In this document: positions 1 through 64,000 of the stretch, piece by piece
Numbering within the stretch: position 1 is the first letter of the stretch
Layout: the number at the start of each line of letters is the position of its first letter
Source of the DNA: Serratia inhibens
GTDB lineage: Bacteria; Pseudomonadota; Gammaproteobacteria; Enterobacterales; Enterobacteriaceae
Reading direction: 5' to 3'
NCBI RefSeq assembly: GCF_003591175.1
Contig: NZ_QYYG01000001.1
Location: forward strand, 992,001 to 1,056,000
DNA length: 64,000 nucleotides
Position numbers and translations under genes: made by a program
Notes under the pieces: model-generated
What the model saw: the letters and a program-made list of their open reading frames with translations, nothing else
Told to the model about the DNA's origin: nothing
The model's database searches: none

Positions 1-82
1 TGATCGCAGAAAACCGCCCCAGCGGTTGGCACGGGCACTACTGCCGGTTAAGCTAACGTTGTGTAGTGACCCTGAGGAAACC

Positions 83-751
83 ATGATTTTACGCGTAATT
101 GACACTGAAACCTGCGGGCTGGACGGCGGCGTGGTAGAAGTCGCCTCCATTGACCTGATCGACGGTCAAATCGCCAACCCGATGAGCGATTTGGTCAGCC
201 CCGATCGGCCCATTGGCATTGAAGCGATGGCTATCCACCATATCACCGAACAGATGGTCGAGGGTAAGCCGCGCATCGCGGTAGCGATCGGCCGCTATCT
301 GGGCAGCCCCTACTATGTGGCGCACAATGCGGCTTTCGATCGCGGCGTGCTGCCGGAAATGCGCGGTGCCTGGATATGCACCATGAAGCTGGCGCGCACT
401 CTGTACCCGGACATCAAATATGGCAACCAGTATCTGCGCTATGCGCTGAATCTTGAGGTGCAATTGCCGCAAGACACCACGCTGTACCCACACCGGGCGC
501 TGTACGATTGCTATGTCACCGCCGCACTGCTGCAACGCATCATCAAGGATTCAGGTTGGACGCCGGAACAAATGGCGCAAATCACCGAACAGCCGGTGTT
601 GCTGAAGAAGTTCAAATTCGGCAAGTATCGCGGGCAGGAAATTGATCGCATTGCGCAGGAGGATCCCGGCTATCTGCGCTGGATGTTGAAGTCCATTGAA
701 GATCTCAGCCCGGACATGAAGCACACGCTGAAATACTATCTGATTGGTTGA
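83..751 (+). CDS. exoX: Exodeoxyribonuclease X
   Basis: DEDDh-family 3'-5' DNA exonuclease, known in E. coli to contribute to mismatch repair and to degradation of single-stranded ends. The 222-residue product has the usual length of about 220. The catalytic acids are visible: D7 and E9 in DTE (motif I), D86 in AHNAAFD (motif II), H137 and D142 in HRALYD (motif III). I chose the ATG at 83, which has TGAGGA a few bases upstream; an in-frame TTG at 26 would add 19 residues unlike the family. It converges on ptrB. Identification is firm. Confidence 0.95.
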   Translation: MILRVIDTETCGLDGGVVEVASIDLIDGQIANPMSDLVSPDRPIGIEAMAIHHITEQMVEGKPRIAVAIGRYLGSPYYVAHNAAFDRGVLPEMRGAWICTMKLARTLYPDIKYGNQYLRYALNLEVQLPQDTTLYPHRALYDCYVTAALLQRIIKDSGWTPEQMAQITEQPVLLKKFKFGKYRGQEIDRIAQEDPGYLRWMLKSIEDLSPDMKHTLKYYLIG

Positions 752-777
752 AAAAGCGGGCAGCAACCGCCGCCCGC
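751..777 (-). terminator. Rho-independent terminator of ptrB
   Basis: Read on the minus strand, a GCGGGC/GCCCGC stem with a loop of about ten bases is followed by TTTTTC. It lies just past the ptrB stop codon in the gap between the convergent exoX and ptrB. Confidence 0.6.
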
Positions 778-784
778 CTGCAGA

Positions 785-2818
785 TTACTCCGCCAGCGCC
801 AAAATAAAGGCGTATTCCAGCGCAATGTCCTCATAGGCTTTGAAACGCCCGGACTTGCCGCCGTGGCCGGAATCCATATCGGTATACAGCAGCAGCTGAC
901 GATCGTCGGTTTTCAGCTCGCGCAGCTTCGCCACCCACTTGGCCGGTTCCCAGTACTGTACCTGCGAATCGTGCAGCCCGGTGGTCACCAGCATATGCGG
1001 GTAATCTTGCGCTTTCACCTGATCGTACGGGCTGTATTGTTTGATGTAATCGTAATACGCCTGATCGTTCGGGTTGCCCCATTCGTCGTATTCGCCGGTG
1101 GTCAGCGGGATAGACTCATCCAGCATGGTGGTGACCACATCGACAAAAGGCACCTGCGCCACGATGCCGTTAAACAGCTGCGGCGCCTGATTGATCACCG
1201 TCCCCATCAGCAGGCCGCCGGCGCTACCGCCCATGGCGAAGACCCGTTTGGCATCGCCATAACCCTGCGCGACCAGCGTTTCGGTCACGTCGATAAAATC
1301 GTTGAAGGTATTTTGCTTCTTGAACAGCTTGCCGTCCTCATACCACAGCTGCCCCAGCTCGCCGCCACCGCGAATGTGCGCCAGAACGAAGACAAAACCG
1401 CGATCCAGCAGGCTCAAGCGGCTGGCGCTGAAGGCCGGATCCATGCTGCTGCCGTAAGAGCCGTAACCGTAAACCATCAACGGGTTGCTGCCCCGAATGA
1501 AACGATCCTGGCGATAAACCAGCGAGACCGGCACCTCGACGCCATCACGCGCCTTTACCCATACCCGCTCGCTGCGGTAATTTTCCGGTGTGAAGTTTTT
1601 CACTTCCTGCTGCTTGAGCATCATGCGCTCGCCGCTGTCGAGATTAAGCTCATACAGCGTGGTCGGCGTGGTCATCGAAGAGTAGCCGTAGCGCAGCAGT
1701 TCGGTTTCCGGCTCCGGATTGTAGGCCAGCCAGGTGGTATAGGTCGGATCGTCAAAAGCGATGCGCTTCACTTCACCGCTCTGCCAGTGGATCTGGCGCA
1801 ACTGAGTCAGGCCTTCACTGCGCTCCTCCACCACCAGCCAGTCACGGAACAGGCTGAAGCCCTCCAGCATCACCTCGACACGTGGAGCGATAAGCTCCTG
1901 CCACTGCGCCTCATCGGCCAGCTCGCTCTGATACAGGCCAAAGTTCTTGCCGTCCTTGTTGGAACGGATATAGAAATGCTGATGATAATGATCGATGCCG
2001 TATTCATGATCCTTGCGGCGCGGCACAAACATCTGCGGCGTGCTGTCGGCGCGGTCGGCATCCAGCAGCAGAATCTCCGAGGTAGTGGTACTGCTCAGGT
2101 GGATCAGAATAAAACGTTCGGAGGTGGTTTTTTCCAGCCCCACGTAGAAAGTGTCGTCCTGCTCTTCGTAGATCAGTTCGTCGTGCTGCGGATCTGTGCC
2201 CACCACGTGGCGATACACCTGATAGGGCAGCAGCGTCTTGGCGTGTTTGCGCACGTAATAAACGGTGGCAGAGTCGTTCGCCCATTCGAAGCTGCCGGAG
2301 GTGTTTTCCAGCACTTCGTCGGCCCAACTGTCGTCGCTCAGATTTTTAAAGCGAATGTCATACTGGCGGCGTGACAGGAAATCCTCCGCTACCGCCAGTT
2401 TCTGGTTGTCGGGGCTGACTTCCAACCCACCGAGAGTGTAAAACTCGCGCTTTTCAGCGCGCTGATTGCCGTCGATCAGCGTATCCCAGCGTTCATTTTC
2501 TGCCTGCGGCTGACGAACATAAATCGCGTATTCGTTGCCCGGCTCAAAACGGGTCTGATAACGGTAACCCTGCCTGACATAAGGCACCGAGTGCTCCTGC
2601 TGGGGAATACGCGCCACCATCTCTTCATACAGCGTTTCACGCAGCGCCTGCTGCGGTTTCAGCATCGCGTCGGTAAAGGCGTTTTCAGCCTGCAGATAGT
2701 CCAGCACCTGAGGATCTGCGCGCTCGTCGTCGCGCAGCCAATAGTAGTCATCCACGCGCGTGTCGCCGTGGGTGGTGATAGGATAAGGCCGTTTTTCTGC
2801 CTTAGGGGGTGTCATCAT
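785..2818 (-). CDS. ptrB: Oligopeptidase B (protease II)
   Basis: Cytoplasmic S9A serine peptidase that cleaves short peptides after arginine and lysine. The 677 residues form an N-terminal seven-bladed propeller (about 75-400) and a C-terminal alpha/beta-hydrolase domain. The catalytic triad is visible: S532 in GGSAGG, D617 in LHDSQV and H652 in SGHGGKSG; E576 lies where the family has the acid that prefers basic residues. Two consecutive ATG codons start the reading frame and either could be used. There is no signal peptide. Length is close to the 686 residues of the E. coli enzyme. Single-gene transcription unit by its isolation from neighbours. Confidence 0.96.
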
Positions 2819-2886
2819 TGCTAAATCATCCGCTTACCTTGATTAAGGCAAGAGTGACACGATTCCCCCCGGCTTGCCAAGCGGCG

Positions 2887-3540
2887 CTACGCCAGCTCGC
2901 GTTTTTTCTCGTTGACGTCGTTCTCAATGCCCTGCTTGACGTCCGCAGGGATCTTCAATGACTGCGCCAACGCATCGAGATAGCCACGTTCCATAAAGTG
3001 ATCGACGTCGATCACCATGCAACTGAGGTAATACACCTCAAGCGCTTCATCTTCGTTTTTCACGCTCTGGGCGATCAGATCCGGGTTTAACGGCTGGTCG
3101 ATCGCCTCCTGCACCCATTTTTGCGCTTCCTCGCCCACCTGCAGTTGTTCCAGGCTGTGGTCGATGGCGCGTTTTTCTTCCGCATCGATATGGCCGTCGC
3201 TCTTGGCGGCAAACACCAGCGCCTGCACCAACCGTTTGGCGCGCAGATCCACCGGCGTGGCCTGCAGACCGTACTGCGGTTCGTCCTGATGAGTTTCTTT
3301 CACCCGCTGCTTGTATTTATTCCACAACACGGCGCCAACGGCTGCGCTGCCGCCGATAATCAAGGCGTTTTTGCCGAACTTGCCCACCAGCTTGCGCGAA
3401 GACTTGTTTGCCAGCAAAACGCCCACCAGCCCCCCCAACGCGGTCGGGGCCAGCAGTTTGCCAATGCCTTCCGCCCCACCGATGGAACCGGCCTTTTGCC
3501 CAATCATCGATTGAATCTGCTGCATCCAGTTATTTTTCAT
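2887..3540 (-). CDS. yebE: DUF533 inner-membrane protein YebE
   Basis: Tellurite-resistance TerB-like/DUF533 protein of 217 residues, close to E. coli YebE (219), which is a Cpx-responsive inner-membrane protein of unknown function. Two small glycine- and alanine-rich hydrophobic stretches are visible near residues 27-45 and 60-76 (GGLVGVLLA and IIGGSAAVGAVLW), followed by a soluble helical domain from about 105 to the end that carries the acidic EDEALEVYYLS stretch. The gene lies upstream of ptrB on the same strand, as in E. coli, with about 70 bases between. The molecular role is not known. Confidence 0.88.
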   Translation of the reverse strand: MKNNWMQQIQSMIGQKAGSIGGAEGIGKLLAPTALGGLVGVLLANKSSRKLVGKFGKNALIIGGSAAVGAVLWNKYKQRVKETHQDEPQYGLQATPVDLRAKRLVQALVFAAKSDGHIDAEEKRAIDHSLEQLQVGEEAQKWVQEAIDQPLNPDLIAQSVKNEDEALEVYYLSCMVIDVDHFMERGYLDALAQSLKIPADVKQGIENDVNEKKRELA

Positions 3541-3708
3541 GCTCTACCCTTTGCGTGAGAAAACGAGGCGCGCAGGCACGAAAAAGCCAACCGCCGATGA
3601 ACTGTCAGAGTAGGGGATTTTTTGTCAACTTACGTATGGGGGATGAAAACCTGTGTTTAACGCGGAGAAAACGATGACGGGCCATGCAGGCCCGCCATTT
3701 TCAGTGCT

Positions 3709-4287
3709 TCAGCCTTCTTCGCCCGGCTGTTCTTCGTCCTGCTCATACTCCGCCAGTTCGTCACGCATCGCCTGGATAGACTCACGGGCCAGCAGCGCCA
3801 ACGTACGGTAAAAACCGGTGGTGGCGTGCGCTTCCACTTTACCGAGGAAACGGCCGCACCAAGGCAACAGGTATTCGTCAAACAGGGTGATTTGCGCCTG
3901 CACTTCGTCTTCCTGCGATTGATCTTCCAGCCAGGAGGCAGCCAGCAGCAGAGAGCCGAAGTGATCGGCCGGCGCTTCGCCAAGCGGCATGCCGCGTTGC
4001 TGCAGGAAAGTGCGGACTTCCGCCTCCGTTGCCCCTTCCACATAAGCGGAACGGAACGGCGACACGCTGCATTCGCTGCCGACAAACATCGCGTTGAAAT
4101 CGGCGGAAAGCAGGTTCACATCGCACCCCTGCTGCAAGCGCGCCAGCAGTTCGTCCTGCTCCAGCGGCCAGTGTTGCTGCAGCTTACCCTCTTTAATCAG
4201 CGTAAACAGCGGCACCAACAGCGGATCTTGCGGCTGACGGTAAAACAGCGTACCCAGCACGCGGCAAACAACGGAAAACTCATTCAT
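3709..4287 (-). CDS. ycdY: TorD-family chaperone YcdY
   Basis: Small all-helical chaperone of the TorD/DmsD family, 192 residues. In E. coli YcdY assists metal loading and activity of the adjacent phosphatase YcdX and both affect swarming. The N-terminal FSVVCRVLGTLFYRQP and the central MPLGEAPADHFGSLLLAASWL helix match the family pattern, in which a P-x-DH motif is conserved. An acidic tail (EYEQDEEQPGEEG) ends the protein. It lies 41 bases downstream of ycdX on the same strand, so the two are very probably co-transcribed. Identity rests on both motif and synteny. Confidence 0.88.
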   Translation of the reverse strand: MNEFSVVCRVLGTLFYRQPQDPLLVPLFTLIKEGKLQQHWPLEQDELLARLQQGCDVNLLSADFNAMFVGSECSVSPFRSAYVEGATEAEVRTFLQQRGMPLGEAPADHFGSLLLAASWLEDQSQEDEVQAQITLFDEYLLPWCGRFLGKVEAHATTGFYRTLALLARESIQAMRDELAEYEQDEEQPGEEG

Positions 4288-4328
4288 GATAATGCCTTAT
4301 ACAATACGGAAAATTTGCCGGGACGATG

Positions 4329-5066
4329 TCACAAATCGGCCAATTCCGCAATCGCCGGCTTGCCGCGCCGCTCGAGAAAGTCCAGCAAGCGCCGTGGGCT
4401 GACGTTGAGGATCCGTGCCTGCGGGAATTCCACTTCAGCGATGATGCGCTCACAGTGCTCGAAGCCACCGAGTGAGAAAGCGATATGCGAATCCGAACCC
4501 AGCGCCAACCAACCGCCAGCATCACGCACCGCGGCGGCAATCGCCCGGCAATTATCCTCGCTGCCCTTGCGTGAATGGGTGAATGACGAGTTATTCAGCT
4601 CCAGCGCCACTTCATACTGCGCAGCCGCTGCGGCGACCGCCGCGATGTCGATCGGATACCTCGGGTTGCCGGGGTGGCTGATAATGTGCACATCCCCTTG
4701 CGCCATCGCGGCAATCATCGCTTCGGTATTGGCCGCCTTGTCTTGCGGCGCAAACACCGGCTCGTGGAAACCGGCGATAATCACGTCGACTTCGTTCAAC
4801 ATCGGCCCGGTGCAGTCGATATCGCCCTGCAGGTTTTTGATGTTGGCCTCGATACCGCGCAGGATCCCTACGCCATCCACCAGGCGCGGCCAGACGCGCA
4901 TGTTCATAAAGTGCCAGTAATGCGGCGCATCGGCCATATCCGGGCCGTGATCGGTGATGGCGAACAGTTTGATGCCCTTTTGATGGGCTTCGACGATGTA
5001 ATCATGCAGCGTGCTGTAGGCGTGGGTGCTGGCAACGGTGTGCATATGCAAATCAACAGGGTACAT
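4329..5066 (-). CDS. ycdX: PHP-domain zinc phosphatase YcdX
   Basis: PHP-superfamily phosphatase of 245 residues, the same length as E. coli YcdX, which carries a trinuclear zinc site. Metal-binding motifs are clear: H7-x-H9 in DLHMHT, H15 nearby, DHGPDM around residue 40, SHPG in the middle and GSDSH towards the end. Substrate in the cell is unknown; the E. coli protein is linked to swarming motility. It sits between ghrA upstream and its chaperone gene ycdY downstream, the same order as in E. coli, which makes the assignment secure. Confidence 0.92.
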
Positions 5067-5147
5067 TATTTCTCCTTCTGGCGGCCTGCCAAAGGGACGG
5101 CGGCAGGCCGGGTTTCTTGTTAGCTTAGCAGGTGAGTCACCGAAAGG

Positions 5148-6089
5148 TCAGTAGCCAAGTTGCACATCCACCACCCCTGCCGGCGTTTGCCCGGCCTCTA
5201 GAGCGCGGATGTTGGCCGCTATCTGGTCCATCGCCTGTTCCGGCAAGGTGATGGCAGCAATATGCGGGGTAATGGTGACACGCGGATGACGCCAGAACGG
5301 ATGGGTTTGCGGCAGCGGCTCGTTTACGAACACATCCAGGGTGGCGGCGGCAATCTGCCCCTGCTCCAGCGCCTGCAAGAGATCGTCCTCAACCAGATGC
5401 GCACCGCGGGCGATGTTGATCAGATAGGCTCCCGGCACCAAGTGCGCAAACAGGTGGCGATTGAGGATACCGGCGGTTTCCGGCGTGTTGGGCAACAAGT
5501 TGATCAGCAACCGAGTGCCCTCGAGAAACGCAATGCGCTGCTCCGCGCCGGCAAAACTCTCAACGCCATCGATCTGCTTGGGGCTGCGGCTCCAGCAGCG
5601 TACGTTAAAACCGAACTCCACCAGCTTTTGCGCCACGCTTTTCCCCAGCACGCCTGCACCGAGGATGCCAATGGTGAAATTATCCTGTTGATGGGGCTCG
5701 AGCGGCTGCCATTTTTGCTGCTGTTGCAGCAATTGGTATTCGTCGAAACGACGGAAATAACGCAGCACATAGCTCAACGCATATTCCTGCATCTGTTGCG
5801 CCATGCCGGTATCTTCCAGGCGCAGCAGCGGGACGCCAGCAGGTAACGTGCCGGGATGCAGGCGCTCTTGCTCGAGAATGGCATCTACGCCGGCCCCCAG
5901 GGCAAACACCCCTTTCAGTTGCCGGCGGTTAGCCAGCATCTCCTGCGGCGGACGCCACGCCAGCGCATAATCCGCCGGGCGATCGTCGCCGGGTTGCCAT
6001 TCGCGAACCTTGGCCTGCGGCAGACGCTGTTTGATGCCTGTCAACCAATCCTGGGCGTTAAATAAAGGGTGGTAATAAATGATGTTCAT
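5148..6089 (-). CDS. ghrA: Glyoxylate/hydroxypyruvate reductase A
   Basis: NADPH-dependent D-2-hydroxyacid dehydrogenase of 313 residues that reduces glyoxylate to glycolate and hydroxypyruvate to D-glycerate. The Rossmann motif is G144-A-G-V-L-G149. The catalytic set of the family is in place: R228 in NIARGAH, E257 in VNEPLP and H276 in TPHIAA. It starts the minus-strand cluster ghrA-ycdX-ycdY. In E. coli a tRNA-Ser (serX) lies next to ghrA; here the POT transporter gene separates it from the tRNA-Ser pair. Confidence 0.93.
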   Translation of the reverse strand: MNIIYYHPLFNAQDWLTGIKQRLPQAKVREWQPGDDRPADYALAWRPPQEMLANRRQLKGVFALGAGVDAILEQERLHPGTLPAGVPLLRLEDTGMAQQMQEYALSYVLRYFRRFDEYQLLQQQQKWQPLEPHQQDNFTIGILGAGVLGKSVAQKLVEFGFNVRCWSRSPKQIDGVESFAGAEQRIAFLEGTRLLINLLPNTPETAGILNRHLFAHLVPGAYLINIARGAHLVEDDLLQALEQGQIAAATLDVFVNEPLPQTHPFWRHPRVTITPHIAAITLPEQAMDQIAANIRALEAGQTPAGVVDVQLGY

Positions 6090-6173
6090 CGGTCAGGCTC
6101 CGTCTGTTTTTTATGCATTTCCATCCAGACTTCCGCGATTCGCCGACAGATGCAAGCGCTAAAGCCAAAAACG

Positions 6174-6205
6174 AAAACAGCCCCGACCAGTGGGGCTGTT
6201 TTTTG
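6174..6205 (-). terminator. Rho-independent terminator after the POT transporter gene
   Basis: AAAACAGCCCC and GGGGCTGTTTT form an 11-bp stem with a seven-base loop. It lies 14 bases past the stop codon of the minus-strand transporter gene and upstream of ghrA, so it separates the two units. The flanking A and T runs would let it work on either strand. Confidence 0.8.
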
Positions 6206-6218
6206 ACCTGCGGGGATC

Positions 6219-7721
6219 TCAGGCAACGACAGGAGAGTCGTGCCTTATCAACCGGCGCAGCAGCGGGATCAGGATCAACATCACCATGCCAACGCCCGCC
6301 GCCCCCCAACCCAGCGCGCTGAATATTTCACTGTAGCCGGGGTTGGTCAGCGCCGGAGTGCTGCCGCTGTTTTCCGGCATCAGGCCGGAGACGTAGCCCG
6401 CCAACACCGAAGCGACGCCGGTGACCATCATCCAGCAGCCCATCATGACGCCCTGATAACGCGGTGGCGCCAACTTGCCGATCATCGCGTAGCCGATCGG
6501 GGAAATCATCAGTTCGCCAATGCTCTGCAGTATGTAGCTGATTGCGATCCATTTAAACGCCACCAGCCCGTCGCCGCCGGCCAGGCTAATGCCCAACGGC
6601 AGCACCAGCATGCCCAACCCGATGCAGAACAACGAGCCGGAGAATTGCAACGGGATATCGATATTGCAGCCGCGAGCTCGCAAGCGGTTAAACCACCAGG
6701 CCATCAGCGGCCCACCCACCACAATCACCAGCGTGTTGATATTCTGGATCCATTGCGGAGCGACCTGAATACCGTAGACGTTCAGGTTGATATTGTGCTC
6801 GGAAAACAGCATCAGCCCCATAGGCGCCAACTGGTACAACGCCCAGAATACCAATGAGCCCAGCGCCAGAATCAGATAGGCCACCATGCGACGGCGCTCT
6901 GTACGCGGGTGGTGACGCAGTGTGACCACGCTCAGCATCAGGAAAATCAGTACGCCGAGGCCAATCACAAAGTGGCCGCTGAATTCCGCATGGGTCAGCA
7001 TCACCCGGATAATGGGCACCAGCACCACCAGTACTGCCAGCCCCACCAGCATACGCCAGCGGTATTGCGCACGGCTGGCGTCATGCAGCGGTGTGTTGAG
7101 ATCGGCCAGAATGCGCCAACGGCTGACGGCGACGATAATCGCCGCCGCATTGCCCAACGTGGCAAACAGGAACAGCGCGCGGTAGTTTTCGCTCAACTGG
7201 AAATAGCCGGCCACGGTAAAACCGACAAAGAAGCCAAGGTTCATCCCGGCGTAGTTCCACAAAAACGCCGATTCGCGCCGATCGTCATCCGGTTTGAAGC
7301 GCTGGGTGAGCATCATATTGATGCAGGTGACGTTCAGCCCGCTACCGGTCAGGAACATCGCCAATCCCCAGTACAGGCCCCAAACGCCCGCCACGGCAAT
7401 CAGCGCACAGCCAATCACCTGCAATACCATACCCAATACGAACAGGTTCCGATTACTCAGAAACCGCCCGCCCAGGTAACCGCCGAACATATGCAGCCCA
7501 TAGTTGAAGGCGCCGAACACGCCCATCATGGCGTTAGCGCTGCCCTCGCTAAAGCCCAGGCGTTTGGTGGCATAGAGCACCAGCGTGGAGTACAGCACGG
7601 CAAAACCCAGCGTGGCGAAGATTTGGATAAAAAACAGTGCCCCGGCGCCCGGGGGAATGGCGTGGCGCTGATGCGCCGCCGGCATGGAGTCCGATGGAGT
7701 CAAAGTGAACCTCTGCTGCAT
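6219..7721 (-). CDS. POT-family (PTR2) transporter, divergent
   Basis: Predicted proton-coupled oligopeptide transporter of about 500 residues with 12-14 hydrophobic segments. Family motifs are recognisable: SAFLWNYAGMNLGFFVG (PTR2 signature region) and GELMISPIGYAMIGKLAPPRYQG near the C-terminus, comparable with GELCLSPIGLATMTLLAPERMRG in dtpA of this window. The first helix, however, reads FFIQIFATLGF where classical members have FFTEMWERFSF, so the ExxER proton/peptide-coupling motif is missing. Substrate is therefore uncertain. Start: ATG at 7721 or 7685; neither has a convincing ribosome site. Confidence 0.8.
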   Translation of the reverse strand: MQQRFTLTPSDSMPAAHQRHAIPPGAGALFFIQIFATLGFAVLYSTLVLYATKRLGFSEGSANAMMGVFGAFNYGLHMFGGYLGGRFLSNRNLFVLGMVLQVIGCALIAVAGVWGLYWGLAMFLTGSGLNVTCINMMLTQRFKPDDDRRESAFLWNYAGMNLGFFVGFTVAGYFQLSENYRALFLFATLGNAAAIIVAVSRWRILADLNTPLHDASRAQYRWRMLVGLAVLVVLVPIIRVMLTHAEFSGHFVIGLGVLIFLMLSVVTLRHHPRTERRRMVAYLILALGSLVFWALYQLAPMGLMLFSEHNINLNVYGIQVAPQWIQNINTLVIVVGGPLMAWWFNRLRARGCNIDIPLQFSGSLFCIGLGMLVLPLGISLAGGDGLVAFKWIAISYILQSIGELMISPIGYAMIGKLAPPRYQGVMMGCWMMVTGVASVLAGYVSGLMPENSGSTPALTNPGYSEIFSALGWGAAGVGMVMLILIPLLRRLIRHDSPVVA

Positions 7722-8124
7722 GATGCACGTCGTATTTCAAGCCGCAGCGCCGCCGGCTGCCAGTTGAAATGCGTCGAGTCTGTTATTTTAAGTGTTCAGT
7801 CCCTGTCTGCGTTATCGCCGGCGTATGGCCCGGCAACCTGCGCGGCGGTGTGATATTCCTTGCCAAATCCTCCGCGTCAGCAGCGATCTATTTAGCGATA
7901 CATATGACTAATAATCCAGTATTAATGCATATAACAGCACAGCATAAGGCTTTGCTGCTGGTATATTGAGCTAATGTATACCAAGGTGCTCAAACATTAT
8001 CCTGTTAGATAATTCAGCGCCGTTATTACCCCCTCAGACATACGTTGGCCAGTGGTTTATCGCTCGGTAAATCAGCAAATTGCTGCAACTTTAGCTAAAC
8101 AGTCATTGTTATGTCACAAGAGGG
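7722..8124. other. Intergenic region without a recognised gene
   Basis: No reading frame here resembles a known protein and none has a ribosome site. The stretch becomes AT-rich after 7880. It must hold the promoter of the minus-strand transporter gene and the upstream region of the first tRNA-Ser promoter; I could not place the former. Confidence 0.4.
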
Positions 8125-8153
8125 TTGACGCTGAGATCAGATTCTCCTACATT
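8125..8153 (+). promoter_or_regulatory. Promoter of the first tRNA-Ser gene
   Basis: TTGACG and TACATT are separated by exactly 17 bases. A GC-rich discriminator (AGCGCCC) follows the -10 box, typical of stringently controlled stable-RNA promoters. The tRNA begins 43 bases after the -10 box. Confidence 0.75.
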
Positions 8154-8195
8154 AGCGCCCGTCGACAGCGCAATGCGTTGGCGATGCTACAAAAC

Positions 8196-8285
8196 GGTGA
8201 GGTGTCTGAGTGGCTGAAGGAGCACGCCTGGAAAGTGTGTATACGCGTAAGTGTATCGAGGGTTCGAACCCCTCTCTCACCGCCA
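8196..8285 (+). tRNA. serX: tRNA-Ser (GGA anticodon), copy 1
   Basis: 90 bases including an encoded CCA end. The long variable arm typical of serine tRNA is present. The anticodon GGA is at 8230-8232 in CTGGAAA, reading UCC and UCU codons. The T arm is GAGGG-TTCGAAC-CCCTC. The sequence differs from the E. coli GGA serine tRNA at only a few positions. Compared with copy 2 it has one difference, T instead of C at the base facing G7, giving a G-U pair at the foot of the acceptor stem. In E. coli serX also lies near ghrA, supporting the name. Confidence 0.97.
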
Positions 8286-8298
8286 TATTCTGAAGAGA

Positions 8299-8327
8299 AA
8301 GCCTGAACGCAAGTTCAGGCTTTTTTG
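8299..8327 (+). terminator. Terminator of tRNA-Ser copy 1
   Basis: AGCCTGAAC/GTTCAGGCT stem with a GCAA loop followed by TTTTTT, 14 bases past the tRNA end. Confidence 0.9.
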
Positions 8328-8533
8328 CTTTTATAAATCACCCCGCAGAGAGGGGTGAGAAGCCTCGACAAGGTTTGGCAAAACGCATCGCGTTTTACAG
8401 ACATAAAAGTGTCAGCCTATGCCAGAGCCAGTCACCGCCATACAAGGGAAATCTAGCCGTCCATAGGGTTTGCCGCAGTTTTCAACAAACTGAGCAGCGC
8501 GTGAGCGGACGCGCCGAAACGCAGAAATTATGC

Positions 8534-8562
8534 TTGACCGGTTCGCCCCCACTCCCTATAGT
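8534..8562 (+). promoter_or_regulatory. Promoter of the second tRNA-Ser gene
   Basis: TTGACC and TATAGT are 17 bases apart and are followed by AGCGCCCC, nearly the same discriminator as at copy 1. The second tRNA can therefore be transcribed independently of the first. Confidence 0.75.
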
Positions 8563-8602
8563 AGCGCCCCGTTGCACCAATGAGTACGCAACGAAAAAAT
8601 AC

Positions 8603-8692
8603 GGTGAGGTGTCTGAGTGGCTGAAGGAGCACGCCTGGAAAGTGTGTATACGCGTAAGTGTATCGAGGGTTCGAACCCCTCCCTCACCGCCA
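8603..8692 (+). tRNA. tRNA-Ser (GGA anticodon), copy 2
   Basis: 90 bases with encoded CCA and anticodon GGA at 8637-8639. It is identical to copy 1 except for a C that restores a Watson-Crick pair with G7 in the acceptor stem. It reads UCC and UCU codons. Confidence 0.97.
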
Positions 8693-8705
8693 TATTTTGA
8701 AGAGA

Positions 8706-8734
8706 AAGCCTGGATTCGCGTCCAGGCTTTTTTG
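8706..8734 (+). terminator. Terminator of tRNA-Ser copy 2
   Basis: AAGCCTGGA/TCCAGGCTT stem followed by TTTTT, 13 bases past the tRNA. The upper stem differs from copy 1 by paired changes on both arms. Confidence 0.9.
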
Positions 8735-8865
8735 CTTTATAAATCCCCCTCCGGGAGGGGTGAGAAGCCTCGACAGGGTTTGACAAAACGCCCGAGGCAC
8801 TGCATCAGGCGTTTTACAGACATAAAACTGTCAACCTATGCCAGGACTAGTCACTGCAATCCGCC

Positions 8866-9222
8866 TCAGTGTGCGCGGCTAGCGGCGATCTGCGGCTGCA
8901 TCACGGCGCGGCGCCAGTCGCCCGGGGTCTGGCCGAATTGGCGTTTAAAACTGCGATTGAAGGATTGCTGCGAGTCAAAGCCGAGTGATATCGCCACGCT
9001 GACGATAGGCTCGCCGCTGTTGGCCAGGCGCTCTGCGGAAACCTTCAGCTTCTGCATGCGGATATACTCCCCCAACGCGTAGCCGGTTTGGCGTTTGAAC
9101 ATGCGCTGCAGGTGCCATTTGGAATATCCCGCGCGGTCCGCCACGGTATTGATATCCAGCTTCTCTTCCAGATTGTTGTCAATCCATTCAATCAAATCAG
9201 TAATAAAACCCGTGCTGTTCAT
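8866..9222 (-). CDS. sdeR: AraC/XylS-family regulator of the MarA/SoxS/RamA group, likely SdeR
   Basis: Small DNA-binding activator of 118 residues made only of the two helix-turn-helix modules of the AraC family, at about 25-45 (DINTVADRAGYSKWHLQRMF) and 73-95 (IVSVAISLGFDSQQSFNRSF). MarA, SoxS and RamA have the same size and layout. I take the ATG at 9222, preceded by GGGAG at seven bases, rather than a longer upstream frame. It is divergent from sdeAB, the arrangement known for sdeR in Serratia marcescens, so it probably activates that pump. A marbox-like site lies upstream. The exact name depends on synteny. Confidence 0.82.
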   Translation of the reverse strand: MNSTGFITDLIEWIDNNLEEKLDINTVADRAGYSKWHLQRMFKRQTGYALGEYIRMQKLKVSAERLANSGEPIVSVAISLGFDSQQSFNRSFKRQFGQTPGDWRRAVMQPQIAASRAH

Positions 9223-9282
9223 GCTGACGCTCCCATGACATTGGCAGGTAAGTCCGCTGCCCGATATCACTACGTTGCAGCA

Positions 9283-9301
9283 GTTTCGCATTAAATGCAA
9301 T
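9283..9301 (-). promoter_or_regulatory. Marbox-like site upstream of the MarA-type regulator
   Basis: On the minus strand ATTGCATTTAATGCGAAAC fits the degenerate marbox consensus (AYnGCACnnWnnRYYAAAY) with two mismatches. It overlaps an exact inverted repeat AAATGCAA-N9-TTGCATTT at 9293-9317. Both lie between the divergent regulator and pump genes and could serve autoregulation or pump activation. Prediction only. Confidence 0.4.
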
Positions 9302-9516
9302 TTTTATTATTGCATTTATCGGGTGGGCGCTTCTATAATCCACCCAGTTAATGTAACCGATATTAATACATTAATGTGACAACAATGTGTTTCAAAACCT
9401 AACGTTGTGCCGATGAACGACACAACCGCTCTGCCGCCGGTCACAGGCCAGGGACGTTACCCGGATAACAGGGCCGGGTGTATGGCCTGACCGCGCTCAC
9501 CCATGGAATAAAAATA

Positions 9517-10719
9517 ATGCCAAGCCAGCCAAACTCATTGTTTAACGCTCACAGCATCGGTTTCAGCACGCGCCTTTCAGCGGTAGCGCTGCTGGTCGCC
9601 CTGCTGGCAGGGTGCGACAACAGCGTCGCTCAAAATGCGGCTCCCCCGCCACCGGCCGTCAGCGCCGCTAACGTGGTAATAAAACCCATCAGCCAGTGGG
9701 ACGCCTTTAACGGCCGGATCGAAGCGGTGCAAAGCGTACAGCTACGCCCGCGGGTTTCCGGCTATATCGATAAGGTGAATTACACCGAAGGCGATGAGGT
9801 AAAAAAAGGCCAGATACTGTTCACCATCGACGATCGCACCTACCGCGCAGCCCGTGAACAGGCCCAGGCCGAGCTGGTACGAGCGCGTAATCAGGCGGCG
9901 TTGGCCCGCAGTGAATCCAGTCGTACCGAGAAACTGGTCGGCACCCAGGCGATCTCGACCGAGGTGTGGGAACAGCGCAGGTCCTCCGCCGCACAGGCGC
10001 AAAGCAACGTACTGGCAGCCCAGGCTCAGCTCGATATCGCGCAGCTTAACCTCGATTTTACCCGTGTGACCGCCCCGATCGACGGGCGCGCCAGCCGCGC
10101 CATGATCACCGCCGGTAACCTGGTCACCACCGGTGATGGCGCCAGCGTGCTCACTACGTTGGTGTCGCTCGATAAGGTCTATGTCTATTTCGACGTTGAT
10201 GAAGCCACCTTCCTGCGTTACCAGAACATGGCGCGCGACGGCCAACGCAGCCAGGATCCGCAGGCGAAATTGCCGGTCAAGGTCGGCCTGGTGGGTGAAG
10301 ACGGCTACCCGCATCAGGGCGTTGTCGATTTTACCGATAACCAGTTGAATGCCGGCACCGGCACCATTCGCATGCGCGCCCAGCTCGAAAACCACGAGCG
10401 CCGCTTCACGCCAGGGCTGTTTGCACGGGTGCAGATGCCCGGCAGCGCCGAGTTCAATGCCATGCTGATCGACGATAAGTCGGTGATGACCGATCAGGAC
10501 CGCAAATTCGTTTATGTCGTCGATAAGGACGGCAAGGCGCAGCGGCGCGATATCGAAGTAGGCCGCGTGGCGGATGGATTGCGCATCGTGCAGAAAGGCC
10601 TGGCGGCGGGCGATCGGGTGATCGTCGACGGCATGCAGAAAGTGTTTATGTCAGGGATGCCGGTCAATGCGAAAACCGTCGTGATGGCAGCCAACACGCC
10701 CGCTTCCGCAGTCAACTAA
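9517..10719 (+). CDS. sdeA: RND efflux periplasmic adaptor lipoprotein SdeA
   Basis: Membrane-fusion protein of 400 residues joining the inner-membrane RND pump to an outer-membrane channel. The N-terminus has a lipoprotein signal with LLAGC (C33 would be lipidated). The lipoyl/barrel-sandwich halves (RVSGYIDKVNYTEGDEVKKGQ and LDFTRVTAPIDGRASR) flank a helical hairpin at about 110-170. The chosen ATG has TGGA nine bases upstream. It is followed 24 bases later by sdeB, so the two form an operon; no outer-membrane factor gene follows, implying use of a TolC-type channel encoded elsewhere. It is close to the MexE/SdeA type of adaptor. Confidence 0.88.
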   Translation: MPSQPNSLFNAHSIGFSTRLSAVALLVALLAGCDNSVAQNAAPPPPAVSAANVVIKPISQWDAFNGRIEAVQSVQLRPRVSGYIDKVNYTEGDEVKKGQILFTIDDRTYRAAREQAQAELVRARNQAALARSESSRTEKLVGTQAISTEVWEQRRSSAAQAQSNVLAAQAQLDIAQLNLDFTRVTAPIDGRASRAMITAGNLVTTGDGASVLTTLVSLDKVYVYFDVDEATFLRYQNMARDGQRSQDPQAKLPVKVGLVGEDGYPHQGVVDFTDNQLNAGTGTIRMRAQLENHERRFTPGLFARVQMPGSAEFNAMLIDDKSVMTDQDRKFVYVVDKDGKAQRRDIEVGRVADGLRIVQKGLAAGDRVIVDGMQKVFMSGMPVNAKTVVMAANTPASAVN

Positions 10720-10743
10720 GCCACCAGCAGAGAACCCTGACCC

Positions 10744-13700
10744 ATGGACTTTTCCCGTTTTTTCATCGACCGGCCGATCTTTGCCGCAGTGCTGTCGATC
10801 CTGATTTTCGTCGGTGGCGTTATTGCGATTCCGCTGTTGCCGATCAGTGAATACCCGGACGTCGTGCCTCCGAGCGTGCAAGTGCGCGCCCAATACCCGG
10901 GCGCCAACCCGAAAGAGATTGCCGAAACCGTGGCTACGCCGCTGGAAGAGGCAATCAACGGCGTCGAACACATGATGTATATGAAATCGGTGGCCGGTTC
11001 TGACGGCGTGCTGGTGACCACCGTCACCTTCCGCCCGGGTACCGATCCCGATCAGGCGCAGGTACAGGTGCAAAACCGCGTGGCGCAGGCCGAGGCTCGC
11101 CTGCCCGAAGACGTGCGTCGCCAAGGGGTCACCACGCAGAAGCAGTCCCCGGCCCTGACGCTGGTGGTGCATCTGGTTTCCCCTTCCGGTAAATACGACT
11201 CACTGTATCTGCGTAACTACGCCACCCTGAAGGTCAAAGATGAGTTGGCGCGCCTGCCAGGCGTCGGCCAGGTGCAGATTTTCGGCGCCGGTGAATACGC
11301 CATGCGCGTCTGGCTGGATCCCAATAAGGTCGCCTCTCGCGGGCTGACAGCCTCTGACGTGGTCACCGCCATGCAGGAGCAGAACGTGCAGGTTTCCGCC
11401 GGCCAACTGGGCGCGGAACCGATGCCAACGCGCAGCGATTATCTGCTCTCCATTAACGCCCAGGGCCGTCTGCAAAACGAGGAAGAGTTCGGCAATATTA
11501 TCCTCAAGAGCGGCGATAACGGCGAGATAGTGCGTCTGCGCGACGTGGCGCGCATTGAAATGGGGTCCGGCAGTTATGCGCTGCGCGCCCAGCTCAATAA
11601 TAAGGATGCGGTCGGGATCGGTATCTTCCAGGCTCCAGGCGCTAACGCCATCGAGCTGTCCGACGCGGTGCGGGCCAAAATGGCCGAGCTGTCGACCCGC
11701 TTCCCGGATGGCATGAGCTGGAAATCGCCGTACGACCCGACGGTGTTCGTACGCGATTCGATCCGCGCGGTGGTAGATACCCTGCTCGAAGCGGTGCTGC
11801 TGGTGGTGCTGGTGGTGATCCTGTTCCTGCAAACCTGGCGCGCCTCTATCATCCCGCTGCTGGCGGTGCCTATTTCCATCGTCGGTACCTTCGCCGCGCT
11901 GTACCTGCTGGGCTTCTCGCTCAATACGCTTAGCCTGTTCGGGCTGGTGCTGGCGATCGGTATCGTGGTCGATGACGCCATCGTGGTGGTGGAAAACGTC
12001 GAACGTAATATCGAGGAAGGTTTATCGCCGCTGGCGGCGGCGCACCAGGCAATGCGCGAAGTGTCCGGGCCGATTATCGCCATCGCGGTAGTGCTGTGCG
12101 CAGTGTTCGTACCTATGGCATTTTTGTCCGGCGTCACCGGCCAATTCTATAAGCAGTTCGCCGTCACCATCGCCATTTCGACCGTGATTTCGGCCATCAA
12201 CTCACTGACCCTGTCGCCGGCGCTGGCAGCATTGCTGCTGAAACCGCACGGCGCGCCGAAGGACATGCCATCGCGCCTGATTGATCGGCTGTTCGGTTGG
12301 CTGTTCCGCCCGTTCAACCGCTTCTTTGCCAGCAGCTCGCAGCGCTATCAGCGTGGGGTTTCCCGTGCGCTCGGCAAACGCGGTGCGGTATTCGTGGTGT
12401 ACGTGCTGTTGTTGTGCGCTGCGGGCGTGATGTTTAAAACCGTGCCCGGCGGGTTTATCCCGACGCAGGATAAGCTTTACCTGATTGGCGGGGTGAAAAT
12501 GCCGGAGGGGGCGTCGCTGGAGCGTACCGATGCGGTGATCCGCAAAATGAGCGCCATCGGCCTGAGCGTCGACGGAGTGACAGACGCGGTGGCCTTCCCG
12601 GGGCTGAATGCATTGCAGTTTACCAATACGCCCAATACCGGCACCGTGTTCTTCGCGCTTGAATCTTTAAGCACCCGCACCCGCAGCGCGGCGCAGATCA
12701 ACGCCGAGATCAATGCGCGCATCTCGCAGATTCAGGAAGGGTTCGCCTTCTCGATCATGCCGCCGCCAATTCTCGGTATCGGGCAAGGTTCCGGTTATTC
12801 GCTGTATGTCCAGGATCGCGCCGGTCTCGGATATGGCGCGCTGCAAACCGCGATCAACACGCTGTCGGGCAGCATCATGCAAACGCCGGGCATGAGTTTC
12901 CCGATCTCGTCTTATCAGGCCAACGTGCCGCAGTTGGAGGCGAAAATCGATCGCGACAAAGCCAAGGCGCAGGGTGTGCCGCTTAACGCGCTGTTCAGCA
13001 CGCTACAGACTTACCTGGGGTCGTCTTACATCAATGACTTCAACCGTTATGGCCGCACCTGGCAAGTCATCGCGCAGGCCGACGGTCAATTCCGCGACAG
13101 CGTGGAGGACATCGCCAACCTGCGCACCCGTAACGACAAGGGCGAAATGGTGCCGATTGGCAGCATGGTCAACATCAGCACCACCTACGGGCCGGACCCG
13201 GTGATCCGTTATAACGGCTTCCCGGCGGCGGACCTGATTGGCGATGCCGATCCGCGCATCCTGTCGTCTACGCAGGCAATGAGCGAGCTGACGACGATGG
13301 CCGCCAAACTGTTGCCGAACGGCATGAACATCCAGTGGACCGATCTGAGCTACCAACAGTCGACCCAGGGCAATGCGGCGATTATCGTGTTCCCGGTGGC
13401 GGTGCTGCTGGCGTTCCTGGCGTTGGCCGCGCTGTACGAAAGCTGGACGCTGCCGCTGGCGGTGATCCTTATTGTGCCGATGACCATGCTGTCGGCGCTG
13501 TTCGGCGTCTGGCTGACCGGCGGTGACAACAATGTGTTCGTGCAGGTGGGGCTGGTGGTGTTGATGGGGCTGGCCTGCAAGAACGCCATTTTGATCGTCG
13601 AGTTCGCCCGTGAGCTTGAGTTGCAGGGCAAAGGCATTATGGAAGCGGCGCTGGAAGCTTGTCGCCTGCGGTTACGACCGATCGTAATGACCTCCATCGC

Positions 13701-13887
13701 ATTTATTGCCGGCACCATCCCGTTGATTCTGGGCCACGGTGCCGGTGCCGAAGTGCGCGGCGTGACCGGTATCACGGTGTTTGCCGGCATGCTGGGCGTG
13801 ACGCTGTTCGGGTTATTCCTGACGCCGGTGTTCTACGTGACCCTGCGCCGCATGGTGACGCGTAAAGCACAGCAGCAAACGGCATAA
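10744..13887 (+). CDS. sdeB: RND multidrug efflux transporter SdeB
   Basis: Inner-membrane proton-driven drug exporter of the hydrophobe/amphiphile efflux family, 1,047 residues as expected. It starts with MDFSRFFIDRPIFAAVLSI and has 12 membrane helices with two large periplasmic loops. The proton-relay residues are present: the paired Asp of VVDDAIVVVENVERN in the fourth helix near residue 410 and the Lys of GLACKNAILIVEF in the tenth near 940. The sequence resembles MexF-like pumps, the group to which Serratia SdeB belongs. Forms an operon with sdeA and ends in a strong terminator. Confidence 0.92.
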   Translation: MDFSRFFIDRPIFAAVLSILIFVGGVIAIPLLPISEYPDVVPPSVQVRAQYPGANPKEIAETVATPLEEAINGVEHMMYMKSVAGSDGVLVTTVTFRPGTDPDQAQVQVQNRVAQAEARLPEDVRRQGVTTQKQSPALTLVVHLVSPSGKYDSLYLRNYATLKVKDELARLPGVGQVQIFGAGEYAMRVWLDPNKVASRGLTASDVVTAMQEQNVQVSAGQLGAEPMPTRSDYLLSINAQGRLQNEEEFGNIILKSGDNGEIVRLRDVARIEMGSGSYALRAQLNNKDAVGIGIFQAPGANAIELSDAVRAKMAELSTRFPDGMSWKSPYDPTVFVRDSIRAVVDTLLEAVLLVVLVVILFLQTWRASIIPLLAVPISIVGTFAALYLLGFSLNTLSLFGLVLAIGIVVDDAIVVVENVERNIEEGLSPLAAAHQAMREVSGPIIAIAVVLCAVFVPMAFLSGVTGQFYKQFAVTIAISTVISAINSLTLSPALAALLLKPHGAPKDMPSRLIDRLFGWLFRPFNRFFASSSQRYQRGVSRALGKRGAVFVVYVLLLCAAGVMFKTVPGGFIPTQDKLYLIGGVKMPEGASLERTDAVIRKMSAIGLSVDGVTDAVAFPGLNALQFTNTPNTGTVFFALESLSTRTRSAAQINAEINARISQIQEGFAFSIMPPPILGIGQGSGYSLYVQDRAGLGYGALQTAINTLSGSIMQTPGMSFPISSYQANVPQLEAKIDRDKAKAQGVPLNALFSTLQTYLGSSYINDFNRYGRTWQVIAQADGQFRDSVEDIANLRTRNDKGEMVPIGSMVNISTTYGPDPVIRYNGFPAADLIGDADPRILSSTQAMSELTTMAAKLLPNGMNIQWTDLSYQQSTQGNAAIIVFPVAVLLAFLALAALYESWTLPLAVILIVPMTMLSALFGVWLTGGDNNVFVQVGLVVLMGLACKNAILIVEFARELELQGKGIMEAALEACRLRLRPIVMTSIAFIAGTIPLILGHGAGAEVRGVTGITVFAGMLGVTLFGLFLTPVFYVTLRRMVTRKAQQQTA

Positions 13888-13915
13888 AAGTTCGCCTGCC
13901 GGCCGCGGCAGGCAT

Positions 13916-13947
13916 AAAAAAAGGTCGGGCTCACCCCGACCTTTCTC
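13916..13947. terminator. Terminator between sdeB and the Rrf2 regulator gene
   Basis: AAAGGTCGGG/CCCGACCTTT stem around a CTCA loop, with A-rich and T-rich flanks, placed between two convergent genes; it can serve both. A second hairpin GCCTGCC/GGCAGGC precedes it at 13894-13912. Confidence 0.75.
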
Positions 13948-13966
13948 TTTGCATCAACACCGCAGA

Positions 13967-14452
13967 TTATTTATCCGCAGCCTCCGCGAGTTTCGCCGTT
14001 TCCGCCACGTATTCCGCGCAACTACGCTTATCGCCACGCTCCAACTCGGCCAACGCATCCGCAACCGTATGGCGCTCCAGCACCGCCAGCGATGCCTCTT
14101 CAGCCTCATTCACCACCGACTTGAAATACCAGCAGGCATTGGCGCTGACCAGGCAGCGGGCAGGCCCTTCCGGCCGCGCAGCCCAGATGCGTTTATCGTC
14201 AATGACGGACAAATAGATGTCCCGCAGGGTGATCTCTTCCACAGGGCGGCCAAGGTGAATCGAGCCGTTACGGCCCAGCGTGGAAACGATGATGCCATTT
14301 TTGGTCAACGGTACCATCAGCTTGCGGATAAAACTGGGGTTGGCTTCCAGACCGGCGGCAAGGATCGCGCTGGTCGAACGCAGGCCCTGCTTTTCAGCCA
14401 AGGCTACGCTAAGTACCATTTGCAATGCTGTCGGAAAGCGGAAATCTAGCAT
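13967..14452 (-). CDS. Rrf2-family transcriptional regulator
   Basis: Winged-helix regulator of 161 residues. The N-terminal half shows the Rrf2 layout: LDFRFPTALQMVLSVALAEK, then SAILAAGLEANPSFIRKLMVPLTKNGII as the recognition region and GRNGSIHLGRPVEEITLRDIY as the wing. Three cysteines occur in the C-terminal half (RCLVSANAC and RSCAEY), but their spacing is not that of the IscR or NsrR cluster ligands, so an iron-sulfur cofactor is doubtful. I chose the ATG at 14452 because the family begins there. Its target is unknown; it is convergent with sdeB and isolated from its neighbours. Confidence 0.8.
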   Translation of the reverse strand: MLDFRFPTALQMVLSVALAEKQGLRSTSAILAAGLEANPSFIRKLMVPLTKNGIIVSTLGRNGSIHLGRPVEEITLRDIYLSVIDDKRIWAARPEGPARCLVSANACWYFKSVVNEAEEASLAVLERHTVADALAELERGDKRSCAEYVAETAKLAEAADK

Positions 14453-14741
14453 GTCTTTATCTCTGTCTCCGGGAGACCAAAATCTCAGGCTTGGCCGGTG
14501 CGGCATGGCGCCATAACACCCGCTCAATTGCACAATAATATAACAAATATTGCCGCATTATTGAAGTTATGCCCTGGGAAATCGCACGGATACATTAGCG
14601 TAAAAGATGCCGTTGGTACCGGCTCGAGGCAAAGCGGCGGCGTTATAAAGCAGAAACCCGCGTCAATGTTAATGCCGCTCGCTTAACTGCGTTAAACGAT
14701 CAGAACTAACACTGTCCGCGGGTTTAATTCTTAAACTGTGA

Positions 14742-15278
14742 TCAGGCTTTGTTCAGCACCAGTTGGCCGCTTTTATCCAGCGGGATCTGGGTGCCGGGAT
14801 CGTGATCCATACGGATCTTGCCCTGCTGATTGCCAATCTTGTAGGTCACATCGTAACCCAGCATTTTCTGTGATTTGTCGTAGACCGTTTTGCAACGCTG
14901 CTGCGTGCTGGTGGTAGTGTCGTTACTTTGCATCGCCCCCTGCACCTGATTACCGGCATAACCGCCACCCAGCGCACCCACTACTGTCGCTACGTCACGA
15001 CCGCGACCGCCGCCAAACTGATGACCAATCACGCCACCGGCTACCGCACCCAACACGGAACCGGCGATGCGGTTTTCATCCTGCACCGGCGCACGGTGTG
15101 TGACGGTCACATTGCGGCATTCCTGACGAGGGGTTTTGATGGTTTCTTTGATCGGCGTTGCGGCGAGCACCTGCGCAAATTGCGGACCGGAAGAAAACAC
15201 ATCCATGCTTGCCACCGCGGCAATACCCAGAGCGGCTGCAATACCAATCCCAATTCCGGCTAACATTGACTTGTTCAC
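14742..15278 (-). CDS. ycfJ: Glycine-zipper 2TM-domain protein YcfJ
   Basis: 178-residue envelope protein almost colinear with E. coli YcfJ (179). An N-terminal hydrophobic segment (SMLAGIGIGIAAALGIAAVAS) is followed by a glycine-zipper domain (AGSVLGAVAGGVIGHQFGGG and VGALGGGYAGNQVQG) and a conserved C-terminal part (CKTVYDKSQKMLGYDVTYKI). The start is a GTG at 15278 with a perfect AGGAGG seven bases upstream. Function is not established; the E. coli gene has been linked to biofilm and envelope stress. It lies downstream of ndh as in E. coli. Confidence 0.88.
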   Translation of the reverse strand: MNKSMLAGIGIGIAAALGIAAVASMDVFSSGPQFAQVLAATPIKETIKTPRQECRNVTVTHRAPVQDENRIAGSVLGAVAGGVIGHQFGGGRGRDVATVVGALGGGYAGNQVQGAMQSNDTTTSTQQRCKTVYDKSQKMLGYDVTYKIGNQQGKIRMDHDPGTQIPLDKSGQLVLNKA

Positions 15279-15588
15279 AGGAAATCCTCCTGAAAGTGTT
15301 ACCACGCATTTGCACCGGGAACGCTACCTACAATTGCGCCGCGCTTATTATTTTGCGCATGGGCGGCACGTGGTATCCCGGTTTACGGCGTGCGCGACGC
15401 GCCGTCTGTAAACGAGATAAAGTCTGCACAATGTTCCGGATCCCCGCAATAAGACAATGTGACCAAAGATGCTGGAAATCACGCATCTCCCCGGTGTTTA
15501 GGAGGAATCTTAAGAATTTTACCCATGCCGCCGAAATTTTATGCTGGTCGCTAATCCCGCAATGGCCGATGCAGCCTGGCGCAGGCAT
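15279..15588. other. ycfJ-ndh intergenic region
   Basis: About 310 bases between the GTG start of ycfJ and the ndh terminator. Apart from the ycfJ ribosome site I recognise no gene, RNA or repeat in it; it should hold the ycfJ promoter. Confidence 0.4.
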
Positions 15589-15620
15589 AAAAAAACCCAC
15601 GCGGGCGAACCGGCGTGGGT
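15589..15620 (-). terminator. Rho-independent terminator of ndh
   Basis: On the minus strand ACCCACGCC...GCGTGGGT is followed by TTTTTTT. It lies about 20 bases beyond the ndh stop codon. Confidence 0.85.
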
Positions 15621-15639
15621 GAGTCGTTAACTGCAGCTT

Positions 15640-16944
15640 TTAGTGCATTTTCAGACGCGGGCGGATCACCCGGTTGATACCGCCAACCAGCATCATCAGA
15701 CCGGTTTTGATGTAGCCATGCAGAGCGACCTGATGCATGCGGTACAGCGAAATATAGACGAAGCGCGCGATACGCCCTTCGACCATCATCGAACCGCGCA
15801 TCAGGTTGCCCATCAGGCTGCCGACGGTGCTGAAGCGGGACAGCGAGACCAGAGAACCGTGGTCTTTATACACGTAAGGTTTCAGCGTCTGGCCGTTCAT
15901 CAGCGCCAGAATGTTGGTGAAGCAACGTGACGCCATCTGGTGCGCCGATTGGGCGCGAGGCGGCACAAAACCACCACCTTCTTTCGGGCAGGAAGCACAG
16001 TCACCGATGGCGAAAATGTTAGGATCGCGCGTGGTCTGCAGCGTCGGCTCCACCACCAGCTGGTTAATCCGGTTGGTTTCCAGCCCGGCGATGTCTTTCA
16101 TAAAGTCCGGCGCCTTGATGCCGGCCGCCCATACCATCAGATCGGCATCGATAAATTCGCCGCCCTTGGTATTCAGGCCGTTGGCGTCCGCGCTGGTGAC
16201 CATGGTGTTGGTCAGTACGCGCACGCCGAGTTTGTTCAGTTCCTGGTGCGCAGCGGCGGAAATGCGCGGCGGCAACGCCGGCAGAATGCGCTCGCCCGCC
16301 TCTACCAGAGTCACGTTCAACGCGCTGTTGTCCAGGCCTTCGAAACCATAGCTGTGCAGCTGTTTCACCGCATTGTGCAGCTCGGCGGAAAGTTCCACGC
16401 CGGTGGCGCCACCGCCGACGATGGCGATGTTCACCCGCCCTTTCTGCCCCTGCTGCGCCGAGAACTTCAGGAACAGGTTCAGCATTTCATTGTGGAAACG
16501 ACGTGCCTGATGCGGGTTATCCAGGAAGATACAGTGATCTTTTACGCCTGCGGTACCGAAATCGTTCGAGGTGCTGCCCAGCGCCATAACCAGAATGTCG
16601 TAAGGCAACTCGCGCTCAGGCACCAGTTCTTCACCCTGCTCGTCGCAGATTTGCGCCAACTGCAGCGTTTGGGTTTCACGGTTAATGTTGGTCAGCGAGC
16701 CCAGTTGGAAGCTGAAATTGTGATTGCGCGCGTGCGCCAGGTAGCTCAGCGCGTCCACGCCGTCATCAAGGGAACCGGTTGCTACTTCATGCAGCAAAGG
16801 TTTCCACAAATGGCTGTGGTTACGGTCCACCAGCGTGATCTCGGCTTTGTGCTTGCGGCCGAGCTTATGGCCCAGGCTGGTCGCCAGTTCCAGACCACCG
16901 GCGCCACCGCCGACAATAACGATTTTTTTCTTTGGCGTTGTCAA
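15640..16944 (-). CDS. ndh: NADH dehydrogenase II (NDH-2)
   Basis: Single-subunit, non-proton-pumping NADH:quinone oxidoreductase bound to the inner face of the cytoplasmic membrane, 434 residues as in E. coli. The FAD motif is [12 protein letters not shown] at the N-terminus and the NADH motif [15 protein letters not shown] in the middle; the C-terminal FAD contact AIGDCASCP is present. The last 25 residues ([17 protein letters not shown]...) form the amphipathic membrane anchor. A perfect FNR box lies upstream, matching the anaerobic repression known for this gene. ATG start preceded by AGGGGG. Confidence 0.96.
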
Positions 16945-17079
16945 AATAACCCCCTAAATGTGAACCAATTGTTATCCAAGGGTAAACAAATAATATCCTT
17001 AGAATACATAGGGTTCGCTTAAAATAAACCTGCTATCTAAAGCCAGAATAGCATGTGAGGTTATTTGGTCATACCAAAA

Positions 17080-17093
17080 TTGATGTGCATCAA
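17080..17093. promoter_or_regulatory. FNR box upstream of ndh
   Basis: TTGATGTGCATCAA is a perfect match to the FNR consensus TTGAT-N4-ATCAA. It lies 136 bases upstream of the ndh start codon in a 332-base gap between ycfP and ndh. In E. coli FNR represses ndh without oxygen; a similar role is likely here. The rest of the gap is AT-rich and holds no gene. Confidence 0.8.
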
Positions 17094-17276
17094 ACTTTTT
17101 TGGTTAAAGGCTGGACGAGGGGGATTTTTGAGGATTGTGATTCAAATAGTTAGCGCTGCGTCACAGTTTTAAATTTTGCCGCCGGCCAGCTAAAACAGGG
17201 CATTTTTGATAAAAAATGCCGCAATTTTTGCCGGAAAAAAGCAATCACTGCGGCGGTGCCAGGCGTTATGAAACTG

Positions 17277-17819
17277 TTAAAGCAGGCTCTTGAACGCCTT
17301 GATGCGTTGTAGATGCGGCGAGATATTTTTGAACTTGTGGGTCTGTTGCTCATCCCAGACGATTTCGTAGTAGTTGTGCAGCAGTTCCGCACTGCGCCGG
17401 CTGTCCAGCACCTCATCCTGCCGGGAAAGCACGACCAGGCAGCGATCGCGGTTCTTTTCGCGGAAATCCCCGACGCACTTGGTGGCGATATCGCGGTACT
17501 CTTCCGGCCGATCGATTTTGCCCTGCATATGCTCTTCAGGGTACAGATTAGGGTTGAAGATCGCCTGCCGAATGCCGCACAGGAAACCGATGCGCTCAGC
17601 CCAGAAACCGCCCAGCCCCACCCCGCAGATCAGCGGATGCTTATCCCCTTCCTGCTGAACCGCCTTGTCCACCTCTTTCAACAGATGCTGCATATCATGG
17701 CGTGGGTGCAAGGTGCTGTAGCTGATAAAACGCACGTCCGGGTCAATGAATTGCAGTTGTAAAACCTTTTCATGATTGCCGGGACTGGTGGAATCGAAGC
17801 CATGCAAATAGATAATCAT
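17277..17819 (-). CDS. ycfP: YcfP, alpha/beta-hydrolase-fold protein (UPF0227)
   Basis: 180-residue protein of the YqiA/YcfP group, the same length as in E. coli. It opens with [17 protein letters not shown]. The nucleophile-elbow region reads [14 protein letters not shown], with Leu in place of the usual serine, so esterase activity in the normal sense is questionable. A late His (QTHKF) is conserved. Function unknown; E. coli YcfP sits in the same place between nagZ and ndh. The ATG at 17819 follows nagZ by 75 bases, so it is probably co-transcribed with it. Confidence 0.88.
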
Positions 17820-17894
17820 ATGGATCCTCGCAACAAGCTGAGGGCCGCGCCGCAGCCCTCATCATTTACTACGCCGCATTACGACGCCCTGGGT

Positions 17895-18926
17895 TCACCC
17901 GGCGCTACGCTGTTTATGTTCTTCCCAGCGTTCGCTGAGCGCGCTCAGCTCTTTATGCGCCTGCTGCCAGCGCGCGGAATCACGCAATTCCTGACGGGTG
18001 AACTGACCGCGATGATATAACTGCTTCACTCGCTCTGCTTTGACCGGGGACAGGTTATCCAGCACGCTGACCGCGCCCTGGCGGTTATTGCACACCAGGA
18101 TCATGTCACAGCCGGCATCCAGCGAGGCCTGGCCGCGCTCTGCGTAACTGCCCATGATGGCGGCCCCTTCCATCGACAGATCGTCCGAGAAGATAACGCC
18201 GTCAAAACCCAGCTCCTGGCGCAGAATTTGTTGCAGCCAGTATGGCGAACCGCTGGCCGGGCGCGGGTCTGCTTCAGTATAGATGACGTGCGCCGGCATC
18301 ACGGCGTCCAGTAACTGGCGGTTAATCAATTCGCGGAATATCGCCATGTCATGCTCGCGGATCTGCGCCAGCGGACGTGGATCGCGCGGGGTTTCTTTAT
18401 GTGAATCCGCACTGACGGCGCCATGGCCGGGGAAATGCTTGCCGGTAGTTTTCATCCCGGCGCTGTGCATGCCCAGGATAAAACGCTCGGCCATCGCCAG
18501 CGCCTGTTGCGGATCGCTGTGGAATGAGCGTTCGCCAATCGCCGCGCTGACGTGGCCGATATCCAGCACCGGCGCAAAGCTGATATCGATATCCTGTGCG
18601 ATCATTTCCGCCGCCATCAGCCAGCCGGCCTCCTGCGCCAGACGCCCAGCCTCATGCGCTTCGTTCAATGCGGCGAACGACTGCGCCGCCGGCAGGCGAG
18701 TGAACCCTTCGCGGAAACGCTGAACCCGCCCGCCTTCCTGATCCACCGCCACCACCAGCCGATCGTGAGAAGCCTCGCGGATTTGGCGCACCAATTCACG
18801 CAACTGCTGCGCATCGTGGAAGTTGCGGGTGAACAGGATAAGCCCGCCGACCAGCGGGTGTTTTAAAATCTCGCGTTCTTCGGCATCCAGCTCATAGCTG
18901 GCGACATCTAACATTACTGGGCCCAC
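17895..18926 (-). CDS. nagZ: Beta-N-acetylhexosaminidase NagZ
   Basis: Cytoplasmic GH3 enzyme that removes GlcNAc from 1,6-anhydro-muropeptides during peptidoglycan recycling; its product is the inducer of AmpC beta-lactamase through AmpR in many enterobacteria. The catalytic signature [14 protein letters not shown] (163-176, with H176) and the nucleophile D248 in [10 protein letters not shown] match E. coli numbering exactly. I start at the GTG at 18926, with GAGG just upstream, which reproduces the E. coli N-terminus (MGPVML). Another GTG two codons earlier cannot be excluded. Member of the hinT-ycfP cluster. Confidence 0.94.
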
Positions 18927-18945
18927 GGCCACCTCACTTCATTAT

Positions 18946-19815
18946 TCATTCAGAACATGGGGATGATAAACAAAAACGCCGGCGCTGCACTGCGCCCCAG
19001 CGTAAAAATTCGCTATCGCCGGTCTGTTGCCAGCGCACTTCAAACCATAACAACATCAGGTAATCCACCCAAGGTAACCAGCGCTGCACCTGGGCACTCA
19101 GCAACGGCAAGTCTTTATAGCTCTCTTGGGAATAATGCTGCAAAAAATGCTGCTGATTGGCTGCGGACCACGCGTTACCGCGAAACAGCGCGGCAATCTC
19201 CAGCGCGATGTCACCGTCGGCGGCGTACTCCCAGTCAATCAGCCGCACTCCTTCGCCCTGAGCGATCAAATTGCCCGGATGAATATCCATATGCAGCGGG
19301 GCTATTTTCAGCGGAGAAGGCTGGCGGGTTTGCAAGAAACGCTGATGCAACCGCAGCCAGGCGGGCGTCAGACGCCGGCGATCCAACTGCTGCCAGTAGC
19401 GGGCAAACTGCCGATGCAGGTTCAGCAGGTAACCGCTGAGCGGCCGCTGGTGCAAACGGGCAACCAGTCGCGCCAGATCGCCATGCTGATTCAGATGCGT
19501 AAAATACGCATCAGTGACAACGTCACCAGACAGCCATTCTAGGATAATCCACTGATTATTCTGCATTAAAACTCGCGGCCCCAAACCCTCGCCGGCGCGG
19601 CGCAACACGCGAGCCTCTCGCCGCCGGCTAACGCCAAGCGCGGTTTTTTCTGCGCTTTGTTGGCGCGCCAACAGTTGCACACCCTCGCCTTCGATGCGCC
19701 AACTTTCGCCGGTCAGCCCCTGCACCGGGCTGAAACGACAACCGGCGGTTTTCACCGCCGGCAGCTCGCTTTCAATCAGTCTTCGCAGCGCGGCCTCAGC
19801 GGGTAACGGCGCCAT
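18946..19815 (-). CDS. thiK: Thiamine kinase
   Basis: Aminoglycoside-phosphotransferase-fold kinase that phosphorylates salvaged thiamine. The Brenner motif HMDIHPGNL and the metal-binding LIDWEYA are present in the C-terminal half. The product is 289 residues from the ATG at 19815, slightly longer than the 274 of E. coli. This start lies inside the last codons of lpoB (20-base overlap), indicating translational coupling. A GTG seven codons upstream is possible but has no support. Conserved order lpoB-thiK-nagZ. Confidence 0.9.
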   Translation of the reverse strand: MAPLPAEAALRRLIESELPAVKTAGCRFSPVQGLTGESWRIEGEGVQLLARQQSAEKTALGVSRRREARVLRRAGEGLGPRVLMQNNQWIILEWLSGDVVTDAYFTHLNQHGDLARLVARLHQRPLSGYLLNLHRQFARYWQQLDRRRLTPAWLRLHQRFLQTRQPSPLKIAPLHMDIHPGNLIAQGEGVRLIDWEYAADGDIALEIAALFRGNAWSAANQQHFLQHYSQESYKDLPLLSAQVQRWLPWVDYLMLLWFEVRWQQTGDSEFLRWGAVQRRRFCLSSPCSE

Positions 19816-20389
19816 TGCCTGACCAGACGATTTCACCGGTTTGCACCAGCATCAACTGCATATCCAGCGTCGGAGACTTCACGTCGCCGCTGACATCGCT
19901 GTACAACACGTACTGTGCGCTGACGATACGCGCCAGGCCAATGGCCTTACTGCGTGAACCCAGACTGTCATCCGCCGACAGGCCCAAGGTTTGCTTGGCG
20001 GTCGCCAATTGCGCTTCCGGCACGATGGAGAAGGTTTGGTTCGACGCCAGCGCCTTGTGCAGCGCGGAGGTGGCTTTAGCGGTTTGCAATGCACCGTTGG
20101 TATTGTTCTTCACGCTGTCCAGCAGCAGCACGCTGCCTGGGTTGACGCCGTCGGCTTTCAACATCTGGTTCACTAGCGGCTGCACGCTGCTCAGCCAGTC
20201 AAGTTGCTGAATTTTTGGCGGTTGCGGTACCTGCTCGCCAATGGGCGGCTGGGGTTGCGGCACCGGCTCTACCACCACCGGTGGCTTGACCGGCTCAACG
20301 GTGGCCGGCGGCTGCTCCGACTCCGGGGGACGTGACAGACAGCCGCTTAACATCAAGGCGGCCAGTGCGACAAATAGATACTTTTTCAT
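19796..20389 (-). CDS. lpoB: Penicillin-binding protein activator LpoB
   Basis: Outer-membrane lipoprotein that reaches through the periplasm to stimulate PBP1b. The signal MKKYLFVALAALMLSGC puts the lipidated cysteine at 17. A proline-rich linker (about 20-65, many PPV and QPQPP runs) leads to the globular domain from about 70 to 197. Total 197 residues; E. coli LpoB has 213. It is followed by thiK with overlap and preceded by ycfL. Identity is supported by motif order and synteny. Confidence 0.92.
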   Translation of the reverse strand: MKKYLFVALAALMLSGCLSRPPESEQPPATVEPVKPPVVVEPVPQPQPPIGEQVPQPPKIQQLDWLSSVQPLVNQMLKADGVNPGSVLLLDSVKNNTNGALQTAKATSALHKALASNQTFSIVPEAQLATAKQTLGLSADDSLGSRSKAIGLARIVSAQYVLYSDVSGDVKSPTLDMQLMLVQTGEIVWSGNGAVTR

Positions 20390-20415
20390 TATCCCTCTCC
20401 AACTAAAGCAAGAGC

Positions 20416-20805
20416 TTACAAGAATAGATGCAGACGCACGCGTTTGGCATCGAGATTGCCGTTAATCGAGTAAATTTCGGCGTCGGAATTCGGCGCAACG
20501 GTAATGGTACGCGGCTGCTCAAAGGGCCGGATATCCAGCCCCTGATTGTCATACCAGTAGAAACGGTAATGCACCGTTACCGGCGTTGTTTGGCTGTTGC
20601 TGAGCACCGAGGTTGCCATCACGCGCCCGGAGGCATCCGCAATCGACGGATTGTCGGCCACTATACCTGCGGTAAGCACCGGCGAATCCATCACCACCGT
20701 CTGCCGTTCGTTGACCGCAATGCCGGGCCGATTGCTGCAGCCCATCAGTATTGCGGCGGGTAACGCCAGTGTCGTCAGACAACGCAGGGTTTTGCTATAG
20801 CGCAT
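20416..20805 (-). CDS. ycfL: YcfL-family lipoprotein
   Basis: 129-residue predicted lipoprotein with a signal ending in ILMGC (C23). The mature domain (QTTPVTVHYRFYWYDNQGLDIRPFE) matches the DUF1425 family, a small beta-sandwich of unknown function. It lies between hinT and lpoB as in E. coli and is read in the same direction with short gaps, so it probably belongs to the same operon. Given the neighbours a role in the envelope is likely but unproven. Confidence 0.88.
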   Translation of the reverse strand: MRYSKTLRCLTTLALPAAILMGCSNRPGIAVNERQTVVMDSPVLTAGIVADNPSIADASGRVMATSVLSNSQTTPVTVHYRFYWYDNQGLDIRPFEQPRTITVAPNSDAEIYSINGNLDAKRVRLHLFL

Positions 20806-20817
20806 GGTTGACCTCGG

Positions 20818-21168
20818 TTAGCGGGACAGTAATGGCCCCAACGAGCGGCCACCGACCAGATGCATATGAATATGATAGACCTCCTGGCCGGCATGGCGAT
20901 TGCAATTAACAATCAGGCGATAGCCATCTTCGGCAATGCCTTCCTGTTCGGCAATTTTCGCCGCGGCGGTGATCATGCGGCCCAGCGCCGCTTCATGCTC
21001 GACGGTGACGTCGTTCACCGTTGGGATCAGGATATTGGGTACGATCAGAATATGGGTCGGAGCCTGAGGTGAAATATCACGGAACGCGGTGACCAGTTCG
21101 TCCTGGTAGACCACATCAGCAGGGATTTCGCGGCGGATAATTTTACTGAAAATCGTTTCTTCGGCCAT
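20818..21168 (-). CDS. hinT: Purine nucleoside phosphoramidase HinT
   Basis: HIT-family hydrolase of 116 residues that cleaves adenosine phosphoramidates and releases AMP from lysyl-tRNA-synthetase-generated lysyl-adenylate. The catalytic histidine triad [10 protein letters not shown] (H99, H101, H103) is at the C-terminus. I use the ATG at 21168, preceded by AAGGAA, instead of a longer frame with an unrelated N-terminus. E. coli HinT has 119 residues; the C-terminal tail LGPLLSR is a little shorter, a region known to influence substrate choice. First gene of the hinT-ycfL-lpoB-thiK-nagZ-ycfP cluster. Confidence 0.94.
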
Positions 21169-21410
21169 CTGGCATTCCTTGTTGAGCAAAATAATCTGTA
21201 CGCAGTATGAGTGACAAATTCTACTGCTTTCAACCTGATTGCGCACTTTCCGCGTCGAGTGATGCAGAATCAGGCAACCGACGCCTTTGTCATGGGATTA
21301 CCGCGGCAATCATCTGATTTTTTTCACTTTGGTTATTCACTATTGTTGCTTTACTTGCCAGTTGCCACCGCCAATAGTAACTCCATGATTAACAACGGAT
21401 AGAGAACATC

Positions 21411-22316
21411 ATGCCACTCAAAACCCTGGCGCTGGGCGCTCTGCTGCTGTGCGGTGCTGCGCAGGCGGAAAGCAAAAGCATTATCGATCTGCAGGCCAAT
21501 CAGCAACATTTGCGTGCGCTCAAAAACCCGGCCGCCGTAGCCTTGATTCCGGCGAATTACCATTTTGCCGTACCGGGCAAGTTAACCGTAGCGGTGGCGT
21601 CTGAAAATTCCCCGCCGCTGGCGCTGTTTGCCGAAGACAATAAAACCTTGATCGGCAGTGACCCGGATATCGCACAACTGGTGGCGGACAGTCTGGGGCT
21701 GGAACTGAATCTGGTGCCGACCTCCTGGGAGGACTGGCCGCTTGGCATTACTTCCGGCAAGTACGATGCCGCCATTTTTAATATTGCCGTCACCAGGCTG
21801 CGGAAAACCAAATTTGATTTCGCCACTTACCGCGTAGATACGTTGGGTTTCTATGTGAAATCCACCAGCAAGATCGCTTCAATCAACCAACCGGCGGACG
21901 TTGCCGGGCTGCGGATTATTGTCGGTTCCGGTACGAATCAGGAAAATATCCTGCTCGGCTGGGATAAACAGAACCGCGCCAACGGCCTGGCGCCGGTGCA
22001 ACCGATTTACGTCACCGATGACGCCGCCGCCAACCTGAGCATTCAGTCCGGGCGCGCCGACGCTTTCTTTGGGCCACATTCTACCGGTGCCTACAAAGCG
22101 GCGCTGACCGGCAAAACCAAAATGGTCGGCATCGGCCCTAACGTCGCCTACGTAGCGGTGACCACCAAAAAAGATAACGGCCTGGTTGCCGCCATTAACG
22201 CCGCCATCAATGGCGTGATCGTCAGCGGCGAATATGCCCAGGTGCTGGATCGCTGGGGCGAGCATGATGAAAAGGTAGAGCGTTCCACCATTAACCCGCC
22301 GGGGATCGGCGATTAG
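21411..22316 (+). CDS. Periplasmic polar-amino-acid-type ABC substrate-binding protein, orphan
   Basis: Solute-binding protein of 301 residues in the SBP_bac_3 family. A signal peptide (MPLKTLALGALLLCGAAQA, cleavage after residue 19) is followed by the two-lobed domain; typical stretches are GKLTVAVASENSPPLALFAEDN, IGSDPDIAQLVADSLGLELN and GKYDAAIFNIAVT. No permease or ATPase gene is next to it, so it must work with a transporter encoded elsewhere or as a sensor-like protein. The substrate cannot be read from the sequence. Its stop codon overlaps the convergent HxlR gene by four bases. Confidence 0.85.
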   Translation: MPLKTLALGALLLCGAAQAESKSIIDLQANQQHLRALKNPAAVALIPANYHFAVPGKLTVAVASENSPPLALFAEDNKTLIGSDPDIAQLVADSLGLELNLVPTSWEDWPLGITSGKYDAAIFNIAVTRLRKTKFDFATYRVDTLGFYVKSTSKIASINQPADVAGLRIIVGSGTNQENILLGWDKQNRANGLAPVQPIYVTDDAAANLSIQSGRADAFFGPHSTGAYKAALTGKTKMVGIGPNVAYVAVTTKKDNGLVAAINAAINGVIVSGEYAQVLDRWGEHDEKVERSTINPPGIGD

Positions 22317-22690
22317 TCACCGCTCAGTTGCGAGGCGTGCGCACGCATCCACTCGGCCAGTGAATCCAGCGTCGGGCGCAGGGATGTGCCCAGCGCCGTG
22401 ATCCGGTATTCAACACGCGGCGGGACTTCCGGGAATACCTGCCGCGTAACCAGGCCGCGCTGCTCGAACTGCCGCAGTTGACGCGTCAGCTCTTTCTGGG
22501 CGATCGGCGCCACCGCGCGCTGCAACTCACTGAAGCGCACCGGGCCGTCTATCATGATCAGCCTGTAGAGGATCGGGATCGCCCATTTCCCCGCAACCAG
22601 GTTCACAAACCCCACCATAGGGCAAGGCTCGTCTGTTGCCGGCAACGCCGTTAAATTTTTTTCCGCTGGCGAAAGCGCTGCTGTCGTCAT
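22313..22690 (-). CDS. HxlR-family transcriptional regulator
   Basis: Winged-helix regulator of 125 residues. The HxlR pattern is clear: CPMVGFVNLVAGKWAIPILYRL with a cysteine before the first helix, then GPVRFSELQRAVAPIAQKELTRQLRQFEQRGLVTRQVF as helix-turn-helix and wing, and EYRITALGTSLRPTLDSLAEW. Members of this family often sense electrophiles or aldehydes through that cysteine. It is divergent from the short-chain dehydrogenase gene 100 bases away, which it very likely regulates; an inverted repeat lies in the gap. Confidence 0.87.
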   Translation of the reverse strand: MTTAALSPAEKNLTALPATDEPCPMVGFVNLVAGKWAIPILYRLIMIDGPVRFSELQRAVAPIAQKELTRQLRQFEQRGLVTRQVFPEVPPRVEYRITALGTSLRPTLDSLAEWMRAHASQLSGD

Positions 22691-22709
22691 TTCATCCCAC
22701 TCCGTACCT

Positions 22710-22746
22710 TAGTATCCAAAAGGTGCCTACTATGCAAAAGATACTA
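22710..22746. promoter_or_regulatory. Inverted repeat, candidate HxlR operator
   Basis: TAGTATC and GATACTA are perfect inverted arms separated by 23 bases, in the gap between the divergent HxlR regulator and dehydrogenase genes. Position and symmetry suit an operator for the regulator. Confidence 0.5.
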
Positions 22747-22789
22747 TAGCGCAAATAATGGCCTACCAACGGGAAACAGGAGGCAGTCC

Positions 22790-23536
22790 ATGTCGCGACT
22801 TAAAGGTAAATACGCATTGATCACCGGCGGCACCAGCGGGATTGGTCTGGAAACCGCACGCCAGTTTATTGCCGAAGGCGCCACCGTGGCGATCACCGGC
22901 CGCAGCCAAAGCGGCCTCGACGCAGCGGGAAAAGCGCTGGGCGACGTGCTGTTATTGCGCAGTGACGCCGGGGATATCGACCAACAACAAACTTTAGCCC
23001 AGCAGTTGGCCAGCCACTGGCCGCGCCTTGACGTGCTGTATATCAACGCCGGTGACGTCACCCACCTTCCGTTGCAGGAATGGGATGAGCAGAGCTATCG
23101 ACGGCTGATGGACATCAACCTCACAGGGCCCTTTTTTTTAATTCAGGCGCTGCTGCCGCTATTAGCGGATCCGGCCTCGATTATTTTGTGCGGTTCGGTC
23201 AGCGCGCATATCGGCCTGCCGCTAAGCAGCGTTTACGCCGCCAGCAAGGCCGGCCTGCTGTCGCTGGCCAGAACGCTTTCCGGTGAATTGCATCCGCGCG
23301 GTATCCGGGTCAACGGCCTGAGCCCAGGCCCGACCGAAACCCCGGCGTTAGGCAAGCTGGGGTTGAAAGAAGAGGATGAACAGGCGCTGCGCGATGACAT
23401 CCGCGCATTGGTGCCGATAGGCCGCATGGGCACACCGCTGGAACTGGCAAAGGCGGCGGTGTTCCTCGCGTCTGACGAATCCGCGTTCATGGTCGGGGCC
23501 GAACTGCAGATTGATGGTGGAGTGGGTAATTTGTAA
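22790..23536 (+). CDS. Short-chain dehydrogenase/reductase, classical type
   Basis: NAD(P)-dependent oxidoreductase of 248 residues. All classical elements are intact: TGGTSGIG at 12-19, INAG at 85-88, N110, S136, Y149 and K153, and the PGPTET stretch after the active site. A basic GRSQ after the second strand suggests NADPH preference. Substrate unknown. It is divergent from an HxlR regulator; in such pairs the enzyme commonly handles quinones or aldehydes, which is inference. ATG at 22790 with ACAGGAGG upstream. Confidence 0.88.
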   Translation: MSRLKGKYALITGGTSGIGLETARQFIAEGATVAITGRSQSGLDAAGKALGDVLLLRSDAGDIDQQQTLAQQLASHWPRLDVLYINAGDVTHLPLQEWDEQSYRRLMDINLTGPFFLIQALLPLLADPASIILCGSVSAHIGLPLSSVYAASKAGLLSLARTLSGELHPRGIRVNGLSPGPTETPALGKLGLKEEDEQALRDDIRALVPIGRMGTPLELAKAAVFLASDESAFMVGAELQIDGGVGNL

Positions 23537-23706
23537 TATCGTTATAATTCGCCGTTGGGGTAGCCCAACGGTGGAATTAACTTACAGAACAGGCAGTAAG
23601 TTAAATAATATTATTATTGGGTGATAATAATAAAATATCGCTTTATTGATACGTTCTTAAACTGCGTCTAGCCTTAGTATTTCTCCAATTTGGATGGTGA
23701 AGACTC

Positions 23707-24279
23707 ATGGCAAGCCAAAAGAACAATCAAGGCGTAGGAATACTGGTAATCGTCGCCATCGCCCTTTGGTTCGTATTCAAGTCTGACAATAAAACAGAAA
23801 AAAATACGCCGATACCGCAATCCGGCACCTTAGCGGCCAATGTTTATACGCCACCGGCCAATCAGGCATCACAGATCAGCGAACAGCCCCCTCAACCGGA
23901 AAACGATACCCCTCAAGCCACTAAATACGTAGCGGCCGATCGGCTCAACGTCCGTAATGCACCGAACGGTAAAGTCATTACGTCCTTAAAACGTGGACAA
24001 AGTATCACCATTTACCAAGAACGCGATAATTGGGCAAAAATCACGCCGGGTAACCAACCGAGCCAATGGGTTTCAACAAAGTCATTGTGTCATGGTGAGG
24101 CGTGCTATCGAAAAAACCGCCAGGCACTTGCGCCAAAACAGCCAGTATATCGGTCGACGCCAAAGCGCAACGTGGCAAGTGATGCCGGATGCCCCTGTTC
24201 GTCAGGGAGAATATGTATAGGCCCACGTGGCGGGCGTTACTGCATTACCTCTGGAGGAAATAAACGCTACGGCGTGTAA
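23707..24279 (+). CDS. Membrane-anchored SH3b protein with a Cys-rich GPRGGRY tail
   Basis: 190-residue protein of unknown function. One membrane helix lies at about 10-24 (VGILVIVAIALWFVF), followed by a proline-rich linker and a bacterial SH3 domain at about 73-128 (RLNVRNAPNGKVITSLKRGQ, WAKI, WVSTKSL). The C-terminus carries four cysteines (C162, C164, C170, C179) around GPRGGRY at 172-178 and KRY at 186-188, a small basic motif resembling the GPRGGRY-type adaptor motif seen in some phage and large-virus proteins. The helix points the SH3 domain either way; no cleavage site is evident. Neighbours give no functional clue. Confidence 0.75.
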   Translation: MASQKNNQGVGILVIVAIALWFVFKSDNKTEKNTPIPQSGTLAANVYTPPANQASQISEQPPQPENDTPQATKYVAADRLNVRNAPNGKVITSLKRGQSITIYQERDNWAKITPGNQPSQWVSTKSLCHGEACYRKNRQALAPKQPVYRSTPKRNVASDAGCPCSSGRICIGPRGGRYCITSGGNKRYGV

Positions 24280-24425
24280 TAAAATTTTGCGGGCGACCTG
24301 CCCAGGATGGGGAGTGACGTGACGATGAAAATCTTTATCCGCCCCAGGCTACGGATGATGTCGCCAGCACCGAGCGACATCATTCTGGCCCATACTCAAG
24401 CGGCTCTTTGGACAGCAAACATTAA

Positions 24426-25730
24426 TCAGCCCAGACCGGGAATGGCAACGCCGAACGTCTGCAGCAGCAGCACCATGTTGAGCAGGATGATAATCACCGT
24501 ACCTATGATCGATACCAGGCTGGTGAGGCGGCTGTTCACAAACTCGCCCATGATGTCGCGGCGGCGGGTGAACATGACCAGAGCAATCATCGGCGCCGGC
24601 AGCGCCAGGCTAAGCACCACCTGGCTGTAGACCAACGCATCCGTCGCATTGACGCCTAACGCCACCACGATAAACGCCGGGATCATGGTCACCAGTCGGC
24701 GCACCCACACCGGGATGCGGAAGCCGACAAACCCCTGCATAATCATCTGCCCCGCCATGGTGCCTACCACCGAGCTGGAAATACCGGAGGCAATCAACGA
24801 CATCAGGAAGATCCCTGCTGCTGCGGCACCAAACAACGGGGTCAGCGTATGGTACGCCGTGCCGATTTCCGCCACGTCGCTGTTACCGGCATGAAAGGCG
24901 CTGGAAGCCATGATCACCATGGCGATATTCACCAACCCGGCAATCGCCAGCGCGATCACCACTTCGATATTGGAAAAACGCAGCAGTTTGCGCCGTTCAC
25001 CGCTATCGCTGGCCGGCGTTCGGTGCTGAGTCAGGCCCGAGTGCAGGAAAATGGCGTGCGGCATCACGGTGGCACCGATTATGCCGACGGCAATGGTCAG
25101 CGCCTGCGCATCCGGCAACTGCGGCGTTACCATGCCGGTGCCCGCAGCCAGCCAGTCGACCGGCACGATAAACATCTCGGCGAGATAGCACAGGGCAATG
25201 ACCGCCACCAGCCCGCCAATCATCAGTTCGACCGGGCGGAAACCTTTCTTTTCTACCATCAATAATGCATAGGTGATCACCGCCGTCACGCCCATCCCCG
25301 CCAGCAACGGCATGTGGAACAGTAAGGCGAGCGCGATAGCCCCACCCAGGAACTCCGCCAGATCGGTGGCCATTGCCGCCACCTCGCTAAGCAGCCACAT
25401 GCCGATCACCACCGGGCGCGAGAATTGATCGCGGCACATTTCCGCCAGGTTACGGTTGGTGACGATACCCAGCTTGGCCGACAGCGCCTGAAACAGCATG
25501 GCAATAAGGTTGGCCATCACCACTACCCACAACAGGCTGTAACCGTATTTTGAACCAGCCTGAATATTGGTGGCAAAATTACCGGGGTCCATGTAGGCAA
25601 TGGAGGCAATCACCGCCGGCCCGGCGAACAATAGCGGCGTGAACGCGCCGCGCTTGCGCCCGGCCAGTGCGTTACCAATCGCGGTATTGGTCCGTTCGGT
25701 TAACGATGTGGTGGTTGCCGCCTCACGCAT
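24426..25730 (-). CDS. mntH: Proton-coupled manganese transporter MntH (Nramp)
   Basis: Inner-membrane divalent-metal importer of 434 residues with 11 predicted helices. The two unwound metal-binding motifs are present: DPGN at 48-51 in the first helix and MPH at 223-225 in the sixth. Manganese specificity is supported by the divergent mntR gene 229 bases away and an inverted repeat in that gap. E. coli MntH has 412 residues; the extra length is at the N-terminus (MREAATTTSLTERTN). No terminator was recognised downstream. Confidence 0.94.
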   Translation of the reverse strand: MREAATTTSLTERTNTAIGNALAGRKRGAFTPLLFAGPAVIASIAYMDPGNFATNIQAGSKYGYSLLWVVVMANLIAMLFQALSAKLGIVTNRNLAEMCRDQFSRPVVIGMWLLSEVAAMATDLAEFLGGAIALALLFHMPLLAGMGVTAVITYALLMVEKKGFRPVELMIGGLVAVIALCYLAEMFIVPVDWLAAGTGMVTPQLPDAQALTIAVGIIGATVMPHAIFLHSGLTQHRTPASDSGERRKLLRFSNIEVVIALAIAGLVNIAMVIMASSAFHAGNSDVAEIGTAYHTLTPLFGAAAAGIFLMSLIASGISSSVVGTMAGQMIMQGFVGFRIPVWVRRLVTMIPAFIVVALGVNATDALVYSQVVLSLALPAPMIALVMFTRRRDIMGEFVNSRLTSLVSIIGTVIIILLNMVLLLQTFGVAIPGLG

Positions 25731-25781
25731 GTTTTACCCTCAATATTATTCTGGTTATTTTTCACCCAACATTCAGAACAA

Positions 25782-25797
25782 TGTAGCATCGGCTACA
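25782..25797. promoter_or_regulatory. Candidate MntR operator
   Basis: TGTAGC-ATCG-GCTACA is a perfect six-base inverted repeat within the mntH-mntR gap, 52 bases upstream of the mntH start codon. Known enterobacterial MntR boxes have the same size and an ATAGC/GCTAT core, so this is a likely manganese-dependent repressor site. Confidence 0.6.
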
Positions 25798-25959
25798 CTT
25801 TATGCAAAATGGAAGATACTTTACCTTTGTGTACAAATATTTCTTATTGTCAGTGAGTACGGCAGCTGAATTGATAATGCGTCGCTATTAGACTAACGTA
25901 GGGCAGGATTCCATTAGTCTGGAACTCACTGGTTTAACCTATAAAGGACGTCCCAGAAT

Positions 25960-26430
25960 ATGGTAACAAGTGCGTCAGATAACGCCGAACGCCCTACCTT
26001 GGCTGAAATGCCGGATGAGGCTGAGCACGCCCTGCGTTTTACCCGCGCCCGTGAAGCGCAGTCGAATGCGTTGATCGAAGATTACGTAGAACTGATTGCC
26101 GATCTGCTGCTGACCACTCGCGAAGCCAGAACCACCGACATCGCCCGTCGCTTTGGCGTTTCCCACCCTACTGCGATCAAGAACATTGCGCGGCTCAAAA
26201 GCGCCGGATTGGTAGAGTCACGCCCTTATCGCGGGGTGTTTTTGACTGAAGAAGGTGAACAACTGGCACAGCAAGTGCGCCGCCGACATCGTATTGTGGT
26301 CGACCTGCTGGTGTGCCTCGGGGTGCCGACTGAAACGGCGGAGCTGGACAGTGAAGGGATTGAACACCATATCTCTACGGTCACGCTCGAGGTATTTGAG
26401 CGTTTTCTGCAAAACCACGCCAAGAAATAA
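25960..26430 (+). CDS. mntR: Manganese-responsive regulator MntR
   Basis: DtxR-family winged-helix repressor of 156 residues (E. coli 155). The DNA-binding part is TREARTTDIARRFGVSHPTAIKNIARLKSAGLVE, followed by the wing PYRGVFLTEEGEQLA and the metal/dimer region RRHRIVVDLLVCLGVPTETAELDSEGIEHH. ATG at 25960 is preceded by AAAGGA. It is divergent from mntH, its known target. Confidence 0.93.
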   Translation: MVTSASDNAERPTLAEMPDEAEHALRFTRAREAQSNALIEDYVELIADLLLTTREARTTDIARRFGVSHPTAIKNIARLKSAGLVESRPYRGVFLTEEGEQLAQQVRRRHRIVVDLLVCLGVPTETAELDSEGIEHHISTVTLEVFERFLQNHAKK

Positions 26431-26442
26431 ATCCTCGCCAAT

Positions 26443-26467
26443 AAAAAAGGGAGGCTTTCGCCTCCCT
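26443..26467 (-). terminator. Rho-independent terminator of ptsG
   Basis: GGGAGGC/GCCTCCC stem with a four-base loop, followed on the minus strand by TTTTTTATT. It lies between the convergent mntR and ptsG and about 20 bases past the ptsG stop. Confidence 0.8.
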
Positions 26468-26486
26468 CAAAGCTCCCCAGCCTGAA

Positions 26487-27920
26487 TTAGTGATTACGGA
26501 TGTATTCGTCCATATCGGTTTTCAGGTTGTCAGATTTGGTACCAAAGATAGCCTGAACGCCAGAGCCTGCGACAACAACGCCGGCAGCACCCAGTTTTTT
26601 CAGACCAGGCTGGTCAACCTTGCTCACGTCCGCCACGCTAACGCGCAGACGGGTGATGCAGGCATCCAGATTGGTGATGTTATCTTTACCGCCAAAGGCC
26701 TGAACCAAAGCCGCAGACATCTCAGAACCGCCCTGAGCGACCTGCTCGGAAACGGTGTCTTCACGGCCAGGAGTCTTCAGATCCAACTTGGCAATCAGCA
26801 CGCGGAAGATGGTGTAGTACACCAGACCGTAGATGATACCCACGATTGGGAACAACCAGATCTTGCTGCTGTTACCGCTCAGCACGATAAAGTCGATCAG
26901 ACCGTGCGAGAAGCTGGTGCCATCGCGCATACCCAACAGGATACAGATCGGGAACGCCAGACCAGCCAGAATGGCGTGGATTGCGTACAGGATCGGCGCA
27001 ACGAACATGAAGGAGAACTCGATCGGCTCGGTGATACCGGTCAGGAACGAGGTCAACGCAGCGGAGATCATGATACCGCCGACTTTAGCGCGGTTTTCCG
27101 GCTTGGCTGAATGCCAGATGGCAATAGCTGCAGCAGGCAGACCGTACATTTTGAACAGGAAGCCACCGGACAGTTTACCCGCAGTCGGGTCACCCGCCAT
27201 ATAACGCGGGATATCGCCGTGGAATACCTGGCCGGCCGCGTTGGTGAATTCACCGATCTGCATTTGGAAAGGTACGTTCCAGATATGGTGCAGACCAAAC
27301 GGCACCAGCGCACGTTCAACCACGCCGTAGATACCAAACGCCACTACCGGGTTCTGATAAGCAGCCCACTGGGAGAAGGTCTGGATAGCCGTACCGATTG
27401 GCGGCCAGATGAAGGACAGGACTACGCCCAGAACGATCGCCGCCAGGCCGGAGATAATCGGCACAAACCGCTTACCGGCAAAGAAGCCCAGGTATTCAGG
27501 CAGCTGAATACGGAAGAAGCGGTTAAACATATAGGCCGCGATGGAGCCGGAGATAATCCCCCCGAGCACACCGGTATCCGCCAGGTGTTTAGCCGCAATT
27601 TCTTCAGCCGGCAGGTGCAGAACCAAAGGTGCAACCACCGCCATGGTTTTCACCATGATGCCGTAAGCCACTACCGCAGCCAACGCAGAAACACCATCGT
27701 TATTGGTGAAGCCCAGGGCAACACCGATAGCGAAAATCAGCGGCATGTTGGCGAAAACTGAACCGCCGGCTTCCGCCATCACGTGAGAGACTACCGCAGG
27801 TAGCCAGCTAAAGTTGGCGGAACCGACGCCCAGCAGAATACCTGCGATAGGCAATACGGAAACCGGCAGCATTAGCGACTTACCTACTTTTTGCAGGTTT
27901 GCAAATGCGTTCTTGAACAT
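26487..27920 (-). CDS. ptsG: Glucose-specific PTS enzyme IICB
   Basis: Glucose permease of the phosphotransferase system, 477 residues as in E. coli. The EIIC membrane domain occupies about 1-385 and the cytoplasmic EIIB domain the remainder, joined by a [12 protein letters not shown] linker. C421 in [10 protein letters not shown] is the phosphorylated residue. The ATG at 27920 matches the E. coli N-terminus ([16 protein letters not shown]). Its leader carries the pairing site for the small RNA SgrS. In E. coli expression also depends on CRP and Mlc; I could not place those sites with confidence. Confidence 0.96.
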
Positions 27921-27923
27921 AGT

Positions 27924-27941
27924 TGAGTGTGCTCCTGAGTA
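27924..27941 (-). promoter_or_regulatory. SgrS small-RNA target and ribosome site in the ptsG leader
   Basis: On the minus strand TACTCAGGAGCACACTCA lies directly before the ptsG ATG. It holds the ribosome site AGGAG and is nearly identical to the segment of E. coli ptsG mRNA that pairs with SgrS under sugar-phosphate stress. Confidence 0.75.
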
Positions 27942-28258
27942 ATAGTGCTTTGCTACTTCTCGCGATTCTTCGCGTTGCAAGGGGGGGGGAGAAAAACCCC
28001 TGCAATTCAGGGTGTCTGAGCACCCCTTGAATTTTTACGCAGAGTAAAATAAATACTCTGCGCAATGTTTGATGGCAGTCACGTTTCGATGAACAAAGCC
28101 GGGTATTTTTCTTGAATCGGCCGTTTTTTATCAAAAAAGACAAAAAAATGCCCAGCCATCGCCATAAAACGGGTGGGAACATTACCCGTTTCAGCGATTA
28201 ATTACGAGCTTAAAAAAAATTCCGACATCAATGACTACAGCTAAGCCTAGGCCAAGGA
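27942..28258. other. ptsG upstream region with a nine-G tract
   Basis: About 320 bases between ptsG and ycfH without a protein gene. A run of nine G at 27981-27989 (nine C in the ptsG direction) lies about 60 bases upstream of the ptsG ATG, probably within or near the transcribed leader. The part beyond 28100 is AT-rich and must hold the ptsG promoter. No other element recognised. Confidence 0.5.
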
Positions 28259-29035
28259 TTATAGTTCGATGTGAAATAAGCGTGAAAAGTTGGCGGTGGT
28301 GGTTTCGGCCAGCGTTTCCAGGCTCACGCCCTTCAATACCGCCATGTATTCAGCCACATCACGCACGTAGGCAGGTTGGTTTTCTTTGCCGCGATGCGGC
28401 ACCGGGGCAAGATACGGCGAGTCGGTTTCCACCAGAATGCGATCAAGCGGCACGTAGCGCGCCACCTCACGGAGTTGCTCCGCATTGCGGAAGGTCAGGA
28501 TGCCGGAAAAGGAAATATAGAAACCCAGATCGAGCAGCGCTTCTGCGGTAGCGATATCTTCGGTAAAACAGTGCAGCACACCGCCGCAGTCCTGCGAGTT
28601 CTCTTCACGCAGGATCGCCAGCGTATCTTCACGCGCGTCGCGGGTATGCACGATCACCGGTTTGTTCAGATCGCGGCCAATGCGGATATGCTCACGGAAT
28701 GACGCTTGCTGCAGCTCGAGATTGTCTTTCTGATAGAAATAATCCAGCCCGGTTTCTCCCAGCGCCACCACCTGCTCTGCCGCTGCCAAACGGCGCAGCT
28801 CGGCGTAATCGTAACCGCCCTCGAGGTTCAGCGGGTGGACGCCACAGGAGAACGCCACGTCATCGCGTGGGCCGATCAACTGCGTCATGGCCTGATAACC
28901 CGGCAACGTAGTCGCTACCGCCAGAACGTAGCCGACATCGCGCGCCTTGGCTTTCGCCAGAGCGTCATCCACGTTTTGATGCAGCGTTTGGTAATCCAGG
29001 CCATCGAGATGACAATGCGAATCTACTAACAACAT
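28259..29035 (-). CDS. ycfH: TatD-family metal-dependent hydrolase YcfH
   Basis: TIM-barrel metallohydrolase of 258 residues. The metal ligands H7 and H9 (VDSHCHLD), GETGLDYF with the bridging Glu, VIHTRDA, HCFTE and the late ETDSPYLAP are all present. Biochemical substrate unclear; TatD relatives act as nucleases or D-aminoacyl-tRNA deacylases. I use the ATG at 29035, giving the family N-terminus MLLVDSHCHL. It lies 14 bases downstream of holB in the same direction, as in E. coli. Confidence 0.9.
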   Translation of the reverse strand: MLLVDSHCHLDGLDYQTLHQNVDDALAKAKARDVGYVLAVATTLPGYQAMTQLIGPRDDVAFSCGVHPLNLEGGYDYAELRRLAAAEQVVALGETGLDYFYQKDNLELQQASFREHIRIGRDLNKPVIVHTRDAREDTLAILREENSQDCGGVLHCFTEDIATAEALLDLGFYISFSGILTFRNAEQLREVARYVPLDRILVETDSPYLAPVPHRGKENQPAYVRDVAEYMAVLKGVSLETLAETTTANFSRLFHIEL

Positions 29036-29049
29036 AATAGTTAACTCTT

Positions 29050-30057
29050 TTACAACGAATGAGGATGAGAATAGCCGGTAGCGCCGAGCATCTGCTCCCA
29101 ACTGAGTAAGCGTTCGGTCAGCAACAGTTCGCGATTGACGCCGGTTACGTTAAGCAACTGCTGGCGGCAATTGAGCCATTGCTGCACCACTTGCTGCAGC
29201 GAGGTACCGCTCAGGCGGCCGGCCAATTGGTGCACCAACGGTTGCTGATCCTGATTAAGCATAAAGCTCGCCGCGCCCTGCTGCCACTTCATGGCATCCA
29301 CCAGCAATGCGCAAAGCCAGTGCAGCCGCTCCGCTACGTCTTCGTGATTCAGCACCGGCAACAACGACAACATGTCATGCTGCGGCAAGGCGGCATTCAG
29401 TGCGGCGCACAAGGCGCTGCGCTGCTGCCAACGCTCGGGTTGCAACAGCTGCTCGGCGGCCAACGGCGCCCCGTCGTGCAGCCGCAGTGCGGTGAGGAGA
29501 TCCACCGAATTACCCGGCGTTTGCCGGTTCAACCACTGCAAACTGAGCTGTTCATCCGGGCTGGCGAGATGCCAATAGAAACAGCGGCTACGCAATGTCG
29601 CCAGCAGCCGTGAAGGCTCGCGGCAACTCAACAGGAAATAGGTTTTTTCCGGCGGCTCTTCCAGCGTTTTCAACAAGGCATTGGCCGCCGCTTCGGTCAG
29701 CAACTCTGCCTGCGGCAACCAGATAACCTTGGCGCCCCCCTGCTGGGCGTGGGAATAAAGGGTTTCGATCACCTGGCGGATAGGCTCGATACCCAGGCTG
29801 CTTTTCCCCTTTTCCGGCACCAGTACATGATAGTCCGGATGGTTTCCCGCCAGCATAAGCCGGCAGCTATGACACTCGCCGCAGCTTTTCTCGCCGTTAC
29901 GCCGCTGACAAATCAACCAGCGGCTCAGACCATAAGCCAGCGCTTCATCACCATTGCCCGCTGAAGCATGCAACAACAGGGCATGATGGCCGCGACCGGC
30001 TGCATATTGCCCGACCAACTGACGGTAAGGCGTGTTCAGCCACGGGTACCAGTTCAT
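29050..30057 (-). CDS. holB: DNA polymerase III delta-prime subunit
   Basis: Clamp-loader subunit of 335 residues (E. coli 334). As in E. coli the P-loop is degenerate (HASAGNGDEAL), so it does not bind ATP, while the zinc cysteines C50, C59, C62 and C65 are conserved. The SRC motif occurs in LRSRCFYWHL. The start codon overlaps the stop of tmk by one base (TAATG), showing translational coupling. Order mltG-tmk-holB-ycfH is the standard enterobacterial one. Confidence 0.95.
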   Translation of the reverse strand: MNWYPWLNTPYRQLVGQYAAGRGHHALLLHASAGNGDEALAYGLSRWLICQRRNGEKSCGECHSCRLMLAGNHPDYHVLVPEKGKSSLGIEPIRQVIETLYSHAQQGGAKVIWLPQAELLTEAAANALLKTLEEPPEKTYFLLSCREPSRLLATLRSRCFYWHLASPDEQLSLQWLNRQTPGNSVDLLTALRLHDGAPLAAEQLLQPERWQQRSALCAALNAALPQHDMLSLLPVLNHEDVAERLHWLCALLVDAMKWQQGAASFMLNQDQQPLVHQLAGRLSGTSLQQVVQQWLNCRQQLLNVTGVNRELLLTERLLSWEQMLGATGYSHPHSL

Positions 30058-30692
30058 TACGCGCCTTCCTGCCGTAGCCATTGGCTGAGGCAATTGCGGA
30101 TAGCCGCCGTCACCTGTTCCAGCGATTGAGAGGCGTCAACGGTGACGATAGAGTCGTCCTGCGCCGCCAACTCCAGATAGCGCGAGCGGGTGCGTTCAAA
30201 GAACGGCAGCGCTTCCTGCTCAATACGATCCAGCTCGCCGCGCGCACGGGCGCGCTGCAGGCCAACCAACGGCGGCAGATCCAGATAAATCGTCAGATCC
30301 GGATGAAAATCCCCCAATACGGTGTCACGCAGCGAGGCCATCAGTTGTTGATCTATGCCACGACCGCCGCCCTGGTAGGCCTGTGATGACAAATCGTGAC
30401 GATCGCCGACCACCCAGGCACCACGCGCCAACGCCGGTTTGATAACCGTTTCTACCAGTTGCACGCGGGCCGCATACAGCATCAGCACTTCGGCTTTGAT
30501 GGTCGGCAATTCGCCGTCTACGCCACGTTTGAACAGATCGCGCAACTTTTCCGCCAGCGGGGTACCGCCCGGCTCGCGAGTAAAGACAATGTCGTTAATG
30601 CCGTGTTCGCGCAGTACATTGACCACGGTATCGCGCGCGGTGGTTTTCCCCGCCCCTTCGAGCCCTTCGATAACCACGAATTTACTTTTCAT
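30057..30692 (-). CDS. tmk: Thymidylate kinase
   Basis: dTMP kinase of 211 residues needed for dTTP synthesis. The P-loop GLEGAGKT spans 10-17, followed by [12 protein letters not shown] and the [18 protein letters not shown] substrate region. The start ATG at 30692 overlaps the end of mltG by 11 bases; the stop overlaps the holB start. A longer upstream frame belongs to the overlapping mltG region and is not used. Confidence 0.96.
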
Positions 30693-31710
30693 TCTTTTCC
30701 TTAAGCACCTGGCGGTAAGCGCGAACTGCCTGATTATGGCTTGCCAGGTTAGTGGTAAACTGGTGGCCGCCCTTGCCATCGGCGACAAAGTACAAATAAG
30801 GCGTCTTCGCCGGATTGGCGGCGGCTTCCAGAGAAGCCTGACCCGGCATGGCAATCGGCGTCGGCGGCAGGCCGTTGATCACATAAGTGTTGTACGGCGT
30901 CGGGGTTTCCAGATCTTTACGGGTAATATTGCCATTATAAGCATCCCCCATACCGTAGATCACCGTTGGATCGGTTTGCAGGCGCATGCCAATGCGCAGG
31001 CGATTAATGAATACCGAGGCCACCTTGGTGCGCTCTTCCGGCACGGCGGTTTCCTTCTCGACTATCGAAGCCATGGTCAGCAATTCTTCCGGTGCCTTGT
31101 ACGGCAGGCTGGTATCGCGGCCCTGCCAGGCAGTTTCCAGCGCCTTGATCATGCGCAGATGAGCGCGCTTGAGCAATGCGATATCGCTCATACCGGCGGT
31201 ATACAGATAAGTATCCGGATACAGGCGCCCTTCCGGATGAGTCCCCTCCGGCAGCCCCAGCGCCACGGCAATTTCCGCTTCGCTTTTGCCCGCCAGCGTA
31301 TGTTTGAGGTATTTAGATTGCTGCAGCACCAACAGCCAGTCGCGCAGGCGCGAGCCTTCGATAAAACGCGCGCTGAACTGGGCTTCTTTACCGCTGGCCA
31401 GCAGTTTGAGCATCTGGCGCACCGTCATTCCCGGCGTAAAGCGGTAGGTGCCGGCCTTGAACTCCGCCAACTGCGGCTCCAGGCGCAGCAGCCACGGAAA
31501 CCAGACACCGTTGCGGATCAGCTTGTCGCGTACCAGCAACTCTTCCAGCGCTACCCGTCCGGTGCCGGCCGGCAGTTTAAAAATGGCTTCCTGCTGGATC
31601 GCCAATGGCGTATCGGCAAAGCGTTCAACCTTCTGGTAACCCCAAAACAGCAGAGCCAACACCAGAACAACAATAATAGAAACGACCTTCAGCTTTCTTT
31701 TCTTCATCAA
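30682..31710 (-). CDS. mltG: Endolytic murein transglycosylase MltG
   Basis: Inner-membrane enzyme that cuts nascent glycan strands and so sets their length. One N-terminal membrane helix at about 9-24 is followed by a LysM-like subdomain and the YceG catalytic domain. The catalytic E218 lies in [10 protein letters not shown] and the DPTVIYGM motif follows. 342 residues; E. coli has 340. Transcribed with pabC, tmk and holB by close spacing. Confidence 0.95.
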
Positions 31711-31720
31711 TCAGCCATCG

Positions 31721-32518
31721 TTAACAGTGTGGGCGCAAAAAATCATAGAGTTGACGCGAGCGATAACGCCAGGATTGCGCTGTATTTACCGGCAGCAAGG
31801 GCATCAGCGCGTTGCTTACCAGCACTTCTTCGGCGTCGGCCAGAGTGACCAGCGGCTCGCTGACGTAGTGCAATGAATATTCACTGCCCACCAGCAACTC
31901 AATCACCCTGCGGCGCATCAAACCAGCCACGCCGGCCTGGCTCAGATCGGGCGTAAATACCGCTTTCCCTTTACGCCAGAATAAATTAGCCGCACAGCAT
32001 TCCACCAGCATACCGGCAGTGTCAAGCACCAGCGCCTCGTCGGCATTCGTCTGGTCAAGATGCGCGCGGATCAATACCTGCTCCAGGCGATTCAAGTGTT
32101 TCAGCCCCGCCAGCAACGGATTACGCGCCAGAGCCACCGGGCTGAGCGCCAGGTTAATTCCCTGTTCACGCCACGACAGGTAATGGGTAGGATATGCGCT
32201 GCGAGAGACAATCCGCGTAGGATTTTCACACCCCTGCGGGCTGTAACCTCGTCCGCCGCTGCCGCGCGTCAGTATCGCTTTGACCACCCCGAGCGGGATA
32301 GATTCTGCCGCATGCACCATTTCACTTTCAAGCCCCCCCCAATCTGTAACCGGCATCATCAGCCGCTGCGCCGCCTGTTGCAGGCGCTCAATATGCCAGG
32401 GAAGCAGCTCTATTCTGCCATCGATAACCCTGGCAGTAGTAAAACAGCCATCACCGAACTGCAAACCGCGATCGCTTGGCGCTAACGCATCGTGCTGTTG
32501 TCCGTTAATCCAGTACAT
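31721..32518 (-). CDS. pabC: Aminodeoxychorismate lyase
   Basis: PLP-dependent fold-type IV enzyme that releases 4-aminobenzoate and pyruvate for folate synthesis. 265 residues (E. coli 269). The PLP lysine is K140 in GLKHLNRLEQ; ALVLDTAGMLVECCAANLFW is the conserved cofactor region. ATG at 32518 has GGGGA upstream. Usually adjacent to fabF; here a degenerate short-chain dehydrogenase gene has been placed between them, 32 bases upstream. Confidence 0.94.
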   Translation of the reverse strand: MYWINGQQHDALAPSDRGLQFGDGCFTTARVIDGRIELLPWHIERLQQAAQRLMMPVTDWGGLESEMVHAAESIPLGVVKAILTRGSGGRGYSPQGCENPTRIVSRSAYPTHYLSWREQGINLALSPVALARNPLLAGLKHLNRLEQVLIRAHLDQTNADEALVLDTAGMLVECCAANLFWRKGKAVFTPDLSQAGVAGLMRRRVIELLVGSEYSLHYVSEPLVTLADAEEVLVSNALMPLLPVNTAQSWRYRSRQLYDFLRPHC

Positions 32519-32550
32519 AGTTCCCCACATTCTCCTCGTTATGCCGGCGC

Positions 32551-33267
32551 TTAGCGGCAAGGCCCCTGGAAGTGGATGGCGTTGATGTGGCAACTGCGCG
32601 GCTGCTGCAGCACAAAACGCATCGTTTCCCAGATCGAACGTGCGTTCAGCACGGGTTGCTCCGATTGTTCGGCTGGCTCGTCATCCAGGCCGCACATTTC
32701 AAAATCCGGCGGATAGAAACCCGTCACCCGAATGTTTTCCGCTGCCAGGTGGTGCGCGATGTTGTGGCAAAAGCCCCCGATCCCCTGCTTGGCGGCAAAA
32801 AACGCCGGATGAGCACTCGACCCGATGAATTGAGGTATGCCGCACGCCGACACCATTACCATAATATCAGCCCCGGCCGAAAGCCGCAGGCTGGGCAACA
32901 GTGCACGGGTCAGTAAAATATTCCCGGTCAGCCCAGAGTTGATGGTACCGATGACATCGACATCATCTTTGCTCTCCAGAGCCCCTTCAAGCCATTGGGC
33001 TGCGCTCAATACCAGGATGTCGATCGGCCTGTCGTCCTGCAACAGTTGATCGATAAACGCCGTAAGCGAAGCTGGATCGGCTATATCACACTGGTAGGCC
33101 TGTGCCCGCCCGCCTTCGGCTCGTATGATTTTTTGAGTTGCCCTTGCGCTGCCGAGTTGCCGGGCGCAGATATCCACCTCAACGCCCTCACGCGCCAACC
33201 AGACCGACACGACTTGCCCAAAATCGCGCCCGCCCCCCGTTACCAACGCACGTTTTCCGCTCAACAT
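32551..33267 (-). CDS. Degenerate short-chain dehydrogenase-like protein
   Basis: 238-residue Rossmann protein of the SDR superfamily with changes in key motifs. The cofactor loop is TGGGRDFG (10-17), with D15 in place of the usual glycine. N110 and S140 are kept, but the catalytic Tyr is F156 (FFAAK, with K160 present), and the PG motif after the active site reads YPPD. A good AGGAG lies seven bases before the ATG at 33267, so the gene is probably expressed. It may bind a nucleotide or ligand without normal catalysis. Not seen at this place in E. coli; origin by insertion into the fab-pabC block is likely. Confidence 0.8.
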   Translation of the reverse strand: MLSGKRALVTGGGRDFGQVVSVWLAREGVEVDICARQLGSARATQKIIRAEGGRAQAYQCDIADPASLTAFIDQLLQDDRPIDILVLSAAQWLEGALESKDDVDVIGTINSGLTGNILLTRALLPSLRLSAGADIMVMVSACGIPQFIGSSAHPAFFAAKQGIGGFCHNIAHHLAAENIRVTGFYPPDFEMCGLDDEPAEQSEQPVLNARSIWETMRFVLQQPRSCHINAIHFQGPCR

Positions 33268-33398
33268 ACACTTTCTCCTGCTGACCTAACCATGGAATTA
33301 CTCCGACTTTTGCCGGCAACCTGCCACCAGTAAAGCCTACTCCATTAATTTTTCAGCCAAAAAAGTGCGGAACTCATTTTTCACTTATAAACAGCCCA

Positions 33399-33426
33399 TA
33401 AAAAAACCCGCTCGAAGCGGGTTTTT
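33399..33426 (-). terminator. Rho-independent terminator of fabF
   Basis: AAACCCGCT/AGCGGGTTT stem with a short CGA loop, flanked by A and T runs, about 20 bases past the fabF stop. It should separate the fatty-acid operon from the dehydrogenase-pabC unit. Confidence 0.8.
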
Positions 33427-33446
33427 ACAGTCTGCCAGCAGATACA

Positions 33447-34688
33447 TCACACCTTGCGGAAGATCAGCGAACCGTTAGTACCGCCGAAACCAAAGGAGTT
33501 ACACAGCGTGTACTGCATATCGCTTACCTGGCGCGCTTCGTGCGGAACGAAGTCCAGATCGCAACCTTCATCCGGGTTATCCAGATTGATGGTTGGCGGA
33601 ACTGCTTGGTCACGCAATGCCAGCACGGTGAAGATCGACTCAATCGCACCTGCCGCACCTAACAGGTGGCCGGTCATCGATTTGGTCGAACTGACCATCA
33701 CACGCTGCGCATCGCTGCCAAATACCGACTTCACTGCCTGAGTTTCGGCGGTATCACCGGCCGGCGTAGAGGTGCCGTGCGCATTGATATACCCGATTTG
33801 TGACGTGGTCACACCGGCGTCAAGCAAAGCGTTTTCCATTGCCAGCGCGGCGCCCGCGCCATTTTCCGGCGGAGATGTCATGTGATAGGCATCGCTGCTC
33901 ATCCCAAAACCGACAACTTCAGCGTAAATCTTGGCACCACGTTTCTTGGCGTGTTCGTACTCTTCCAGCACCATCATGCCGGCGCCGTCACCCAGGACGA
34001 AGCCGTCACGGTCTTTATCCCATGGACGGCTGGCCGCCTGAGGGTTTTCGTTGCGGGTCGAGAGCGCACGCGCTGCACCGAAACCGCCAACTCCCAGCGG
34101 AGTACTGGCTTTTTCTGCCCCACCGGCCAGCATAACGTCGGCATCATTGTAAGCAATGATACGCGCGGCGTGGCCAATGTTATGTACACCCGACGTACAG
34201 GCGGTGGCGATCGAAATACTCGGACCACGCATACCAAACATAATTGTCAGGTGACCTGCAATCATGTTCACGATGGTTGACGGCACAAAGAACGGACTGA
34301 TTTTCCGTGGGCCACCGTTAACCAGTGAACTGTGGTTTTCTTCAATCAAACCCAGGCCGCCGATACCGGAGCCGATAGCGGCACCAATGCGGCTGGCGTT
34401 AGCCTCGGTGATATCCAGCCCCGCATCCTGCATGGCTTGCATGCCGGCAGCGATCCCGTACTGGATGAAGGCGTCCATCTTGCGCGCATCTTTGCGAGAG
34501 ATGAAATCCTCTGAATTAAAGTTCTTTACCAGGCCAGCAAATTTAGTCGCATAGGCAGTGGTATCGAAATGGTCGATCAGGCTGATGCCACTCTGACCGG
34601 CAAGAAGAGCGTTCCATGTGGACTCTACAGTATTGCCGACAGGAGACAACATGCCCAGTCCGGTCACAACTACTCGACGCTTAGACAC
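33447..34688 (-). CDS. fabF: 3-oxoacyl-ACP synthase II
   Basis: Condensing enzyme KAS II, which elongates palmitoleate to cis-vaccenate and controls fluidity with temperature. 413 residues as in E. coli, including the GTG start at 34688 behind GGAGGA. C164 (C163 without the initiator Met) lies in [12 protein letters not shown]; the two catalytic histidines are in [11 protein letters not shown] and GHLLGAAGA. Preceded by acpP with a terminator between, so part of its transcription may be separate. Confidence 0.97.
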
Positions 34689-34727
34689 GTTTGTCCTCCA
34701 AGGAGGGAAAAATATGACACTAGGGAT

Positions 34728-34759
34728 CAAAAAAACTTAGGCGGTCGAATGACCGCCTA
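34728..34759 (-). terminator. Terminator after acpP
   Basis: TAGGCGGTC/GACCGCCTA stem with a four-base loop and a following T run on the minus strand. It lies between acpP and fabF and can account for the excess of acpP transcript over fabF. Confidence 0.85.
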
Positions 34760-34770
34760 GATATGTTCTC

Positions 34771-35007
34771 TTACTGCTGGCTAGCGTTGATGAAATCAAT
34801 AGCTGCCTGAACAGTAGTGATTTTCTCAGCTTCTTCGTCTGGAATCTCGGTATCGAATTCTTCTTCCAGTGCCATTACCAGTTCAACGGTGTCGAGAGAA
34901 TCAGCGCCCAGATCTTCAACGAAAGAAGCGTTATTTAAAACTTCTTCCTGTTTAACACCCAGTTGCTCAACAATGATTTTCTTAACACGTTCTTCGATAG
35001 TGCTCAT
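34771..35007 (-). CDS. acpP: Acyl carrier protein
   Basis: Acidic four-helix carrier of 78 residues that holds growing acyl chains. S37 in the DSL motif ([12 protein letters not shown]) receives the phosphopantetheine arm. The sequence is almost the same as in E. coli, differing mainly near the C-terminus (DFINASQQ). Lies between fabG and fabF; own promoter is expected given the 154-base gap upstream, but I did not locate it. Confidence 0.98.
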
Positions 35008-35161
35008 ACTCTTAAATTTCCTATCAAAACTCGCTTTCGCGATGGTTTTCGTAGTGTATAAAATGTTGAAAAAGATGCAACTAAATCCCGGCTGGTCAAA
35101 CCACGATTTTACGCTATTTTGCGGTTTTTACCCCAAATAACGCAAATAGTTTTCGCATTTT

Positions 35162-35896
35162 TTAAATCATGTACATGCCGCCATTGACATGTAACGTTTC
35201 ACCGGTGATGTAGCCAGCCTCATCAGAGGCTAAAAATGCAACAGCGCTGGCGATTTCTTTAGCATCCCCCAGCCGATTGGCTGGAACTGATGACAAAATG
35301 CCTGCACGTTGATCATCTGTCAACGCCCGTGTCATGTCCGTCTCAATAAAACCAGGTGCCACGACGTTGACCGTAATGCCACGCGAAGCAACTTCACGTG
35401 CCAAAGACTTACTAAAGCCAATCAGACCGGCTTTAGCCGCCGCGTAATTAGCCTGCCCTGCGTTCCCCATGGTGCCAACTACGGAACCGATGGTGATGAT
35501 CCGGCCAAACCGCTTTTTCATCATAGCTCGCATTACCGCTTTTGACAGACGGAATACGGAAGTCAAATTAGTGTCCAGAATATCCTGCCACTCATCATCC
35601 TTCATGCGCATCAGCAGGTTATCACGCGTAATGCCGGCATTATTCACTAAAATGTCGATTTCGCCAAATTCAGCACGAATAGATGCCAGAACGCTGTCGA
35701 TAGATTGAGCATCAACCACGTTCAGCGCAAACCCTTTGCCATTTGCTCCCAGATAGCTGCTGATAGCCTCAGCACCGCTTTCACTGGTGGCGGTGCCGAT
35801 CACTTTGGCGCCACGTGCTGCAAACGACTCTGCAATAGCCCGGCCAATACCCCGGCTAGCGCCGGTGACCAGAACAACTTTACCTTCGAAGCTCAT
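35162..35896 (-). CDS. fabG: 3-oxoacyl-ACP reductase
   Basis: NADPH-dependent short-chain dehydrogenase that reduces beta-ketoacyl-ACP. 244 residues as in E. coli. TGASRGIG at 11-18, NNAG, N110, and the triad S138, Y151 and K155 are all intact. It sits 11 bases downstream of fabD in the operon. Confidence 0.97.
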   Translation of the reverse strand: MSFEGKVVLVTGASRGIGRAIAESFAARGAKVIGTATSESGAEAISSYLGANGKGFALNVVDAQSIDSVLASIRAEFGEIDILVNNAGITRDNLLMRMKDDEWQDILDTNLTSVFRLSKAVMRAMMKKRFGRIITIGSVVGTMGNAGQANYAAAKAGLIGFSKSLAREVASRGITVNVVAPGFIETDMTRALTDDQRAGILSSVPANRLGDAKEIASAVAFLASDEAGYITGETLHVNGGMYMI

Positions 35897-35907
35897 TATT
35901 TTCCTCT

Positions 35908-36837
35908 TTATTGTTCAAGCGCCGCTGAGAGGCTGGCTGCGTCATTAACCGCCGCCGCCGTCAGGGTGTCAACAATACGTTTAGTCAGACCGGTCAGAAC
36001 CTTACCCGGGCCAACCTCTAGCAGCGACGTAACGCCCTGTGCTGCCATAAATTCTACGCTCTCGGTCCAGCGCACCGGGCTGTACAGCTGGCGTACCAGC
36101 GCACTGCGGATGGCTTCTGGATCGGTTTCAGTGCGCACGTCGACGTTATTCACCACCGCTACCTGCGGTGCGCTGAAGGTAATGTCCTGCAACGCGATGG
36201 CCAGTTTGTCTGCCGCCGGCTTCATCAGTGCGCAATGCGAAGGTACACTCACCGGTAACGGCAACGCACGCTTGGCGCCGGCAGCTTTACAGGCAGCGCC
36301 TGCACGTTCAACCGCTTCTTTGTTGCCTGCGATGACAACCTGACCCGGCGAGTTGAAGTTCACCGGAGACACGACCTGCCCCTGAGCGGACTCTTCACAG
36401 GCTTTGGCGATAGCTTCGTTATCCAGGCCGATAATGGCGAACATCGCGCCAGTGCCTTCCGGCACCGCTTCCTGCATCAGTTTGCCGCGCAGCTCAACCA
36501 AACGAATCGCCGCCTGGAAATCCAGCACGCCCGCACACACCAGCGCCGAGTATTCGCCCAGGCTGTGGCCCGCCATCATCGCAGGCGCTTTACCGCCCTG
36601 CTGCTGCCAGACGCGGAAAATCGCCACGGAAGCGGCCAGCAATGCCGGCTGCGTCTGCCAGGTTTTGTTCAGCTCTTCCGCCGGGCCTTGCTGCACCAAC
36701 TGCCACAGGTCATAACCCAGAACGGACGAAGCCTCGCTGAAAGTTGCTTCAACGATCGGAAATTGCGCCGCCAAATCGGCCAGCATGCCAAGGGACTGAG
36801 ACCCCTGACCAGGGAAAACAAAAGCAAATTGCGTCAT
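35908..36837 (-). CDS. fabD: Malonyl-CoA-ACP transacylase
   Basis: Transfers malonyl from CoA to ACP. 309 residues as in E. coli. The nucleophile S92 is in AGHSLGEYSA; the FPGQGSQ oxyanion motif is at 8-14 and the partner histidine is in VPSHCALM. Sixteen bases separate it from fabH upstream. Confidence 0.97.
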   Translation of the reverse strand: MTQFAFVFPGQGSQSLGMLADLAAQFPIVEATFSEASSVLGYDLWQLVQQGPAEELNKTWQTQPALLAASVAIFRVWQQQGGKAPAMMAGHSLGEYSALVCAGVLDFQAAIRLVELRGKLMQEAVPEGTGAMFAIIGLDNEAIAKACEESAQGQVVSPVNFNSPGQVVIAGNKEAVERAGAACKAAGAKRALPLPVSVPSHCALMKPAADKLAIALQDITFSAPQVAVVNNVDVRTETDPEAIRSALVRQLYSPVRWTESVEFMAAQGVTSLLEVGPGKVLTGLTKRIVDTLTAAAVNDAASLSAALEQ

Positions 36838-36853
36838 TTTTTCTTCCTGTTAA

Positions 36854-37807
36854 TCAGAAACGGACCAGCGCCGAGCCCCAGGTAAAGCCGCCGCCAAAGG
36901 CTTCCAGCAGCACCAGTTGGCCTCGCTGGATCCGCCCATCACGCACGGCTTCGTCGAACGCTGCCGGGACCGAAGCGGCAGAAGTGTTGCCGTGACGATC
37001 GAGCGTCACCACCACTTTCTCCATTCCCATACCCAGTTTTTTCGCCGTCGCACTGATAATGCGCAAGTTGGCCTGGTGTGGCACCAGCCAATCCAACTGT
37101 TCGCGGTCCAGATTATTGGCTTGCAGCGTTTCTTCCACAATGTGAGCCAGTTCGGTAACCGCAACTTTGAATACTTCATTGCCGGCCATGGTGACGTAGG
37201 CCGGCTTGCCTTGATCCTGACGATCTTTGAACGGCAGCGTCAACAGGCCGCCGTAGGTACCATCCGCATGCAGATGGGTAGACAGGATGCCCGGCTCTTC
37301 GGACGCGCCCAACAGCACCGCACCCGCGCCATCACCGAACAGAATGATGGTACCGCGATCTTCAGGATCCAGCGTACGCGACAGCACGTCCGCGCCGATC
37401 ACCAGCGCATGTTTCACAGAACCATTCTTGACGTACTGATCGGCCACGCTCAGCGCATAGGTAAAACCGGCGCAGGCTGCGGCCAGATCGAAGGCCGCGC
37501 AGTCTTTAATGCCCAGCATCTGCTGCACCTGGCAAGCAGAACTGGGGAATGCGTGGCTCGAGGTGGTAGTCGCAACGACGATCAACCCGATGTCTTCTTT
37601 AGCCACACCTGCCATTTCCAGCGCTTTTTCAGCAGCATGGAAGCCCATCGTCGCCACGGTTTCATCGGCGGCAGCGATACGGCGTTCACGGATACCGGTA
37701 CGCGTGACGATCCACTCGTCAGAGGTATCCACCATTTTTTCAAGGTCAGCATTGGTGCGCACTTGTACGGGTAAATAACTCCCCGTACCGAGAATCTTTG
37801 TATACAT
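36854..37807 (-). CDS. fabH: 3-oxoacyl-ACP synthase III
   Basis: Initiates fatty-acid synthesis by condensing acetyl-CoA with malonyl-ACP. 317 residues as in E. coli. C112 is in [10 protein letters not shown]; the catalytic His and Asn occur in PHQANLRI and GNTSAASVP. It follows plsX by six bases. Confidence 0.97.
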
Positions 37808-37813
37808 GTACGA

Positions 37814-38848
37814 TCAGTCACTCTTAGGTAATACAGCTTCAAGGCGCGCAGCAATCCTTTCAGGGACTTGCCGCTGCACCGCCTGCACAGCCTGTTCGAT
37901 TGCTACTGCAAACGCGTGTGGGTTCGCAGCGCCGTGGCTCTTGATTACGGTGCTGCGCAATCCTAACAGACATGCGCCATTATACTGGTCGGGGTTCAGG
38001 TGGCCGAACCGCTTTACCACCCGTTTTTGCAACCAACGGCCTAACAACTTTAACCACCACGCCTGCTTGCCACCGTCTCCGGATGATTTCAGCAGCGATA
38101 AAAATACTCTTACCACCCCTTCCATGGTCTTCAGGGTGACGTTACCCACAAAGCCGTCGCAAACCATTACATCGGTTTTACCGGTGAGCAGGTCATTACC
38201 TTCCAGGTAACCAATATAGTTGATTGCCGGAGTATTTTTCAGCACGGCGGCAGCTTCGCGAATATTATCCAGGCCTTTGGTCTCTTCTTCGCCGATATTC
38301 AGCAGCGCCACACGGGGCTGCGCAATACCCACCACCTCTTCGGCCATCACCGCGCCCATTACCGCAAACTGCACCAGCATGGTGCTGTCGCATTCAACGT
38401 TGGCGCCCAGATCCAGCACTACGGTTTTGCCGCGCCGCTGGTTCGGGATCAGGGTCATCAGCGCCGGACGTTCAATACCGTCCAACGGCTTGATCAGCAT
38501 TTTCGCCAGGCCCATCAACGCACCGGTATTACCTGCACTGACGCAGCCCTGCGCATCGCCGTTTTTGGTCAGTTCCAGCGCAATGCGCATAGACGTACCG
38601 CGGCTGGCGCGTATCGCTTGTGAGGGTTTGGCGTCGCCGGCAATCACTGATTCAGCGGGCACGACTTGCAAACGCTCCAGAAGAACCGGATCGGCTTTGG
38701 CAAGTAAAGGAGAGATGGCGTCGGGATCGCCGACCAGCAGGAGATGAAGCTGTAAATTAGAGGCCAGTGCCTGCAATGAAGCAGGCACTGTGACGCAGGG
38801 ACCGAAGTCCCCGCCCATTGCATCTAACGCCAGGGTTAGACGAGTCAA
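37814..38848 (-). CDS. plsX: Phosphate acyltransferase PlsX
   Basis: Makes acyl-phosphate from acyl-ACP for phospholipid synthesis; peripheral membrane enzyme. 344 residues. Family stretches [31 protein letters not shown] and [15 protein letters not shown] are present. It follows rpmF by 11 bases, consistent with the conserved operon. Confidence 0.95.
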
Positions 38849-38859
38849 GGTACCGCTAC

Positions 38860-39027
38860 TTAGCCGATAACCTTGCGACCGCGGTAGAAACCGTCGGCAG
38901 TGATGTGGTGACGACGATGAGTTTCACCAGAAGTCGCATCAACAGACAATGTGGTGGTGGTCAGAGCATCGTGTGAACGACGCATGCCACGCTTGGAACG
39001 GGTTGGTTTATTTTGTTGTACGGCCAT
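38860..39027 (-). CDS. rpmF: 50S ribosomal protein L32
   Basis: 55-residue basic ribosomal protein starting [20 protein letters not shown] and ending FYRGRKVIG. The E. coli protein has 57 residues and is nearly identical; here one residue is missing near LTTTTLSVD and the C-terminal Lys is lost. ATG at 39027 with AGTAAGG upstream. Lies between yceD and plsX. Confidence 0.97.
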
Positions 39028-39043
39028 GGACCTTACTCCTTAA

Positions 39044-39565
39044 TTACTTACGCTTTAAACTGGCTAATACGGCAAATGGATTCGGTTTCTCCGCCTCTGC
39101 AGGCAGTTTGCCAAATACCATGTCCGCTTCGGACACTTCACAGTGTTCAGATTCATGTAACGGGACGACAGGCAGTGAAAGAATAATTTCGTCTTCAATC
39201 ATTGCCAACAGATCGACTTCGCCAAACTCATCGACTTCGATCGGTTCGTACGCTCCCGGTAATGCCTCAGCCTGTTCATCATTGACGACCGGGCTAAAAC
39301 AATATGTTGTGTGGATATGACGTTCAAACGGGACGCCACAACGTTGGCACATCAGGGTTACCTGAACGTCCGAATGCCCTGTTATCACCGCGAGGCGTTG
39401 GTTATCAATATCGAACGATAACGAAACCTCAACATCACTGTCCACACTGACCACGGAGTCGGCAACACGTGTAACCTGCTCAGGCGCATAAGAACCAACA
39501 TAGTCCAGGCGTTTCTGAGCGGTACGTACCGCATCAATGGTCAAGGGTAATTTTACCTTTTGCAT
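39044..39565 (-). CDS. yceD: 23S rRNA accumulation protein YceD (DUF177)
   Basis: 173-residue protein whose loss in E. coli lowers 23S rRNA; its partner is the ribosomal protein gene just downstream. Two Cys pairs could bind metal ([11 protein letters not shown]; others are absent). Acidic centre [21 protein letters not shown]. First gene of the yceD-rpmF-plsX-fab operon; divergent from yceF with a 142-base gap. Confidence 0.93.
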
Positions 39566-39707
39566 AGGGCGCGCATATTAACTTTGTAACGACTTAGAGT
39601 CAAAGAAAAAGGCCGTAAAACGGCACCTTTCACCAATATTCGCTTCCTCAGCGGCAGACAGTTTAAAATGCTCACTCTATTTACGCTACGGTTTGCGAAA
39701 AAATATT

Positions 39708-40289
39708 ATGCAAAGACTTCTCCTTGCCTCCACCTCGACCTACCGCAAGATGCTACTGGAAAAGCTGCACCTGCCCTTCGCTTGCGCCGCGCCGCAGGTG
39801 GATGAAACCCCGCTGGCCGGGGAAAGCGCCGAGGCGCTGGTGCTACGATTGGCCACAGCGAAAGCCCAGGCACTGGCTGCCGCCTACCCCGAACATCTGA
39901 TTATCGGCTCCGATCAGGTCTGCGTGATCGAGGGAAAAATCACCGGAAAACCGTACACGGAAGAGAACGCTTGCGCTCAATTGCGCCAGGCCAGTGGTCA
40001 AAGGGTCACCTTTTATACCGGATTGGCGTTGTATAACAGCCGCAGCCGACATCTACAGGTGTTGTGCGAACCCTTTCACGTACATTTTCGCACGCTGAGC
40101 GAGGCTGAAATTAGCGCTTACGTGCACCTTGAGCAGCCACTCAACTGTGCAGGCAGCTTTAAAAGTGAGGGATTGGGGATTGCGTTGTTCGAGAAACTTG
40201 AGGGGCGGGATCCCAATGCGCTGATCGGTCTGCCGTTGATCGCACTGCTGGAAATGCTGCGGGCTGAGGGCATCAACCCGCTGGCATAG
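39708..40289 (+). CDS. yceF: Maf-like 7-methyl-GTP pyrophosphatase YceF
   Basis: House-cleaning nucleotide pyrophosphatase of the Maf/ITPase-like fold, 193 residues (E. coli 194), with preference for 7-methyl-GTP. The N-terminal [17 protein letters not shown], the VDETP stretch, IIGSDQV with the catalytic Asp, and FKSEGLGI are the family motifs. I use the ATG at 39708, the family start, not the upstream alternative start. Confidence 0.92.
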
Positions 40290-40305
40290 GGTAAAAAGGG
40301 CTGCG

Positions 40306-41268
40306 TTATTTGCCCTGCGACTGTTTGCGCAACACCAGCAGGCAGTGACGCAGCTCTTCATCCATCGGCGCTTCGATACGCATCGTTTCGCCGGTACCCG
40401 GATGTTCGAAACGCAAAGCAGCCGCGTGCAAGAACAAGCGTTTGAGCCCGGTGCCTGCCAGTTGGCGATCGAACTCGCGATCGCCATAACGATCGTCAAA
40501 GGCTATCGGATGCCCGGCATGCAAAGTGTGCACACGAATCTGATGGGTGCGCCCGGTGATCGGGCTGGCTTTGACCAGCGTTGCATGCTCGAAGCGCTCT
40601 TCCACCTTGAAGCGGGTTTCCGACGGTTTACCTTCGCTGTTGACACGAACGATGCGCTCACCGCTCTGCAGAATGTTTTTCAGCAAGGGTGCCTGCACCG
40701 CCTTGCAATGTGACTGCCACTGGCCACGAACCAGCGCCAGGTAATCTTTTTGCATCCCTTTCAGGCGCAGTTGCTCGTGCAGCGAACGCAATGCCGAGCG
40801 TTTTTTCGCCACCAGCAGCACACCTGAGGTGTCGCGGTCCAGGCGGTGAACCAGTTCCAGGAAGCGGGCTTCGGGACGAAGCGCGCGCAGGCCCTCGATC
40901 ACGCCAAAGCTCAGGCCGCTGCCGCCATGGACTGCCGTGCCTGATGGCTTGTTCAGCAACAGCAGGTGATCGTCTTCATACAATATGCAATCTGCCAGCG
41001 CAGCCACTTTATCCAGTTTGGCGGAAACCGGCGCGTCTTCACGCTCGGCAACGCGCACCGGCGGTACGCGCACCACGTCGCCGGCGGCCAGTTTATATTC
41101 TGCCTTGATGCGTCCTTTATTAACCCGCACCTCGCCTTTACGCACGATGCGGTAAATCATGCTCTTCGGCACGCCTTTCAGGCGGGCAAGCAAAAAGTTG
41201 TCGATTCTCTGACCGGCTTCGTCGTCAGAAATCGTGATTAATTGTACTGCGGGAATGTTCGTTTTCAT
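40306..41268 (-). CDS. rluC: 23S rRNA pseudouridine synthase C
   Basis: Makes pseudouridines 955, 2504 and 2580 of 23S rRNA. 320 residues. An S4 RNA-binding domain lies at about 20-80 ([21 protein letters not shown]), followed by the synthase domain with catalytic D144 in HRLDRDTSG. Late motifs GRTHQIRVH and [10 protein letters not shown] are present. Divergent from rne across a 552-base gap as in E. coli. Confidence 0.95.
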
Positions 41269-41820
41269 GGAGCGGGATTCTAAATAGAGCGAGTAAATAG
41301 CGCCACTTCTTTTTCTGTGCTTAACTGTCTCTCAGACTGCAGATGAAACCCCTGCGAACAATAAGGCAGCAAGCCGATTTGAACGTTTGCGATTTCTTCC
41401 GCAGTTAAGGAAAAGTCACCTTGCTATAACGGTAGCAGCAGTGGAATAATGCATTTACTTTCCACGTTGATTCTCGTTAAACAGGGAAAACGGTGGAATT
41501 ATAAAATTTGTCTGATGGCGCAAAAACGCAGCAATGGCGTAAGACGTAATGCGAAATCAAACAATTAGCGGGCTGCGGGTTGCAGCTTGGCCGGCAAACG
41601 GAATCAGATCTGTCGACGTAAATCAGAGGCTATTCCCCTAGTAAAAGTGCTGTTTTTCACAAAGAAATACAGGCTTACCGAGATAATGCGCCCCTATGCA
41701 GGCGACAACCGTGAGGTTGACGACTTTGCGAGAAGACACGGGGTTTTCGGTTTTAACCCGGCCATGAGGTTATTTTGCCCGCAGCTTTGTCGATAATGTA
41801 AAAATAACGAGTAAGTTAAG
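41269..41820 (+). other. rluC-rne intergenic region with the rne leader
   Basis: 552 bases without a protein gene. In E. coli the rne transcript has a 361-base leader with hairpins through which RNase E controls its own synthesis. A leader of similar length would start near 41460-41510 here. GC-rich stretches at 41568-41600 could form hairpins. I did not attempt a fold. Confidence 0.5.
41477..41505 (+). promoter_or_regulatory. rne: Candidate rne promoter
   Basis: TTAAAC and TATAAA with a 17-base spacer. A start a few bases later gives a leader of about 310 bases, comparable with E. coli. The -35 box is weak, so the call is tentative. Confidence 0.4.
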
Positions 41821-44800
41821 ATGAAAAGAATGTTGATTAACGCAACTCAGCAGGAAGAGTTGCGTGTTGCCCTTGTAGATGGACAGCGGCTGTATGATTT
41901 GGACATTGAAAGCCCAGGTCATGAACAGAAAAAAGCGAATATTTACAAAGGCAAAATCACTCGTATTGAACCAAGTCTTGAAGCAGCGTTCGTTGATTAC
42001 GGCGCAGAACGACATGGTTTCCTCCCTCTTAAAGAAATTGCCCGCGAATACTTCCCAAGTAACTACTCTTCCCATGGCCGCCCGAACATCAAAGATGTGC
42101 TGCGCGAAGGCCAGGAAGTTATCGTTCAGATTGATAAAGAAGAACGTGGTAACAAAGGCGCAGCCCTGACCACTTTTATCAGCCTGGCCGGCAGTTATCT
42201 GGTGTTGATGCCGAACAACCCGCGTGCCGGTGGCATTTCCCGCCGCATCGAGGGTGACGACCGCACCGAATTGAAAGAAGCGCTTTCCTCCCTGCAATTG
42301 CCGGACGGTATGGGCCTGATTGTTCGCACCGCTGGCGTTGGCAAATCTGCCGATGCGCTGCAGTGGGACCTGTCTTTCCGTCTGAAGCATTGGGAAGCCA
42401 TCAAGAAAGCCGCCGAAGGCCGCGCTGCTCCGTTCCTGATCCATCAGGAAAGCAACGTGATCGTACGCGCATTCCGCGACTACCTGCGCCCGGATATCGG
42501 TGAAATCCTGATCGACAACCCTAAAGTTCTCGATTTGGCCAAAGAGCACATCGCTGCACTGGGCCGCCCGGATTTCAGCAGCAAAATCAAACTGTACAGC
42601 GGTGAAATCCCTCTGTTCAGCCATTACCAAATCGAATCTCAGATCGAATCCGCCTTCCAGCGTGAAGTGCGCCTGCCTTCCGGTGGCTCGATCGTTATCG
42701 ACACTACCGAAGCCTTGACCGCCATCGACATCAACTCCGCGCGAGCAACCCGCGGCGGCGATATCGAAGAAACCGCGTTCAACACCAACCTGGAAGCGGC
42801 GGACGAAATCGCTCGCCAACTGCGTTTGCGTGACCTTGGCGGCCTGATTGTTATCGACTTCATCGATATGACCCCGGTACGCCACCAACGCGAAGTAGAA
42901 AACCGCCTGCGTGACGCAGTGCGCCAGGACCGTGCGCGTATCCAGATCGGCCGCATTTCCCGCTTTGGCCTGCTTGAGATGTCGCGCCAGCGCCTCAGCC
43001 CGTCACTGGGTGAATCCAGCCATCACGTCTGCCCTCGCTGTAATGGCACCGGCACCATCCGTGATAACGAATCGCTGGCACTTTCCATTCTGCGCCTGAT
43101 CGAAGAAGAAGCACTGAAGGAAAATACCAAAGAAGTTCACGCTATCGTGCCAGTTCAAGTGGCCTCTTACCTACTGAACGAAAAACGTGAGTCGGTGAGC
43201 GCGATCGAAAAACGTCAGGGTGGCGTGAAAGCGATCATCGTGCCGAACGATCAGATGCAAACCCCGCACTACTCTGTGCTGCGTGTGCGCAAAGGCGAAG
43301 AAACAGCAACCCTGAGTTACCTGTTGCCGAAACTGCACGAAGAAGAGATGGCCCAGCCACTGGAAGATGCGCCGATGGAGCGCAAACGTCCGGAACAACC
43401 GGCTCTGGCCTCGTTCTCTTTGGCTGCTGACGCACCACCGCCAGCTGAAGAACCTGTGGCAACCCAAGCTGCAACAGCCGCTGTAGCGACCAAACCAAGC
43501 GCACCAGCCGCTGCCAAACCGGGCCTGTTGGGCCGCCTGTTCGGTGGATTGAAAGCGCTGTTCGCCAGTGAAGAACCACCTGTTGTTGAAGCCAAACCTG
43601 TCGTTGATGCACCTAAGGCCGATGGCAACGGTGAAAACCGCCGCCAGGATCGCCGTGGTCAACGCCGTCAGGGTACAGGCCGTAAAGAACGCGGTGAGCG
43701 TGGGGAGCGAGGTGAGCGTAGCGATCGTCCTGAACGCGGCGAACGTAAAGAGCGCGGCGAAGGCCGTGATAATCGCGAGCGCGATAACCGTGAACCACGT
43801 GAAAATCGTGAGCCGCGTGACAACCGTGGTGAAGGCCGTGAAACGCGTGAAGCGCGCGATGAACAACGCCGTAACAATCGCCGCAATGCGCCGCAGGTTG
43901 CACCGGTTGTCGAGGAGCCACAATCTGAAGAGGCTGCCAAGGCACAGCGTGAAGAGCAGCAACAGCGCCGTGACCAGCGTGCAGAACGCCAACGCCGTCG
44001 TCAGGAAGAAAAACGTCAAGCTCAGCAGGAAGTGGCTGCACTGGAAAGTGTAAACACCAGCACCAACGTTATCAGCGATGAAGATCTGGAAGAACGCCAG
44101 CAGCAGAACATGCAGCGTCGCCAGCGTCGTCCTCTGTCGCAGAAAGTTCGCGTTCTGTCCGCGGAAGAAGAACTGCATCGCGCAGCGGAAGAACTGCTGG
44201 CACCTAAAGCGCCGGTCGTGAAAACCCAAGACGTGAAGCCGGCTCTGGAAGAAGACAGCGTTAAACTGCTGCCAGAAACCCTTGATGCACCAGCTGAAGA
44301 TGATGTTCAGGCCGACAACCGTAACGGCGAAAATGGCATGCCACGCCGTTCACGCCGCTCACCACGTCATCTGCGCGTGAGCGGTCAGCGCCGTCGCCGT
44401 TACCGTGATGAGCGTTACCCTGCCCAGTCACCAATGCCGCTGGCCGGGGCTTTCGCCTCGCCGGAAATGGCGTCTGGCAAGGTCTGGGTCAGTTACCCTG
44501 TAACACAAGCTGCACAAGTGATTGAAGAAGTTGAAGTTCAGACTGAAACTGCCGAAATCGCTGCCGACAACGTGATGGCGCAAGAAACCGTCAGCGTAGC
44601 CACTCCGATAATCGCTGAGGCTGCCGCACAAACCATCGTGCCGGTAGAAACCCCTGAAGTTGCCGTTGCAGAGGAAGCCCAACCGGAAGTTGAAACTGTT
44701 GAGCCGGCCATTGCAGCTCAATCTGTGGAAACGGCTGTGGTACCGCAGACCGAAGCGCCAGTAATTGAAGAAACTACCCTGGTTGAAGAGACTACTGCAG

Positions 44801-45171
44801 TTGAAGCAGCCCCGGTGGTTGAAGCAACCCCTGTTGCGGAAGAGACTGCCGCTGTTGTTGAGCCTGTCGCAGAACCAGCGCCGGTCATCGTTGAGGCCGC
44901 ACCTGTTCAGGAAGCGGCCGCTCCGGTGGTGGTTGCAGAAAAACTGCCGGTTGTTCAGCAGCCAGCGCCGGTACAGGATACGCTCTATAAGCATATCGCC
45001 ACGGCACCGATGACCAAGGCCCCTGCGCCGGCTTACGAGCCGGAAGAACAAAAACGCAGTGATTGGCAACGCCCTTCCTTCAGTTTCGAAGGTAAAGGCT
45101 CTGCGGGTGGCCATGCTGCGGTAAATCAAGCCACAGCGCCGGCAACCAAACCGCAGCCGGTTAACGAATAA
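41821..45171 (+). CDS. rne: Ribonuclease E
   Basis: Essential endoribonuclease for mRNA decay and rRNA/tRNA maturation and scaffold of the degradosome. 1,116 residues (E. coli 1,061). The S1 domain spans about 35-125, DNase I-like catalytic residues are D303 and D346, and C404/C407 (CPRCNGTG) form the zinc link. A membrane-targeting amphipathic segment ([13 protein letters not shown]) follows near 570. Then come an Arg-rich RNA-binding region of RGERGE-like repeats (about 610-780), a second basic region, and the conserved C-terminal tail ([14 protein letters not shown]) that binds polynucleotide phosphorylase. The extra length is an Ala/Val/Glu/Pro-rich linker at about 900-1,060. Confidence 0.97.
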
Positions 45172-45186
45172 TTAATCTGCTCCGAT

Positions 45187-45215
45187 AAAAAAACCCGCCA
45201 AATGGCGGGTTTTTT
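45187..45215 (+). terminator. Rho-independent terminator of rne
   Basis: AAACCCGCCA/TGGCGGGTTT stem followed by TTTTC. It also lies about 18 bases past the stop of the convergent monooxygenase gene, so it can serve both. Confidence 0.85.
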
Positions 45216-45232
45216 CTTGCCGAAAAATCGGT

Positions 45233-45520
45233 TCAGGCAATTTTTTTCAATTGCTTGATATCCAGCAAATCCAGCTTGCCGTCGATCTGGCTGACAAACC
45301 GCTTAAAATGCTCGGTAGCGTTGTGTTTCTCCAACGCTTCCGCACTTGCCCAACGCTCGAAAAACACGAAGGTGCCGGGCTGTTCCAGATCGCGGTGCAG
45401 ATCATACTGCAGGTTGCCCAGTTCCTGGCGGCTTGGCTCTATAATCTCATGCAGCGCATCGTTTACGGCGGACACAAATTCAGGTTTCGCCTGCAGGGTT
45501 GCAATAACACGTACTTCCAT
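45233..45520 (-). CDS. Antibiotic-biosynthesis-monooxygenase (ABM) domain protein
   Basis: 95-residue protein with a ferredoxin-like ABM fold, similar in size to quinol monooxygenase YgiN. Typical stretches are VRVIATLQAKPEFVSAVNDALHEI, EPSRQELGNLQYDLHRDLE and FVFFERWASAEALEKHNATEHFKRF. The ATG at 45520 has GGGAG six bases upstream. Substrate and role are unknown; it stands alone between rne and pyrC. Such proteins act on quinols or degrade small aromatics, which is family knowledge and not shown here. Confidence 0.85.
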   Translation of the reverse strand: MEVRVIATLQAKPEFVSAVNDALHEIIEPSRQELGNLQYDLHRDLEQPGTFVFFERWASAEALEKHNATEHFKRFVSQIDGKLDLLDIKQLKKIA

Positions 45521-45744
45521 TTCGTTCTCCCATTCCACTTGATAAACCTTGATTACCCGGCAGTTAGAAGGCGGGAATCATTAAAATCCCTGTCACTATG
45601 CGCCCGATAGCCAATTGATTTCAACTTGCAGTGAACAAACAGATGCATCGGCGACGCTTTCCGCTTATCCTTACACCCCGGCGTGAATAACCCCCATTAT
45701 TCGCTTTTATATAGACGTGTTTCTGACCGCCGGAGCCTTGCAAC

Positions 45745-46791
45745 ATGACCGCACAACCTCAAGCCCTGAAAATCCGCCGCCCTGACGACTGGCACATCCA
45801 TCTGCGTGATGACGACATGCTGAAAACGGTTCTGCCCTATACCAGTCAGGTATTTGGCCGGGCGATTGTGATGCCTAATCTGGCTCCGCCAATCACTACC
45901 GTAGACGCTGCCCGAGCTTATCGTGACCGCATTCTGGCCGCTGTTCCTCAGGATCATGACTTCACCCCGCTGATGACCTGCTACCTGACCAACTCATTGG
46001 CCGCCGCTGAACTGGTCAACGGCTTCGAGCAAGGCGTATTCACCGCAGCCAAGCTGTACCCTGCCAACGCGACCACCAACTCCAGCCACGGCGTCAGCGA
46101 CGTGAAAGGCATTTACCCGCTGTTCGAACAGATGCAGAAAATTGGCATGCCGCTGCTGATCCACGGCGAAGTGACTGACGCCGCCGTCGATATTTTCGAT
46201 CGCGAGGCACGCTTTATTGAGCAGGTTATGGAGCCAATCCGCCAGCAGTTCCCGGAACTGAAAATCGTCTTCGAGCACATTACGACCAAAGAAGCGGCTC
46301 AATATGTGCAGGAAGGCAATCGTTTTCTTGGCGCCACTATCACGCCACAGCACCTGATGTTTAACCGCAACCATATGCTGGTTGGCGGCATCCGCCCACA
46401 TCTGTTCTGTCTGCCGATACTGAAACGCAATATTCACCAGGATGCGCTGCGCAAAGCGGTCGCCAGCGGTTCGGAGCGCTTCTTCCTCGGCACCGACTCA
46501 GCGCCGCATGCCAAGCATCGCAAAGAATCAAGCTGCGGGTGCGCCGGCGTATTTAACGCTCCCAACGCAATTCCGGCTTACGCCAGCGTATTTGAACAAT
46601 TGGGCGCACTGGAGCATCTGGAAGCCTTCTGCTCACTGAACGGCCCGCGTTTTTATGGCCTGCCGGTCAATGCCGATTTTATCGAACTACAGCGCGTCCC
46701 GACGACGCAACCGGAAGAGATCGCCATGGGTCAGGAAACGGTTGTGCCATTCCTGGCCGGAGAGAGCCTGAGCTGGTCAGTGAAAGCGTAA
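45745..46791 (+). CDS. pyrC: Dihydroorotase
   Basis: Third enzyme of pyrimidine synthesis, converting carbamoyl-aspartate to dihydroorotate. 348 residues as in E. coli. Zinc ligands H17 and H19 (DWHIHL), the carboxylated K103 (AKLYPA) and the catalytic Asp in LGTDSAPH are present. The short leader ACCGCCGGAGCC before the ATG contains the ribosome site; in E. coli the pyrC leader switches start site with pyrimidine supply, and I cannot tell whether that holds here. Confidence 0.96.
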
Positions 46792-46833
46792 AATCTTTTT
46801 TTAACGCAACCCCTTGCCCCTACATAAAGTTAA

Positions 46834-46849
46834 CTGTATAAATAACCAG
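46834..46849. promoter_or_regulatory. LexA (SOS) box of dinI
   Basis: CTGTATAAATAACCAG fits the LexA operator (CTG-N10-CAG) and is identical in its core to the E. coli dinI operator. It is 22 bases upstream of the dinI ATG. Confidence 0.85.
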
Positions 46850-46870
46850 TAAATCGCTTCGGGGGCAATA

Positions 46871-47110
46871 ATGCGTGTTGAAGTCACTATAGATAAAACC
46901 AGACCGCTACCGTCAGGGGCCATCGAAGCCCTGACCGGCGAGCTGGGCAAACGGGTCAAACGCCAATTTCCAGACGCCGTGGTTCAGGTCCGTTATGCCG
47001 GTTCCAACGGGCTTTCTGTGCTTGGCGGCCTAAAAACGGATAAAGATCTTATCGCTGAAATCCTCCAGGAAACCTGGGAAAGCGCAGACGAGTGGTTCAG
47101 CGCAGAATAA
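46871..47110 (+). CDS. dinI: DNA-damage-inducible protein I
   Basis: 79-residue SOS protein that stabilises RecA filaments and limits LexA/UmuD self-cleavage. The sequence MRVEVTIDK, the LTGELGKRVKRQFPDAVVQVRY helix and strand, and the acidic end (ETWESADEWF) are characteristic. Preceded by a LexA box and followed by a strong terminator. As in E. coli it follows pyrC. Confidence 0.95.
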   Translation: MRVEVTIDKTRPLPSGAIEALTGELGKRVKRQFPDAVVQVRYAGSNGLSVLGGLKTDKDLIAEILQETWESADEWFSAE

Positions 47111-47128
47111 CACTGCAATGCTGTTTTT

Positions 47129-47155
47129 GCCGGGGGTCGCTCCCCGGCTTTTTTG
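47129..47155 (+). terminator. Rho-independent terminator of dinI
   Basis: GCCGGGG/CCCCGGC stem followed by TTTTTTG, about 20 bases past the dinI stop. Confidence 0.9.
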
Positions 47156-47247
47156 TCTTTGAAACCTCACTTCACCTCCTCGCAATTTTATTCTGGAAGA
47201 AAAGCCTTATCTGGTCTGTACTGAATGTTTTAACAGGAGGTGTTGAA

Positions 47248-47526
47248 ATGGCCCCGGACAAGATAAAGTCTGAAGAAACGATGACCTTTGGCGAGTTGCT
47301 GGCGCTGATTGGCGATCAAAAAAGGCGCTTGAGCGTACTGGAAGTCGCCTTCTCCTATCTGGCTTTTGGTCTGGATGACAAAGCCAATCAGTTACTGATC
47401 CACAGCCTGAAACTGGAAGCGCAAAATCAGAATCGCGATGCTGAAACGCAGCAGCATTTCGCACACCTGGCCGCCGAGCTGGAGAAACGGTTACACAGCG
47501 CCCCGCCGCCGCTTGATGCGGAATGA
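47248..47526 (+). CDS. Small helical protein of unknown function
   Basis: 92-residue protein that I do not recognise. It is read from an ATG at 47248 with a perfect AGGAGG eight bases upstream, so translation is very likely. Predicted mostly helical: MTFGELLALIGDQKRRLSVLEVAFSYLAFGLDDKANQLLI, then a charged Q/E/H-rich helix and a proline-rich end (SAPPPLD). No signal peptide or membrane segment. It lies between dinI and bssS, where E. coli has no such gene. Cytoplasmic; function unknown. Confidence 0.75.
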   Translation: MAPDKIKSEETMTFGELLALIGDQKRRLSVLEVAFSYLAFGLDDKANQLLIHSLKLEAQNQNRDAETQQHFAHLAAELEKRLHSAPPPLDAE

Positions 47527-47725
47527 GTGCCACATGCCGCCGCGCTGGTGTTCTCAAGTCGGCCAGTAGAATAATGCTCAAATAAATATTTATTTTGCAA
47601 AAAAAAAGGATGGAAAATCCCCACCATAGAAAGCATATGCGTATACTGTAATTGCTCACATGATGATGAGCCGCATTGATCCTCGTTAGTCACTCACGTT
47701 AGTTACTACTCAATAAGGGGTCTTT

Positions 47726-47980
47726 ATGGACAGAAATGATGAAGTAATTCAGACACACCCGCTTGTTGGTTGGGATATCAGTACTGTCGACGTTTATGAC
47801 GCCATGATGATACGCCTTCATTACCTGTCTTCACTAGACCAGACGCCAGAAGAAGCCCAAGTAGACAGAACGCTTTGGTTAACTACAGATGTCGCACGCC
47901 AATTAATCAATATCTTAGAAGCCGGCATTGCCAAGATTGAAGCAACGGATTACCTGGACCTTGATCGTAAAAAACACTAA
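47726..47980 (+). CDS. bssS: Biofilm regulator BssS
   Basis: 84-residue protein, same length as E. coli BssS, which affects biofilm formation and indole/AI-2 responses. Sequence MDRNDEVIQTHPLVGWDIS through LWLTTDVARQLINILEAGI is near-identical to the family. Preceded by AAGGGG and followed by a terminator. Order dinI-bssS-solA is as in E. coli. Confidence 0.93.
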   Translation: MDRNDEVIQTHPLVGWDISTVDVYDAMMIRLHYLSSLDQTPEEAQVDRTLWLTTDVARQLINILEAGIAKIEATDYLDLDRKKH

Positions 47981-48002
47981 TTTACTGCTCCAAAAAGCCT
48001 AA

Positions 48003-48034
48003 GGCGCCAGCGATTATCTCTGGCGCCTTTTTCT
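48003..48034 (+). terminator. Rho-independent terminator of bssS
   Basis: GGCGCCAG/CTGGCGCC stem with a nine-base loop followed by a T-rich run. Confidence 0.85.
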
Positions 48035-48122
48035 TTGCCGGCACAGCAGCGCAACGGGTGCATTGCTGCACCCAACCTTTTATCATAGCCTGATAAGAAA
48101 CTTATCAGAGGGGTTACGGCAC

Positions 48123-49238
48123 GTGGAATATGACTTGATTGTTGTGGGCAGCGGTTCGGTAGGGGCAGCGGCAGGTTACTATGCAACGCGATCCGGCTTG
48201 AAAGTATTAATGATCGACAGCGCGATGCCCCCACACCGTAACGGTAGCCACCACGGCGATACACGAATCATCCGCCATGCCTATGGTGAAGGCGAAAAAT
48301 ATGTGCCATTGATTTTGCGCGCCCAGGCACTGTGGAATGCGCTGATTCAACAAACCGGTGAAGAGCTGTTTCAGGCCTGCGGAGTACTGAACCTGGGGCC
48401 ACGGCATTCTGAATTTATCAGCAATGCCCAACTCAGTGCGCAAAAATTCCGCCTTAACACGCAGAACCTCAGTGCAGAACAGATTAACCAGCGTTGGCCC
48501 GAATTCAACGCACCTGAAGGCTACATTGGCGTGTTTGAACCCGATGCCGGGTTCCTGCGCTCAGAACAGGCCGTCACCAGTCTGATCAAACTGGCTAAAG
48601 AGGCCGGTTGCAGCCAGCTGTTCAATTGCCCGGTCAGTGCAGTGGAGCCTGTCGATGGCGGTGTGGAAGTCGTCACCTCTGAAGGCCGTTTCCAGGGCCG
48701 AAAAGCGGTAGTCACCGCTGGCACCTGGGTAAAGGCCCTGCTACCGCAGTTACCGATCGCACCACTGCGGAAGGTGTTTTCGTGGCATCAGGCGGATGGC
48801 CGATACAGCGTCAACAACCGCTTCCCGGCGTTTACCGTTGAGGCTCAAGACGGCAACCATTATTACGGTTTTCCCGCCGATAACGACGGGCTGAAAGTGG
48901 GTAAGCATGACGGCGGCCAGGAGATGGATGCGCCAGAGCAACGCAAACCTTTCGGCAGTTTCGCCAGTGATGGCACTGAGGTCTTCCAATTCCTGCGCCA
49001 ATTTTTACCCGGTGTAGGGGTATGTTTACACGGGGAAGCCTGTAGTTACGATATGAGTCCGGATGAAGATTTTATTATCGATACCGTCCCCGGATGCGAT
49101 CGACTCATGGTCATCAGTGGTTTGAGCGGCCATGGCTTCAAGTTTGCCAGCGTGTTAGGCGAGATCGCCGCCCTGTTTGCCGAAGATAAAACCCCGCCGG
49201 TGGATGTCTCACCCTTTACGCTAAAGCGTTTTAACTAA
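48123..49238 (+). CDS. solA: N-methyl-L-tryptophan oxidase
   Basis: FAD-dependent demethylase of the monomeric sarcosine oxidase family, 371 residues (E. coli 372). The Rossmann motif is [13 protein letters not shown] near the N-terminus; C307 in [14 protein letters not shown] corresponds to the cysteine that binds FAD covalently. [18 protein letters not shown] is the C-terminal FAD region. The start is a GTG at 48123 with GAGGGG eight bases upstream, matching the E. coli N-terminus. Confidence 0.93.
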
Positions 49239-49254
49239 CCTTTTCCCATTCAGT

Positions 49255-49288
49255 AACCGCACCCGCTAACCCACGCGGGCTGCGGTTT
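49255..49288 (+). terminator. Hairpin after solA, probable terminator
   Basis: AACCGCA...TGCGGTT with an inner CCCGC/GCGGG stem lies 16 bases past the solA stop. The T tract is short, so efficiency is uncertain. Confidence 0.55.
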
Positions 49289-49460
49289 ATCCCCAGTTAC
49301 AATTACACACCTGCATAACCCGTTAAAATTTAATATAAAAAACCTGGCAACGGAAATTTCTGACGCAAGTATCCGGATTTCCGAATTGATCACCTATGGT
49401 GTAAGTTCTATTTTACAGCTGATATGCCCAAGTAATTTTTCGATCAACAAGGACGTGACC

Positions 49461-50090
49461 ATGAAACTGCTTGTCGTGGACGAATGCTGCTTTACCCGGG
49501 TCGGAATTGACAGCTATTTTACTGACTATGTTTTTGCTCAAATCACGTGTTGTCACAGCATTGAACAGGCTATACCGCTGCTGAGCAGTTACCAGCCGAG
49601 CCACATCTTGATCAACCTGACCAAACATTGCCGCTATAACGAAGATGATGCTCAACTGCAGGCTTTTATTGAAGCCAGCCCCGCGGCACTGCTGTTTATT
49701 TATCTGGACACACCTTATCCCTACAGCGAAATGCCGATGCGCATCGCTGATAACGCCTTCCTGTTCAACAAAAGCATTTTGCCCGTCACCTTGCGCATGC
49801 TGAGGGAAAAGCCGGTCACACTGATGGATAGCGGCGTAGAACACTCTCTGTTCAGCCCGCAAGAGCTGATGGTGATGAAACACTGGATGGCGGAAATGCC
49901 GAATTACCGCATCGCCAAAAAGCTGCAAATCAGCTCGCATACGGTTTATGTTCACAAGCGCCACATCACGGAAAAAATCAACGCTCGCAACCGGCTGGAG
50001 TTTTATTCTCTCTATAACGTACTGCGTTATTTCTATCCGCCGAGCACACCGCCGGTTACCCCGATGCCGCTGTCTCTGCTGGCCGTATAA
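49461..50090 (+). CDS. LuxR-type transcription factor with a degenerate receiver domain
   Basis: 209-residue regulator with the RcsA/RcsB-like layout: an N-terminal receiver-like domain (about 1-120) and a C-terminal LuxR helix-turn-helix (about 130-190, FSPQELMVMKHWMAEMPNYRIAKKLQISSHTVYVHKRHITEKI). At the phospho-acceptor site the sequence reads ILINLTK, with N52 in place of Asp, so phosphorylation is not expected, although the acidic D7-E8 and K104 remain. Such factors usually act constitutively or as heterodimers. ATG at 49461 with AAGGA upstream; a longer frame begins at 49386. It is convergent with the large surface-protein gene and is likely to be part of the same acquired islet. Confidence 0.78.
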   Translation: MKLLVVDECCFTRVGIDSYFTDYVFAQITCCHSIEQAIPLLSSYQPSHILINLTKHCRYNEDDAQLQAFIEASPAALLFIYLDTPYPYSEMPMRIADNAFLFNKSILPVTLRMLREKPVTLMDSGVEHSLFSPQELMVMKHWMAEMPNYRIAKKLQISSHTVYVHKRHITEKINARNRLEFYSLYNVLRYFYPPSTPPVTPMPLSLLAV

Positions 50091-50193
50091 TAAAATTAAG
50101 TACAAAAAAATCTTTTATCTGATATAGCTTATCGGTTACAACTACACCGTAAAGCTATTATCGGAATATTCACGCTATAACTAACTCAGGATC

Positions 50194-50286
50194 TTGATCC
50201 CTTCCCAATATCGGTGCCAGGCTAGATCAGAGATCCGGGCCTGTTTGATCCCTTCCCAATATCAGTGCCAGGCTAAATCAGAGATC
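50194..50286. repeat. 51-bp tandem repeat, about 1.8 copies
   Basis: TTGATCCCTTCCCAATATC begins each copy, at 50194 and 50245. The first 42 bases of the two copies match with only two differences. Each contains GCCAGGCTA and ends in GATCAGAGATC or AATCAGAGATC. The repeat lies between two convergent genes. Function unknown. Confidence 0.85.
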
Positions 50287-50293
50287 AGTTCAA

Positions 50294-50320
50294 TCACCAC
50301 CTCCCCAGGAGGTGGTTTAA
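50294..50320 (-). terminator. Hairpin downstream of the large surface-protein gene
   Basis: ACCACCTCC/GGAGGTGGT form a strong nine-base-pair stem with a very short loop, 17 bases past the stop of the minus-strand gene. The T tract is weak on both strands, so termination is probable but not certain. Confidence 0.5.
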
Positions 50321-50336
50321 GGCTGACAATAAAAAC

Positions 50337-53300
50337 TCAGGAAAATAAAAAACCAGTTCCTTCCTGTGCTTTCACCACTCCATTAGTAACCAATAAAGTG
50401 TTATAACTCATACCATTGGCTACATCATGGCTATTTACATCGTAGGCAATAATTAATGTATCATTAACATCAAAAATATGGTCATCATTATTATCGATAA
50501 CAATAGCACTCATTTTAACACTCTGGTTATTTGCATTTGAATAACCAAAAACCCCTACTTTATCAGAAAGTCCGACACCGATTCTAACATTAAAATTATG
50601 CGGTTCCGTCTGAGAAGATAAAATGGTTCCATAATCTTTAATTTCATGTCCATTCAATCCAGATAAAATAACAATATCAGACTGTTGATCGATGAGAGAA
50701 AATTTTTCTGTCGAGAATTTATTTATGACGACTTCAGAGCCGTAAACACTTCGTTCAATATCGATAATGGTGTTACTCGGCACTATACCTTCAGCATAAT
50801 TTAAATAAACTTCGCCACTCACGTTACTGAATTTACTCCCCCCAGATGAACTCACTTCATTTACTATCAGCATGCCTTGAAGCGAGCCTGGCGCACTTGA
50901 ACCACCCTCGATAGATTTAGTAATAACATCAAGGTTTGTACTCGTTGCCACGTCTGATACACTAGGCTTTAGTCCTCCTTTAAAATCGATATCAACGCCT
51001 CGGCTTACGTTTATAACTATTTTACTTATATAATCAGAATAGCTATTAATATTCAAATCCAAATGTCGCATGCCGTTGATAGAAAGAGAGTTAACTTGAG
51101 CATCGATACGCAAATCAAGATGATTACTATATTGATCATTACCATAACTATAAATATCAAAGTTATCAAATACTGCTCCCAACTGTTCAGAGATATAATT
51201 TATGCTACCTGCATAAGTATCTTTTCCTGGCGTATGATAAAGGCCCAAGGATTGGGTTGGATAGAGTGCATTGCCTGTCAGATGGAAAGTTAACTTGTTC
51301 TCGCTAGTAACATCCCCTGTTAGCTGAAGATCATAATTATCAACTCTATTCCAATAGTTCAATACATGTACATCATCCGCTTTTTTACTCAGAGTGAATG
51401 ACATGATGGCCTGGTTGCCATTTGACACTCGCACTTCGGGTATATTATTTTTCCATACGCTGGCAATCAATCCTTCATGCCCTGGTGAATTTATCAATCC
51501 CGCATCAAAAGTATGATTTTGAGTGGCAATGGTTTCATGTGAAACACTGCCATCTGGTTTTTGAATAATACGGTATGCTTCCGTTTTCCCAACATACCCG
51601 CCGAGATCTAGCCATCCTAAACTCAACGTATCATAAGTAAATACACTGGCAAAGTTGGCAATATTACTACTTATCGTATTGGTCACAACACCGTTAATTT
51701 CAGTACTAGTAATTTGCTTGGTGATAAGGTTTGCACTAATAGTCCCATAGCCTTTATAGATAAAATCGTTACTCACATGATTGGCACCACCATCTACACT
51801 GTTGCCATTCCAAAATACGTTGATCTTATTATTAAACCCAAAATTAATTTTTGCCAAAGAAAGATCTACTTCTGGTGAGATATGATAATTACCATTCATA
51901 GAAGATGTGATATTTGCTCCATGCAAGTTTATCTTATTTACAAACTGAGTAGTACTTGCAACATGACTGATAAACTCTGTGAGTTTATCACCATATACAT
52001 TCAACTCCATTAAGTTTTTAGCTGTAGTCAGATCAATTTTAATATTATTAATTGCATATAAATTAATAGATTTCAAAATTGCCAATTCAGCGAATGTGAG
52101 AGAATGCTCTTTGCCAGTATTAACAGTTCCAATAACACTATAATCCTTACTTCCTGAACTCAATGTCGCAGTAGTTTTATAGCCGAGTATATTTCCTATT
52201 TTTTCTTCAAAATTTGCCGATTGAGCATAGTAATTAGAAGAAAACTTAAGCACCCCAACAATCAGTTCTGAACTATAATCACTTTTGTACCTAAATTCAT
52301 TTAGCAATATCTCAACAATCTCTGATTTACTCTTACTTTCCAAACTCTCCCAGAGCTTCTCGTAGTTGACAGCGTTTTCATTAGGGTATAGAGCACTAAA
52401 TACATGTTTCAGGTAATCAATTCCATTAAGATTTGCACCTTTATTTTGAAACTCTTTTGTCCCGATCAAAAAATCGATCAAATCATGGTATGACTTGCCT
52501 TTTTCCAAGATTCTTCCATAATAAACCAACGCTTTATTATCAATATCACGATGCGGAAGAGCAAGGTAAATTGCAACCATCTGTTCTTGATAGTTTACTC
52601 CAGGTAACTCTCCTGGAATGTAACCGGTAACAGCATGTATATAAGCATCATGATTTTTACCGTTCACTGGTTCAGTACTATTTTTTAAGTCATCTAGCAT
52701 ATCTGAAATTATCGAATTTCGTGATACCCCCTCGGCCAGTTGCGTAAGATACGCTTCTTTTTCAGTTACACTTGGTGCTCGGTCAATCGCGTTATCAAAT
52801 AATTTACTTATAAAAAACTCATCGGTACCATTATTCATCTCCGGGCTTAGAATCAAGAAATGCGCAATACCTTCACTCAAGGTAACCTCATGATTATCTA
52901 TTTTATTTCCCCATGCGGCCATTTCTTCATTATCCGGACTGGCGCCCAATAAATAATTGACACCACGCATTTCAATAATACCGCTTCCGTTAACAGGTTG
53001 GCCATCCCATGTAACCATTATTTTATTAATTTTACTGTCAAATACACTTTGTGCATCAACCACACCGTGGTCTGTACCAGAGTAACTCAACAGCCCGATT
53101 ATTATTTCAGATGTATTTTCTGCAATTGTTTTACCATTAGATAAGTAGGCATCAATAACCTGCTGCTCTGCCGGCACTGCATATACTCTTGAGTATATTA
53201 TATTTAGTATTTCTTCATCACTCCGTCCACTATAAAGGGCAGTGCCTTCTTCAGAATTAAATAACGCGGTTGTGTACGCCACAACCGCACTTTCGCCCCC

Positions 53301-53408
53301 TCGTTCTATTAACCTTCCAACGTATTCATAAGTTTCGCTCGTTGTATTCCTTTCCAAAATAGACCAAATCAATGCCACCGAAGTTTTTTGACTGATTAAA
53401 GATGCCAT
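50337..53408 (-). CDS. Large secreted DUF4214-like, S-layer-type protein (putative type I secretion substrate)
   Basis: About 1,023 residues, AT-rich (many AAT, ATA and TTA codons), unlike its neighbours. No signal peptide and no membrane segment. The N-terminal 410 residues hold several helical DUF4214-like units (for example FFISKLFDNAIDRAPSV, ALVYYGRILEKGKSYHDLI, YLKHVFSALYPNENAV). The rest is beta-rich, with Asn/Ser-rich stretches and a repeated NKI-V-W-G element (NKIMVTWDGQPVNG and NKINVFWNGNSVDG). Near the end comes an EF-hand-like DNNDDHIFDVND (972-983), and the protein ends GTGFLFS. This is the layout of Caulobacter RsaA and of other type I-secreted surface proteins; I infer export by an ABC exporter encoded elsewhere. 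The ATG at 53408 has GAGGG upstream; another ATG lies at 53429. Binding partner and function unknown. Confidence 0.7.
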   Translation of the reverse strand: MASLISQKTSVALIWSILERNTTSETYEYVGRLIERGGESAVVAYTTALFNSEEGTALYSGRSDEEILNIIYSRVYAVPAEQQVIDAYLSNGKTIAENTSEIIIGLLSYSGTDHGVVDAQSVFDSKINKIMVTWDGQPVNGSGIIEMRGVNYLLGASPDNEEMAAWGNKIDNHEVTLSEGIAHFLILSPEMNNGTDEFFISKLFDNAIDRAPSVTEKEAYLTQLAEGVSRNSIISDMLDDLKNSTEPVNGKNHDAYIHAVTGYIPGELPGVNYQEQMVAIYLALPHRDIDNKALVYYGRILEKGKSYHDLIDFLIGTKEFQNKGANLNGIDYLKHVFSALYPNENAVNYEKLWESLESKSKSEIVEILLNEFRYKSDYSSELIVGVLKFSSNYYAQSANFEEKIGNILGYKTTATLSSGSKDYSVIGTVNTGKEHSLTFAELAILKSINLYAINNIKIDLTTAKNLMELNVYGDKLTEFISHVASTTQFVNKINLHGANITSSMNGNYHISPEVDLSLAKINFGFNNKINVFWNGNSVDGGANHVSNDFIYKGYGTISANLITKQITSTEINGVVTNTISSNIANFASVFTYDTLSLGWLDLGGYVGKTEAYRIIQKPDGSVSHETIATQNHTFDAGLINSPGHEGLIASVWKNNIPEVRVSNGNQAIMSFTLSKKADDVHVLNYWNRVDNYDLQLTGDVTSENKLTFHLTGNALYPTQSLGLYHTPGKDTYAGSINYISEQLGAVFDNFDIYSYGNDQYSNHLDLRIDAQVNSLSINGMRHLDLNINSYSDYISKIVINVSRGVDIDFKGGLKPSVSDVATSTNLDVITKSIEGGSSAPGSLQGMLIVNEVSSSGGSKFSNVSGEVYLNYAEGIVPSNTIIDIERSVYGSEVVINKFSTEKFSLIDQQSDIVILSGLNGHEIKDYGTILSSQTEPHNFNVRIGVGLSDKVGVFGYSNANNQSVKMSAIVIDNNDDHIFDVNDTLIIAYDVNSHDVANGMSYNTLLVTNGVVKAQEGTGFLFS

Positions 53409-53652
53409 ATAACCCTCATTATTTTCCATTAAAATTCAGATAACCTCATGCAAAATATAGACTATACAATGTATTTAGTCCACCTAATAAAAACCATGAA
53501 ATTTTAAACTATTATTAAATTTTAATTAAAGAATAATATAAAAAGATAAACAATATGAAAGTACACTCGCGATTTTACTGACTCATAATATAATTATTTC
53601 AGTAAGGATAAAAATACTATAATCAGCGGTCCTTACCTTTTGGTTGCTTAGA
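53409..53652. other. AT-rich upstream region of the surface-protein gene
   Basis: About 240 bases of strongly AT-rich DNA between the large gene and yceO. It must contain the promoter of the former; several TATAAT-like stretches exist and none can be singled out. Confidence 0.4.
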
Positions 53653-53769
53653 ATGCTAAACAAAATACTGTCGGCGATCGTCAACAATGTACGCGAACAT
53701 CTGGTGCTGTATCTCTGTCTGTGGCTGCTGATACTGGTGCTGGATGTCTATTTCTTCTTTATGACCTGA
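53653..53769 (+). CDS. yceO: Small membrane protein YceO-like
   Basis: 38-residue protein with one membrane helix (VLYLCLWLLILVLDVYFFF). It is clearly related to the C-terminal part of E. coli YceO (46 residues): both have INN/VNN-(I/V)REHL-LYL-LW followed by a hydrophobic helix. In E. coli yceO lies between solA and yceJ, as here apart from the insertion. The ribosome site is weak. Function unknown. Confidence 0.72.
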   Translation: MLNKILSAIVNNVREHLVLYLCLWLLILVLDVYFFFMT

Positions 53770-53794
53770 CTCAGGCCGCTAACCTTCCCCCCGT

Positions 53795-54010
53795 TTGTGT
53801 TTTCGCCATTTCGGTTACCCGGAACAGGGGTCCGGCCTTGAACAATCCGCCATCTCCCCTCCACCATCCGACCGGCTGTTGCCGCAAATGCGCTATGTGC
53901 CGATCAACCCGTCTGCTTTGATCCCGCTGCAAGGCCAGTTGCGCATCGCCTTACCCCAGGTTCCGGGTTATGAATACGTCGGCGAAGTTATCGCCCCTGT
54001 AATCCATAGG
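53795..54010 (+). pseudogene. Remnant of an MDR-family zinc-type alcohol dehydrogenase (N-terminal part)
   Basis: The reading frame gives a recognisable N-terminal quarter of the medium-chain dehydrogenase family: FGYPEQ near the start, RYVPINPSALIPLQGQ and LPQVPGYEYVGEVI. After about 68 residues similarity stops and the frame ends within 30 codons. The catalytic and nucleotide-binding parts are gone. It is therefore a truncated remnant, probably cut during rearrangement of this region. A further unrelated frame with GLVYAGGDASEKQ follows at about 54018-54119 and is not recognised. Confidence 0.6.
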
Positions 54011-54119
54011 CTAACGGGCTGGTGTACGCTGGCGGTGATGCATCAGAAAAGCAAACCATCAACCTGGTTAAAACCAAACTGGAAATAATCGACATTCTTT
54101 GCTACCGGTTTATTTGTTA

Positions 54120-54374
54120 AAAAAAGACCACATTTACGCAAAATGACAAAAGCTGACAGAAATAAATAAAACACTTTTGATTTCAAAGCATAATGTAAAA
54201 TCACGCTCAAATGACGATATTCACTACGACGATTTCACTGATTAACTTTCGCTATCTTCCGCAAATTCACTGATTAATATTCTAAAGAAGTAACATAGTT
54301 AAATTTATTATTGATTTTATGTTTCTTAAAGTTTAATTATTGCATCCAGAAAATGAAGAACGTAAGGAAACAAG
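54120..54374. other. AT-rich gap before yceJ
   Basis: No gene recognised. CACTGATTAA-like segments occur twice (54234-54245 and 54267-54277: TTTCACTGATTAACTTT and ATTCACTGATTAATATT), a short imperfect repeat. The region must contain the yceJ promoter. Confidence 0.4.
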
Positions 54375-54929
54375 ATGCTTTGGAAAAATACCGCCAGCCG
54401 TTTTGGCCATATTTCAGTGTTAATCCATTGGCTGGTTGCCCTGACGGTTTACGGCATGTTTGCCCTGGGCCTGTGGATGGTCACGCTGGGCTATTACGAT
54501 GTCTGGTATCACCAGGCACCGGAAATTCATAAAAGCATCGGTACGCTGTTGTTCATCGTCATGGTGGTTCGGGTGATTTGGCGTTTCGTTTCACCTCCGC
54601 CAAAACCGCTGGCCAGCTACAGTCGCTTTACTCGCGTCAGTGCAATACTGGCTCATATCGCGCTGTATGTCGTGTTGTTCAGCATCCTGATCAGCGGCTA
54701 TCTGATTTCTACCGCCGACGGCCAGGCGATCAGTGTTTTCGGCTGGTTCGACATCCCCGCCACCGTCACCGGCATGGCTGAACAGGCCGATACCGCCGGC
54801 ACTATCCACCTTTATCTGGCCTGGACCGTCGTCGTGCTCTCGCTACTGCACGGCCTGGCTGCGCTTAAACATCACTTTATCGATCGTGATGTGACTTTGA
54901 AACGGATGCTGGGTAGCAGCGCCGATTAA
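54375..54929 (+). CDS. yceJ: Cytochrome b561 homologue YceJ
   Basis: Four-helix inner-membrane dihaem cytochrome of 184 residues. Candidate axial ligands are H18, H52, H145 and H159, in the positions of the family. The sequence follows E. coli YceJ closely ([36 protein letters not shown]). It precedes yceI by 23 bases as in E. coli, so the two are co-transcribed. It probably passes electrons between quinol and a periplasmic partner, by family knowledge. Confidence 0.92.
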
Positions 54930-54952
54930 CCTTTGGATTTATGGAGATTGCT

Positions 54953-55531
54953 ATGTTGAAGAAAACCGTACTGGGCCTGACCGCAGGCGCACTGTTGCTG
55001 AGCGCAGGTTCCGCGCTGGCTGCCGACTACAAAATTGACAAACAGGGGCAACACGCCTTTATCGAATTCCGCATCCAGCACCTGGGTTACAGCTGGTTGT
55101 ACGGTACCTTCAAAGACTTTGACGGCGGCTTTACCTTCGACGAAAAAGATCCGTCCAAGGACAAGGTTAACGTCACTATCAATACTGCCAGCGTCGACAC
55201 CAATCACGCCGAGCGTGACAAACATCTGCGCAGTGCAGAGTTTTTGAACGTGGAAAAGAACAAACAGGCCAAGTTTGAATCCACCGAAGTGAAAAAGAAC
55301 GGTGACGGCTATGCAGTGGTCGGTAATCTGACGCTGAACGGCGTTACCAAACCGGTCACGCTGGACGCCAAACTGATCGGCCAGGGTAATGACCCATGGG
55401 GTGGCTACCGCGCCGGCTTTGAAGCCAACGGTAAAATCAAGCTGAAAGACTTCGGCATCACTACCGATCTCGGCCCGGCATCGCAGGATGTTGAGCTGAT
55501 TATTTCTGTCGAAGGCGTACGCGCGAAGTAA
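54953..55531 (+). CDS. yceI: Periplasmic lipocalin-like protein YceI
   Basis: 192-residue protein with a Sec signal ([23 protein letters not shown], cleavage near 23) and a YceI beta-barrel that in related proteins binds polyprenyl or quinone-like lipids. Motifs [20 protein letters not shown] and [22 protein letters not shown] are typical. ATG at 54953 with GGAG upstream, matching the E. coli length of 191. In E. coli it is induced at high pH and osmolarity. Confidence 0.93.
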
Positions 55532-55535
55532 TGCT

Positions 55536-55561
55536 AAAGCGCGGCAAATCTGCCGCGCTTA
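55536..55561. terminator. Terminator between convergent yceI and trhO
   Basis: AAGCGCGGCA/TGCCGCGCTT stem with a four-base loop, placed five bases past the yceI stop and nine before the trhO stop. Confidence 0.6.
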
Positions 55562-55569
55562 TCATTGGC

Positions 55570-56637
55570 TCAGCTTGCTGGGCCGTCATCTTCAGGTGCA
55601 GGAATGTGCATCGTGGTCTGCAACAACCCTTTCGACTTATTGAAAATCTTGATGCCATTTTCACGGCCGGCTCGGCGGGCACGCTGTTCTTCACGCGGCA
55701 ACTTCAGCTCTTCGCGGCAGATCTCGCTGCAGCAACCTTCAAATTTGGCGGCGCAGGTCGGGCACTGAATAAACAATAAATGGCAACCGTCATTCTTGCA
55801 GTTGGTGTGAGTATCGCAGGCGGCGCCGCACTGGTGGCAATTGGCGATCACATCGTCAGAAATCCGCTCGCCCATGCGCTCGTCGAACACAAAGTTCTTG
55901 CCGACAAACTTCAGCGGCAGCCCCTGCTCTTTCGCCTTGCGCGCATACTCGATAATTCCGCCTTCCACGTGGTACACGTTTTTGAAGCCGTTATGCAGCA
56001 TGTAGGCGCTGGCTTTTTCACAGCGAATACCGCCGGTGCAGTACATAACAATATTTTTGTCTTTATTGTCCTGCAGCATCTCGACCGCCATCGGCAGTTG
56101 GTCGCGGAAAGTGTCTGAAGGCACCTCGATGGCGTTTTCAAAGTGACCGACTTCATATTCGTAATGGTTACGCATATCCACAAACAGCGTATCCGGATCG
56201 TCAATCATCTGGTTGACGCGATCGGCCTGCAAATACTCTCCCACATTCGCCGGGTTGAAGCTCTCATCGTCAATCCCATCGGCGACGATGCGATCGCGCA
56301 CCTTAAGGCGCAGCACCCAGAAGGATTTACCGTCATCTTCCAAGGCGATATTCAGGCGCACCTGATCCAGCGCCGGGTGTGAGGCAAACAGCGCGGTTTT
56401 AAACGCCTCGAACTTGTTCTGCGGCACGCTGATCTGCGCGTTGATGCCCTCTTTGGCCACATAAATGCGGCCAAACACCTTCAGCTTGTCAAACTGAACG
56501 TACAGGCTGTCGCGAAACGCTTTGGGATCGCCGATGGTGAAGTATTTATAAAAAGAAACTGTGGTGCGTGGCTCTGTTTCCGCCAGCATGCGCGCCTTCA
56601 GTTCCTCATTAGAAATTCGGTTATGTAACACTGGCAT
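55570..56637 (-). CDS. trhO: tRNA uridine-34 hydroxylase TrhO (rhodanese family)
   Basis: Oxygen-dependent enzyme that makes 5-hydroxyuridine at the wobble position of some tRNAs. 355 residues. The rhodanese domain has the catalytic-loop C200 in [13 protein letters not shown]. An N-terminal ferredoxin-like domain (about 1-110) and a Cys-rich C-terminal zinc region ([19 protein letters not shown] and [16 protein letters not shown]) complete it. Gene yceA in E. coli, in the same neighbourhood. Confidence 0.93.
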
Positions 56638-56844
56638 GGTGTACTTTCCTGTCTTTCGGGAGGTGGCTTATTTTGAACGCGCAGGCCGCAGGCCCACGCG
56701 CGGCGCACATAATACCCGAAAATGTCGCTCAAAACAGCATTAGCCCGGCGGCAAAGTTTAACGCTGGAAACTTGACGCCGGTCACAAACCCCGATAAGCC
56801 TAAGGGTAGTTTGCTTTCTCTTTACCACGGATCCGGAGGACGTC

Positions 56845-57942
56845 ATGAGTCAGTTATTTACCCCGATTTCACTGGGTGAGCTGGATTTACCCAACCGTAT
56901 TATTATCGCCCCTATGTGCCAATATTCTGCCTACGAGGGCAAAGCCACCGAATGGCATACCATGCATCTCGGCCAGTTGTCATTGTCCGGCGCAGGGTTA
57001 CTGATCGTCGAGGCCACTTCAGTGGCGCCAGAAGGGCGCATCACGCCTCGCGATCTCGGCCTGTGGGACGAGGCGACCGAACAGGCGCTGGCGCAGGTGG
57101 TGCAAGCAGTGAGAAAACACGCCTCCATGCCATTAGGCATTCAACTCTCCCACGCCGGGCGCAAGGCCTCCTGCGGTATTCCCTGGGAGGGCGGTGGGCA
57201 ACTCAGCGCCGCACGCGGGGGCTGGCAAACCTGCTCAGCCTCCACCGTGCCCTTCGCATCGCAAGATGCCCTCCCCGCGGCCATGAGTCTGGCCGAGATC
57301 GAGCGGTTGAAAGCGCAGTTTGTTGCGGCGGCAAAACGTGCCGACCACCTGGGCTTTGAGTTGATTGAGCTGCATGGCGCACACGGCTATCTGCTGCATC
57401 AGTTCCTTTCCCCCCTGGCTAACCAACGTAACGATCAATACGGCGGTTCCTTGCAAAATCGCATGCGCCTGTTGCTGGAAATTTTCAGTGACGTGCGCGC
57501 AGTGTTCCCGGCGAACAAAGCGCTCGGCGTGCGGATTTCAGCAAGTGACTGGGTGGAAGGCGGGTGGGATGAACAGCAATCGGTGGCGCTGGCGAAAGCG
57601 CTGAAAGAGTTGGGTTGCGATTATATCCACGTTTCCAGCGGCGGCCTTTCACCTCAGCAGAAGATCCCTGTCGGCCCGAATTATCAGGTGCCATTCGCTG
57701 AAGTCATCAAGCGGGAAAGCGGCCTGCCGACCATCGCCGTGGGACTAATCACCGAGCCGGAACAGGCTGAGGCGATTGTCGCCACCGGCCAGGCGGACAT
57801 GGTGGCACTGGCTCGCGGTATTTTGTACAACCCGCGCTGGCCATGGCACGCGGCCGCCAGGTTGGGTGAGAAAGTCAGTGCACCGCCACAATACTGGCGT
57901 TGCGAACCTCACGTATTGAAAGGGCTGTTTAAAAACGACTGA
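56845..57942 (+). CDS. NADPH dehydrogenase, YqjM-like old yellow enzyme
   Basis: FMN-dependent ene-reductase of 365 residues in the thermophilic-like OYE class. C25 and Y27 in PMCQYSA and H177 and H180 in HGAHGYLLHQF are at the positions of the YqjM active site; the FMN motif QLSHAGRKA and the arginine stretch VALARGILYNP are present. ATG at 56845 with CGGAGGA upstream. Reduces activated alkenes such as enones and maleimides; the physiological substrate is unknown. No E. coli counterpart at this position. Confidence 0.88.
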   Translation: MSQLFTPISLGELDLPNRIIIAPMCQYSAYEGKATEWHTMHLGQLSLSGAGLLIVEATSVAPEGRITPRDLGLWDEATEQALAQVVQAVRKHASMPLGIQLSHAGRKASCGIPWEGGGQLSAARGGWQTCSASTVPFASQDALPAAMSLAEIERLKAQFVAAAKRADHLGFELIELHGAHGYLLHQFLSPLANQRNDQYGGSLQNRMRLLLEIFSDVRAVFPANKALGVRISASDWVEGGWDEQQSVALAKALKELGCDYIHVSSGGLSPQQKIPVGPNYQVPFAEVIKRESGLPTIAVGLITEPEQAEAIVATGQADMVALARGILYNPRWPWHAAARLGEKVSAPPQYWRCEPHVLKGLFKND

Positions 57943-57960
57943 CGGACTTGGCTTGGGTGC

Positions 57961-58122
57961 TCAGCGCCCAAGCCGACATTCGGTCAAACCGGAAATCACC
58001 ATTCCCGCCAACAGCGCGATACCCGCAACCGCCAGCAGAGGGTTAAACTGCAGGTGTGCGCCCAGGCTACCCAATAATGCCCCAAGGATCAGCAACCCGG
58101 AACTTAACCATGATACCCACAT
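57961..58122 (-). CDS. Small two-helix membrane protein
   Basis: 53-residue protein beginning MWVSWLSSGLLILGALLG and ending ISGLTECRLGR. It has two hydrophobic segments at about 5-20 and 28-46 separated by GAHLQFN. A strong ribosome site (GAGGGAAGG) precedes the ATG at 58122, so translation is likely. No known family recognised. It stands alone between the oxidoreductase and lpxL genes. Confidence 0.65.
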   Translation of the reverse strand: MWVSWLSSGLLILGALLGSLGAHLQFNPLLAVAGIALLAGMVISGLTECRLGR

Positions 58123-58399
58123 AACCTTCCCTCAGAATAATTGCGCGCTCATAATACGCATCTCTTGTGCGCAGCCTTATCTTTTAGAGCGATTCAGCTG
58201 AATTAATAATCATATTATTCCCAATTATCACTTAAAATTATGTATTAATGCGGTGCCTTTTCACGTTGCGCGAGAAAAATGTCACAATAGTGGTTATAAA
58301 CGGCAGAAAAACCAGGGTGAATAAAATGTCCGTCTGAAGGATAAACCCTGCTATTACTCTGTTATTATTGTTAAATGACTGCTTCTAAGCTGAGAACAC

Positions 58400-59320
58400 A
58401 TGACTCAAGTTCCTTCTTTTAATCGCACTTTATTGCACCCGCGTTACTGGCTTACCTGGTTCGGTATTGGCCTGCTTTATCTGCTGGTATTACTGCCTTA
58501 CCCGATTATCTATCGCCTCGGGACCTCGTTGGGCCGTTTTTCCATGCGTTTTCTCAAGCATCGCGTGGCGATTGCCCGGCGTAACCTGACGCTGTGTTTC
58601 CCGGACATGCCGCAGGCCGAACGCGAAGCGCTGCTGGTGCAAAATTTTGAGTCCGTAGGCATGGGACTGTTTGAAACCGGTATGGCCTGGTTTTGGCCAA
58701 ACTGGCGTATCGAGCGCTGGTTCCACGTCAGCGGGCTGGAACACATTCAAAAGGCACGCGACAACCATCAGGGCGTTTTGCTGATCGGCTTGCATTTCCT
58801 TACGCTGGAACTGGGCGCACGTATCTTTGGCATTCATAACCCAGGTATCGGCGTTTACCGCCCGCACGACAACAAGCTGATGGACTGGCTGCAAACCTGG
58901 GGCCGCATGCGTTCCAACAAGTCCATGCTGGATCGTAAAGACGTGAAGGGTATGATCCGCGCGCTGAAACAGGGTGACATCATTTGGTATGCGCCGGATC
59001 ACGACTACGGCCCGCGCAGCAGCGTATTCGCCCCGCTGTTTGCCGTGGAGAAGGCCGCTACCACCACCGGCAGCTACATACTGGTGCGGATGGGCAAACC
59101 GGCGATCATCCCCTTTACCCCGCGTCGCCTGCCGGATGGCAAAGGTTATGAGTTGATTATGCAGCCGGCGGTGGAAAACTTCCCGCTGGACAATGAGTTC
59201 GAGGCCGCCGCGTTTATGAATAAAGTAGTGGAAAAAGAGATCCTGATGGCCCCGGATCAGTACATGTGGTTACACCGCCGCTTCAAGACCCGGCCCGAAG
59301 GCGAGCCCTCGTTATATTGA
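58400..59320 (+). CDS. lpxL: Lipid A lauroyl acyltransferase
   Basis: Adds the secondary lauroyl chain to Kdo2-lipid IVA at the inner membrane. 306 residues as in E. coli LpxL (HtrB). An N-terminal membrane helix (about 16-36) precedes the acyltransferase domain with H132 and E137 in LHFLTLE. The neighbour order mdtG-lpxL-yceA is the E. coli one. The paralogue LpxP has a similar sequence but a different position. Confidence 0.92.
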
Positions 59321-59432
59321 CCACAATCCGCCTTATGGCGGGTCATTTTGTGCTCTGGGTATTGAGAACCGGAGATAATGGTGAGAGGGTAATCATCCTG
59401 ATCGTCCTCACTATTTTCACCCTGGAGCCATT

Positions 59433-59717
59433 ATGTATATCGTTAGCCTGACTTACCATCGCCCGATAGAAGAAGTTGATAGTCATCTCGAGGGACATGT
59501 CGCCTGGCTGAAAAAATATTTCCAGGACGGTACCTTCATCGCCTCCGGTCGTAAAAATCCGCGTACCGGCGGTGTGATCCTGGTGAAAGGCATTGACCGT
59601 GCTCAGTTGGATACCATAGTGGCACAAGATCCGTTCAACGCCGTAGCCAACTACGACATTACCGACTTCACCCCCTCCACCACCGGCAACGGTTTTGACC
59701 TGCTCGCCGGGCTGTAA
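59433..59717 (+). CDS. YciI-family protein
   Basis: 94-residue ferredoxin-fold protein of the YciI family (MYIVSLTYHRPIEEVD, HVAWLKKYFQDGTFIASGRKNPRTGGV, DPFNAVANYDITDFTP). The His of HVAWL and the Asp of DPF correspond to the conserved pair thought to be the active site. Function unknown; some members form part of fused or associated dehalogenase-like and oxygenase systems. Lies alone between lpxL and mdtG. Confidence 0.85.
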   Translation: MYIVSLTYHRPIEEVDSHLEGHVAWLKKYFQDGTFIASGRKNPRTGGVILVKGIDRAQLDTIVAQDPFNAVANYDITDFTPSTTGNGFDLLAGL

Positions 59718-59964
59718 ATACCGCTAAACTTCCAGTTGCCGCAAACAACGACGCAGCCAGAAACGATGGGCATATTCCGCGCAGCCAGCGCGGAATACCG
59801 ACAATACGTTATTTTTAAAACTTTATTTCATTCTTCAGGCAAGTCCTCCTACATCAATTGATGCCGTCTATAATTAGGCACATACTTACCAGGCTAACTT
59901 TCTTGCTTTGCCCTCCTTGTTTTCGCCTGCAAGCAAAGCGCGCTACCTTCTGCAATGGTAATTT

Positions 59965-61203
59965 ATGGCTTCGGCATCAGAACCAGTAAACTGGAAACGC
60001 AATCTTTTCGTCGCCTGGCTGGGCTGTTTCCTCACCGGAGCCGCCTTTAGCCTGATCATGCCCTTCCTGCCGTTATACGTAGAAACGCTCGGCGTAACCG
60101 GCCACGAAGCGCTGAACATGTGGTCCGGCCTGGTGTTCAGCATCACCTTCCTGTTCTCCGCCATCGCCTCCCCCTTCTGGGGTGGGCTGGCCGATCGCCG
60201 TGGACGCAAGCTGATGTTGTTGCGTTCGGCGTTGGGTATGTCGATTGTGATGCTTCTGATGGGGATGGCACAGAATATCTGGCAGTTTTTAGCTCTGCGC
60301 GCGGTACTTGGCCTGCTCGGCGGTTTTATTCCCAATGCCAATGCGTTGATTGCCACCCAGGTACCGCGCAACCGCAGTGGCTGGGCGCTAGGCACCTTGT
60401 CCACCGGCGGCGTTAGCGGCGCATTGATTGGGCCGCTGATAGGGGGTCTGCTGGCCGACCAATATGGCTTGCGGCCGGTGTTCTACATCACCGCCGCCGT
60501 GCTGTTACTCTGCTTTGTGCTGACGCTGTTGTGCGTCAAAGAACAGTTCACCCCGGTGCAGAAAAAAGACATGCTGCACGCACGCCAGGTCTTCGCTTCA
60601 CTGAAAAACCCCAAACTGATACTCAGCCTGTTTGTCACCACCATGATTATCCAGATTGCCACCGGATCAATCGCGCCGATTTTAACGCTGTATGTGCGCG
60701 ATTTAGCCGGTAACATCCATAATCTGGCTTTTATCAGCGGTCTGATCGCCTCGGTGCCCGGCGTTGCCGCCCTGATGAGTGCGCCACGGCTGGGCAAACT
60801 GGGGGACAGAATTGGCCCTGAGCGCATTCTGGTATTTATGCTGATTGTCTCAGTGCTGTTGCTGATCCCCATGGCTTTTGTACAAACGCCGTGGCAGCTC
60901 GGCGTATTGCGCTTCCTGCTCGGTGCCGCCGACGGCGCGCTGTTGCCGGCCGTACAAACGCTGTTGATCTACAACTGCACCAATCAGGTCGCCGGGCGGA
61001 TTTTCAGTTATAACCAGTCGTTCCGCGACGTGGGTAACGTCAGCGGTCCGCTGTTGGGCGCTGCGGTCTCCGCCAGCTACGGCTTCCGGGCGGTCTTCTG
61101 CGTCACCGCCCTGGTAGTGCTGTTTAACGCCGCCTATTCCTGGTGGTGTTTGCAACGCCGGCCGGCACGCATGAGGGAAGATACCTTGCAGGAAGAGCAA
61201 TAA
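59965..61203 (+). CDS. mdtG: MFS multidrug exporter MdtG
   Basis: Proton-driven drug exporter of the DHA1 family with 12 helices, 412 residues (E. coli 408). The motif A loop [11 protein letters not shown] follows helix 2, and [19 protein letters not shown] is typical of MdtG. In E. coli it confers fosfomycin and deoxycholate tolerance and is activated by MarA, SoxS and Rob; I did not find a clear marbox. ATG at 59965. A weak TGGTAATTT precedes it. Confidence 0.92.
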
Positions 61204-61676
61204 CTCCATTTATCACCCACTGCCTCACTTAAATGGGTCTACGGCCCGTTTACCTTACTTTTAGTATTGATACTCTTTGCGGCTCCTTTTTCTGTGCCAA
61301 CCAGAAAATTCTCAATGTAATACTCTGTTTTAAAAACAGTAATTGAATTTTTGCGCAATAAAACCGCTGTCAATAATATTCCCGCGCAAACCAACATAAA
61401 AACCAAGAAAGTAGATGTTTGTCGACTTTTCATCTAAAAAATGGGATACAGGGACTAGACAAAACCACCATCCAGTTATCAAATGGTTAAATAATATCAC
61501 GCCCAATGTAAATCATTGGCCAAGTGAAAAAAGGCCGACGCGCTTTCCACGGTTAACGGGCGCTGCGGCTGCGGTTTTGTCGGGTAATCCGCATTGGGTG
61601 GATCACCTTCCTTAAATACACATACATACCACAGTATAAGCCGCATCAATGCGGCGCATTTTATTGGGAAGACGTT
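61204..61676. other. mdtG-dtpA intergenic region
   Basis: 473 bases that are AT-rich on the mdtG side. Apart from the doubtful reading frame at 61239-61433, a GCCGCAT/ATGCGGC hairpin at 61641-61656 lies 20 bases before the dtpA ATG, and a GTGGATCACC-TTCCTTA stretch (61601-61617) resembles the 3' end of 16S rRNA with a one-base insertion. The dtpA promoter must be here but was not identified. Confidence 0.4.
61239..61433 (-). CDS. Possible small membrane protein
   Basis: 64-residue frame with one hydrophobic segment (STFLVFMLVCAGILLTAVLL) followed by a polar region. It starts at an ATG without a good ribosome site, in AT-rich DNA. No family is recognised. It might be a real type I single-pass protein or a chance frame. 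Confidence 0.35.
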   Translation of the reverse strand: MKSRQTSTFLVFMLVCAGILLTAVLLRKNSITVFKTEYYIENFLVGTEKGAAKSINTKSKVNGP

Positions 61677-63230
61677 ATGCAATCCTCTGTTAATAACCAA
61701 GAAAGCCGGACCTTCTTCGGCCATCCTTATCCGCTGGGATCCCTGTTCTTTACCGAAATGTGGGAGCGGTTTTCGTTTTACGGCATTCGCCCATTACTGA
61801 TTCTGTTTATGGCTGCCACGGTCTACGACGGCGGCATGGGTCTGGCACGCGAAAATGCCTCGGCGATCGTCGGTATTTTCGCCGGCAGCATGTATCTGGC
61901 GGCCTTGCCGGGCGGTTGGCTGGCGGATAACTGGCTCGGTCAACAAAAAGCGGTGTGGTACGGCTCCATTCTGATCGCACTCGGTCACCTGTCGATTGCG
62001 TTGTCTGCCATCATGGGCAACAACCTGTTCTTCATCGGCCTGATGTTTATCGTGCTGGGTTCCGGCCTGTTCAAGACCTGTATCTCGGTAATGGTCGGCA
62101 CCTTGTACAAGAAGGGCGACAACCGTCGTGACGGTGGTTTCTCGCTGTTCTATATGGGCATCAACATGGGCTCATTCATCGCCCCGCTGATCTCTGGCTG
62201 GCTGATCCGCTCTCACGGCTGGCACTGGGGCTTTGGCATCGGCGGTATCGGGATGCTGGTAGCGTTGGTGATCTTCCGGGTATTTGCCGTTCCGGCAATG
62301 AAACGCTATGACAGTGAAGTCGGTCTAGATTCCACCTGGAACAGCCCGGTCGCCAAGAAAAACGGTGTCGGTGCCTGGTTAATCGCATTGGCCGTCGGCG
62401 TGGCGGTGATCGTCACCCTGATAGCACAAGGCGTGATCGTGATTAATCCGGTGGCAGTGGCCAGCATGCTGGTTTACGTGATTGCCGCCTCGGTGACCCT
62501 GTACTTTATTTACCTGTTCGCCTTTGCCGGCCTGAGCCGCAAAGAGCGCGCTCGCCTGCTGGTGTGCTTTATCCTGTTGGTGTCCGCCGCTTTCTTCTGG
62601 TCTGCGTTCGAACAGAAACCTACCTCGTTCAACCTGTTTGCCAACGACTACACCAACCGTATGATTGGCGGCTTCGAGATCCCGGCGGTATGGTTCCAGT
62701 CAATCAACGCCCTGTTCATTATCCTGCTGGCACCGGTATTCAGCTGGGCCTGGCCGGCTCTGGCCCGCAACAAAGTGCGCCTGAGCAGCATCACCAAGTT
62801 TGTTATCGGTATTCTGTTTGCCGCAGCGGGCTTTGGCCTGATGATGCTGGCAGCGCAGAACGTGCTGGGCAACAGCGGCGCGGGCGTATCCCCGCTGTGG
62901 CTGGTGGGCAGCATTCTGATGTTGACGCTGGGTGAGCTGTGCCTGAGCCCAATCGGCCTGGCGACCATGACTCTGCTGGCGCCTGAAAGAATGCGTGGTC
63001 AGATGATGGGCCTCTGGTTCTGCGCCAGCGCATTGGGCAATCTGGCAGCCGGTCTGATTGGCGGCCATGTGAAGGCCGATCAGTTAGAAATGCTGCCGAA
63101 CCTGTTCGCCCGCTGCTCGATTGCGTTGCTGATCTGCGCCGCAGTACTGACGCTGTTGATCGTACCTATCCGTCGCATGATGGAAAACACCCAGGGTAAA
63201 AGCGAACAGAAACCGGCCACCAACGTCTGA
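61677..63230 (+). CDS. dtpA: Dipeptide and tripeptide permease A
   Basis: Proton-coupled peptide importer of the POT family, 517 residues with 14 helices, closely similar to E. coli DtpA (TppB). The coupling motif ExxER is at 27-31 (EMWER) and the PTR2 signatures FSLFYMGINMGSF and GELCLSPIGLATM are intact. In E. coli regulated by OmpR and anaerobiosis. Ends in a strong terminator. Confidence 0.94.
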   Translation: MQSSVNNQESRTFFGHPYPLGSLFFTEMWERFSFYGIRPLLILFMAATVYDGGMGLARENASAIVGIFAGSMYLAALPGGWLADNWLGQQKAVWYGSILIALGHLSIALSAIMGNNLFFIGLMFIVLGSGLFKTCISVMVGTLYKKGDNRRDGGFSLFYMGINMGSFIAPLISGWLIRSHGWHWGFGIGGIGMLVALVIFRVFAVPAMKRYDSEVGLDSTWNSPVAKKNGVGAWLIALAVGVAVIVTLIAQGVIVINPVAVASMLVYVIAASVTLYFIYLFAFAGLSRKERARLLVCFILLVSAAFFWSAFEQKPTSFNLFANDYTNRMIGGFEIPAVWFQSINALFIILLAPVFSWAWPALARNKVRLSSITKFVIGILFAAAGFGLMMLAAQNVLGNSGAGVSPLWLVGSILMLTLGELCLSPIGLATMTLLAPERMRGQMMGLWFCASALGNLAAGLIGGHVKADQLEMLPNLFARCSIALLICAAVLTLLIVPIRRMMENTQGKSEQKPATNV

Positions 63231-63252
63231 TCGCCGTTCCACTTTGCCCTTC

Positions 63253-63280
63253 AGCCAGCGCCTGGTGCGCTGGCTTTTTT
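63253..63280 (+). terminator. Rho-independent terminator of dtpA
   Basis: AGCCAGCG/CGCTGGCT stem followed by TTTTTT. It ends at the stop codon of the convergent VOC gene. Confidence 0.85.
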
Positions 63281-63677
63281 ATTCTCCCCACGCCTGCCGT
63301 TGCAGCACCACGCGGTAACCGTCCAGGTCTTCGAAGGTCTGCCCGCAGTTATCCCAATAAGGGTTGTAAGAAGCCACGTGCCGAAAGCCGGCGGCCAGCA
63401 TACGGCGACATCCTGCGAGCCACTCCCCTTCCTGCGGCAGATAAAACACCAGCAGGTGATCCTGCGTTGGCGCCGGCCCCACCCTTATGCCGCGATGGTG
63501 GGTAAACTCCAGGTGGTAGCCGTGTTGCGGATGCCCGACCATTACGCCGTCAAACCCCTGGTGATCGGCAAATTCGCCCAACCGTTCGAACCCTAATCCC
63601 TGGCAGTACATTGCAGCAATTTCCTGCAGACGATCGGTCGGGCGGGCAATACGCAGCACCGCGTTGGCTATCGGCAT
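63279..63677 (-). CDS. VOC-superfamily (glyoxalase-like) protein
   Basis: 132-residue two-repeat protein: NAVLRIARPTDRLQEIAAMYCQGLGFERLGEFADHQGF and HHRGIRVGPAPTQDHLLVFYLPQ, then a second half with NPYWDNCGQTFEDLDGYRVVL. Its layout resembles the YycE-type VOC proteins. Metal ligands are not conserved in an obvious way; catalytic role unknown. Its ATG overlaps the stop codon of the upstream YeeE/YedE gene (TAATG), so the two are translated together. Confidence 0.82.
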   Translation of the reverse strand: MPIANAVLRIARPTDRLQEIAAMYCQGLGFERLGEFADHQGFDGVMVGHPQHGYHLEFTHHRGIRVGPAPTQDHLLVFYLPQEGEWLAGCRRMLAAGFRHVASYNPYWDNCGQTFEDLDGYRVVLQRQAWGE

Positions 63678-64000
63678 TATTTTCTCCGTATCATCATGAA
63701 TTCATACAGCACCATGCCCGCCAGCATCGCCGCCACGAACAACCAGCCGGGTAACGAGCCCGCCCCCGCGAGCACCCACGCCGGCCCGGGGCAGATACCC
63801 GCCATGCCCCAGCCAATGCCGAACAACGCACTGCCTGCCAGTAAACGACGGTCCAGACGGCGATTCGTGGGAATGAGCAACGTCTCGCCCAACAGCGTTC
63901 TCTGTCGACGCCGGGCCCACAAAAAAGCCGGAGCCGCTACCGCAATCGCCCCCACCATGACCAGAGCCAACGACGGGTCCCAATGACCGGTGATATCGAG
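63677..64000 (-). CDS. YeeE/YedE-family (DUF6691) membrane protein, 5' end outside the window
   Basis: The last 107 codons are present and the frame runs open to the window edge; the start lies beyond it. Conserved stretches are WDPSLALVMVGAIAVAAPAFLW, the cytoplasmic GE-TLLIPTNR-DRRLL, and the functional CPGPA motif in GWGMAGICPGPAW. Three hydrophobic segments are visible. Members of this family are inner-membrane sulfur-compound transport partners (thiosulfate-type), usually working as two half-size proteins; the other half would lie upstream on the minus strand. Confidence 0.85.
   Translation of the reverse strand, partial: LDITGHWDPSLALVMVGAIAVAAPAFLWARRRQRTLLGETLLIPTNRRLDRRLLAGSALFGIGWGMAGICPGPAWVLAGAGSLPGWLFVAAMLAGMVLYEFMMIRRK

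Follow-up and report, generated by a model that had tools for sequence, protein, structure and literature searches.

What is a giant, AT-rich gene doing inside a conserved core block of the Serratia inhibens genome, and does its product belong on the cell surface? A sequence-only reading of the stretch of DNA analysed here (64,000 nucleotides; hereafter the window) had proposed an acquired surface-layer-type protein, plausibly a substrate of the exporter that serves the S-layer protein SlaA. Our analysis supports that interpretation, which proves largely right. With a probability of roughly 0.68, we take the protein, here called SLP, to be an acquired, highly divergent SlaA paralogue exported in trans by the SlaA (Lip) exporter to serve as a coat protein in place of SlaA or beside it.

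The gene and its composition

The minus strand holds one open frame, 50337-53429, within which the gene was set at 50337-53408, giving 1,023 codons and a protein that begins MASLISQ. The start at 53408 is preferred over that at 53429 because SlaA proteins and the closest relative of SLP, P0002, begin MASL or MSSL and because GAGG precedes 53408.

50337..53408, minus strand: SlaA-like orphan S-layer-type protein (SLP), 1,023 aa, from frame and homology

The frame of about 1,023 residues is thereby confirmed, and so is its unusual base composition: GC is 0.364 and GC3 0.296 in a window of GC 0.544, compared with GC 0.501-0.546 and GC3 0.587-0.654 for solA, the neighbouring regulator, yceJ and yceI. 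The protein is acidic (pI 4.84) and contains no Cys, which is absent from 35 of 37 family proteins compared. Judged by eye, its N-terminus carries no signal peptide, as the sequence-only reading had claimed. A Pfam scan returned one DUF4214 match (E 4.8e-11) and otherwise only one match below cut-off, an NCBIfam scan found no family match, and neither collection gave an enzyme family. Promoter-like sites number 14, no more than the 15.9 of shuffled sequences. On the minus strand, 53263-53291 contains a 12-pair hairpin with ATTTAATTCT behind it, some 117 nt into the frame; it may be a chance occurrence, since terminator-like sites number 4 against 2.4 expected.

Insertion between two conserved genes

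The features around the gene are as follows.

49464..50090, plus strand: RcsA-like LuxR-type regulator, conserved, left neighbour of the insert (Pfam/NCBIfam and relatives)
50091..53609, no strand: inserted segment, replacing about 71 bp of the closest relative at this site, L111 (locus comparison)
50194..50286, plus strand: 42-bp intergenic repeat, two copies, spacing 51 (genome comparison)
53653..53769, plus strand: yceO (DUF2770), right neighbour of the insert (locus comparison)
53792..53998, plus strand: remnant of a zinc-binding dehydrogenase gene (relatives' loci)

The gene had been placed between solA and yceO-yceJ-yceI. On the right this is correct, as yceO adjoins the insert, but on the left the regulator at 49464-50090 (63.8 bits against an RcsA cut-off of 162) separates it from solA. 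Near-full-length solA matches of at least 87% occur in 26 of 30 genomes of the genus and regulator matches of at least 71% in 27 of 30, the own genome included in both counts. We inspected 20 of the 25 other loci having near-full-length solA: solA, the regulator, yceJ and yceI stand in the same order at all 20, and an SLP match was found at none, so the gene does interrupt a conserved core block and is not universal in the genus. At L111 (genome G009, solA 97%), similarity ends at the stop codon of the regulator and resumes at 53610 of the window, which in L111 lies about 71 bp on, leaving an insert of about 3.5 kb between the regulator and yceO. The empty sites show that the SLP gene arrived in one piece between two conserved neighbours.

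The interval from the regulator to yceJ (50091-54374 in the window) is itself variable in the genus. Between yceO and yceJ, a dehydrogenase-like frame of at least 325 residues is present at 15 of the 20 loci and an AI-2E-transporter-like frame of at least 349 residues at 16, with the two families assigned by tests on L115; the window retains only the dehydrogenase remnant here and has no AI-2E-type transporter match. At L111 and L128 (G028) neither of the two forms an open frame, and at L125 (G018) and L127 (G006) the regulator-yceJ interval is longer by about 1.4-1.5 kb.

Search for a donor and for traces of mobile elements

The two ends of the insert (50061-50200 and 53521-53680) share no word of 8 or more bases, and neither a target duplication nor a transposase was found. 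No tRNA was found at 44000-60000 and no Rfam match at 49000-55000. The 42-bp repeat was considered as the end of a mobile element, which the repeat searches did not show; allowing up to 3 mismatches, 3 of the 29 other genomes of the genus contain its 40-bp core, in one or two copies. Positions 50288-50335 have an 81% copy elsewhere in the genome, and no transposase was recognised by eye in the open frames around that copy.

Searching by tblastn at E 1e-5 gave no match in 50,697 phage or 72,556 plasmid records. Viral contigs searched with two peptide patterns, and named genomes first scanned with SLP's own peptides, yielded neither donor nor match among the places carrying the chosen peptides. 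No donor outside the genus that would account for the low GC came out of these searches.

Homology to SlaA and distribution in Serratia

The own genome (5.38 Mb, 29 contigs) contains two members of the family, the SLP gene and the gene at C1:1372560-1375541. SLP is 31% identical to the protein of the latter over residues 8-1018 (E 4.7e-80), and it matches SlaA and other Serratia members over its full length, with best E-values of 4.7e-80 to 3.0e-85. As judged from these alignments, SLP is a full-length, collinear homologue of SlaA at about 30% identity and with the same domain order, which bears out the proposed kinship with S-layer proteins.

With SLP as query, 26 of 60 genomes gave matches. 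These 26 belong to the 30 genomes of the genus, the own one among them, and the 30 genomes of other genera gave none; up to six match rows were obtained per genome, some being pieces of one gene. Matches came from two of 394 genomes of the order (own and one of the same genus), and a profile search of 369 genomes of the class matched the own genome only. The genome's own SlaA matched 443 proteins, and among the 120 listed the named ones are from Serratia save one compost metagenome record; an alignment-based scan of named genomes gave 13 loci, all titled Serratia. The SlaA-like family is seen here only in Serratia.

The only close relative of SLP found in a search of 5.8 billion proteins is P0002, which is 68% identical and keeps the full length; such searches score about 8,000 candidates sharing exact words and do not list SlaA itself, so they inform on close relatives only. 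Repeating the protein search with three AT-rich relatives added brought nothing further. From residue 1001 onward the identity of SLP to P0002 is 0.39, and the C-terminal end is poorly conserved, with a terminal FLFS unlike the ends of SlaA. SLP and P0002 make up a long branch (1.78) of their own in a quick maximum-likelihood tree (56 rows). The large SlaA group, an AT-rich trio, a group of four and a clade of 18 all stand separate from it. Since the program warned that the pair and the trio, both on long branches, may be falsely joined, we use only the isolation of the pair.

AT-richness is not unique to the SLP gene among Serratia SlaA-like genes. GC is below 0.40 in 6 of 54 other family genes (G002 0.351; G019 0.371 and 0.394; G009 0.379; G003 0.395; G018 0.396), and the GC3 of the SLP gene is the lowest of the 55 measured, the next being 0.303. 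That extreme value, the lack of an excess of promoter-like sites, the decay of the DNA beside the gene and its occurrence in one genome plus one relative (P0002) would all suit a silent or decaying acquisition that is rarely or never translated. Yet the frame has stayed open over 1,023 codons at a GC of 36%, and the 68%-identical P0002 retains the full length and the invariant family positions, as expected under selection. We therefore consider a silent gene improbable.

Predicted fold and loss of RTX-type motifs

The following parts of SLP were distinguished.

52188..53408, minus strand: all-helical N-terminal part, residues 1-407 (predicted model)
52695..52850, minus strand: DUF4214 (PF13946), residues 187-238 (domain search)
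50904..52172, minus strand: beta-rich body, residues 413-835 (model; residues 439-835 match RsaA 571-873)
51732..51839, minus strand: RTX-less stretch, residues 524-559, the place of two RTX-type motifs in SlaA (alignment and pattern)
50460..50495, minus strand: EF-hand-like loop DNNDDHIFDVND, residues 972-983 (alignment)
50340..50459, minus strand: C-terminal tail, residues 984-1023, expected place of the type I secretion signal (position only; low model confidence)

A layout like that of Caulobacter RsaA had been read from the sequence, with DUF4214-like helical repeats, a beta-rich body and an EF-hand-like loop near the C-terminus, and each part can be recovered. The predicted model is helical to residue 407 and beta-rich from residue 413, the single DUF4214 match lies within the helical part, and DUF4214 is present there in all 20 SlaA-like family members of an alignment, SLP included. 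Within the C-terminal loop (DxNx...DxxD), D972, N974, D980 and D983 are invariant in a 70-row alignment; 68 of these rows, all but SLP and P0002, are SlaA-side proteins, which may bias the model towards SlaA.

Structure comparison by VIA-align placed three RsaA chains at the top by Z (13.8, 12.7 and 12.2), and the genome's own SlaA, used as a control, likewise gave RsaA chains at the top (15.9, 15.3 and 15.2). The N-terminus of SLP matches the LPS-bound domain of RsaA less well than the beta body matches its part. The likeness is weak by Foldseek, where RsaA came fifth (E 0.11), after phycobilisome linkers and a protease, and in PDB sequence searches with SLP no RsaA chain reached E 1 or lower (four chance-level matches in one search, none in the other). 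Because phycobilisome linker proteins have the lowest Foldseek E-values (best 9.6e-4), one might ask whether SLP is a cytoplasmic enzyme or unrelated protein that is surface-like in composition only. VIA-align sets these linkers on helical residues 137-254. The full-length homology to SlaA and the Serratia members, together with the missing enzyme family in Pfam and NCBIfam, argues strongly against such a protein and makes it highly improbable.

The RTX-type pattern is found neither in SLP nor in P0002. They are the two exceptions among the SlaA-side rows of the tree, where the other 36 of 38 have at least one motif. At the two RTX places the own SlaA reads LGAGNDTLKW and GGAGTDVISA, and SLP has no Gly-Asp pattern there (residues 524-559). 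This loss is not unique to SLP and P0002, since 16 of 18 rows of the other clade also lack the motifs, and three of the six AT-rich SlaA-like genes retain them. By its sequence, SLP lacks a defining feature of RTX S-layer proteins though it retains homology to SlaA. Its gene represents a new, isolated and RTX-less branch within a known family of S-layer proteins and does not amount to a new kind of system.

The exporter and the ordinary slaA locus

If SLP is secreted, which exporter could it use? The gene at C1:1372560-1375541 is followed on the same strand by genes for a 588-residue ABC protein (lipB homologue, C1:1370365-1371984), a 443-residue HlyD-type protein and a 402-residue TolC-type protein, which exceed the NCBIfam cut-offs of TIGR01842 (PrtD), TIGR01843 and TIGR01844. 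Polysaccharide synthesis-like genes, recognised by eye, lie upstream. This is the slaA-lipBCD arrangement; SlaA and Lip are reportedly the subject of work by Kawai et al. in 1998. Because this ordinary slaA adjoins a lipBCD-type exporter and the SLP gene does not, the latter stands as an orphan second paralogue, some 327 kb from the slaA locus. PMC9000132 places four genes for SlaA production and transport between O-antigen and capsule loci. PMC3034196 describes SlaA as a 1002-residue protein that appears to be exported by Lip and whose N-terminal region varies between strains, and Lip as exporting LipA (its gene unlinked to lipBCD) and PrtA besides SlaA.

The PrtD cut-off was passed at one place only, beside the own slaA, in a genome search that scored 96 of 161 candidates. 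In agreement with the claim that no exporter is encoded nearby, this search and a second one (77 of 164 candidates scored) gave no ABC exporter inside the window. In the second, three ABC proteins with frames of 708-734 residues had HlyB-like scores of 386-398 bits, short of the 726 set as cut-off.

We compared 42 fetched stretches, some of them the same locus from two collections, with the own exporter: 19 have all three exporter genes and a SlaA-type gene, 2 have part of an ABC gene at the edge and 21 have no exporter match, an absence that is weak in 15 of the 21, which extend about 0-3 kb on each side, the other six spanning 16-20 kb. In G028 (L042, L047), two separate SlaA-type genes are each followed by all three exporter genes, and further family members are present. 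Two genomes (L043 7720-17281 and L050 7311-16486) have three tandem SlaA-like genes, with no exporter match found in the 19.5-kb stretch, and in L155 (G022) a SlaA-type gene at 1632-4587, itself split into two frames, adjoins an ABC exporter gene. The literature searched, with partial coverage, yielded no treatment of several SlaA-like genes in Serratia; PMC12165300 mentions a DUF4214 protein cluster that correlates with type VI secretion in Serratia.

These data also bear on whether SLP is instead a secreted SlaA-family adhesin, surface-bound or released, that forms no lattice and possibly leaves through another exporter. Such an adhesin would fit the loss of RTX-type motifs, the orphan position of the gene, the three HlyB-like ABC proteins below cut-off and the relatives elsewhere, some in tandem, whose fetched stretches hold no exporter. 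However, the body of SLP still matches the lattice part of RsaA by VIA-align, its domain order is that of SlaA, and the only place passing the PrtD-type cut-off is beside slaA; an adhesin is therefore unlikely.

Proposed mechanism

We favour a coat protein exported in trans, which would arise in four steps. First, as the empty sites show, the SLP gene came in as a single segment between its two conserved neighbours. Second, it may be transcribed on its own and perhaps silenced, a conditional expression suggested by the AT-richness of its DNA. Third, since it appears to have no exporter of its own, the unprocessed protein would leave through the SlaA (Lip) ABC exporter in trans, with an uncleaved C-terminal signal. 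Fourth, SLP would fold outside and sit on the cell as an alternative, additional or minor coat component, possibly attached to surface polysaccharide by its helical N-terminus. Counting against this reading are the poorly conserved C-terminal end, the missing RTX-type motifs, the low Foldseek rank of RsaA, the possible bias of the model, the other ABC proteins with HlyB-like scores below cut-off and the lack of an excess of promoter-like sites.

More tentatively, Serratia species could keep a pool of orphan SlaA-like genes, confined to the genus and in many cases AT-rich, of which the RTX-less SLP gene would be a new branch. Such scattered cassettes could constitute an S-layer switching system, mostly silenced, whose products are exported in trans, replace or mix with SlaA and depend less on calcium. 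We regard this as doubtful but conceivable.

Comparison with known systems

SLP shares with SlaA of Serratia its length, MASL/MSSL start, domain order, absence of Cys, acidity and C-terminal acidic loop. It differs in its sequence (about 30% identity), its position away from an exporter, its GC of 36%, its lack of RTX-type motifs, its C-terminal end and its K+R content (6.8%, versus 2.3-4.5% in the SlaA-side rows compared). Other Serratia SlaA-like genes away from slaA-lipBCD belong to the same family, and six were measured at GC below 0.40, but they lie on other branches of the tree. If the SlaA exporter does export SLP, the S-layers of Serratia would vary with the gene in use as well as by drift of the slaA sequence, and one exporter would serve scattered substrates.

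RsaA of Caulobacter, an LPS-bound S-layer protein, is the best structural match of the predicted beta body of SLP, whereas the middle part of SLP resembles DUF4214 and phycobilisome linkers. RsaA has RTX repeats, according to PMC3034196, and SLP has none. As a full-length relative without RTX-type motifs, SLP offers a natural test of how far coats of the RsaA/SlaA type need RTX calcium sites.
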